Shown here in pieces: positions 1 to 35,308 of a DNA stretch of 35,308 bases. The notes beneath the pieces were generated by a model. The model was not told where the DNA came from. It ran no database searches and saw nothing but the letters and a program-made list of their open reading frames with translations. This DNA comes from Gammaproteobacteria bacterium. Lineage in GTDB: Bacteria > Pseudomonadota > Gammaproteobacteria > Pseudomonadales > Halieaceae. The stretch is taken from the NCBI GenBank assembly GCA_030431585.1, contig JAUIIQ010000010.1, positions 1 to 35,308 of the forward strand. The letters are read 5' to 3'. Each line of letters opens with the position of its first letter. The first letter of the stretch is position 1. The position numbers were made by a program, and so were the translations under genes.

Positions 1-1
1 G

Positions 2-205
2 ACGGAAGGCAAGGGCAGTATTGTCAGTATCAACTATAACGACAAAGCCGCGGAAATGCGTCTGAACCTGCTGGCCGCCAGCTATGACGCGGTAGAGCAA
101 ATCCGGGCCGGCTTTGCCGCAAACGGTCTGCAGGCAACCCTGGAAAACAGCAGTGCCCAGGGTGATCAGGTACGCGCGCGACTGCGCATAGGTGAGCGCT
201 CATGA
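2..205 (+). CDS. gspL: Type II secretion protein GspL, C-terminal fragment
   Basis: Only the last 67 codons are in the window; the reading frame enters at base 2 and ends with TGA at 203-205. The visible peptide (…GSIVSINYNDKAAEMRLNLL… to …RARLRIGERS) looks like the periplasmic ferredoxin-like domain that ends GspL, the inner-membrane protein that links the GspE ATPase to the rest of the secretion machine. The identification rests partly on context: the stop overlaps the start of gspM by ATGA, the usual gspL-gspM coupling, and gspN follows. The 5' part, including the cytoplasmic actin-like domain and the membrane segment, lies outside the window. Confidence 0.8.
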   Translation, partial: TEGKGSIVSINYNDKAAEMRLNLLAASYDAVEQIRAGFAANGLQATLENSSAQGDQVRARLRIGERS

Positions 206-675
206 AACAGTGGTTTGCCGGGCTGACTCAACGCGAGCAACTGAGCCTGCTTATTATGGCCCTGGCGCTGGGTCTGTACCTGTTGTTCATGATACTGGTA
301 GCGCCTCTGGACAGGGCCCGGGACAGTCTTGCTGAACAGAATCACGGCGTCACCCAGTCACTGCAGCGTGTGGACATGCTGGTCTCGCAAATCCTGCAAC
401 TGCGCGCTAACGGCGGGCGCCCGAACGCGAGGCGCAACCTGGCCGGCCTGATCAACCGCTCCACCTCGGCCCTCGGTCTGCAGGTCAGCCGGCTGCAGCC
501 GAACAGCCGTGGCGAGATACAGGTTCGCCTGGAAAATGCGGCCTTTGACGACATTGTCACCTGGCTTTACCAGATGGAGTATCGTGACGGCTTGCTGGTG
601 CGTGAAGCGTCCATCATGCAAACGGGGAATCCCGGTCGCGTCAATGCCACGGTGCGCCTGGCGCAATCGGGTTGA
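202..675 (+). CDS. gspM: Type II secretion system protein GspM
   Basis: 157 residues, the usual size of GspM. It has a short cytoplasmic N-terminus (residues 1-14), one membrane segment (about 15-36, LSLLIMALALGLYLLFMILV) and a periplasmic domain. The stretch RANGGRPNARRNLAGLINRS followed by a small alpha/beta domain is typical of the family. GspM sits in the inner-membrane platform of the type II secretion machine and partners GspL, which it stabilises and localises. The ATG lies inside the stop of gspL (ATGA), and its own stop overlaps the gspN start, so gspL-M-N are translationally coupled. I see no truncation or unusual feature. Confidence 0.92.
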   Translation: MKQWFAGLTQREQLSLLIMALALGLYLLFMILVAPLDRARDSLAEQNHGVTQSLQRVDMLVSQILQLRANGGRPNARRNLAGLINRSTSALGLQVSRLQPNSRGEIQVRLENAAFDDIVTWLYQMEYRDGLLVREASIMQTGNPGRVNATVRLAQSG

Positions 676-1421
676 TGGGCTCCCGCGCTGTAATTGGGCT
701 GCTCGCCAGCCTCGTCCTGATTGTTCTGCTGCTGGTCAACGCACCGGCCCGGCTGGTGTTGCAATTACTGCCTGGCGAGCAGCTGGTGCTGCAGGGCGTC
801 AGTGGCACGCTTTGGCGTGGCAGTGCCGCGCGGGCTATGGCAGCCACCGGCGGCGGCTGGTTGCATCTTGGCCAGTTGCACTGGCGCCTCAGTGCGCTAT
901 CGCTACTGTCCCTGAGCCCCAGGGTGGAACTGGACAGCGAGTGGGGCCGTCAGCGTTTGAATACGCAGCTAATCCTGCACTCTGGCGATGAACTTGAACT
1001 GGCTGACATGGATGCCGTGCTGGACGCAGAACTGCTGCGCCAGTATTTGCCGGTATCGCTCGTCGGTTCTATTGCCCTGCAGTTCAACAGGCTGGTGCTG
1101 CTGGATGGCCTGCCGCGTGAGGCCGAGGGCCGATTGGTCTGGCAGGATGGCGGCTGGCATTCGCCCCAGGGGCGCCGTGGCCTTGGTACCTATGCTGTAG
1201 ATGTCAGCAACGAGGAAGCAGGCGGGATCCGGGGCGATATTGTGACGCTTGCTGGTGATGTCGTCGCCACTGGCCAGGCTGTGCTGAAAAATAACGGCTA
1301 TGAACTGGAGGTGCTGGTTTCCGGGGCCGGTCTCGAAGACCCGCAATTGCGCCAGGCACTGCAACTTGTGGCGACGCCTGAGGATGGCGCCTACAGGGTT
1401 GTAATGGAAGGCGAGCTGTAG
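675..1421 (+). CDS. gspN: Type II secretion system protein GspN
   Basis: About 248 residues, matching GspN length. A signal-anchor segment (about residues 5-22, IGLLASLVLIVLLLVNAPA) is followed by a periplasmic region carrying the family's VSGTLWRGSA signature near residue 40. GspN is an accessory bitopic inner-membrane protein of the type II secretion machine and is absent from some systems. The ATG at 675 overlaps the gspM stop (TGATG); a TTG at 672 in the same frame is an alternative start that adds one residue. No further gsp gene follows, so this is the 3' end of the operon, as expected. A stretch of about 100 bases with a promoter for the next gene comes after it. Confidence 0.9.
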   Translation: MGSRAVIGLLASLVLIVLLLVNAPARLVLQLLPGEQLVLQGVSGTLWRGSAARAMAATGGGWLHLGQLHWRLSALSLLSLSPRVELDSEWGRQRLNTQLILHSGDELELADMDAVLDAELLRQYLPVSLVGSIALQFNRLVLLDGLPREAEGRLVWQDGGWHSPQGRRGLGTYAVDVSNEEAGGIRGDIVTLAGDVVATGQAVLKNNGYELEVLVSGAGLEDPQLRQALQLVATPEDGAYRVVMEGEL

Positions 1422-1452
1422 CTGTTGGTTTGCCCGTGTGCACCGCCCCCGC

Positions 1453-1482
1453 TTACGATACACCGGTCACCTGGCCTATAAT
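1453..1482 (+). promoter_or_regulatory. Candidate sigma-70 promoter for the rubredoxin gene
   Basis: A perfect -10 hexamer TATAAT lies at 1477-1482, about 40 bases before the rubredoxin ATG. The best -35 at 18-base spacing is only TTACGA (1453-1458, 3 of 6), so the promoter is uneven. Its position between the end of the gsp operon and a separate gene supports it. Transcription would start near 1489. Confidence 0.45.
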
Positions 1483-1522
1483 CCGGTGCTGACACTGACC
1501 ATCGAACGCAGAGACAGAGCAA

Positions 1523-1702
1523 ATGAGTGACGGCGATTTCAAAAAATACGAATGCGTAATTTGCGGCTTTATCTATGATGAAGCGGAGGGCTTGCCTGAC
1601 GATGGCATTGCCCCTGGAACTCGCTGGGAAGATATCCCCGAGGACTGGGAGTGCCCGGACTGTGGTATTTCCAAGGCGGACTTCGATCTTTACGAGGAAT
1701 GA
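1523..1702 (+). CDS. Rubredoxin
   Basis: A 59-residue protein with the two rubredoxin iron-binding knuckles: CVICGF near residues 11-16 and CPDCGI near 44-49. The typical core between them is also present (Y-D-E-A-x-G at 18-23, then the [15 protein letters not shown] stretch at about 32-46). Four cysteines would hold a single Fe(SCys)4 centre. The protein is a small cytoplasmic electron carrier, usually reduced by rubredoxin reductase and feeding oxygenases (for example AlkB-type hydroxylases) or oxygen and peroxide detoxification enzymes; the partner is not in this window. It starts at ATG 1523 behind a weak AGAG ribosome site and has its own candidate TATAAT promoter. It appears to stand alone, 90 bases before the aminopeptidase gene. 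Confidence 0.96.
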
Positions 1703-1792
1703 GCGGCCCGATAGCAAGCATGCATTCCTGCGCCTGATACGTGGATGCAAATCGGTTAAACTGCCGCCATTATCTTCGCGCGGACCTTCCAT

Positions 1793-3574
1793 ATGAATGA
1801 CAGCAGTGAACGTATCGCAGCGGTACGCGCTCTGATGGCGGATTCTGGCTACGATGCAATGGTCGTCCCCCGGGCCGACGAGTATCTTGGCGAGTATATC
1901 CCCGCTCACAACGAGCGGCTGCGCTGGATCTCCGGCTTTACAGGATCTGCGGGAGCGGCGGTTATCCTGCGAGATCGCGCGGCTATGTTTACCGATGGCC
2001 GCTACACCGTGCAGGTGCGCAATGAGGTGCTGCCGGAGCTGTTTGAGTATCACCATCTGCTGGAGCAGCCGCCTGTGCCATGGCTGGTGACGCAGTTGCC
2101 GCGCGGCAGCAGGGTGGTTTGTGATCCGCGACTGCATAGCCTGAGCTGGTATCGCCAGAGCGCCGCCACCCTGTCCGGTGCGGGACTGGAACTGGTGGCC
2201 GATACAGCAAACCTGATCGATCGCTGCTGGCATGACAGGCCTGATGCGGTGGTCTCACCGGCACTGTTGCTGGCCGAAGCGTACACCGGCAGCTCGTCAG
2301 AGGAAAAGCGGGAGCGTATTGCGGCCACGGTTGCCGCCGCCGGCGCAGACGCGGCACTTGTTTTCTCGCCTGATTCGGTAAGCTGGTTGCTCAACCTGCG
2401 CGGTACGGATATTCCCTGTCTACCGGTCGTGCAGGGCTTCGCCATGCTGGAGCGCAGCGGTGAGCTGACACTGTTCGTAGACCCGGACCGCCTTCCCGAA
2501 GGATTCGAGGCACATGTAGGCAAGGGCGTGCGCGTCCTGCCGGAGTCCGCGGCGAATGAGGCCTTTGCAGCTTACGCCGGGAAACAGGTACTGGCGGACG
2601 CTGACGGCGCCAATGCCTGGACGCAGCTGGCGCTGGAGCGCGCAGGGGCGCAGCTGATCGCCGCAACCGATCCGGTGTTGTTGCCCAAAGCATGCAAAAA
2701 CGCTACCGAGATAGAGGGTGCGCGCCGCGCTCATGTCCGCGATGCGGTGGCCGAATGTCGTTTTCTTTGCTGGCTCGATGCAGAAGTCACCGCCGGTCGG
2801 CTGCACGACGAGGCGACTCTGGCGGACACCCTTGGCGACTTTCGACAGCAGGGTGAGCGGTATCACGGGCCATCCTTTGACACTATCTCTGCCGCCGGAG
2901 GCAACGCGGCGATGTGTCATTACAATCACCAGAACGTTGCAACGCCCGGTCGACTCATGCCGGACTCCGTTTATCTTGTGGACAGTGGCGGTCAGTATAG
3001 CGATGGCACTACCGACATCACCCGCACGGTTGCCATTGGAGACCCCGGGGCGGAAGTGCGCCGCATGTTCACACTCGTACTCAAAGGGCATATTGCCCTG
3101 GCCCTGGCGCGTTTCCCCAAGGGCACGACGGGTAGTCAGCTGGATGTCCTGGCGCGTCAGTTCTTGTGGCAGGCGGGTTTCGATTACGATCACGGAACAG
3201 GCCACGGTGTCGGTGCGTTTCTGAGTGTGCATGAAGGGCCTCAGCGTATCGCCAAGGCGCACAATCCATGGCCGCTACTGCCGGGCATGATCGTCAGCAA
3301 TGAGCCTGGTTACTATAAAGACAGTTGTTACGGTATCCGCTGTGAAAATCTGGTGGTGGTGCGTGAGTCGTCTCTGCGCGGTGACGTTCCGGTATACGAG
3401 TTTGAGACGCTCACACTGGTGCCCTTTGACCGACGCTTGCTTGATCAGCAGTTGCTCACCGCCATCGAACTTGCATGGATAAACAACTATCACCAGCGTG
3501 TGGCCGACCAGCTTGCCCCGCTTTTGCAGGGCGCCGATCGGCTGTGGCTGGAACAGGCAACGCGAGCACTGTAG
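1793..3574 (+). CDS. Xaa-Pro aminopeptidase (M24B, aminopeptidase P, long three-domain form)
   Basis: 593 residues. Two creatinase-like N-terminal domains (about 1-310) precede a pita-bread M24 peptidase domain (about 320-535) and a short M24 C-terminal extension, the layout of long cytosolic aminopeptidase P. All five metal ligands are visible: D397 (LVDSGG), D408 (TTDITRT), H471 (GTGHGVG), E504 (SNEPGYY) and E518 (CENLVV), implying a dinuclear Mn or Zn centre. The enzyme removes an N-terminal residue next to proline. The N-terminus PRADEYLGEY and GFTGSAGAA are family hallmarks. The ATG at 1793 has only a weak upstream ribosome site. The transporter gene starts 36 bases downstream and could share its transcript, which would pair proline-peptide cleavage with amino-acid uptake. 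Confidence 0.95.
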   Translation: MNDSSERIAAVRALMADSGYDAMVVPRADEYLGEYIPAHNERLRWISGFTGSAGAAVILRDRAAMFTDGRYTVQVRNEVLPELFEYHHLLEQPPVPWLVTQLPRGSRVVCDPRLHSLSWYRQSAATLSGAGLELVADTANLIDRCWHDRPDAVVSPALLLAEAYTGSSSEEKRERIAATVAAAGADAALVFSPDSVSWLLNLRGTDIPCLPVVQGFAMLERSGELTLFVDPDRLPEGFEAHVGKGVRVLPESAANEAFAAYAGKQVLADADGANAWTQLALERAGAQLIAATDPVLLPKACKNATEIEGARRAHVRDAVAECRFLCWLDAEVTAGRLHDEATLADTLGDFRQQGERYHGPSFDTISAAGGNAAMCHYNHQNVATPGRLMPDSVYLVDSGGQYSDGTTDITRTVAIGDPGAEVRRMFTLVLKGHIALALARFPKGTTGSQLDVLARQFLWQAGFDYDHGTGHGVGAFLSVHEGPQRIAKAHNPWPLLPGMIVSNEPGYYKDSCYGIRCENLVVVRESSLRGDVPVYEFETLTLVPFDRRLLDQQLLTAIELAWINNYHQRVADQLAPLLQGADRLWLEQATRAL

Positions 3575-3610
3575 ACTCGCTTCAGAACAACCATAATTGG
3601 AGAAAACGCC

Positions 3611-4957
3611 ATGGCCACAGCTGGTGGTGCGCACTGGTCTTCCCGTTTTGCATTCCTGATGGCCTCAGTGGGCTTCGCCGTTGGCCTGGGTAACATATGG
3701 CGCTTTCCCTACGTCGCTGGAGAGAATGGCGGCTCGGCCTTTGTCCTCATTTATATTTCATGCGTCTTTTTTATCGGCGTCCCCATCCTGATGGCGGAAC
3801 TCATGGTTGGACGTCGTGGCCAGGGTAATCCGGTGTTGGCGATGGCAAACGTCGCCAGCGAAAGCAAGCGCTCACGGCACTGGCAATGGGTGGGCGGCCT
3901 CGGCCTCCTGGCCGCCTATGTTATTGAGATTATTTACGCTGGCATTGTCGGCTGGGTGCTCTGGTATTTCTACAAAGCCTTGACCACCGGGTTTGTCGAG
4001 GTGACGGCGGTTTCTGCGCAGGCGGATTTCAGCGCGATGCTCGCCAACACCTGGGGTATGCTGTTCTGGACTCTGCTGGGTTTGTGTATCACCGGCTTGA
4101 TTATTTACTCCGGCGTGCAGAACGGTATTGAACGAGCGGTGCGGATAATGATGCCGCTGATGTTCCTGTTGTTGCTGGGGCTGGCGGTATACAACGTCTT
4201 CGCGGGCGGCTTCGCTGAAGCGATAGCCTGGTTATTCACACCAGACTTCAGCAAAGTCAGCGGCGCCACCTTCCTGGCGGCCATCAGTCAGGCGTTCTTT
4301 TCCATCGGGGTCGCCATGGGCGGTATGATGACCTACGGTTCCTACCTGCCGCGCAGTATTTCCATCACGGAGTCCGTGGTGTTTATCGTGATCGCCGATA
4401 CGGCGGTGGCTTTGCTCGCAGGCCTGGTGATCTTCCCCGCTGTCTTCGCCAATGGTCTGGACCCTGCCGGCGGCCCCGGATTGATTTTCCAGACATTGCC
4501 AGTGGCCTTTGCGCAGATGCCCGGCGGCTACGTATTCAGCGTGCTCTTTTTCCTGATGTTGTCCGTCGCGGGAATTACATCCATGGTCGGTCTGCTGGAG
4601 ACAGTCAACCACTGGGCTGAGGAGCGCTATGGCATACCCCGCCACAGGAGCGCGCTGATGTCGGTGGGTTCTATCGCCGTTTTCTGTGTTGTCAGTCTGC
4701 TCTCCTACAATGTGCTGCAGGATGTGGCGCTGGGCGGAGTCAACTTCAACGGATTCCTGGAGTTCCTTTACGAGAGTATTTTACTGCCAGTAGGTGGCCT
4801 GCTGATTGCGGTGTTCGCCGGCTGGGTGATGAAGCGCGAGGCCAGCAAGGATGAACTCACCTCACTCAATGCGGTGGGCTACGCACTGTGGCGTTTCCTG
4901 ATTCGATTTATTGTGCCGCCGGCACTGTTGGTGATTATTGTCTCGGGCCTCACCTGA
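3611..4957 (+). CDS. Sodium-dependent transporter, neurotransmitter:sodium symporter (SNF) family
   Basis: 448 residues with about eleven or twelve hydrophobic segments across the whole length, the LeuT-fold type of bacterial sodium symporter. The first segment carries the diagnostic GFAVGLGNIWRFPY motif (about 21-34), whose unwound helix binds sodium and substrate, followed by GENGGSAF. The segment near ISQAFFSIGVAMGGMMTYGS matches the conserved helix 6-7 region. Members import amino acids or related small molecules; the substrate cannot be read from sequence. The ATG at 3611 has a good ribosome site (TTGGAGAAAA). The gene converges with the cardiolipin synthase gene, leaving only 10 bases between stops and no obvious terminator. 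Confidence 0.95.
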   Translation: MATAGGAHWSSRFAFLMASVGFAVGLGNIWRFPYVAGENGGSAFVLIYISCVFFIGVPILMAELMVGRRGQGNPVLAMANVASESKRSRHWQWVGGLGLLAAYVIEIIYAGIVGWVLWYFYKALTTGFVEVTAVSAQADFSAMLANTWGMLFWTLLGLCITGLIIYSGVQNGIERAVRIMMPLMFLLLLGLAVYNVFAGGFAEAIAWLFTPDFSKVSGATFLAAISQAFFSIGVAMGGMMTYGSYLPRSISITESVVFIVIADTAVALLAGLVIFPAVFANGLDPAGGPGLIFQTLPVAFAQMPGGYVFSVLFFLMLSVAGITSMVGLLETVNHWAEERYGIPRHRSALMSVGSIAVFCVVSLLSYNVLQDVALGGVNFNGFLEFLYESILLPVGGLLIAVFAGWVMKREASKDELTSLNAVGYALWRFLIRFIVPPALLVIIVSGLT

Positions 4958-4967
4958 TACCGCCTCG

Positions 4968-6407
4968 CTAAAGCACAGGCGCAAACAGTCTGGCGATGGC
5001 CATACCCAGGGTAAACCAGGCTGGCTTGCCTTCCAGTTCCGCCAGGCCTACCTGGCGGCTGCGTTCGAGATCGTGCACCAGCATGGCTTCCACCTCGCCG
5101 GCAAACGCCGGGTCTTCTACCAGTAAGGTGATCTCAAAATTCAGCCTGAATGATCGGTTGTCAAAATTTGCCGTGCCCACGCCGGCCAGTTGATCGTCCA
5201 TCAGCAGGACCTTCTGGTGCATAAACCCGCCCTCATAGCGATACACTTTACCGCCGCAGGCCAGTAGTTCGCGAGTGAACGACCAGTTGGCCATTGCCAC
5301 AACCGGCCCATCCGGTTCGTCGGGTATCATTACCCTTACGTCAACACCGCGCAACGCGGCCAGTTGTAGCGCTGCCATGATGCCCCGGTCAGGCACGAAG
5401 TAGGGGCTTGCTATCCATATACGGTGCCGCGCGGCGACAATGCTCTGGTGAAACATCAGTCCGGCTTCTTCGTATTCGCTCGCCGGGTCCGAGGGAAAAA
5501 CCAGTACCGTACTGTTTCCCGGGGCCTGGCGACTGAAGTCCCAGTCCACCTTCAGCGGGCTTCGGGTTGCCCATAGCCAGTCTGTGGCGAAAGCCAGTTC
5601 TGCACCCAGCACCGCTGGTCCCTCAACTCTGGCGTGCGTGTCGCGCCAATGGCCGATGCGCTTGTTCAGGCCCAGGTATTCGTCGCCCACGTTGTGTCCG
5701 CCTATCCATGCCTGGCGCCCATCAACTACCACTACCTTGCGGTGATTGCGAAAATTCAACTGAAAGCGGTTGCGCGAACCCTGGCGTGTATTGAAGGGGG
5801 CAACGCTGACACCTGCCATGTGCAGCTGTTTCAGCAGGCGTGATCTGTCGAAGCTGCGGCTGCCGATCTCGTCGTACAACAGGTATACCTTGACGCCTTC
5901 GCGCGCTTTGTCTGCCAGCAGCCGGCCCAGTCGCCGGCCCAGTTTATCGTCACGAATAATGTAGAACTGGAAGAGGATATAGCTGCGCGCCGAGTTCAGC
6001 CCGGCAATGATATCGTCGAATGTGGCGGCACCGTCTATCAGCAGCGTTAACGCATTGCCGCGGGTGGCTGGCATGCGCGCCAGGTTGAACAGGCTGGCAT
6101 ACATAGGGCTGTCTGCGCTGACAGGGACCAGGTGCTCCTGAATATTGTCACTGGTTCGCTGGATCATGCGCAGCGACTCTTTCTCAATTATGTCACGCTG
6201 TTCCAGATATCCGTCGAAACGATTGCGGCCAAATATCAGGTAGACCGGTAAGGCAACAATTGGAAAAGTGATCAGCGAGATCGTCCACGCGATGGCACCC
6301 TGGGGCGTTCTGGACTTGAGTATTGCTTCCAGCGCACTGATCACCGCCGCCGCGTAAAGCAGCAGCAAACCGATGCCTACTGCCTGTGCGATCAGTTCGT
6401 AGTCCAT
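4968..6407 (-). CDS. cls: Cardiolipin synthase (phospholipase D superfamily)
   Basis: 479 residues, the usual length of bacterial ClsA-type enzymes. Two N-terminal membrane segments (about 8-28 and 38-60, with the family's TPQGAIAWTISLI) precede two phospholipase D catalytic motifs. Motif 1 is H222-x-K224…D229 (NHRKVVVVDG), followed by GGHN. Motif 2 is H397-x-K399…D404 (MHQKVLLMDD), followed by GTANFDNRS. Both are intact, so the protein should be active, condensing phosphatidylglycerol to cardiolipin at the inner membrane. The start lies three bases after the stop of the upstream phosphatase gene, so the two are almost certainly one operon. Confidence 0.95.
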   Translation of the reverse strand: MDYELIAQAVGIGLLLLYAAAVISALEAILKSRTPQGAIAWTISLITFPIVALPVYLIFGRNRFDGYLEQRDIIEKESLRMIQRTSDNIQEHLVPVSADSPMYASLFNLARMPATRGNALTLLIDGAATFDDIIAGLNSARSYILFQFYIIRDDKLGRRLGRLLADKAREGVKVYLLYDEIGSRSFDRSRLLKQLHMAGVSVAPFNTRQGSRNRFQLNFRNHRKVVVVDGRQAWIGGHNVGDEYLGLNKRIGHWRDTHARVEGPAVLGAELAFATDWLWATRSPLKVDWDFSRQAPGNSTVLVFPSDPASEYEEAGLMFHQSIVAARHRIWIASPYFVPDRGIMAALQLAALRGVDVRVMIPDEPDGPVVAMANWSFTRELLACGGKVYRYEGGFMHQKVLLMDDQLAGVGTANFDNRSFRLNFEITLLVEDPAFAGEVEAMLVHDLERSRQVGLAELEGKPAWFTLGMAIARLFAPVL

Positions 6408-6410
6408 GGT

Positions 6411-7310
6411 CTACTCCAGCAGCGTCTGTCGCAGATTGGCAATGTCTTCAGGCCCAAGCTGCAGCCCGTCTTGCAGGTACTTGTCGAAATCGCCCCAGCG
6501 CTGGTCTATCTCCTCAAACGCAGCCAGTAGCCAGGGCCGCTCCGCGCCGAGTAGAACGCCCACCTTGGCGGCCACGTCCTCGCCCTTGAACAGGCGCAGC
6601 ATCGTCAGTTCCCTGCGATGCGCATCCAGGGCGCTTTCCTTACTCAGTGCATAGTCGGCAAGCACCTGCTCCTGTGATACGCCGAGAATCCGCAGCAGTA
6701 TCGCTGCAGCAAAGCCGGTGCGATCCTTGCCCGCTGTGCAGTGCCAGAGTACTGGTTGCCCTTCCGCCTGCTGCAGGGCCTGCACAAACTGACGAAACTG
6801 AGGTGTGAACTCGTTGGCAAACTGGCGGTTTGCTGCAATCATGAATGCATTGGCATCAAAGGTAGCGAGCGTGCCATCATCAATGCGTGATGTGATCTCA
6901 TCAGCCAGGCCCTGGGCCCCGCCGTCGAGCACGGGTATTTCGACCACCCTGAAAGGTGGCGTGGCTGGCAGCTGGTTGGGTTCAGCTTCTTTCTCTTCCG
7001 CCGAACGCAGGTCGATCAGCGTGTGCAGGCCCAATTTCAGCAGGCCCTGCTGGTCTGCGCGGCTGGCTTCACTGAGGCTGCCCGAACGATACAGAGTGCC
7101 CCATTTCACGGTTTTACCGCCAGCTGCCGGGTAGCCACCCAGGTCCCTGAAGTTGTCTATGCCTTCAAAATTGATCAGGCGGTGAGCGTCACGCTGCGCC
7201 GCGGGCATCTCTACCGGTATCTGTAATGGCGGGGAAGGAATAAACTGGACCGAAGCCATGGCCAGCACAAAGACGCCAAACAAGGTCCAGTAAACTGCTT
7301 TTTTGTTCAA
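6411..7310 (-). CDS. Membrane-anchored tyrosine/dual-specificity protein phosphatase
   Basis: 299 residues from a proposed TTG at 7310. An N-terminal signal-anchor (MNKKAVYWTLFGVFVLAMAS) leads into a catalytic domain of the bacterial tyrosine phosphatase (Y_phosphatase3) family. The domain has the N(F)RDLGGY entry motif at about 53-60, LIDLRS at about 98-103 and the CX5R loop HCTAGKDRTG with C191 and R197. The family hydrolyses phosphotyrosine, and some members act on phosphoinositides or other lipid phosphates. The catalytic domain would face the periplasm if the anchor is a signal peptide. I prefer the TTG because GGGGAG lies just upstream and the anchor follows at once; ATGs at 7361 and 7385 would add a polar, charged extension without a clear ribosome site. 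Linkage to cls suggests, but does not prove, a role in envelope lipid metabolism. Confidence 0.85.
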   Translation of the reverse strand: MNKKAVYWTLFGVFVLAMASVQFIPSPPLQIPVEMPAAQRDAHRLINFEGIDNFRDLGGYPAAGGKTVKWGTLYRSGSLSEASRADQQGLLKLGLHTLIDLRSAEEKEAEPNQLPATPPFRVVEIPVLDGGAQGLADEITSRIDDGTLATFDANAFMIAANRQFANEFTPQFRQFVQALQQAEGQPVLWHCTAGKDRTGFAAAILLRILGVSQEQVLADYALSKESALDAHRRELTMLRLFKGEDVAAKVGVLLGAERPWLLAAFEEIDQRWGDFDKYLQDGLQLGPEDIANLRQTLLE

Positions 7311-7433
7311 ATTACGCTCCCCCTCAGGACGCCCATGCTTTAGCCTTTCGCGAGAGAGCATAGCACTGCCGGCGTCACAGCGCATGGCAGCGGTTACCTA
7401 CTGGCCCCTTGGAATAGCACCGATACAGACCGC

Positions 7434-10007
7434 GTGAAAACTTTGCAACAACATTACCTTGCGATCGACAGTTGCCTGGTCGTCATCAGCCGCGACAGCG
7501 GACTCGTACTGCAATGTTTCGGCGAACTGCCATTCACAGCGCCCGAGGGCGTGATCGGCAGGGACTGGCGTGACGCATTGGCGGTTCCCGGCGACAGCAC
7601 CGCGGTGATCGAGCGCGCGCTTGGCGCGGGCGTTGCCGCGTTCCTGCCGCCATTGATAGTCGGGGCCGGAGCGGATACGGATCACCTCATGGGGGGTATG
7701 TTGGTACCGCAGGAGTGGCAGGGGGAGCCCGCAGCCCTGTTAACCCTGCGCCGACTCGCCGTGCCCTGGGGCTTGCGTGCCGATGACCTGGTGGGCTATG
7801 AGGATATTGTCGCCGTGCTGGGTGTCGATCACCTCGAGTTCAGCCCTACCTGGGGCGTAGCTGAAACCGAAGGCCTGATGATGGAGCTGCGCTCGGGGCT
7901 GGAGCAGCTGTTGCGTGACAGCGACTGGCTGGGGTTGCCAGAGGGCGCAACCATTACCGTTATTCTGCGGGGGCTCGAGCCTGAGGCTGCACTGGATATC
8001 AGCAGGGCGCTTTTATCCCATCTGCACCAGGGGTTGGCGGGGTTGTCCGGCGGTGCTCAGTTTGCCAGGGCCTGCATCGGGCTGTCGCAGCGCCTGCGGG
8101 AGCAGGCTCCCATGACTGCGCTGGTAGCGGCCAACGCGGCCTTGTTGCAAGCACAGGCAGGTGGTGATGAACGCATCCGCTTTTCCAGCCCCTGGGACCC
8201 TCTGGGGCAGGCTGCTCGCGCCCTCAACGCCACGGGCGTATTCCGCGATACCGCTGTCGATGCCAGCGCCAGGCAGTTCCTTGCTGATCTGTTGATGCTG
8301 GGCTCCCGGGCACGGCGTCTGCAGGACTTCAGTGAAGGTACCCTGCAACTCGTACTGACCCAGCAGGGATTGTCGCTTGCCGCACTGTTGCAGTTCGATA
8401 GCAGCGGTAACCCGGATGTACTGGCTGCCGCCGCGGTTCGCGACGGTGCTGCGCAAAAGCAGGCGACAAGCCGCCTGCCACGAGGGCTGAAAACACTCAT
8501 GCGCTCTCTGCAGTTGGCGGACCTGGAGGGTCATCAGGTATTGCAACGTGGCGGCCTGGTGATCCTGCCACTGCGCAGCAGGGGTAGCGTGCAAGGATGC
8601 CTGGTGCTGGAGGATGCGCAGCCCGACCAATGCGGTTTCCGCCCCTGTGCCGGTGCTCTGCAACAAATAGGTGAAAGGGTTGCTGCCAGTCGCCTCAGTG
8701 GCGGCCAACTGGCGGAACAGGCTGCGGTGATGCCGCCGTCCAGGGAAATGGAGAAGGGTATTGAAGGATATGTGCTGGACAACATGGAAGGGGCTATCGA
8801 CCAGGCTATATTCCTCGCACAGGTAGACATGCCAGTAGCCATTGTGGGCGAGCGCGGCACCGGCAAGATGTACGTGGCGCAGGTGATTCATTCGGAAGCG
8901 GGCGGCAGTGCCAAAGATTTGGTCAAGCTGGATTGCCGTGGTTTTCGCAATCGCCGGGAGGCATGGGCGCAGATCAGCAGGGAGCTGCGGCGGGGCAGTG
9001 GCAGGACACTGGTGTTCAAGTCACCGCAATTGTTGCACCCGGAGATACAGGCCCGGCTGGCCCGGCAGTTGGCTTCGCGCACCGCTACAGAAGAAGGGGC
9101 GAGTCGCTACCTGGCTCCCAATCGCTACGTAGCGCTGTTGCCCGAGCCGCCGCAACGCCTGCTGCTGAAAGGACTGCTCGACGAGCGCCTGGCGAGCGTG
9201 TTTGCCGGCTACCCGATACTGGTGCCACCGTTGCGACAGCGGCCACGCGCGGTATTGCGCTGGGCGCATAAAATTCTGGAGCAGGAAAGCATGCAGTGCG
9301 ACCGCCGGGTACTGGGTTTTACTCCGGATGCTGAGCAGGCGCTGTTGCAACATAAGTGGCCCGGCAACATCAGTGAGATGCGCCAGATCATTCACGACGC
9401 CCTGGCGCGTACTGACAAAGACTGGGTGACGCCGGTAGACCTTGGCTTGTTTGTTGGTATTTCTGCGGATGGTCATTCTGCACCACGCAAAGAGCGTTCG
9501 TTCCTGGAGGCCGGGGATGATCAAACACCCGAAGAGTCTGAATACAATCCCTCCGGCGAAGAGGAGGTGCGCGTGGCCCTTGGGCAGGCACTGGCCGCAT
9601 CGCTGGAGACGGCAAGCCTGAGACCTTTGGGAACGTGGTTGGATGATGAAATCATTAATGCTGCTCTGGAGCGAAGTGGTGGTGACAGCAAGGGCGCTGC
9701 TGAGTTTCTGCAGGTGCGCACACGCAATGTCGGTCGCTGGATACCGAAGGTGCGTGAGCGTGAAGCGGAGCGTGAAGCGAGCCTGTTGTGGCAGCCGGTG
9801 CGTGAACGGGTGCAGCAGTGGGTTCTGGAAACTACCCCGTCCGAGACCCCGCTGCAGCAAATAGCGGAGCTGATGCTGATACGGCTGGTGCAACAACAGT
9901 GCAGCTCCCAGAGTGCTGCCGAGCGGGCAAAAATTATGGGGGTGTCCACGCCAACCTTCCAGAAGCGCCTGAAACAACTTTCACACACTGCCTCATCGGG
10001 AGCCTAG
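7434..10007 (+). CDS. Degenerate sigma-54-activator-like protein with two Fis-type HTH segments
   Basis: 857 residues from GTG 7434. The N-terminal 430 or so residues look like a sensory region of unclear class, possibly GAF-like at about 280-430. An AAA+-like domain follows (about 440-680) with a Walker A-like GERGTGK near 468-475. The Walker B position reads TLVFKSPQLL instead of the usual TLFLDEIGEL, losing both acidic residues. The GAFTGA loop that contacts sigma-54 is missing, since the protein runs from VKLDCRGF almost directly to the Walker B strand. Other landmarks remain (PPLRQRP, HKWPGNISEM). The C-terminus holds two Fis-like helix-turn-helix segments, around INAALERSGGDSKGAAEFLQ and SSQSAAERAKIMGVSTPTFQ. 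It probably binds DNA or partner proteins but cannot act as a standard bacterial enhancer-binding ATPase. The next gene begins 3 bases downstream. Confidence 0.75.
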   Translation: MKTLQQHYLAIDSCLVVISRDSGLVLQCFGELPFTAPEGVIGRDWRDALAVPGDSTAVIERALGAGVAAFLPPLIVGAGADTDHLMGGMLVPQEWQGEPAALLTLRRLAVPWGLRADDLVGYEDIVAVLGVDHLEFSPTWGVAETEGLMMELRSGLEQLLRDSDWLGLPEGATITVILRGLEPEAALDISRALLSHLHQGLAGLSGGAQFARACIGLSQRLREQAPMTALVAANAALLQAQAGGDERIRFSSPWDPLGQAARALNATGVFRDTAVDASARQFLADLLMLGSRARRLQDFSEGTLQLVLTQQGLSLAALLQFDSSGNPDVLAAAAVRDGAAQKQATSRLPRGLKTLMRSLQLADLEGHQVLQRGGLVILPLRSRGSVQGCLVLEDAQPDQCGFRPCAGALQQIGERVAASRLSGGQLAEQAAVMPPSREMEKGIEGYVLDNMEGAIDQAIFLAQVDMPVAIVGERGTGKMYVAQVIHSEAGGSAKDLVKLDCRGFRNRREAWAQISRELRRGSGRTLVFKSPQLLHPEIQARLARQLASRTATEEGASRYLAPNRYVALLPEPPQRLLLKGLLDERLASVFAGYPILVPPLRQRPRAVLRWAHKILEQESMQCDRRVLGFTPDAEQALLQHKWPGNISEMRQIIHDALARTDKDWVTPVDLGLFVGISADGHSAPRKERSFLEAGDDQTPEESEYNPSGEEEVRVALGQALAASLETASLRPLGTWLDDEIINAALERSGGDSKGAAEFLQVRTRNVGRWIPKVREREAEREASLLWQPVRERVQQWVLETTPSETPLQQIAELMLIRLVQQQCSSQSAAERAKIMGVSTPTFQKRLKQLSHTASSGA

Positions 10008-10010
10008 ACC

Positions 10011-10586
10011 ATGGCAGAGAGCCGCAATCGCAAGACCATCGAGGAATGTGCACAGGAATACGCGCAGCTTGCCCAGGAGCGGCTGCCGCCCAGTCTCGGC
10101 TTTTCCGCGCGGCTCAATATGCTGTGGGATCTCGCTGGCGTCGCTCCCTCGCAGTTCGAGGGGCGGGTGCTTGGCGTTTTGGCGATCAACAGCGCCTGGC
10201 GCGAGGCCGATATTCGCAAGTGGTTACAGAAAGACGTGCTGCCGGCACGCGATGACCTGCGCAACATGGTGCGCTTCCTGGTGGCACAGCTTGACGAGGG
10301 CCAGGACGTGGAGCGCTGGGAAGCCTTTCTGATCTATGGATCGCCGGTGGTGTCATCCCCGGTGAATCATGCCATGTACCGCAAGGACCAGGCCCGGCGT
10401 GAAATCGCCTCGCTGATCTTTGCCCAGGTCACTGAGGAATACAGTATTCCCCCCTCCACCTACGACGCCGACAAGGCCTTCCAGCGCTGCCTGGGCTTGA
10501 TGCACAAGTTCAACATTTATGAGACCCAGGACTTCCAGCCCGGCCACCTGGAGCCGTTCAGGAACTACATGTTTCCCAGCGAGTGA
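10011..10586 (+). CDS. Protein of unknown function, 191 residues, coupled to the activator-like gene
   Basis: I do not recognise this family. The protein is soluble, with no signal peptide or membrane segment, and looks mainly helical. Visible landmarks are an N-terminal acidic-basic segment (RKTIEECAQEYAQLAQE), a central W-rich part (WREADIRKWLQKDVLP) and a C-terminal half with SLIFAQVTEEYSIPPSTYDA. The ATG at 10011 lies 3 bases after the stop of the 857-residue gene, with a GGGAG ribosome site inside that gene's end, so the two are co-translated. A hairpin terminator 120 bases downstream ends the pair, keeping it separate from the chemosensory operon. A role as partner of the activator-like protein is inference from coupling only. 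Confidence 0.75.
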   Translation: MAESRNRKTIEECAQEYAQLAQERLPPSLGFSARLNMLWDLAGVAPSQFEGRVLGVLAINSAWREADIRKWLQKDVLPARDDLRNMVRFLVAQLDEGQDVERWEAFLIYGSPVVSSPVNHAMYRKDQARREIASLIFAQVTEEYSIPPSTYDADKAFQRCLGLMHKFNIYETQDFQPGHLEPFRNYMFPSE

Positions 10587-10703
10587 ATGCCCCGGTTCAG
10601 CGCCTTGGGTTGGGTTTTCTTTGTCCAGCCTGGCGTGTTTTTCCCTCCCATTGGCCCATTTTCAGCGCGAAACGTGCGCCAGGTTCACAAATGCCTGTGG
10701 TTT

Positions 10704-10724
10704 CTGGAGAAAACTCCAGTTTTT
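10704..10724 (+). terminator. Rho-independent terminator after the 191-residue gene
   Basis: A perfect six-base-pair stem CTGGAG/CTCCAG (10704-10709 and 10714-10719) with an AAAA loop is followed at once by TTTTT (10720-10724). It lies 118 bases after the preceding stop and before the chemosensory operon, so it should separate the two transcription units. Confidence 0.75.
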
Positions 10725-10773
10725 AGTTGCCGCCTGCGGCCTGTCCTCGAAATACTGTGCCCGTATTACCCCA

Positions 10774-10789
10774 TGTGACGTGACTCACA
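10774..10789. promoter_or_regulatory. Perfect CRP/Vfr-type site in front of pilG
   Basis: TGTGA-CGTGAC-TCACA matches the core consensus TGTGA-N6-TCACA of cAMP receptor proteins at every specified base. It lies downstream of the terminator and 24 bases before the pilG ATG (10814). This is too close for ordinary class I or class II activation of an upstream start, so repression, or a transcript start inside the leader, must be considered. A weak promoter (TTGCCG at 10727-10732, 18 bases, AATACT at 10751-10756) would place the site at about +19. Confidence 0.6.
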
Positions 10790-10813
10790 ATACTGACTCG
10801 AAGTGAGGGCAAA

Positions 10814-11224
10814 ATGAGCGAACAACTCGAAGAGATGGACATCAGCGGCGTAAAGATTGCGATCGTTGACGATGCCAAGACCATCAGGATGATGATGTCC
10901 CATACCCTGAAGGGAATGGGTTGCGAGGTTGAATGTGCCGAAGACGGCTACAAGGCGCTGGGCATGCTGCGTCGCTTCAAGCCGGACCTGATCTTCCTTG
11001 ACATCACCATGCCGGAGCTGGACGGATACCAGACCTGCACCTTGATCCGCAATGCCGAAGATACCCGCGATACGCCGGTGGTGATGCTGTCCTCCTCGGA
11101 CGGCATCTTTGACATCGCTAAAGGGCAGGCCCGCGGCGCCACTGCCCACGTGACGAAAATTCCGCCTGAGAGCGTGTTGCGTCAGTTGATCTTCAATCAC
11201 ACCAAGCAGCGTCGGGCTGCCTGA
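10814..11224 (+). CDS. pilG: Single-domain response regulator, PilG-like
   Basis: 136 residues forming one receiver domain with no output domain. The acidic pair D19/D20 (AIVDDAKT), the phospho-acceptor D63 (FLDITMPELDGYQTC), the S93/S94 switch position (VMLSSSDG) and K115 are present. LDGYQTC…LIRN and MLSS-DGIFD-AKG closely resemble PilG of type IV pilus systems, where phospho-PilG, fed by the ChpA kinase, promotes pilus extension and cAMP synthesis. The lysine is followed by I-P (TKIPPES) rather than the near-universal K-P, so the beta5-alpha5 surface may be altered. The ATG at 10814 has GAGGG five bases upstream. It is the first gene of the operon and is followed four bases later by pilI. 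No pilH follows it, unlike in Pseudomonas. Confidence 0.88.
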   Translation: MSEQLEEMDISGVKIAIVDDAKTIRMMMSHTLKGMGCEVECAEDGYKALGMLRRFKPDLIFLDITMPELDGYQTCTLIRNAEDTRDTPVVMLSSSDGIFDIAKGQARGATAHVTKIPPESVLRQLIFNHTKQRRAA

Positions 11225-11227
11225 TAG

Positions 11228-11794
11228 ATGTCTTCACTGGCCATACAGTCGCTGGACTCGCTGGAACAGCGTTTTCGCGCGGATGCGGTAGAAGCACCGG
11301 TGAAGCCGCCGGAGAGCATGCAGTGGGTGGGCACCTGCCTGAGCATTGCCGGCGTGCCGCTGTTGATCGGTGAAGGAGAGCTGGAAGTTATTATTGAAAC
11401 ACCCAATGTGATGGCGATACCGGGTACCAAGCCCTGGGTACTGGGTGTGGGTTCCCACATGGGTGGCTTGATACCGATTATTAGCGGAGACGTGTTTTTC
11501 CGCAAACGTCCCTACTCTGGCAGGGTGCGCGATTACTGCATGGTGCTGCGCCGGCCCGGATTCTATTTCGGGATCACGCTGAGTGGTCTTGAACGCGATA
11601 TGAAATTTCCCGTGGAAATGCGGGATATGCAAACACCAGTCGATCCTGATTTTGCCGAATATACGCTGGGCGGCTTTGCCGACCAGACGCGATTTCTTGC
11701 GGTACTGGATATAGACAAACTGATCACCGACGACGACCTGTCCAATGCCGCTGCAAACGACCCGGATTCACGTGAGGAAACAAGCAATGATTAA
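11228..11794 (+). CDS. pilI: CheW-like coupling protein, PilI-like
   Basis: 188 residues with a single CheW domain (about 33-175). The segments LLIGEGELEVIIETP, PWVLGVGSHMGGLIPIIS and RDYCMVLRRPGFYFGITLSG correspond to the CheW fold, and the C-terminus is acidic. Second place behind the PilG regulator and an 8-base overlap with the receptor gene match PilI, which couples PilJ to the ChpA kinase in the Pil-Chp array. Its ATG lies 4 bases after the pilG stop with only a weak ribosome site, so translation is probably coupled to pilG. The short N-terminal extension (SLDSLEQRFRADAVEAP) is as seen in other PilI proteins. Confidence 0.85.
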   Translation: MSSLAIQSLDSLEQRFRADAVEAPVKPPESMQWVGTCLSIAGVPLLIGEGELEVIIETPNVMAIPGTKPWVLGVGSHMGGLIPIISGDVFFRKRPYSGRVRDYCMVLRRPGFYFGITLSGLERDMKFPVEMRDMQTPVDPDFAEYTLGGFADQTRFLAVLDIDKLITDDDLSNAAANDPDSREETSND

Positions 11795-13886
11795 GAGTGA
11801 TAAATTCAGCGCCGCCAAGATGCGCACCCTGCTGCTGGGTCTGGGGGTCGTGGCCTGTCTGGGTGGTGTTGCATACAGCTTTTTCGCCATTCAGAAGGAG
11901 TCTGGGCAGGAGGGGCAGTACAGCGCGGAAGCCGAGGAATTGGCCAGGCTCGCGCGTCAGGTCGCCGTGAGTGCCCAGGACACGCGCAAGGGCCAGGAGC
12001 AGGCCTTCACCCAGTTGGCCGAACAGGTGCAGCAGTTTGAGTCCCGTCTGGCGCAGCTCGATGCGGCGGAACTCAATGATGAGATCAGCATAGTGGATCT
12101 CAACTGGCAGCCTATCAAACGCGCGGCGCAAACCCTGGTAGATGCGGCACCCCGGGTGGTGTTCGTACAGGGTGTGGCCGCCGAGCTGGAAAAGAATGTG
12201 CGCCCCATGCAGCGCGAGCTGTCTTCGGTTGTTACCGTATTGCAACGTCAGCGTGCGTCCAGCGAGACGCTGATCGCCGCGCAAAAAGCGCCCTGGTTAC
12301 TTGAGCGCATGGCCCGCAGCGTGGACCGTGCACTGGCCGGCGGCAGCGACAGTCAGCTCGCAGCAGATGAGTTCAGCTCCGACGCCGCAGACTTCTTCCG
12401 CATCATCGAGGGTCTTACCCGTGGTGATGAACTCATCGGTATCAGCAAGGTGACCAGCACCTCCGGTATCGAGGCCTTGAGCAACGCATTCCGTCTGTTT
12501 TCCGGCGTGTCGACATCGGTTGATCGCATAGCCAGTGCCTCGAACGATCTGCGACAGGCCGCGCTTGCTCGCGAAACGATCGCCCAGAACAGCGTGCCGC
12601 TGAATGACGCCATTGCCAGCCTGCAGCCTGCTATCGCGAGCCTGGCGGTAGGCCGACTGTACGATGCCGGCAACCTGCTGGTGTTGTTTATCGCTCCCGG
12701 CCTGCTGGCGCTGGGCCTGCTGATAGCCATGATGGTGGGCCAGCGTCGTCGCGACCTCTACACCGCACGCGGCGTAGCGGACGTCAATGGCGTGCTGGAG
12801 CAGATATCCAAGGGTGACCTGACGGTTACAGCTGCCGAGGATAACTCTGTCACCAGCGATATTGCCCAGGGTCTGAACAAGGCAACGCAGCGCCAATGCC
12901 AGCTGATACGCGAGATTCGCACCCCCTTTGAGGCCGCAGTCGATGAGATCGACAGTATTGGCGCCAGCGCCCAGGCCCAGGTGGAGAAAGGGCGCGAGTT
13001 GACGCGCTCGGTGGTTGAGTCGACAGAAACCGCCACCGAAATGGTTCGCACCAGTGAAGAGATCAAACAGTCAACTGCGGAAGCATCTGATACATCTGAC
13101 CGCAACTGTAAAACGGTGGCGCAGGGTTACGAGCTTACCAAAGACATGTCCAAGGCCTCGGCGGATGTGCGCGAGTCAGTACAGGAAACGTCCAAGACCG
13201 CCAAGCGACAGGGTGAACTCATTCAGTCGGTAACCGCTGCGGCAGAGTATATCCAGGCCCTGAACACCAAGATTTCGGTTGTTGCGATCAACACCCGTAT
13301 TGAGGCTGAGAAGGCGGGCGAATACGGCAGGCCCTTCCTGGGCATTGCAGAATCTATCGCTGATCTGCTGCGTGAGGCGGAAGAGGAAGGGCGCAAGATT
13401 ATTTCTGAAGTGCGCATGCTGCAGAACATGTCCGCGGACAACCTGGCGAGTATGGAAAACACAGTAGGAACGGTTGTCACCATCCTCGAGTACATCGACA
13501 GGCTGGATAGTTCCCTGGAGGAAATCAATGCAGGGTCTGATGCGATCAGCGAAATCATCCGGAATGTGGACGAAGCCGCGGGACAGTCAGCGGTCAACGC
13601 CCTGCACATGAGCAGTTCCATGGCGGAGATTCGCGAGCGTAACCTGGAGATAAGCGAACTCAACGAGACCGCACAGAAGGGTGTCAACTCGCTGCAACGA
13701 TCCATGCGTGATGCCGCGCAGAACCTCGGCCAATTCCGTATCGACGGCGACAGTGCATACCAGTCACCGGCAGCGACGGAGGAGGACGTGGGTGACCTTG
13801 AGAGTATTCGTGCTGCCACCCAGGTGTATCGCGAAGAAGAAATGACAGCGCTGGAAAGCGCTGAGAAAACACGAGCTTCTCTATAA
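11787..13886 (+). CDS. pilJ: Methyl-accepting chemotaxis transducer, PilJ-like
   Basis: 699 residues from ATG 11787, which overlaps the pilI stop and has GAGGAAA upstream; an in-frame start 42 bases earlier lacks these features. Transmembrane segments at about 13-34 and 295-316 enclose a roughly 260-residue periplasmic sensor region. A HAMP-like linker (to about 370) and a long cytoplasmic coiled coil follow. The signalling tip is divergent: the usual NLLALNAAIEAARAGE is VVAINTRIEAEKAGE (498-512), with the basic residue after EA shifted to K and the usual A-A pair replaced by T-R. In Pseudomonas, PilJ senses PilA or surface contact and drives ChpA. No CheR or CheB homologue is encoded nearby to methylate it. 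Confidence 0.87.
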   Translation: MIKSDKFSAAKMRTLLLGLGVVACLGGVAYSFFAIQKESGQEGQYSAEAEELARLARQVAVSAQDTRKGQEQAFTQLAEQVQQFESRLAQLDAAELNDEISIVDLNWQPIKRAAQTLVDAAPRVVFVQGVAAELEKNVRPMQRELSSVVTVLQRQRASSETLIAAQKAPWLLERMARSVDRALAGGSDSQLAADEFSSDAADFFRIIEGLTRGDELIGISKVTSTSGIEALSNAFRLFSGVSTSVDRIASASNDLRQAALARETIAQNSVPLNDAIASLQPAIASLAVGRLYDAGNLLVLFIAPGLLALGLLIAMMVGQRRRDLYTARGVADVNGVLEQISKGDLTVTAAEDNSVTSDIAQGLNKATQRQCQLIREIRTPFEAAVDEIDSIGASAQAQVEKGRELTRSVVESTETATEMVRTSEEIKQSTAEASDTSDRNCKTVAQGYELTKDMSKASADVRESVQETSKTAKRQGELIQSVTAAAEYIQALNTKISVVAINTRIEAEKAGEYGRPFLGIAESIADLLREAEEEGRKIISEVRMLQNMSADNLASMENTVGTVVTILEYIDRLDSSLEEINAGSDAISEIIRNVDEAAGQSAVNALHMSSSMAEIRERNLEISELNETAQKGVNSLQRSMRDAAQNLGQFRIDGDSAYQSPAATEEDVGDLESIRAATQVYREEEMTALESAEKTRASL

Positions 13887-13948
13887 GAGCAAGGGATAGC
13901 GCGGGTCCATGCCCCGCCCCTGTGCATACTAGAACCGGAGGTTTAGTA

Positions 13949-16360
13949 GTGGCCAGTAAAACTGACATCGTCGCCCTGAAATGGGTGGTTGGCCTGATGA
14001 ACAAGCAGGCAGAGAACGCCGAGGCGTCGCTGGTAGAGTACAGCAACGACACCAGCCAGAAGCGGCCTCTGTTGCAGTGCATGTGGGCAGTGCATCAGAT
14101 CACCTCGACTCTGCGGGCCCTGGGTATGCGCAAGGGTGAGATGCTGACGCTGGAAATGGAGCGCAGCCTCAATTACCTGTACAAGGACAAAGTGGTGGGA
14201 GAGCGGCGCAAGCTGACCATGGGCGGACTGATGCAGGCGCTGAAGGTGTTGCCTGCCTACCTGGCCCACGCCCAGAATGCCCGCGCGGACACAGGACAGG
14301 GACTGGAACAGCATGTCAACGACCTGCGTCGCTGGATAGGGGAGCGGCCGCGCCCCAGAGCCTTCTTCTTCCACATGACTATTCCCGAAGGCTGCGGTAT
14401 TACCGCTGGCGCTGCGCCAGCAGACGACGAGGAAGTGCGCAACCGTGCCAACGTGATGTTGGCGCTGTACCTGGAAATGGCCAAAATGGGCCTGCGCCGC
14501 AAGAACATGGTTGAGAGCATGAAAACGGTCGCGCGTATTTCGCGGCGCATGCAGACGCTGTTCAGTGGCACAGCACCAGAGCGCTTCTGGTTCACCATGG
14601 TGGGTATATGTGAAGGCATGGCCGGTGGTTTGATTGTGCCGGACGAGTGTATTGCACAGATATTCAAATCCGGTGCGTTCATGATCAAGTATGCGCGCGA
14701 GAATGGTGCGCGTATCGATGATTCGGTGGACTATGATGCGCTGCAACAGCAGATGCTGTTCTACATAGCCAGCTGTAAAGCCAAGCCTCTACACATTTCG
14801 CGGATTCGCGACGTATTCTCTATTGATGAGGGTACGCTGGAGCAGGCCAACCGGGGCCTCATTCACGTGGATGCGCTGGTGACAGCGCTGAGCTCCGCGC
14901 TTGACCAGCTCAATGGTGTGGTTGACTTCCTCAACTCGCAGGACCTGGCCGAGGCTGCCAGAGCGGGAGACGCGCAGTTGGCTACACGCGCGCTCGACGG
15001 CATTGACGCCACGCGTTATCGCCTGGAGGCAGCAGGGCAAATGGCCCATGCCGACTCGCTGCAGTCTGTGTCAGAGCGTCTGGATAAGCTTTACCGCGGC
15101 GTTTACAACGAGTCACCCACGCAGCTTAATCAGATGATCAATGAGATCATTCGTGGCATCGTCGATGTGAAACTGGATATAGAGCACAAGCTGGAGCATG
15201 GCCTGTGCAGTTCCTTCTCCAGTCGTGAATTTGAGCTGCGTGAGAGCGTGGTCAACGCCACCTTCAACCATATGGGGCTGGTTGAAAACTACATGCACCA
15301 GATCCTGCGTCGCAAGGAGCTGGCCAGTGCACTTGCGCGTAAACCCAATGACACCGCCAGCACATTGCGACTCACTATTGCGCTCAATCGTTACCTGAAC
15401 AAGACAGACCAGGGGCATGAGGAACTGCGCCAGGCGGTACGTGAGGCCGATGCAGGGAATCCCGACCTGGATCACCTGTTTGATCTTGCCCGGGTATTTC
15501 TCAACGACCAGGAAACCATCGCCGACCGCAAGGCGATAGACATGTCCCTGGAGCTTCTCTCCGAGATATCCGGGGCTCTGGGTTTTGCCGGTATGGAACG
15601 CGAGGCACGCATTATTGAGCGCTGCCAGCACTGGCTGAGCGCCGCCAGCAAGGCCGGTGCGGTGCGTGAGAATGATGCATTCCGCTGCTTTGCCGAGGCA
15701 TTTGCCCAGCTTGAACTGCATCTGCAGCGTTCAGTTATCGACCCGCTGGATGATACCTCACACATGCTGGCCATCGCCGAACAGCGAGCCGCTGAGCTTG
15801 ACGAGCATGCGGTTGACCTGTCACCCGGCGCAGAGGTTTCCCAGGGTAACTGGTCGCAGCCGAAAAATTATGTGGAGGATGCGGAAGTACCCGCCGAATT
15901 CCGCGAGGTGTTTTTCGAAGAGTCGGAAGAAATTGTCGAGGAAATCACCCGCCTGACCCCGGTTTGGCTGGAGAACCTTGAAAACCAGCAGGCGCTGCGT
16001 GACATTCGTCGCCACTTCCATACCTTCAAGGGTAATGGCCGGGCCGTAGGTGCCAACGTGCTGGGGGAGCTGGGGTGGGCTGTTCAGGACATGCTGGACC
16101 GCGTGCTGGATGGTGACCTGGAGCCCTCTGCTGAGTTGCAGTCCCTGTTGCAGGACATCGTACGCGAGTTGCCGGCGCTGGTGGGTTCCTACAGCGAGGC
16201 CAGTCACTGGGATGCCGGCCCCGTGCGCGAACTGACCGACCGGGCGTTTCGCATGGCTGAGGGCGCGGGCGACGATCTCGCAGAGGGTATGCCCGAAGTG
16301 GATGATCAGGTACACGGTGGTGCGTCAGGCGCACCTGTCTCCGAGAACCTGGGTCAGTAA
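13949..16360 (+). CDS. Hpt protein resembling the N-terminal half of ChpA (FimL-like)
   Basis: 803 residues from GTG 13949. I chose this start because a perfect GGAGG lies at 13937-13941, seven bases upstream; another GTG at 13922 has no such site. The N-terminus holds a degenerate Hpt-like helical segment (AVHQITSTLRALGM, H49). The large helical middle resembles FimL or the ChpA N-terminus. A clear Hpt domain near the C-terminus has HTFKGNGRAVG with phospho-acceptor H691. It lacks kinase, CheW and receiver domains, so it must be phosphorylated by, or act with, the CheA hybrid encoded next. In Pseudomonas these Hpt and Hpt-like domains are part of one giant ChpA; here the module is a separate gene ending 32 bases before the kinase gene, in another reading frame. 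Confidence 0.85.
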   Translation: MASKTDIVALKWVVGLMNKQAENAEASLVEYSNDTSQKRPLLQCMWAVHQITSTLRALGMRKGEMLTLEMERSLNYLYKDKVVGERRKLTMGGLMQALKVLPAYLAHAQNARADTGQGLEQHVNDLRRWIGERPRPRAFFFHMTIPEGCGITAGAAPADDEEVRNRANVMLALYLEMAKMGLRRKNMVESMKTVARISRRMQTLFSGTAPERFWFTMVGICEGMAGGLIVPDECIAQIFKSGAFMIKYARENGARIDDSVDYDALQQQMLFYIASCKAKPLHISRIRDVFSIDEGTLEQANRGLIHVDALVTALSSALDQLNGVVDFLNSQDLAEAARAGDAQLATRALDGIDATRYRLEAAGQMAHADSLQSVSERLDKLYRGVYNESPTQLNQMINEIIRGIVDVKLDIEHKLEHGLCSSFSSREFELRESVVNATFNHMGLVENYMHQILRRKELASALARKPNDTASTLRLTIALNRYLNKTDQGHEELRQAVREADAGNPDLDHLFDLARVFLNDQETIADRKAIDMSLELLSEISGALGFAGMEREARIIERCQHWLSAASKAGAVRENDAFRCFAEAFAQLELHLQRSVIDPLDDTSHMLAIAEQRAAELDEHAVDLSPGAEVSQGNWSQPKNYVEDAEVPAEFREVFFEESEEIVEEITRLTPVWLENLENQQALRDIRRHFHTFKGNGRAVGANVLGELGWAVQDMLDRVLDGDLEPSAELQSLLQDIVRELPALVGSYSEASHWDAGPVRELTDRAFRMAEGAGDDLAEGMPEVDDQVHGGASGAPVSENLGQ

Positions 16361-16392
16361 CTGACCCTGACAATAAAAAGTGGAGAGATACC

Positions 16393-19300
16393 GTGCATTC
16401 TGACAAAGACAGTTCCGCAACAAAACAGGATTCGCTTGAGGGTTCCAAAGAGAGCACCCTGGAGTGGTTAATGGAAATGGATCGCGATGAACCGGAGGAA
16501 AACCTGTTCATTGTTGATGGCAAAGTTACCGAACTTACCCTGAGTGCCTACGAGGCTGAAGTGGCTGCGCGTCCCATGACGCGTGGTCGAACGGATGCCG
16601 ATGACCTCGACACCTATATTTCCGAAGAAATTGTCCTGTCCGAGAACGACAGCGGCAACCTCTACAATGGCAGTAACGACATTGCCGCCGAAGAAAAGGC
16701 CTTTGAGGGCCTTATGGCAATCGATTTCTCCCGCCAGGAGGTTGAGGAGAGCGGCGCGGAAGTCGCGGCGGTGGATGACGGCAGCGATATTCTGGGTCTT
16801 GCTGAAGAGGATGATATTGGCGACTCCTACCTGGTAGTCAAGCGCGTACCCAGGGAAACCCCCGTGGTTGTTCCGGGCAAAGATGGCGCTGCTGCCAGCG
16901 AGTCTCCAGTCGAGCAGGTGGAGCCTGTCGCGCCGGAGATTTCAGTGGAAGCCGATATTCCGGAAGCAGACGCGCCGGAGGAGATTGTTATTGCCGCGGT
17001 GGCGGAGTCGGCTGAAGCTGCGCTCAGCTTCGAGGCTGAAGCGGATGCTGCCGAGCCCGAGCTCGAAACGCTGGCGTCGGCAGCGGCCGCGCTCAGGACG
17101 AGCAAGCCCGCAGAGATACAGGATGACTCCGCTGATGAGCCGCCGCTGCAGGACGACATTGCTGCGTTTGACGAATTCGTGGTTGCCGCAGAAGACGAGC
17201 TGTCACTGGAAGAGCTGCCGGTAATCGATGAACCGCCGGTAATGGATGTGGCGGCCTATGTCAGCAGTGTGGCGACACCGGAGAGCGATGAAGAATTTGA
17301 TCAGTATCTGGTGGCCGGGAGCGATCTCAGCGCTGGAGATGACGATCTTGACGAACTTTGTCTGCCGGAAGATGAATTGCAGTTCTCTGTTGATACAGAG
17401 ATCGACGCCGACCTGGAGCTGCATGAAGACTTTGTCGCAATGGAGGGCTTTGACGATGACCTCATGGCGGTCATCACGCCTCGCGTCGCTCCCCTTATGG
17501 AAGAGGTTGCCGCTGCTATAGGTGCTCGCCTGGTAGCGCTTGGCCGGCCGGGTAATGCGGTTGTTGCTGACGTGTCCATCGCCACCGATGCACAGACTCG
17601 CAGCGTTGCAAGCGAACAGGGATACGAGCCTGTCACATCGATTTGCACCCAGATACCGGACGCGCTGGAAGGTCTCCAGCCTCAGCAACTGGACGCGGTG
17701 ATGTTGCGCCTGGGTGATGTGGAGACGGGTGAGGCCTGCAATCGACTGTTCCAGCACGAACCTGAGTCTGACGGAACTGCAGCGGCTCCAGTGTTGACGG
17801 TGGTTGCCTCCAGTGTCTTCGATGACGATATCTTCGGCGAGGAGCTCGAAGGTGCGTTGCCGCCGGAAGACTGGGCGCCGGAGAGGGAAGAAATTGATGC
17901 GATCTTTGATGACTTTGGTGGTGATGATCTCGTCGATGGGGCCTTTGAACTGGAGTTCGATGAGCCGTTGACAGAGGCAGACGAACTGCCTGCTGTGGCT
18001 TCGATCACGGTCACCGAAGCGGAGGCGGAACCTGAGTCCGCCGAGCAGGCGAACGCGTCAGCGACTAGCGATGATGACGCCGACGAGCATCTTGTCCTGA
18101 GTGACGAAACCGTACTGCCGCAACAGGATCAGCCAGTGGTTCCGGATTTCTCCGACGATGGTCTGCTGGTGGAAGCGCAGGAGCCTGAAGAAATACTGCA
18201 GGTGTTTGAAGAGGACCTGTTCGAGGCCGATCTGGCCGAGGAGGAGCTGCAGGCCGCTTCCTCGGAAGACATCGATCAGCTGCTTCGCGATCTGGGCGCA
18301 GAAACGGAGTTACCCGGCGAAATCTGTGGCGTTGAAGTGGAGGCGTTTGCCGATAACACCTCGGCGAATGAAGACATTGAGCCTGACAACGAGACCGCCG
18401 ACGAACCTGCCCAGGCCGCAGCCGAGGTCGTTGCGGAAACTGACCCGGAAGACATGTCCTGGTGTATTCCCCAGAACATCAGCTTCCACCACAGCAGCCC
18501 CAGCAGCGGAGAGATATTCGCCGAATTCCTCGACGCCTTTATCGAAGAGGGCTCATCCGAGCTGGAGAAACTTGAAGATGCAGTAAGTGCCTGGGAGGCG
18601 AATATCGCCGATGAGCAGAGCCTGACCCAGGTAACGCGGATTCTGCACACTATAAAAGGCATCGCCAAAGGTGTGGGCCTGCATTTTTATGGCACTCTGG
18701 TGCATAACTTCGAGACCTTGCTGGAGCGTTTGCCGCGTCCGGCTGCCGGTGCCGAACACGACTATTTCCGTATTATCAACGCCTGGCTGGATGCTGCTGT
18801 TCGTGGCATGGACTTTGTCCAGGATCAGCGTCGCGATATTCTCAGCGAGTTTCCAGTGCGTGCTGGCGGGGCCGCTACTGCCGCTGTCGATGCTGTGGAG
18901 GAAACTCCGGAAGCACCTGCACAGCAGGAAGCGCAGCCGATGCCAGTGCAAGCCACTGCAGCGCCAGTCACCGCGCAGGAGACTGAGAAAGACCAGCGTC
19001 GTCGGCAGGAAGACAAACGTCTTGCTGACGAGGGTGCCAAGGCGCTGGCAGCGCAGCAGTCGGTGCGCATCACGTCGGAAAAACTCGACCTGCTGCTCAA
19101 CCTCAGTAACCAGGCGCAGCAACTGGGCGTGCGCACGGCGCAAAGCACCAATCGCAACAAGCGAGCGTCTGCCGAATTGATGGGGCGCCTTTCCTCGGTG
19201 CGCGCGCATATCGCTGACATCGCTGACCGGACGCTGTTCAACGTTAACGCCAGGGGGGCGGGCCGCTCCAGTGACCTCGATGCGCTGGAAATGGATCAGT

Positions 19301-20865
19301 ATTCCGAACTGCAGGAAGCCGCCAACATTCTGCGCGAGGGCGTTGAGGACCTGGCGGACCTGATCGAGGTGGCCACTCGCCACAACGCCCAGGCTGAAGC
19401 GTTGCTGAAGCAGCAGGCCTCGGTTATTTCTTCTATCGGTTCCACCATTCGCGCAGCCCGCGTGGTGCCCGCCTCACGGTTGATGCCGGGACTGCGCCGC
19501 CTGGTGCGCACGGTGAGTAACGACCTTGGCAAGGATGTCGCGTTCCGTGTGGCGAATGAGGTTGGCACGCTGGACCGCGACGACTATGCGCGCTGCCAGA
19601 CCATACTGGAGCACATGGTGCGCAACGCGCTGGACCATGGCATAGAGACCTCTGGGGAGCGCAAGGCGGCCGGCAAGCCCAGTGTGGGCCAGATTACGGT
19701 CGACGTGCGCATGTCCGGTGGTGACTCCGTGATTGTCCTGTCTGACGATGGCCGTGGTATTGACCCGGACGCCATGCGTGAATCGGCTATCAGCAAGGGA
19801 CTGGATGTGGATGCCTACGCGCTGTCTGATGACGAGGCGCGTAATCTCATTTTCCACAAGGGCTTCTCCACGGCGCAGACGCTGAGCCAGATCTCCGGAC
19901 GCGGTGTGGGTATGGATATCGTGCTCAGCGAATTACAACAGATGGGTGGCGACATACGCATCGAGTCTGAGCTCGGCAAAGGCACGTCTTTCCATATTCG
20001 CGTCCCTGCCAATGTGACCGTCAATGGCGCGTTGCTGGTAACTGCCGGCGATAATTCCTACGCGATTCCCCTGGGTGGCCTGATCTGCGTAGACGAAGTG
20101 CCCGTTGATCAGTTTTTTGCTGCGGTGGACGAGGGGGAGATGCTGCAAGTCTCGGGTATGGAATGTGAACCCGCCTACCTTGGCACCTTGTGCCAGAGTT
20201 GTAATCTGCCCGATCGCTCTTCCTGGCGTCACTCCGTCCCGGTCATTGTTGCCGGTTCTGATGCGCGCCGTATGGCCATTGCGATAGATGATGTAGAGGA
20301 GGCTCTGGAGCTTGTTATTCGCTCATTGGGCGCTCAGTTTGCATCCGTGCCGGGTGTGGCGGGCGCTGCCACCACAGCTGACGGGGAAGCCGTCGTGGCG
20401 CTTGACCTCAATGTGCTGGTGAGTTGCTTTGCCGAAGGGCAGGGTACTGCGGTAGCCGTAGATCAGCCTGAGGAAGAAAAATTCCTGGCTCTGGTGGTGG
20501 ATGATTCGCGAACGCAGCGCATGGTGGCGACCAGTCAGCTGGAAACGGTAGGTATCGAAACGGCTACGGCAGAGAACGGTGCGGTGGCGATAGACTGGCT
20601 CAACACCACCGAGCACCTGCCCGACGTCATCCTGCTGGATGTGGAAATGCCGGTGAAAGATGGTATTCAGACTCTGCGCGAAATTCGCAAGTCTGCTCGC
20701 TACAGCCATATCCCGGTCATCATGGTCACCTCTCGAACTGGCATCAAACACCGCACCATGGCGGAAGAGGCGGGCTGCAATGGCTATATGGGCAAGCCGT
20801 TTAACTTCCGCATGCTGATAGGGCAGATTAATGAACTGACCGGACAGCGTCTGGAGTTGGGGTAG
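16393..20865 (+). CDS. chpA: Hybrid CheA-type kinase with receiver domain (ChpA C-terminal half)
   Basis: 1490 residues from GTG 16393, with GGAGAG five bases upstream. Residues 1 to about 690 are a long acidic, alanine-rich, probably disordered region. An Hpt domain follows with phospho-acceptor H752 (LHTIKGIAKGVG), then a proline- and glutamine-rich linker and a dimerisation region (about 890-1050). The CheA ATPase follows: N box H1074 (HMVRNALDHGIE), G1 DDGRGID and G2 GRGVGMDIV. A CheW-like regulatory domain (about 1200-1345) and a C-terminal receiver with D1416 (LLDVEMPVKDG) and GKPF complete the protein. All catalytic motifs are intact. It should be the core kinase of the array, passing phosphate to PilG, its own receiver and perhaps the separate Hpt protein. 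Only one Hpt domain is in this protein, against several in Pseudomonas ChpA. Confidence 0.92.
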   Translation: MHSDKDSSATKQDSLEGSKESTLEWLMEMDRDEPEENLFIVDGKVTELTLSAYEAEVAARPMTRGRTDADDLDTYISEEIVLSENDSGNLYNGSNDIAAEEKAFEGLMAIDFSRQEVEESGAEVAAVDDGSDILGLAEEDDIGDSYLVVKRVPRETPVVVPGKDGAAASESPVEQVEPVAPEISVEADIPEADAPEEIVIAAVAESAEAALSFEAEADAAEPELETLASAAAALRTSKPAEIQDDSADEPPLQDDIAAFDEFVVAAEDELSLEELPVIDEPPVMDVAAYVSSVATPESDEEFDQYLVAGSDLSAGDDDLDELCLPEDELQFSVDTEIDADLELHEDFVAMEGFDDDLMAVITPRVAPLMEEVAAAIGARLVALGRPGNAVVADVSIATDAQTRSVASEQGYEPVTSICTQIPDALEGLQPQQLDAVMLRLGDVETGEACNRLFQHEPESDGTAAAPVLTVVASSVFDDDIFGEELEGALPPEDWAPEREEIDAIFDDFGGDDLVDGAFELEFDEPLTEADELPAVASITVTEAEAEPESAEQANASATSDDDADEHLVLSDETVLPQQDQPVVPDFSDDGLLVEAQEPEEILQVFEEDLFEADLAEEELQAASSEDIDQLLRDLGAETELPGEICGVEVEAFADNTSANEDIEPDNETADEPAQAAAEVVAETDPEDMSWCIPQNISFHHSSPSSGEIFAEFLDAFIEEGSSELEKLEDAVSAWEANIADEQSLTQVTRILHTIKGIAKGVGLHFYGTLVHNFETLLERLPRPAAGAEHDYFRIINAWLDAAVRGMDFVQDQRRDILSEFPVRAGGAATAAVDAVEETPEAPAQQEAQPMPVQATAAPVTAQETEKDQRRRQEDKRLADEGAKALAAQQSVRITSEKLDLLLNLSNQAQQLGVRTAQSTNRNKRASAELMGRLSSVRAHIADIADRTLFNVNARGAGRSSDLDALEMDQYSELQEAANILREGVEDLADLIEVATRHNAQAEALLKQQASVISSIGSTIRAARVVPASRLMPGLRRLVRTVSNDLGKDVAFRVANEVGTLDRDDYARCQTILEHMVRNALDHGIETSGERKAAGKPSVGQITVDVRMSGGDSVIVLSDDGRGIDPDAMRESAISKGLDVDAYALSDDEARNLIFHKGFSTAQTLSQISGRGVGMDIVLSELQQMGGDIRIESELGKGTSFHIRVPANVTVNGALLVTAGDNSYAIPLGGLICVDEVPVDQFFAAVDEGEMLQVSGMECEPAYLGTLCQSCNLPDRSSWRHSVPVIVAGSDARRMAIAIDDVEEALELVIRSLGAQFASVPGVAGAATTADGEAVVALDLNVLVSCFAEGQGTAVAVDQPEEEKFLALVVDDSRTQRMVATSQLETVGIETATAENGAVAIDWLNTTEHLPDVILLDVEMPVKDGIQTLREIRKSARYSHIPVIMVTSRTGIKHRTMAEEAGCNGYMGKPFNFRMLIGQINELTGQRLELG

Positions 20866-20874
20866 GGGGTTGCG

Positions 20875-21318
20875 ATGACTGAACGTATCTGTGTGCTCCT
20901 GACCTGCTCCGCCCAGCGGCGCTGGGCTATTCCGCAGAGTTGCCTGGGTGAAATCCTGACGCTGCCAGCCGAGGGCGACAGTGTGCCAGCCGAGGTTAAC
21001 TGGCGGGGTGTGGACATCCCGGTAATGGATTTTGGCACGGATGGGGAGCTTCCCTGGCTGGATCCGCAGAGTGGTACAGGGCTGATTGCCGTGATCCTGG
21101 GCGTGAAAGGGCCGGGTTATGACTACTGGGGCGTAGCCCTGCGTGGGCGGGGCCTGGCCATGCGTGACCTGCAGGAGAGTGACTGTGAGGACAGGCCCGA
21201 CGCGGTGCAGGAACACTCCCTGGCAGCATTTGAACTGGAGGGCCATACCTACCAGGTGCCGGACCTTCCTGCCCTGCAGTGCCTGGCGCTCGAAACCCAA
21301 TCCGCAGCGTCAGCCTGA
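20875..21318 (+). CDS. chpC: CheW-like protein, ChpC-like
   Basis: 147 residues with a compact CheW-type fold: RWAIPQSCLGEILTLP near the start, WRGVDIPVMDFG in the middle and LIAVILGVKGPGYDYWGVAL after it. It starts 10 bases after the kinase stop, with a G-rich ribosome site (AGGGGGTT). Its place right after ChpA matches ChpC, the second CheW-type coupler of the Pil-Chp system, thought to link additional receptors to ChpA. The Pseudomonas order would place a ChpB methylesterase between them; it is absent here. Identity as CheW-like is fairly clear; assignment as ChpC is mainly positional. Confidence 0.78.
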   Translation: MTERICVLLTCSAQRRWAIPQSCLGEILTLPAEGDSVPAEVNWRGVDIPVMDFGTDGELPWLDPQSGTGLIAVILGVKGPGYDYWGVALRGRGLAMRDLQESDCEDRPDAVQEHSLAAFELEGHTYQVPDLPALQCLALETQSAASA

Positions 21319-21350
21319 ACTGCGTTGCAAACTCCTGAGGAGAAACCTGC

Positions 21351-21746
21351 TTGAGACTGGATAAACTGGTAGATCAGATCGATACTGCTTTCGGCGAAAC
21401 GCCGCCCTTCACCTCTGAAGGTCTGGCGGACAACGACCGTGATGTGTTGCTGCGTGTATTCGGTGATGAAGGCTACCAGCTTTATCTGCAGGACCAGGTC
21501 AATCGGCAGATTATTCGTGACTACCTTACCAATGCAGTGGTCCTTGGATTCATACCCGAGCCGGACCGGGCTCAGCTGGAAGCGATGGTGGGAGATCAGG
21601 AGACCAGGGCTTCGCTGTCCCTGCACATGCTTATGAGTTCCGTGGAGCAGGCGGCAGAATTACTTGCTAACGGCGTGCCTGCACGCCTTAAATTGCTGGA
21701 AGCGGACCCTGATTCGCCGCCTCATATCCATTTGATTCGCAGTTGA
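21351..21746 (+). CDS. Unknown protein, last gene of the chemosensory operon
   Basis: 131 residues from TTG 21351, chosen because GAGGAG lies eight bases upstream; it follows chpC by 32 bases. I do not recognise the family. It is a soluble, acidic, mainly helical protein with no membrane segment: LDKLVDQIDTAFGETPPF at the start, then DVLLRVFGDEGYQLYLQDQV and a C-terminal helical half (SLHMLMSSVEQAAELLANG). It has no receiver, CheW or methyltransferase motif. Its place in the operon suggests an accessory role in chemosensory signalling or pilus control, but this is inference. An AT-rich intergenic region with a new promoter follows. Confidence 0.7.
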   Translation: MRLDKLVDQIDTAFGETPPFTSEGLADNDRDVLLRVFGDEGYQLYLQDQVNRQIIRDYLTNAVVLGFIPEPDRAQLEAMVGDQETRASLSLHMLMSSVEQAAELLANGVPARLKLLEADPDSPPHIHLIRS

Positions 21747-21810
21747 TAATAAAAATCCTGGCATCCTTGCCCGCTTTTATCCCGTTTTTGTGTGAAGTTA
21801 TTGCAAAAAA

Positions 21811-21859
21811 TGGCCAAAAATTGCCAATTATCCATATTTAGTTAAAATTATGGCCAAAA
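21811..21859. repeat. Paired TGGCCAAAA direct repeats flanking a promoter
   Basis: TGGCCAAAA occurs at 21811-21819 and again at 21851-21859, 40 bases apart, about four helical turns. The copies bracket the -35 and -10 elements of the candidate promoter at 21821-21848, and each contains the palindrome TGGCCA. Such spacing could let a dimeric regulator bind both sides of the promoter. Low sequence complexity in this AT-rich stretch is the main alternative. Confidence 0.35.
21821..21848 (+). promoter_or_regulatory. Candidate sigma-70 promoter for the 111-residue gene
   Basis: TTGCCA (21821-21826, 5 of 6) and TAAAAT (21843-21848, 5 of 6) are separated by 16 bases in a markedly AT-rich stretch (about 21760-21870), unlike its GC-rich surroundings. 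Transcription would start near 21855, giving a leader of about 140 bases before ATG 21996. Confidence 0.5.
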
Positions 21860-21995
21860 GGCTATTGTCGCTTCCCTGATCTCCCCTTATAACTGATAGC
21901 ACACAAGGCAGGAGCCGATGTGTAGTGAGCGCAGGCACACAGCCAGGGGACGCTCGCTGTCGAGGGAATGGAATAAAAAAGTCAGGGAGTTAGTC

Positions 21996-22331
21996 ATGTT
22001 GACGATTACACCTACAGCAGTATTGGACCAGAGCCCGGGTGGCGAACTGGAAGTGTTTGCCGTGATCGAAGGGAAGAAAGTCTACCTTCCGCTTGATGCG
22101 AACTACATCATGCAGGACCGTCGGGGGCTGTGGTATTACAGCTCGCGCAAGCCGCGCCCCAAAGAGGGTGATTGGACACCGAATAAGACCAGCATTTCCT
22201 GCAAGAGCGAAGGCGGGTATGTGCGCGCTCTGAAAACCGACACCGTGCAGCCCTGGCTGGATACCTGCCAGCGTACAGTGCGAATGGTTACTGGCGCTTC
22301 AGCGGCTGACCGCAGACCCGCTGACGCCTGA
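21996..22331 (+). CDS. Unknown protein of 111 residues
   Basis: Start chosen at ATG 21996, which has AGGGAG six bases upstream; an in-frame ATG at 21918 would add a basic, low-quality extension. The protein begins MLTITPTAVLDQSPGGELEV and has a beta-rich middle (VYLPLDANYIMQDRRGLWYY) followed by a basic, proline-containing loop (SRKPRPKEGDWTPNKTS). Two cysteines (in SISCKSEG and LDTCQRTV) are present; no signal peptide or membrane segment is visible. I do not recognise the family. It has its own candidate promoter and a leader of about 140 bases, and converges with the next gene, whose stop is only six bases away. Confidence 0.6.
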   Translation: MLTITPTAVLDQSPGGELEVFAVIEGKKVYLPLDANYIMQDRRGLWYYSSRKPRPKEGDWTPNKTSISCKSEGGYVRALKTDTVQPWLDTCQRTVRMVTGASAADRRPADA

Positions 22332-22337
22332 GCCTGA

Positions 22338-22868
22338 TTAGACCGCGACGGCTTTGTGGTCTATTTCAGGCCCGACCGTCGCCAGCCAGGTGTCGATTGC
22401 ACCGGCCTCGGCCATCAGAACTGCAACCAGTTCGGTTTCCAGTTGACGGTACGAGGCCTGCCATGGCTCGACGTTCATCAGCATGATGCAGCGTTGCCGC
22501 AGGGGCATGCTTTCCGGCAGGTCCAGGGGGTCGAGTTGGCGGTTGCGAAAGCCCGCGTTGACCACCTCGGCAATAACTTCGTTTTCCCGGTTGTCGCGCA
22601 ACTCCCCCTCGAAACGCCGCAGCGAAAGCAGCATGCGGTCCCGTCCGGGAAACGTTGTATCTGAAATGATGTTGTGCACCCAGATAGGCAGCTGCGTAAT
22701 GAACAGTGCGCGCAACTCGTCATCATCCATATGTTGCAGAAGAACCGGCTCCGGTGCCGGCAGGGCACGCCGCATGGTCAGTTCGCTGCGGCTGTTGAAG
22801 CCCAGTGGCTGAAAGCTGTGTATTCGCGCGCCAACCAGGGCGACATGGGTCATCTGAAATTCTGACAT
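22338..22868 (-). CDS. Unknown protein of 176 residues
   Basis: Start taken at ATG 22868 (MSEFQMTHVALVGARIHSF); a longer frame begins at 22946 but adds a stretch that does not look like part of a protein fold. The ribosome site is weak for either start. The protein looks soluble and mostly helical, with an acidic patch (HMDDDELRALFITQLPIWVH) and an arginine-rich helix (RMLLSLRRFEGELRDNREN). I do not recognise it. It is transcribed divergently from the GGDEF-EAL gene across a 176-base gap that holds no clear promoter motif, and converges with the 111-residue gene. Confidence 0.6.
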   Translation of the reverse strand: MSEFQMTHVALVGARIHSFQPLGFNSRSELTMRRALPAPEPVLLQHMDDDELRALFITQLPIWVHNIISDTTFPGRDRMLLSLRRFEGELRDNRENEVIAEVVNAGFRNRQLDPLDLPESMPLRQRCIMLMNVEPWQASYRQLETELVAVLMAEAGAIDTWLATVGPEIDHKAVAV

Positions 22869-23044
22869 GCGAAAGGACACGCCTTGTTTTTGTATTGCCC
22901 GCAATTGAATCACAGGGCCAAAACAGCAACCAGAATTTTTGCCCAAAAAGTGGAGATATACAGGCTTGGGGTTTTCTTCGCTTTGGCCGATACTGTGTCC
23001 ACCGGTGCAGTGGCGCCAGATAAGGGAAAAGGTGTGTCAGATTC

Positions 23045-25375
23045 GTGGTGACAATAGCCGGAAAAATTAATGCCCTGGTTATTGCTATTGTCCTCACCAT
23101 GAGCGTGTTGGTCAGTGGCTTTTCCAGTATCCGCGACTATCGTCTGGAACGTGATCGCGTGATAGAGCAGCTCACTGCAGAAGCCAGCACCAGCGCGGAT
23201 GTCGCGTTCTACCTGTTTTTTGACGCACGGGAGTCGCTGGCCGTTGCCGTGACCGACCTGCTGCAGAGCCAGGCCGTGCATTATGCGGCGGTCTACGATG
23301 CTGGCGGAAACGCGGTGTTGCGTGAACCGGCGGATGCGCCGGCTGCAATCGGGTTTGAGGAACTGCGCCAGGGCCTGGGGCAGGCCGACAGTGGTTTTGT
23401 CAGCCTTGACAACGAAGGCAACGCAACCAGTTCAGGCCTGCTCAGTGCCGTGCTCGCTACCTTCCCGGACAGGGATCGATACTACCAGCTCACCCTGCCG
23501 GTCATCTCTGCTGTCAATCCTATGCTGGATAACGTCAGCCAGGAGGACTTCCTGGTGGCGACCGCCAGGCCCGCAGCTGAAAAGGCACGCCATGTCATCG
23601 GTTACCTGCAGTTGGCAGTGAGTCAGCGCGAGTTGCTGCTGCAAGTGCTTCCCGGGATTTTTCTTGTTGTTGCCGCCTGCCTGGTGTTTGCGACGCTATG
23701 CCTCTTTTTCAGCCTGAGTTTTACCCGGCGTATTACCACGCCAATCTCTCGCCTGGCGAAAGTGGCGGAAGGAATTTCCTCAGGCCAGCTGGAGGAGCCT
23801 GTCAGGGTCAGTGGCAGCGGAGAAGTGCGCGATATTGCCAACATTATCAACAAGGTGATTGCTGATGTAAGCTCTTACAAGAAAGAGCGGGACGTGGATC
23901 ATCAGCTTCTGTCCATGAAGGTTGAAGAGCGCACCGTGCAGCTGTCGCGGCGCAACGAAGAGCTCAACCGGGCTGTCAGGCAGGTTACCAAAACCAAAAA
24001 CCGTCTGCGTCAGATGGCCTACTATGATGCGCTCACTTCATTGCCCAATCGGCGCCTGTTTACTGAGCAGCTCTCTCTTTTACTGAAATTGTCAAAGCGT
24101 AATTCGCAGATGCTGGCGTTGCTTTTTCTGGACCTGGATAATTTTAAACGCATCAATGATTCACTGGGGCACAGTGCTGGCGACCTGCTGTTGCGGGAGG
24201 TGGGGCTGCGCTTGTCCGGTTGTGTGCGTGAGAGCGATGTAGTGGCTCACTACGTGGATAACACGGCGAAGATTGATGTCTCGCGTCTCGGCGGAGACGA
24301 GTTCACCGTGGTACTGAATCAGGTGGACAAGGCTGAATCCGTGGAGATGGTTGCCGACCGCCTGATGGCCGCGTTGACTGAACCCATGTTGATTGATGGG
24401 CATGAGCTTGTGGTGACGCCCAGTATCGGCATTGCACTGGCGCCGGACCACGCCGAAGACGTGGAAGGGCTGTTGCGCTGTGCCGATACCGCCATGTATC
24501 ACGCCAAGTCGTCCGGCAAGGCGGCCTACCGGTTTTACGACAATGCCCTGGAAGAAACGGGTCTTGAGCGGCTGGCGCTGGAGAACGACCTGCGCAAGGC
24601 CATCGAGCAAAATGAGCTGGTTTTGTTCTATCAGCCCCAGGTGGATACGCAGAGCGGAAAGGTAGTGGGTGCGGAAGCGCTGATGCGCTGGCGGCACCCG
24701 GAGCAGGGGCTTATTCCCCCGTTCCGGTTCATCCCCCTGGCCGAGGAGATGGGACTGATCGGCGAGATGGGGGAGTGGACCCTGCGGGAGGCCTGTAATC
24801 AGGTGAAGAAATTTGCCGCTCAGGGTGTAGTGCTGCCAAAAGTTGCGGTGAACGTATCGGCACTGCAATTCACCCCGAGTTTCAGCCGTAAGGTGAAGGC
24901 AATATTGGAAGAGACCGGAGTAGACCCGGGGGTGCTGGAGCTGGAACTTACAGAGGGCGTGGTGATGGGCGATACCAGCAGCTCAGTGCAGGCCCTGGGG
25001 GAGCTGCGTGACCTGGGCGTGAGCCTTTCCATTGATGATTTTGGCACGGGCTACTCTTCACTGAGTTACCTTAGCCGTTTCCCACTGGATGAGCTGAAGA
25101 TTGACCGCAGTTTTGTCGTCGACGCGATAGAGAGTAAAGAGGGCGCCAGCCTTGTGCGCGCCATTATCGCGATGGCGCAGGGACTAGGGCTGAAACTGGT
25201 GGCTGAAGGAGTTGAGACTCTGGAACAGTATGATTTTATGACCGGCAACGGTGCGACGGTTATCCAGGGGTACCTGTTCAGTCCGCCGGTGCCCGCTGAA
25301 GAACTGGTGCCACTGTTGTCACCGTGGCACTTCCATGAGCAGATTCAGGGCCTGGAGGGTAATATCGAGCGCTGA
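23045..25375 (+). CDS. Membrane-bound GGDEF-EAL protein (c-di-GMP turnover)
   Basis: 776 residues. Transmembrane segments at about 8-26 and 200-222 enclose a periplasmic sensor region. A HAMP domain (about 225-277) and a coiled coil (about 280-325) lead to GGDEF (416-420, LGGDEF) and EAL (E544-A545-L546) domains. The EAL signature loop DDFGTGYSS starts at D664, and LVAEGVET is also present. Both catalytic motifs are intact, so the protein could make and degrade c-di-GMP; one activity usually dominates. Between RESDVVA and the GGDEF strand sits an extra stretch of about 12 residues (HYVDNTAKIDVS) not found in typical domains, near the usual inhibitory site. The start is GTG 23045 or 23048 behind an AAAGGTG ribosome site. 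Proximity to the chemosensory operon suggests a role in surface behaviour. Confidence 0.93.
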   Translation: MVTIAGKINALVIAIVLTMSVLVSGFSSIRDYRLERDRVIEQLTAEASTSADVAFYLFFDARESLAVAVTDLLQSQAVHYAAVYDAGGNAVLREPADAPAAIGFEELRQGLGQADSGFVSLDNEGNATSSGLLSAVLATFPDRDRYYQLTLPVISAVNPMLDNVSQEDFLVATARPAAEKARHVIGYLQLAVSQRELLLQVLPGIFLVVAACLVFATLCLFFSLSFTRRITTPISRLAKVAEGISSGQLEEPVRVSGSGEVRDIANIINKVIADVSSYKKERDVDHQLLSMKVEERTVQLSRRNEELNRAVRQVTKTKNRLRQMAYYDALTSLPNRRLFTEQLSLLLKLSKRNSQMLALLFLDLDNFKRINDSLGHSAGDLLLREVGLRLSGCVRESDVVAHYVDNTAKIDVSRLGGDEFTVVLNQVDKAESVEMVADRLMAALTEPMLIDGHELVVTPSIGIALAPDHAEDVEGLLRCADTAMYHAKSSGKAAYRFYDNALEETGLERLALENDLRKAIEQNELVLFYQPQVDTQSGKVVGAEALMRWRHPEQGLIPPFRFIPLAEEMGLIGEMGEWTLREACNQVKKFAAQGVVLPKVAVNVSALQFTPSFSRKVKAILEETGVDPGVLELELTEGVVMGDTSSSVQALGELRDLGVSLSIDDFGTGYSSLSYLSRFPLDELKIDRSFVVDAIESKEGASLVRAIIAMAQGLGLKLVAEGVETLEQYDFMTGNGATVIQGYLFSPPVPAEELVPLLSPWHFHEQIQGLEGNIER

Positions 25376-25385
25376 GCCGCCTGCC

Positions 25386-25724
25386 TTATCCCCAGTAGGC
25401 TTTCATTGACCTGACCTTGCCCTGATCATCAAATTCGAAGACATCAATGGGCGCAATCTCCATACCCGGCATGATGACCTTGAAAGGGAAGGCCACTGTG
25501 TTTCCCGCGCAGCGCACGTCACCGGTGAGTTCCAGCTTTGCGCCCGAGGCCAGTGCGCCTTCGTAAAAGCCAAGAATGGCAGCTAAACCAACATGCGGCT
25601 CGCTGCCCACGGGGTCCTCAACTACTGCATCTTCTGCGTAGATGTCGCGAATGATGTCCAGATCTGCTTTCTCAAAGGCTTCCACGTAGCGGTGAACCAC
25701 CGCGATCTTTGCTTCGTTATCCAT
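25386..25724 (-). CDS. Steroid delta-isomerase (ketosteroid isomerase)
   Basis: 112 residues from ATG 25724, with GGGAAG upstream; a longer frame to 25820 adds an unrelated, cysteine-containing tail. The sequence matches classic delta5-3-ketosteroid isomerase along its length. The catalytic Tyr is at position 13 (HRYVEAF), the proton-shuttling Asp at 37 in EDPVGSEP, and the oxyanion-hole Asp at 94 in APIDVF. The enzyme moves the C5-C6 double bond of delta5-3-ketosteroids into conjugation, an early step in sterol and androgen breakdown. It is the last gene of a minus-strand operon with two acyl-CoA dehydrogenases (25-base gap), which supports a steroid pathway. Conservation of all three catalytic residues makes a generic SnoaL-like role less likely. 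Confidence 0.88.
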   Translation of the reverse strand: MDNEAKIAVVHRYVEAFEKADLDIIRDIYAEDAVVEDPVGSEPHVGLAAILGFYEGALASGAKLELTGDVRCAGNTVAFPFKVIMPGMEIAPIDVFEFDDQGKVRSMKAYWG

Positions 25725-25749
25725 TACTTCCCGTCCTGTTGTTATCGTG

Positions 25750-26889
25750 TCAGTAGCCGCACAGTGTTGCATATCGGTCTTTGTGAAAGCCAGTATCGCC
25801 GAAGATCTGCATCGCGACACGGGCGCGTTTCAGGAAAAAACCGATCTCCAGTTCGTCGGTTACCCCAATGCCGCCGTGCATCTGCACCGCCTCATTGGTG
25901 ACCAGTTTCACCAGTTCGTTGAGTTTCGCCTTGGCCAGGCTGGCTAACAGTGGCAGCTGCTCCGGCGCATCGTCGACTGTAGACAGGGCCTGCAGCACAA
26001 CGGAGCGGCACAGCTCAAGCTCGGCCTGCATCTGTGCTGCGCGATGCTGCAAGCCCTGGAAGCTGCCTATCAGGGTACCGAACTGCTCGCGTTCCTTGAG
26101 ATAGGCTACCGTGCGCTCAAATGCTTCCAGCGCCAGACCCAGCATTTCTGCGGCGAGGGCTACGCGGCCGCGGTCCAGCACCTGCTCCAGTACCGCCCAT
26201 GCCTCGCCGGCCGGGCCCACCAGGGCGTCGCTGCTCACGCTTACCTGCTCGAACACAATATTGGCAGCATTGCGGCTGTCGGCCATGATGGTGCGCTGAA
26301 CGCTCACGCCGGGCGCATCCCGGGGAACCAAAAGCAGGCTCAGGCCCCGTTCGCTCTCTGCCTCACCGCTACTGCGTGCGACAACCAGCAGCTGATCGGC
26401 GCTGTGCCCGTCCACTACAAATGTTTTACGCCCATTCAGTACGATGTTGGCGCCTTCCGTGGTGGCGGTGGTGTTGATGTGAGTCGGCCGATGATGGTGT
26501 GATTCCTCGAGTGCCAGAGCAAGCGTCAGCTCCCCGGCCGCTACTTTCGGCAAGAGAGAGGATTTCTGTTTTTCACTGCCTGCCAGCAACAATGCCGACG
26601 CTCCAACGACGGCCGACGCAAGCAGTGGCGAGGCGGTGAGTGTGCGTCCGGTTTCTTCCATAACCACGCCCAGGCCAGTGAAGCCAAAGTCCAGACCGCC
26701 ATATTCCTCCGGCAGGATTATGCTGGCCCAGCCCAGCTCGGCCATCTGATGCCAGAGCTCTGAGCTGTAACCGGTGGGATCTTTGTCGTCGCGCAGTTTG
26801 CGCAGCGCTTCTACAGGTGCATTTGCGTTGAGGAACTCCCTCGCGGCGTCCCGCAGGAAGCGTTGTTCTTCGTTGAGTACCAGAGCCAT
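25750..26889 (-). CDS. Acyl-CoA dehydrogenase family protein (likely partner subunit)
   Basis: 379 residues from ATG 26889, with AGGA seven bases upstream; the TTG at 26895 is a poorer start. N-terminal helical, central beta and C-terminal helical domains of the acyl-CoA dehydrogenase fold are present, including PEEYGGLDFGFTGLGVVMEE and QMHGGIGVTDELEIG. The flavin/substrate motif normally reading TEPxAGSD is replaced by LEESHHHRPTHI, so this subunit alone may not bind FAD normally. It starts nine bases after a second acyl-CoA dehydrogenase gene. Such pairs form alpha2beta2 enzymes, for example the ChsE1-ChsE2 (FadE28-FadE29) type acting on steroid side chains in actinobacteria. The neighbouring ketosteroid isomerase gene supports that reading. 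Confidence 0.88.
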   Translation of the reverse strand: MALVLNEEQRFLRDAAREFLNANAPVEALRKLRDDKDPTGYSSELWHQMAELGWASIILPEEYGGLDFGFTGLGVVMEETGRTLTASPLLASAVVGASALLLAGSEKQKSSLLPKVAAGELTLALALEESHHHRPTHINTTATTEGANIVLNGRKTFVVDGHSADQLLVVARSSGEAESERGLSLLLVPRDAPGVSVQRTIMADSRNAANIVFEQVSVSSDALVGPAGEAWAVLEQVLDRGRVALAAEMLGLALEAFERTVAYLKEREQFGTLIGSFQGLQHRAAQMQAELELCRSVVLQALSTVDDAPEQLPLLASLAKAKLNELVKLVTNEAVQMHGGIGVTDELEIGFFLKRARVAMQIFGDTGFHKDRYATLCGY

Positions 26890-26898
26890 GTTCAATTC

Positions 26899-28113
26899 CT
26901 AAGACTGGGGCAGTTGCAGGACGTTTTTGGCGATCACGTTCAGCTGGATTTCCGATGTGCCTCCGGCAATGGTCATCGCCTTGGACATGGCCCAGAGGCG
27001 CAGCGTGTCCAGCTCTGCCTGCGAAAACCCCTCGCCTTCCCATCCCAGCCCCTGGCTACCCAGAATTGCCAGCAGCAGTTCGCTCTTGGTTTTCTCCGCT
27101 TCTGTGCCCACGTATTTCATCACCAGCGGCGCTGCACTGCGGGTGTCGGCCAGCTTTTCCTCGAAGGTGCGAAAGTGAGTGAGGCCTATGGCGTGCATGG
27201 TCATGTCATAGTCAACCAGATCTGCGCGCAGCTGCGCGTCAGCGATCTTGCCGTCCACCATGTCCAGGTACTGGCGTGCCGCCGCACTGGGCACCAGTAC
27301 TTCGCGGGGCGACTCGCTGCCCAGCTCCGACATCAACTTGCGCTCATGGACGAGCAGGGCCTTGGCGACGCTCCAGCCCTGGTTGAGTTCTCCCACCAGG
27401 TTGGACTTGGGGACTTTTACGTTGTCAAAGAAGGTTTGGCAGAATTCCGACTCGCCGCTGATCAGTTCGATGGGCGTGGTGGTAACGCCGGGATCATCCA
27501 TGTCGATCAGCAGAAAAGAAATGCCCTCCTGGTTCTTGGCGTTGGGGTCTGTGCGCACCAGGCAGAAGATCCAGTCGCTTTTATCCGCAGCGGTCGTCCA
27601 GATCTTGCTGCCATTGACCAGGAAGTGATCGCCCTGGTCTTCAGCCTTGCATTGCAGGCTGGCGAGGTCAGAGCCGGAGCCAGGTTCGGAGTAGCCCTGG
27701 CACCAGCGAACTTCGCCGTTGATAATCGCAGGGATGTGTTGCTGCTTCTGTTCTTCGTTCCCGAACTCCAGCAGCGCCGGGCCAAGCATCCATATGCCCA
27801 GGCTGTACAACGGAGTGCGCGCCCGCACAGCTTTCATTTCCTCTTTGATGATCTTGGCGTGCTGCGGGGTCAGGCCGCCGCCGCCATACTCGGTGGGCCA
27901 TTCAGGGCAAATCCAACCCTTGTCACGCATCCGCTCGAACCACAGTTGTGCGTCTGCGCTGGGGAATCGGGCGTTGCGACCGCCGTAGTACTGGTCTTCG
28001 GCCTGCATCGGCTGGCGTTGTGATTCAGGGCAGTTTGTCTCCAGCCATTGGCGTGCTTCACTGCGAAACTGGTCGAGGTCCTGCAAAACATCTCTCCTGA
28101 TGGGGGCGGTCAT
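26899..28113 (-). CDS. Acyl-CoA dehydrogenase (FAD-binding subunit)
   Basis: 404 residues from ATG 28113, with GGAGAG upstream. It carries PEWPTEYGGGGL, the flavin/substrate motif GYSEPGSGSDLASL and the C-terminal AGGTSEIQLNVIAKNV helix. The motif that in medium-chain enzymes holds the catalytic glutamate before G-T reads AGGTSEI here, so the base must come from elsewhere, as in several steroid-type and isovaleryl-type dehydrogenases. It is the first gene of the minus-strand operon, followed by the partner dehydrogenase and the ketosteroid isomerase, and is divergent from the short-chain dehydrogenase. It probably oxidises a bulky acyl-CoA such as a steroid side-chain or ring-derived thioester. 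Substrate assignment is inference from the neighbours. Confidence 0.9.
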   Translation of the reverse strand: MTAPIRRDVLQDLDQFRSEARQWLETNCPESQRQPMQAEDQYYGGRNARFPSADAQLWFERMRDKGWICPEWPTEYGGGGLTPQHAKIIKEEMKAVRARTPLYSLGIWMLGPALLEFGNEEQKQQHIPAIINGEVRWCQGYSEPGSGSDLASLQCKAEDQGDHFLVNGSKIWTTAADKSDWIFCLVRTDPNAKNQEGISFLLIDMDDPGVTTTPIELISGESEFCQTFFDNVKVPKSNLVGELNQGWSVAKALLVHERKLMSELGSESPREVLVPSAAARQYLDMVDGKIADAQLRADLVDYDMTMHAIGLTHFRTFEEKLADTRSAAPLVMKYVGTEAEKTKSELLLAILGSQGLGWEGEGFSQAELDTLRLWAMSKAMTIAGGTSEIQLNVIAKNVLQLPQS

Positions 28114-28198
28114 GGGCTCTCCGTGGGATGAGTGACAGAGGGCAGGGCAAGTGTAATCTCGCGGCAGGCCTCCTTGAAGCAGGCTCAGGGTACTCCCG

Positions 28199-28213
28199 TG
28201 CCATCACATGGCA
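28199..28213. promoter_or_regulatory. Palindromic candidate operator between divergent catabolic genes
   Basis: TGCCAT-CAC-ATGGCA is a perfect inverted repeat with six-base arms in the 252-base gap between the divergent dehydrogenase operon and the short-chain dehydrogenase gene. Its size and place fit a TetR-type or similar dimeric regulator acting on both sides. No regulator gene is adjacent, and the motif is not one I can assign to a named protein. Confidence 0.4.
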
Positions 28214-28307
28214 ATGGCTTAATAAGTCAGCCCGAATGACAATATGCGACAGCAGGGCAATTGTGAGTGATCCAGTGCCAGAGGTTCACTGCCGCATACC
28301 GCCGGGT

Positions 28308-28336
28308 TTGACCGTGGGGCTCCATCTGGGCATATT
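28308..28336 (+). promoter_or_regulatory. Candidate promoter for the short-chain dehydrogenase
   Basis: TTGACC (28308-28313, 5 of 6) and CATATT (28331-28336, 4 of 6) at 17-base spacing lie just upstream of the gene, with a start near 28343 and a short leader ending in AAAGGGGAAAG. The palindrome at 28199-28213 lies about 95 bases before the -35. Confidence 0.45.
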
Positions 28337-28365
28337 CAAGCCTCTGATTATAAAGGGGAAAGCGA

Positions 28366-29115
28366 ATGCAGCGACTGCTGAATAAGGTCGTCCTGGTAAC
28401 CGGGGCGGGCAATGGTATAGGGCGCGCCAGCGCGTTGCGGGCAAGCGCTGAGGGCGCTGCTGTCTGCTGTGTGGATATCGACGCAGCCGCGCTCGATGCG
28501 CTGGCCGCAGAGATCGTTGAAGGAGGTGGCGAAGCGCTGGCTCAACCTTGCGATATCAGCGATGAGAGTTCGGTGAAAGCCTGCGTCGCGGCCTGTGTTG
28601 CCCGCTTTGGTGGTATTGACGCCGTGGTGAACATGGCCGGGGTATTACGTTTTGCTGACACCGGAGAAATGACGCTGGAGCAGTGGCAGCGGGTAATAGA
28701 CATCAATCTCACCGGTACCATGCTCCTGACGCGTGAAGTATTGCCACAGCTGATAGAGCGCAGCGGGAGTATCGTGAATGCGGCGTCCACTGCCGCCCTG
28801 GCCGGCCTGCCCTGCGGTGCTGCCTATGCCGCGAGTAAAGGTGGCGTGCTGGCGTTTACGCGCAGTATCGCGGTGGAATACGCCAAGCGCGGTGTGCGCG
28901 CCAACTGTGTATGCCCCGGCGATATCAAAACCGGGATGACCAGCGGCGTCGACTTCCCCGAGTCCATGGATTTTAGCCTGATGCCGCGCATATCTTCCCT
29001 CACGGGACCCAAAGGTCCGGAAGTAGTGTCCGGCGTCATTGCCATGCTGATCTCGGACGATGGTGCGCACATCACCGGCGAGGACATAAGGGTAGACGGC
29101 GGTACGTTATCCTGA
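28366..29115 (+). CDS. Short-chain dehydrogenase/reductase (SDR), NAD-type
   Basis: 249 residues, the classical SDR length. The Rossmann motif TGAGNGIG (12-19), the NNAG-equivalent (N89-M-A-G) and the catalytic set N114, S141, Y154 and K158 (YAASK) are all visible. An aspartate at the end of the second strand (D37 in CCVDID) points to NAD rather than NADP. The C-terminal GEDIRVDGGTLS is typical of the family. The ATG has an AAAGGGGAAAG ribosome site. The substrate cannot be read directly; divergence from a ketosteroid isomerase and acyl-CoA dehydrogenase operon suggests oxidation of a hydroxysteroid or a beta-hydroxyacyl intermediate. It converges with the protease gene, 13 bases from its stop. 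Confidence 0.92.
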   Translation: MQRLLNKVVLVTGAGNGIGRASALRASAEGAAVCCVDIDAAALDALAAEIVEGGGEALAQPCDISDESSVKACVAACVARFGGIDAVVNMAGVLRFADTGEMTLEQWQRVIDINLTGTMLLTREVLPQLIERSGSIVNAASTAALAGLPCGAAYAASKGGVLAFTRSIAVEYAKRGVRANCVCPGDIKTGMTSGVDFPESMDFSLMPRISSLTGPKGPEVVSGVIAMLISDDGAHITGEDIRVDGGTLS

Positions 29116-29128
29116 GCCGGAGCTTCAC

Positions 29129-30181
29129 TCACTGTGACTCAACCAGGGTGACTTCGAAGCTCATGTCCTGGTCTTTACGTCGTGTCCTGATAGTGACGGA
29201 GTCGCCGGGCTTGTAGTTCTCCATCGCACTGAGGTAGTCATCATTGGAACGAATATCCTGTCCATTGATAGCGGTAATGATGTCGCCCAGTTCCACTTCC
29301 AGGCGCGATACCCGGCGTGCTCCCTTCATGCCGGCATTCGCTGCCGGCAGGCCGGGGTACACATGCACCACGGGAACGCCCTTGATGCGGTAGCGACGGA
29401 TCCAGCTGTCGCTTGCGAGTTCTACCCCGATAATGGGATTGAGGATTTTTCCGTAGGCAATGAGTTGCGGGACCACATCCTTTACCGTGTTGACCGGAAT
29501 GGCAAAGCCGATACCCGCGCTGGCTCCGCTGGGGCTGAAAATTGCCGTGTTGACGCCGATCAGTTGCCCCAGGGAATTGAGTAAGGGCCCCCCCGAATTC
29601 CCCGGGTTGATGGCGGCATCGGTCTGGATAACGCCGCGTATGGTGCGGCCGCCAGGCGCCTGTATCTCTCGCCCCAGGGCGCTGACCACGCCCGTGGTCA
29701 GCGTTGTGTCCAGGCCGAAGGGGTTGCCTATTGCCAGTACCTTGCGTCCTACCGAAAGTTCGGATGAATCACCCAGCGGCAGGCTCTGCAGGTCATCCGG
29801 TGGCTCTTTCAGGCGTAACACTGCAAGGTCTTTTTCCGGTGCTACACCGATAACCTGGGCTTCATACTCCTGCTGATTGCCCAGGGTAACCAGCAGCCGA
29901 TGGGCGCCGGCGATCACATGGTAGTTGGTAACCACCAGCCCGTTTTCGCTCCAGATAAAGCCGCTACCCGAGCCCCTGGGTATCTCCTGAACATTTAGCG
30001 AGAACAGGTCTCGCCTCAGGGCGGTATTGGTGACATAGACAACGGATGGGCTGGCTTTGCCGAAGATTTCAGTTGTGTTGGCCTCCTCTTCTGTCGCGAA
30101 GCTGAGGTAGTCGACGGGGCTGGCGATGGCCACCAGCGGCCAGCAAAGCAGCAGGCAAATGGTCAGGGCGGTGCGAGTCAT
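29129..30181 (-). CDS. HtrA/Deg-family serine protease with one PDZ domain
   Basis: 350 residues from ATG 30181, preferred over the ATG at 30187 because its spacing from the AGG ribosome site is better. An N-terminal signal sequence (ALTICLLLCWPLVAIAS) sends it to the periplasm or anchors it. The chymotrypsin-like domain has the full triad H88 (TNYHVI), D118 (EKDLAVL) and S196 (GNSGGPL), and TDAAINPGNSGG is a family hallmark. A single PDZ domain (about 245-345, with GDIITAINGQDI) follows. One PDZ domain and a membrane-proximal N-terminus make it more DegS-like than DegP-like, although DegS usually stands beside DegQ. A housekeeping protein-quality role is likely. It lies nine bases after the DUF1499 gene and is probably co-transcribed with it. 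Confidence 0.92.
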   Translation of the reverse strand: MTRTALTICLLLCWPLVAIASPVDYLSFATEEEANTTEIFGKASPSVVYVTNTALRRDLFSLNVQEIPRGSGSGFIWSENGLVVTNYHVIAGAHRLLVTLGNQQEYEAQVIGVAPEKDLAVLRLKEPPDDLQSLPLGDSSELSVGRKVLAIGNPFGLDTTLTTGVVSALGREIQAPGGRTIRGVIQTDAAINPGNSGGPLLNSLGQLIGVNTAIFSPSGASAGIGFAIPVNTVKDVVPQLIAYGKILNPIIGVELASDSWIRRYRIKGVPVVHVYPGLPAANAGMKGARRVSRLEVELGDIITAINGQDIRSNDDYLSAMENYKPGDSVTIRTRRKDQDMSFEVTLVESQ

Positions 30182-30190
30182 TACCATCGC

Positions 30191-30907
30191 CTAACGTTTG
30201 AATGCATCCAGGAACTCGCGAATGCGGGCAGCGTTTGCGCCCAGATCGCTAACCCCGACACGAGACACGGAACGCAGGTCAACCAGTGTACCCCGTTCGT
30301 TCGTGCGCAGTCGGATGACGATATCGTCTTTGAAGCCCATTATTGCCGTGGTGTCTGTGGCTTCGATAATCCCGGCGTTGAGATCCTCATGAAATATCTC
30401 CCAGCCCAGCGCCTGCGCAGTGGCTTTGGCCTGCGCGAAAGCGTTCTCTATGCTGGCGTCTGTGACCAGAGTGTCGAGATCGCTGTAGGCCTCCTGCTGC
30501 GCTTTCAGGGTTTCGGCCACGATGTCGAGGCTGTTGCTGTTCTCCCCGCGCTGTTTCGGCGCTGCCACAAACCGGGGCGGATCAGCCGTGTCCGTGGTGA
30601 TATCGTGAATGGGTGGGTAGTTTCCGCCACCAAGCAGCGACAGCAGCAAGACGGTGCCGGGTACCGCGAACAGTGCGCGTTTGGCGATTGCGCTGCGCCA
30701 GGGCCGAAACTTTGGCAGCAACATCAGCACTGCTGCCAACAGCAGCAGCAACGCGGCCCCGAGGCAGCTGATGGCGTACAGCATCAGGCCCTGTTCCCAG
30801 GCGCCTCCCCGCACGGTTAGCACTGCGAGCGGGAGTGCCACCAGCAGGGTGAGAGTAAGATAGCCGATCCAGTTGATCAGCCTTGGTGTGGTTTCGCCAG
30901 TTGTCAT
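30191..30907 (-). CDS. DUF1499 family membrane protein
   Basis: 238 residues. Three N-terminal hydrophobic segments (about 12-30, 39-64 and 80-95) are followed by a soluble domain matching DUF1499: the entry stretch NYPPIHDITTDTADPPRF and the terminal half with GWEIFHEDLNAGIIEATDTT and DDIVIRLR-x-VDLRSVSRVG. The family is widespread in Proteobacteria and Cyanobacteria and has no established function. The ATG at 30907 has AAGGAC upstream. It forms a minus-strand unit with the protease gene and is divergent from the EthD-domain gene across 131 bases. Confidence 0.85.
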   Translation of the reverse strand: MTTGETTPRLINWIGYLTLTLLVALPLAVLTVRGGAWEQGLMLYAISCLGAALLLLLAAVLMLLPKFRPWRSAIAKRALFAVPGTVLLLSLLGGGNYPPIHDITTDTADPPRFVAAPKQRGENSNSLDIVAETLKAQQEAYSDLDTLVTDASIENAFAQAKATAQALGWEIFHEDLNAGIIEATDTTAIMGFKDDIVIRLRTNERGTLVDLRSVSRVGVSDLGANAARIREFLDAFKR

Positions 30908-31038
30908 AACAGAGTCCTTTTCAGCTGCGGGTACAAGAATACTACCCCCATGCCGTTCACGCGAGGCGATGCGTTGAGCCGCGTTGCGCTATTTGCTTTA
31001 CTGGTGGCCGCCAGCCATAAATTCAAGGATAAACAGCT

Positions 31039-31752
31039 GTGGAAAAATTGATCTATCCGCTTTGGAAAGCGGAGGCACTGGACGCGGATGATTTTCGCGA
31101 TGAATTGTTGTCCAGCCTTGGCGGGTTGGTAGATGCAGCCGGGGTGCGAGGGCTGCGCCTGGCCGTCGCTGACAGTGCGGTTGCTACTGCGGCTCATCGA
31201 CGCATGTCGGCTACGCGTCCCCTGCCAGATGGCATGGCGTCAGTGTGGCTGGATGCGGCCGAACAGCAGCGTGAGCAGGTGGAAGCTGTGCTGGAGTCGC
31301 TGACGGTTCGTCACAGCTGTTACCTGGTGACCGAAGCCGAGCCCATAGCAGGCACTGCGCATCCAGCTGTCGCTGGAGAGCGTGCTCATGGAATGTGCCA
31401 GGTGGTGTTTCTGCAAAGACCGCCACGCCTGTCTGAGCAAACCTGGCTGGCCGAGTGGCAGGGCAGGCATACCCAGGTGGCGATCGATACACAGTCTACA
31501 TTCGGTTACCGGCAGAACGTTATCGTTCGCGGCCTCAGCTACGGCGCGCCGCTGTTGCATGCGATGATCGAGGAGTACTTCCCCCCGGAGGCGATGGCAT
31601 CGGACTACGCCTTCTACGACGTAGCAGAAGGCGATGACGAGGGCCTGGGGAAAAATGCCGGGGCGATGGTAGAGAGCTGCGCACGGTTTATTGACTTCGA
31701 CCGAATCGACGTTATTCCAATGAGCGACTATCTGCTCAAACCCGTGGCCTGA
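31039..31752 (+). CDS. EthD-domain protein
   Basis: 237 residues from GTG 31039, with AAGGAT about nine bases upstream. The C-terminal half (about 110-230) looks like an EthD/dimeric alpha-beta barrel domain: VVFLQRPPRLSEQTWLAEWQGRHTQVAIDTQSTFGYRQNVI is characteristic in outline, with a conserved W-x-x-x-H-x-x-V pattern at the dimer barrel. The N-terminal half may be a second, weaker copy of the same fold (LIYPLWKAEALDADDFRDEL), giving an internally paired protein. EthD proteins occur in catabolic gene sets, but their reaction is generally unknown. The gene ends back to back with htpX, the two stops touching at TGATCA. Confidence 0.72.
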   Translation: MEKLIYPLWKAEALDADDFRDELLSSLGGLVDAAGVRGLRLAVADSAVATAAHRRMSATRPLPDGMASVWLDAAEQQREQVEAVLESLTVRHSCYLVTEAEPIAGTAHPAVAGERAHGMCQVVFLQRPPRLSEQTWLAEWQGRHTQVAIDTQSTFGYRQNVIVRGLSYGAPLLHAMIEEYFPPEAMASDYAFYDVAEGDDEGLGKNAGAMVESCARFIDFDRIDVIPMSDYLLKPVA

Positions 31753-32634
31753 TCAGCCTGATTGCAAGGCGCGTATGCGGTCTTCCAGCGGCGGATGAGA
31801 ACGCAGCAGCCCCGCCACTCCCTGTTTCATCTGTTCGCTTATGCCGAAGGCGGTCAGCTCACCGGGAAGGTCTTGAGGCAGTCCCTGCTCCGCGCGTAAA
31901 CGTTGCAGGGCAGCGATCATATGGGCGTTGGTAGTCAGTGACGCACCGGCGGCGTCCGCGCGGTACTCGCGCCACCGCGAGAACCAGAATACGATCATGC
32001 TGGCAAGAAACCCCAGCAACATCTCAGTGATAAAGGTCACAACATAGTAGCCAATGCCATAACCCCGTTCAGTCTTGAACACCACGCGGTCTATGGTGTG
32101 TCCGATAATCCGGGCAAAGAACATCACGAAGGTATTGATCACGCCCTGAATGAGGCTCAGCGTGATCATGTCGCCGTTGGCGACATGGCCTATTTCATGC
32201 GCCAGCACGGCACGCACTTCCTCCGGGCGAAAACGCTGCAGCAAGCCGGCGCTCACGGCGACCAGTGCGTTATTGCGATTCCAGCCCGTGGCGAATGCGT
32301 TCGATGCCTCGGAGGGAAATATACCCACCTCAGGCATGCCAATACCCGCTTCCTGGGCCAGCTCGCGCACAGTATCGAGCAGCCACTGCTCATCGCGGGT
32401 GCGTGCCTGCTCGATAATGTGAGTGCCGGTGCCGCGCTTGGCCATCCACTTTGACAGTAGAAGTGAGATCAGCGAGCCACCAAAGCCGAACAGTGCACAG
32501 AATATGAGCAGGCTCTGCAGGTTCAGGTCTACGCCGTTGGCGGCGAGAATACCCTCCAGCCCCAGTAAGTTGAAGACGATACTGACCAGAACCAGCACGG
32601 CCAGGTTGGTGGCCAGAAACAGCATGATACGCAT
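31753..32634 (-). CDS. htpX: Protease HtpX (M48 zinc metalloprotease)
   Basis: 293 residues, typical for HtpX. Two N-terminal membrane segments (about 4-23 and 38-60) precede the zinc motif HEIGH (H146, E147, H150) with the third ligand E223 in REYRADAAGA. Further membrane segments lie at about 155-180 and 195-218. HtpX is an inner-membrane protease that clears misfolded membrane proteins, often under envelope stress control. All catalytic residues are present and the length is normal. The start is three bases after the stop of the 106-residue gene, so the two form one minus-strand operon. Confidence 0.97.
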   Translation of the reverse strand: MRIMLFLATNLAVLVLVSIVFNLLGLEGILAANGVDLNLQSLLIFCALFGFGGSLISLLLSKWMAKRGTGTHIIEQARTRDEQWLLDTVRELAQEAGIGMPEVGIFPSEASNAFATGWNRNNALVAVSAGLLQRFRPEEVRAVLAHEIGHVANGDMITLSLIQGVINTFVMFFARIIGHTIDRVVFKTERGYGIGYYVVTFITEMLLGFLASMIVFWFSRWREYRADAAGASLTTNAHMIAALQRLRAEQGLPQDLPGELTAFGISEQMKQGVAGLLRSHPPLEDRIRALQSG

Positions 32635-32637
32635 GGA

Positions 32638-32958
32638 CTAGTGTGCCTCTTGCGAGTGTGTTGACGCAGCTTCGACAGGGACGCTGAGCGCAGGTTCCGC
32701 GGCCGCAGGCTCGTCCTCCATGGAAGGTAGTGGTATCTGGCTGGCTTCGATGACAGGTTCGCCCCGTTCCGACACAGCAACGCAGACCACTTCGCCACGC
32801 AGGTCCACATCCTTGGATGACAGCTCGAACAGGCTGTTGATTGCTTCATCCTCGTGCTTGACGCGCATCACTGCTTTCGCGTCGGCGCCGCTCACCCAGG
32901 CTTTGGATTTGCCCCAGTAGTGACCGTGCTGGTTGCGGATTACGTAAACCTCAGTCAT
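32638..32958 (-). CDS. Small unknown protein coupled to htpX
   Basis: 106 residues. The first 75 or so residues are a compact domain (MTEVYVIRNQHGHYWGKSKAWVSG… to …VCVAVSERGEP) of the kind found as small conserved proteins in marine gammaproteobacteria. The last 30 are an acidic, alanine- and proline-rich tail likely to be disordered. No signal peptide, membrane segment or metal motif is visible. The ATG at 32958 has AGGGAA about ten bases upstream. Its stop is three bases from the htpX start, suggesting joint expression; function is not known to me. Confidence 0.78.
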   Translation of the reverse strand: MTEVYVIRNQHGHYWGKSKAWVSGADAKAVMRVKHEDEAINSLFELSSKDVDLRGEVVCVAVSERGEPVIEASQIPLPSMEDEPAAAEPALSVPVEAASTHSQEAH

Positions 32959-33029
32959 TGCCAGTAGATTCCCTGTTGAATTCGCGGCGAGTGTAAGCCC
33001 TGGACCCCGGTTCTGCCAAGATACCCTGG

Positions 33030-33749
33030 CTAAGAATCCAGCAATGCATCCTTGGCCTGGTTGACCCTGGCGGCGAGGTAGTCGTTGCCGCCTCGGTCGG
33101 GGTGCAGTTTCTGCATCAGTTTGCGGTGTGCTGCAATAATATCTTCTTTACTGGCGCCTTCTTCCAGCCCCAGAGTTGCCAGGGCTTCCTTGCGCGTCAT
33201 GCCGCTGCCGTTATTGTCCGGTGGCGGCTGTTGCGCTCCGAAATCGGTTTCGCCCGGGAAGCGTTGCTGGAGATAACTGTCCAGTAGTCGCACCGAGTCC
33301 GCGTCCTCCTGTTGGCAATAGCGGAGCAGTTGCTCCAGCTGCGCCCGGTCCATGTCCTGCAGGCGCCAGCCTTCAAAAGCGCCTTTGAGCACTTCTCCTG
33401 AGAGATCGCCGCTGTCGTGATCAAGTTGCATGCTGAGGATGGCGGTGGCCACGGTAGAGGTCTGGCCCGCGGATGCGGTGCGCGCTTGCCCGAATTTTGC
33501 CGCCAGCATGGGGGATAGACGAATCAACGTGGGTGCCAGGGCACGCAAGCCAACCAGGGCACCGGTCAGGGCTACGCCTATCCAGTGCATCTTGCCTGCC
33601 ATAGCAAGTAGCACAACGGTCACCACGGCGATGCCCAGGCCAAGTTTCAGGAACTCACCGCGGCGTTTGTGCGGTGGGGCAGCCTGGGCGCGTTTTACCA
33701 GTATGTACAGGGCGAAGGCGATTGCTGCCAGCAGGATCAGTCTCGGCAC
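33030..33749 (-). CDS. Membrane protein with C-terminal J domain
   Basis: 239 residues from GTG 33749, with GAGGG upstream. Hydrophobic segments at about 2-18 and 36-60 anchor it in the inner membrane. A helical middle (about 100-170) and a proline/asparagine linker follow, ending in a J domain (about 188-239) with the HPD motif at 216-218 (KLHPDRGGND). A J domain stimulates the ATPase of an Hsp70 such as DnaK, so the protein should recruit DnaK to the membrane. The layout resembles DjlA-like proteins but is a different family. The gene lies eight bases downstream of the VWA gene and is the last of a three-gene minus-strand unit. Confidence 0.88.
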   Translation of the reverse strand: MPRLILLAAIAFALYILVKRAQAAPPHKRRGEFLKLGLGIAVVTVVLLAMAGKMHWIGVALTGALVGLRALAPTLIRLSPMLAAKFGQARTASAGQTSTVATAILSMQLDHDSGDLSGEVLKGAFEGWRLQDMDRAQLEQLLRYCQQEDADSVRLLDSYLQQRFPGETDFGAQQPPPDNNGSGMTRKEALATLGLEEGASKEDIIAAHRKLMQKLHPDRGGNDYLAARVNQAKDALLDS

Positions 33750-33757
33750 GAGGGCCC

Positions 33758-34447
33758 TCAGTCTTTCAGTTGCTCAAGCAGCAGTTTAGCACCCTGGGTA
33801 CCCTGGCGCTCAAGTGCAGCGACACCGCCCGAGGCATAGCTCGCTACCGCACCCAGCAGTGCGGCCAGCGTGTCGGCACTGCTCTGGTCGAAGCTGGCCC
33901 ATGCGCCCTTGCTGAGCTTTGCCATGGTGCGAAAACACTGCTGCGCGTCAGCCAGTCTGCCTTCCTGGAAGATAAACAAGGGCAGCTGGCGTATCCCGCA
34001 CTCACCGGCCAGTTGGCACAGGGTGTCGGCGTTCTCCTCCATGGCATCGCCGATGAATACCAGCGCCTTCACCGGGGCTTTTGCGTGTTCCGCAAGAGCA
34101 TGACGCAGCATGCGCTGAATTTGTGTATGCCCGCCCTCGCAGTAGACGCGGCCCATTTCGGCTGCCAGTTGCTGTGAATCGCTGGTCCAGGGGCCGCTGC
34201 GGAACGTGTTGAAGCCGCGGTAATAGCAAAGTTGTACGCTGAGGGTCGTGCCCTGATGTGCAGCCAGGAACATATCCCGTTGCAGGTGACATGCGCGGTC
34301 CCAGGTGGGCTGGCGGCTCGCCGTCGCGTCCAGGCAGAACAGCAACCGCGGTTGTTGTTCGCGTACCGTGCTGATGGCATTGCGTTTGCGCAGGAAGCTG
34401 TCGATCTCGGTGCTACTGGCGGGGCGTGTGGGAAGTTGTTTGGCCAT
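33758..34447 (-). CDS. VWA-domain protein
   Basis: 229 residues with a von Willebrand A-type fold and a metal-ion-dependent adhesion site: D40-x-T42-x-S44 (CLDATAS), T108 (GGHTQI) and D134 (IGDAMEEN). The N-terminus has a short basic region before the first strand; there is no signal peptide, so the protein is likely cytoplasmic. VWA domains usually act in protein complexes through metal-dependent binding. It is followed eight bases later by a membrane J-domain protein and preceded by a 62-residue protein; VWA-J-domain pairs occur in several Proteobacteria. A chaperone-linked role is inference from that pairing. Confidence 0.83.
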   Translation of the reverse strand: MAKQLPTRPASSTEIDSFLRKRNAISTVREQQPRLLFCLDATASRQPTWDRACHLQRDMFLAAHQGTTLSVQLCYYRGFNTFRSGPWTSDSQQLAAEMGRVYCEGGHTQIQRMLRHALAEHAKAPVKALVFIGDAMEENADTLCQLAGECGIRQLPLFIFQEGRLADAQQCFRTMAKLSKGAWASFDQSSADTLAALLGAVASYASGGVAALERQGTQGAKLLLEQLKD

Positions 34448-34476
34448 ATCCGGGCATCGCGCCCATGGCGCTGTAC

Positions 34477-34665
34477 TCAGTTGTTGTGGAGGTTGGTTCC
34501 CAGTTTACCTGTGCGGGATAATTCTGCCAGATAATGGCGGCGACTGGCCAATTCTGCTATGGCCTGTTGCAGCTGCTGTTGGTCAACCTCGTTGCGCTCA
34601 TTTTGCACCAGCTGCCACAGCTTTCTGCTGCATAGCTCACTGGCGTTGAATTCTGTCGTTTGCAT
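34477..34665 (-). CDS. Small unknown protein, first gene of the VWA/J-domain unit
   Basis: 62 residues, helical and charged, with KLWQLVQNERNEVDQQQLQQ and QAIAELASRRHYLAELSRT. It has a single cysteine and no membrane segment. It lies 29 bases upstream of the VWA gene on the same strand. The ATG at 34665 is directly preceded by GTATATATAC (34667-34676), which could be the -10 of a promoter; that would make the transcript nearly leaderless or shift the start. The AGAGAG ribosome-like stretch lies ten bases upstream, further than usual. I do not recognise a family. Confidence 0.6.
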   Translation of the reverse strand: MQTTEFNASELCSRKLWQLVQNERNEVDQQQLQQAIAELASRRHYLAELSRTGKLGTNLHNN

Positions 34666-34716
34666 CGTATATATACTCTCTAGTCCATGTTCGCCGCCGA
34701 GCCGGCAAGTGGGCCC

Positions 34717-34826
34717 GTAGACACTTTTACAATGTCAGCCTAATCCGTTTTTATGACACAGATGTGAAACAGTGGTTCGGCGGGGAGTCCGGGTGACTTG
34801 AATTTATCACCGGGAGAAGTGTCTAC
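34717..34826. repeat. Ten-base inverted repeat in the gap before msrA
   Basis: GTAGACACTT (34717-34726) recurs as its reverse complement AAGTGTCTAC (34817-34826), with exactly 90 bases between the arms, in the 209-base gap between divergent genes. The right arm overlaps a weak candidate -10 for msrA (TCTACT at 34822-34827, with TTGAAT at 34798-34803). It may be a looped or two-site operator; chance is also possible. Confidence 0.35.
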
Positions 34827-34874
34827 TGTAACGATTGAATTCTGGAATGCAAGCTCACTGCAAAGGGTTTTCTT

Positions 34875-35308
34875 ATGTCACTGTTCGATATCCGCCGTAA
34901 ACACAGCATGCCCAGCGCGCAAACGGCCCTCCCGGGTCGTGAGCAGGAGATGCCGGTCCCCGCTGCTCACTTCGTCAACGGCAATCCACTGAAGGGGCCC
35001 TTTGCGGAGTCTATGCAGATGGCCATGTTTGGCATGGGCTGTTTCTGGGGAGTGGAACGCCTGTTCTGGCAGCTGCCCGGTGTATACAGCACCGCCGTTG
35101 GCTATGCGGCGGGGCTTACTCCCAACCCCAGCTATGAGGAAGTGTGTTCAGGGAAGACGGGCCATAACGAAGTCGTGCGCGTGGTGTTCGACCCGGAGGT
35201 GGTCAGCTACGCTGATCTGTTGAAAGTGTTTTGGGAGGGCCACGACCCAACGCAGGGTATGCGCCAGGGCAATGACAGGGGCACACAGTATCGTTCCGGC
35301 ATTTACAC
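34875..35308 (+). CDS. msrA: Peptide methionine sulfoxide reductase A, 5' part
   Basis: 144 codons are visible before the window ends; the stop is outside. The protein closely follows the long MsrA type of Pseudomonas: an N-terminal ALPGRE…[11 protein letters not shown] stretch, the active-site GMGCFWGVE with catalytic C56, then [21 protein letters not shown] and [19 protein letters not shown]. MsrA reduces the S-epimer of methionine sulfoxide in proteins and free form, using thioredoxin. The ATG at 34875 has AAAGGG upstream. It is divergent from the VWA/J-domain unit across a 209-base gap. Any resolving cysteines near the C-terminus cannot be checked here. Confidence 0.95.

Follow-up and report, generated by a model that had tools for sequence, protein, structure and literature searches.

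The gene that we call ACT encodes an activator, predicted to be hydrolysis-dead, that has probably been turned, together with its neighbor O191, into a dedicated sigma-70 regulator of a chemosensory promoter. Both genes lie in the window, the whole 35,308-nucleotide stretch of Halieaceae DNA analyzed here. Beyond the sequence-only reading of this DNA, we describe a putative operator at 10701-10723 that occurs almost exclusively where the ACT-O191 pair is present and that recurs in a weaker form before a DUF4124 gene.

Loss of the ATPase machinery

ACT has the domain order PAS-like, GGDEF-like, GAF-like, AAA+, HTH1 and HTH2:

7434..10007, forward strand: ACT, bEBP-like regulator predicted to be hydrolysis-dead (GTG start, 857 aa; Pfam, fold and alignments)
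7434..7769, forward strand: PAS-like domain, residues about 1-112 (model secondary structure; profile match to the N-terminal parts of intact cousins)
7791..8198, forward strand: degenerate GGDEF-like domain, residues about 120-255 (sub-threshold Pfam GGDEF match, E 0.0056; profile match to intact cousins)
8262..8699, forward strand: GAF-like domain, residues about 277-422, the fastest evolving part (model; cousin profile match)
8766..9449, forward strand: pseudo-AAA+ domain with lid, residues 445-672 (Z 23.1, 2.4 Å over 226 residues to NtrC1 1ny6)
8847..8867, forward strand: Walker A GERGTGK, residues 472-478, retained (alignments)
9006..9026, forward strand: Walker B strand TLVFKSP, residues 525-531, with Asp replaced by Lys529 and Glu by Ser530 (Lys in 51 of 51 rows)
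9555..9788, forward strand: HTH1, residues about 708-785 (sub-threshold HTH_8; model; alignment with cousins)
9789..10004, forward strand: HTH2, residues about 786-857 (model; alignment with cousins; no Pfam match)

The AAA+ domain has the bEBP-clade fold with lid, both by Pfam (AAA_lid_14, E 2e-10; Sigma54_activ_2, 3e-7; a truncated Sigma54_activat, 4e-7) and by structure comparison (Z 23 to NtrC1). Pfam returned no PAS match for the N-terminal domain and no GAF match for residues about 277-422.

The losses that had been read from this one protein recur across its relatives. Walker A is indeed kept: of 52 rows, 51 have its Lys, and the one without it (L094) is read across an interrupted frame. 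The Walker B acids are replaced throughout: the Asp position is Lys in all 51 readable homologues, so this is more than chance, and the Glu position is Ser, Tyr or Cys. The L1/GAFTGA stretch, described earlier as deleted, is missing in the alignment with intact cousins, and GAFTGA or GAYTGA occurs in none of the 52 frames (two of them partial). Further residues have gone as well: the sensor I Asn is Pro570 and is lost in the 51 readable relatives, the sensor II Arg is Ser647, with Ser or Thr there in 51 of 51 rows, and the arginine-finger positions 583 and 589 carry Arg in none of 51 rows. These losses in Walker B, GAFTGA, the sensors and the arginine fingers strongly support, at the level of sequence, the earlier claim that ACT would be unable to remodel sigma-54 polymerase in the manner of a classical activator ATPase.

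On conservation and selection, we reject the reading of ACT as a pseudogene. The dN/dS of the AAA domain is low, at 0.029-0.14 (four genus pairs computed, with synonymous sites near saturation), which speaks against decay. Three weak Sigma54_activat matches in the same genome were considered as more degenerate bEBP copies and rejected; they sit in proteins that from their sequences we take to be ClpB-like, ClpA-like and MoxR-like.

The two Fis-like HTH segments of the sequence-only reading survive as two HTH-type units in the AlphaFold2 model (helices 732-747/752-759/763-775 and 807-822/828-835/839-856). The Fis-type assignment itself is less secure: the HTH_8 match of HTH1 is sub-threshold (0.0022) and HTH2 has no Pfam match, although the HTH part aligns with the HTH_8-positive cousins L085 and L087. 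Conservation of HTH2, at 44-63% identity in genus pairs, falls short of that of the AAA part. The model was built on a 23-row alignment (mean pLDDT 82.9, pTM 0.49), and its placement of domains relative to one another is unreliable.

The intact cousins likely reveal the ancestry of ACT. They have GAFTGA or GAYTGA, the Walker B Asp-Glu pair and, by alignment, both HTHs, and a profile comparison matches their N-terminal parts to that of ACT over 377 columns (E 1.5e-15). Two of them, L085 and L087, have the layout REC-PAS-GGDEF-AAA+-HTH-HTH, of the response-regulator kind.

A constant XRE-like neighbor

ACT had been placed directly upstream of a chemosensory operon. It is upstream, but not directly, as a 191-aa gene lies between:

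10011..10586, forward strand: O191, XRE-like protein of 191 aa between ACT and the chemosensory operon (partner by co-occurrence)

Of 140 family genomes, 52 carry ACT, and those 52 are also the ones that carry O191; no strong ACT match occurs without O191. Among 368 class genomes outside the window's own, the ACT profile had no match above 100 bits (678.5 in the window; up to four candidates per genome scored); one match below 100 bits, in G227, is the intact cousin L101. O191 gave a weak partial match in one of the 368 (G427), and in the order search it matched in 8 of 293 genomes, all eight within the family.

O191 has no family match in Pfam or NCBIfam. Residues about 26-123 of its model align with EspR and CI-type repressors (Z 5.7-6.9), a list in which an MPnS row also stands at Z 6.2. 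Foldseek alone found no match for the model at E <= 0.001, and the C-terminal half has no clear match. O191 resembles XRE/CI-type repressors (EspR, P22 C2, TP901-1 CI) in its aligned part, but differs from them in lacking a sequence family match, a Foldseek match at that threshold and a matched C-terminal half.

A putative operator at a sigma-70-like promoter

Past O191 lie a putative operator, predicted promoter elements and the operon:

10701..10723, forward strand: putative operator TTTCTGGAGAAAACTCCAGTTTT, with the inverted repeat CTGGAG-N4-CTCCAG at 10704-10719 (conservation across loci, genome scans)
10727..10732, forward strand: predicted sigma-70 -35 element TTGCCG, 7 bp past the inverted repeat
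10751..10756, forward strand: predicted -10 element AATACT, 18-bp spacer
10814..11224, forward strand: PilG-like CheY, 136 aa (PF00072; 46-47% to Pseudomonas plasmid response regulators)
11228..11794, forward strand: CheW-like protein (PF01584)
11745..13886, forward strand: MCP (PF00015)
13922..16360, forward strand: Hpt protein, 812 aa (in other genomes, long ChpA-like frames begin with a part that it matches)
16393..20865, forward strand: ChpA/CheA-like histidine kinase, 1490 aa, containing Hpt, CheW and REC

With an inferred start near 10763, the repeat is centered near -51.5. Of 48 loci, 32 match it at 10/12 positions or better, a score that Markov-sampled controls reach in 1.8% per region. 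In all 35 measurable loci scoring at least 9/12, the distance from repeat to TTG is exactly 7 bp and the spacer is 16-18 bp. This 7-bp geometry holds even in L041, where 3.8 kb of other DNA parts O191 from CheY.

Genome scans within 3 mismatches found operator-like sites in 38 of the 52 genomes with ACT versus 2 of the 88 without (one hit for a reversed-pattern control). The window's own genome has a single such site (control 0). Sites lie away from the operon in five of the 38 (G016, G028, G062, G080, G083), and the other 14 ACT genomes have none. For the repeat, 13 of 48 loci score 8/12 or lower; three genera that keep ACT and O191 (g11, g17, g27) account for ten of these loci. Note that the genomes compared are related, and the operator, co-occurrence and conservation counts are not independent. 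Near the intact cousins no convincing copy of the operator was found; the best (11/12, in L085) falls within a kinase gene.

In the Pil-Chp type IV pilus chemosensory operon the genes run pilG-pilI-pilJ-chpA. PilG-, CheW-, MCP- and ChpA-type genes likewise stand together at the ACT locus, and one of the 15 matches listed for the CheY is annotated PilG. Unlike in Pil-Chp, the Hpt part and the kinase are two genes, Pfam gives no PilJ match for the MCP, and ACT, O191 and the putative operator precede the genes. Two genomes (G002, G003) have no CheW or MCP between the CheY and Hpt genes.

A motif related to the operator also lies 63-68 nt before the start of a DUF4124 gene in eight of eight genomes of the genus. 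It agrees at 18-22 of 24 positions, a score of 18 being reached by none of 4000 sampled controls; the strict repeat is at 9/12 or lower in four of the eight promoters (L150, L151, L152, L155). The DUF4124 proteins are about 100 aa long. Given that length, and the caution in PMC7593972 that DUF4124 alone is not proof of TfpC orthology, a pilus role for this gene is only a lead.

Which protein may read the putative operator

O191 might read the operator by itself through its XRE-like HTH, with ACT as a sensor or co-regulator contacting it. This sub-case of the proposed ACT-O191 mechanism is quite possible, if short of probable. O191 is the better conserved protein (mean column identity 72%, versus 46% for ACT and 60% for the ACT AAA-HTH core). 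When 32 operator-plus loci are compared with 10 operator-minus loci, the sole column in an HTH core with disjoint residues is O191 residue 74, beside the predicted recognition helix, with Lys or Arg in the 32 and Gln or His in the 10. Separating columns in the HTH part of ACT fall outside helices (730, 804) or at the end of the last one (855). As pointers to the reader these columns are suggestive only; if the operator-minus loci form a single lineage, as they may, a single event could account for the pattern, and the fold match behind the O191 HTH is middling.

A second sub-case, in which ACT alone reads the site as a VpsR-like, nucleotide-gated sigma-70 activator and O191 has a different role, seems unlikely. 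It draws on the two HTH-type units kept in ACT and on some bEBPs without GAFTGA that work at sigma-70 promoters, such as the Vibrio cholerae VpsR and the Rhodobacter capsulatus NtrC (described in part in PMC10274813); yet O191, with its HTH-like fold, accompanies every strong ACT match. ACT resembles these two proteins in its bEBP AAA+ fold (VpsR 7v2b, Z 21.9), the missing GAFTGA and the link to a sigma-70-like promoter. By description, it is set apart from both proteins by the Walker B Lys in all readable relatives, the sensor and arginine-finger losses, the missing REC, the two HTH-type units and the constant XRE-like neighbor. FleQ of Pseudomonas aeruginosa, as described in PMC10723142, is a motility-related regulator that likewise has a bEBP AAA+ domain and a sigma-70 promoter link. 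FleQ has GAFTGA and hydrolyses ATP, and its partner is FleN, whereas ACT lacks the hydrolysis residues and adjoins an XRE-like protein.

It is very unlikely that ACT joins an intact bEBP in mixed rings at sigma-54 promoters, there to serve as a regulatory or dominant-negative subunit. The genome does have rpoN, and 11 of its frames are bEBPs with a Sigma54_activat score of at least 173 bits, but none of the 11 exceeds 560 codons, so the genome, which is 87% complete, showed no intact cousin of roughly 1000 aa; the sigma-54-contacting and arginine-finger residues are gone from ACT, and the linked promoter looks sigma-70. Also very unlikely is that the ACT gene is decaying, or that ACT is a scaffold and regulates nothing. 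Three frame-length classes, and a frame that is interrupted at two of 52 loci (G084, which is L094, and G062, which is L133), speak for this reading; purifying selection, invariant residues and strict co-occurrence with O191 speak against it.

Proposed mechanism and significance

The earlier suggestion that ACT was converted into a DNA-binding regulator gains indirect support from its HTH-type units, purifying selection, O191 linkage and the conserved putative operator. For the scaffold regulator suggested as the other option, the results weigh neither way. Alongside the computed losses, conservation, co-occurrence, putative operator, geometry and shared sites, we infer an order of ancestry, operator binding by ACT and/or O191, activation as the effect, and nucleotide binding. 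In Halieaceae, a sigma-54 activator of the REC-PAS-GGDEF-AAA+-HTH-HTH kind would have shed the sigma-54 loop and the machinery of its ATPase, along with REC and, in some lineages, further N-terminal domains, and would have become fixed beside the XRE-like O191. ACT and/or O191 would then bind TTTCTGGAGAAAWCTCCAGTTTT, centered near -51.5, and contact RNA polymerase, switching the PilG/CheW/MCP/ChpA-like operon; parts of the family would have two further targets, the DUF4124 gene and an HD-GYP gene. The retained Walker A with Lys in place of the Walker B Asp suggests that nucleotide may be bound but not hydrolysed, acting as an assembly or sensing switch.

More tentatively, a nucleotide-locked pseudo-ATPase could be the switch subunit of a two-protein sigma-70 activator, paired with a new XRE-type family, its Lys perhaps occupying the magnesium site and its private operator coupling pilus chemosensing, the DUF4124 protein and c-di-GMP breakdown. 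Among the matches listed, no title or abstract start describes the ACT-O191 pair, the operator or the operon in this group.

In ACT, the change of a motor-driven sigma-54 activator into a probable non-hydrolysing regulator can be traced, with intact cousins to be found within its own bacterial family. A defined neighbor and a defined DNA site make the role of a non-hydrolysing bEBP AAA+ domain directly testable. The proposed regulon would be small, comprising a pilus-type chemosensory operon, the DUF4124 gene and, in some genomes, an HD-GYP gene.

A maintained family of activator-like proteins

ACT keeps the Walker A element and two HTH-type units, its other hydrolysis elements are lost, and it co-occurs constantly with the neighboring gene O191. 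The features concerned are as follows.

7434-10007, forward strand: ACT, an 857-aa sigma-54-activator-like (bEBP-like) protein
10011-10586, forward strand: O191, a 191-aa XRE-like protein, directly after ACT
10701-10723: the operator, a predicted site between O191 and CheY, TTTCTGGAGAAAACTCCAGTTTT, with the inverted repeat CTGGAG-N4-CTCCAG
10814-20865, forward strand: chemosensory operon of Pil-Chp type

The closest named relatives of ACT are Pseudohalioglobus species, from a genus within the family Halieaceae, with 74-75% identity across the protein; on this basis we treat the window as Halieaceae DNA. An AlphaFold2 model (23-row alignment, mean pLDDT 82.9, pTM 0.49) shows, in order, PAS-like, GGDEF-like, and GAF-like regions, an AAA+ part and its lid, and a pair of HTH-type units at the C-terminus. 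Sigma-54 activators are the best structural match of the AAA+ part (NtrC1, 1ny6; Z 23.1, 2.4 Å, 226 residues), and VpsR (7v2b) matches it at Z 21.9.

The functional roles of the AAA+ positions are well established for the bEBP family. They are partly restated in PMC10723142. We aligned ACT with intact cousins and with family-wide rows, using 51 of 52 loci; L133 (G062), with a contig end and an in-frame TAG, has a frame of 41 aa and was omitted. Walker A is retained, its lysine being missing only in L094 (G084), where ACT is split across two frames. The Walker B Asp is Lys in all 51 rows, with the Glu replaced by Ser in 46, Tyr in 4, and Cys in 1. At sensor I, Pro (50) or Cys (1) stands in place of Asn, and at sensor II, Ser (48) or Thr (3) in place of Arg; neither arginine-finger position has Arg in any of the 51 rows. 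GAFTGA or GAYTGA was found in none of the 52 frames, the L133 fragment and split L094 included.

We reject the reading of ACT as a decaying gene, given an AAA-domain dN/dS of 0.029 to 0.14 (four genus pairs, with synonymous sites near saturation) and a residue pattern kept family-wide. ACT is a maintained family. Among genus pairs, GAF is its fastest-evolving part, and HTH2 evolves faster than the AAA part (44-63% versus 72-87% identity). Separately, TATACT stands 6-7 nt 5' of the GTG/ATG start in eight of nine genus loci (window 7418-7436; L031-L037, L040), resembling the −10 element of a leaderless mRNA; the window itself carries the variant GATACA.

Intact cousins have GAFTGA (L085, L087) or GAYTGA (L086, L090, and L101, the last from a different family of the same class). 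They keep Asp-Glu in Walker B, and the alignment shows both HTHs in them. Pfam assigns REC, PAS, GGDEF, AAA+, and HTH_8 to L085 and L087, and places GGDEF and GAF ahead of the AAA+ part in L086 and L090, where a REC match is absent. A Reg_prop histidine kinase lies one gene away from L085. In its N-terminal region ACT matches four intact cousins along 377 columns (E 1.5e-15, a single comparison). A further relative, L088 (G065), keeps REC; it has neither the Walker B acids nor GAFTGA, its Walker A reads GTGR, and it is more degenerate than ACT. It adjoins a divergent O191, with a Reg_prop histidine kinase nearby. Stop-to-stop ACT frames span at least 850 codons in 15 of the 52 loci, 700-849 in 17, and 380-500 in 19, plus one fragment; judging by L045, the GAF-like part is missing from the middle class. 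We infer that REC was lost first and more N-terminal domains later, by lineage, and that the HTHs were retained together with the dead AAA.

The partner gene and the operon

Pfam and NCBIfam searches of O191 returned zero matches. Residues 26-123 of its structure model (pLDDT 80.5, pTM 0.54) resemble CI/XRE-type proteins (EspR, Z 6.9; TP901-1 CI, 6.0; P22 C2, 5.7); MPnS sits among these repressor matches at Z 6.2, and the tool warns that Z values of this size may reflect no more than a common arrangement. Foldseek alone found nothing for this model at E ≤ 0.001. The stretch ADIRKWLQKD..P....L agrees with the XRE pattern.

Strong matches to ACT (E 7.5e-142 or better) and O191 (E 2e-90 or better) occur in the identical 52 of 140 family genomes, including the window's own. 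Two additional genomes, G064 and G065, have a divergent O191. Outside the family, O191 gave a weak match in 1 of 368 class genomes; in the order search, 8 of 293 genomes matched, all within the family and none outside.

The order ACT, O191, PilG-like CheY, CheW, MCP, Hpt protein, ChpA-like kinase recurs in 21 distinct mapped genomes, several of whose pieces stop before the last genes. There are exceptions: G002 and G003 lack CheW and MCP at that place, and inserts occur. CheY shares 46-47% identity with response regulators on Pseudomonas plasmids (1 among 15 listed is annotated PilG), and the kinase has its best plasmid-collection matches in Acinetobacter baumannii, at 37% across 35% of the kinase's length. 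Besides the operon Hpt gene, G002, G003, and G014 have another Hpt-type match; it falls in frames of 1807-1995 codons that are probably one-piece ChpA. In the window, the ChpA-like protein is divided over two genes (13922-20865). Three small ORFs follow the operon at 20875-22331, ahead of a HAMP-GGDEF-EAL gene; none has a Pfam match at E ≤ 0.001.

A nearly private operator at a fixed distance from its promoter

The operator is nearly private to genomes with ACT, and its geometry is fixed at a sigma-70-type promoter. In the 48 of 52 loci with O191 and CheY both on the fetched piece, the inverted repeat scores at least 10/12 positions in 32, 9/12 in 3, and 8/12 or fewer in 13; Markov-sampled controls reached 10/12 in 1.8% of regions. 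In all 35 loci scoring at least 9 with a readable promoter, the repeat ends exactly 7 bp upstream of a TTG −35 element; a spacer of 16-18 bp and then AATACT come next. L122, a 36th locus with the repeat, falls outside this count, its fragment lacking CheY. The geometry persists when the genes are separated (L041; O191 and CheY 3.8 kb apart, site 95 bp before CheY). The repeat would be centered near −51.5 of the predicted start, which suits an activator contacting RNA polymerase.

In the window's own genome (87% complete), the operator is the sole site within three mismatches, with 0 control hits. Sites occur in 40 of 140 family genomes, namely 38 of the 52 that have ACT and 2 of the 88 that lack it (Fisher's P = 4e-20; the genomes are related, hence the counts are linked by kinship), and the reversed-pattern control gave one hit across the 140. 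The two without ACT, G022 and G078, both have the Hpt gene, with the site on the Hpt contig in G078 and on a different contig in G022. In five of the 38 ACT genomes (G016, G028, G062, G080, G083), the sites detected lie away from the operon.

The operator as an ACT/O191-linked site is weakened because 14 of 52 ACT genomes lack a site at this stringency (one, G014 = L033, scores 11/12 by a looser count) and because ten loci in three genera (L049, L050, L053, L094, L127-L132) lack the repeat although ACT and O191 are kept. In L050 and L127-L132, a CTTGCAG element with an AT-rich stretch before it is kept upstream of CheY; it is perhaps a replaced operator.

A small candidate regulon

We surveyed neighbors in 14 fetched stretches bearing operator sites. 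Seven sites lie ahead of a DUF4124-type gene, called above the Pfam cut-off in L136, L137, L141, L142, and L147, just below it in L146, and by translation resemblance in L140. Two precede a DUF3391/HD-GYP gene (L138, L139; G146, G147, a single genus), one (L149) sits on G078's Hpt contig and shows the same promoter pattern, and four have no recurrent neighbor (L143, L144, L145, L148). A related motif matching 18-22 of 24 positions lies 63-68 nt upstream of the DUF4124 start in 8/8 genus genomes; 0 of 4000 sampled controls reached 18. The family scan had missed this site in five of the eight (G000, G002, G005, G006, G007). The strict repeat reaches at most 9/12 in four of these promoters (L150, L151, L152, L155), which are therefore weaker sites. 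L152 is from the window's own genome, whose DUF4124-type gene (G000:C242:6213-6515) has an 18/24 match to the operator ~65 nt upstream of its start, with the inverted repeat poorly kept. TfpC, a DUF4124 protein, is required for type IV pilus maintenance in Neisseria gonorrhoeae, and PMC7593972, which reports this, cautions that the DUF4124 domain alone does not equal orthology. A pilus role of the DUF4124 gene is a lead.

Possible mechanism and place among known systems

There is a weak hint that O191 reads the operator: its residue 74 is Lys/Arg in the 32 operator-plus loci and Gln/His in the 10 operator-minus loci, and in the ACT HTH part the separating columns lie either outside helices or where the last helix ends. 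Common descent of the operator-minus loci might by itself account for the residue-74 split. More broadly, ACT and/or O191 would bind the operator and activate. ACT may bind nucleotide without hydrolyzing it, and where a lineage has kept the N-terminal parts of ACT, these may have a sensing role.

VpsR and Rhodobacter capsulatus NtrC are known precedents for a bEBP that lacks GAFTGA and works at sigma-70 promoters (PMC10274813). Among the literature matches listed, none concerned a reversed Walker B charge in every readable relative with sensor and finger loss, a constant XRE-like neighbor, or the operator.
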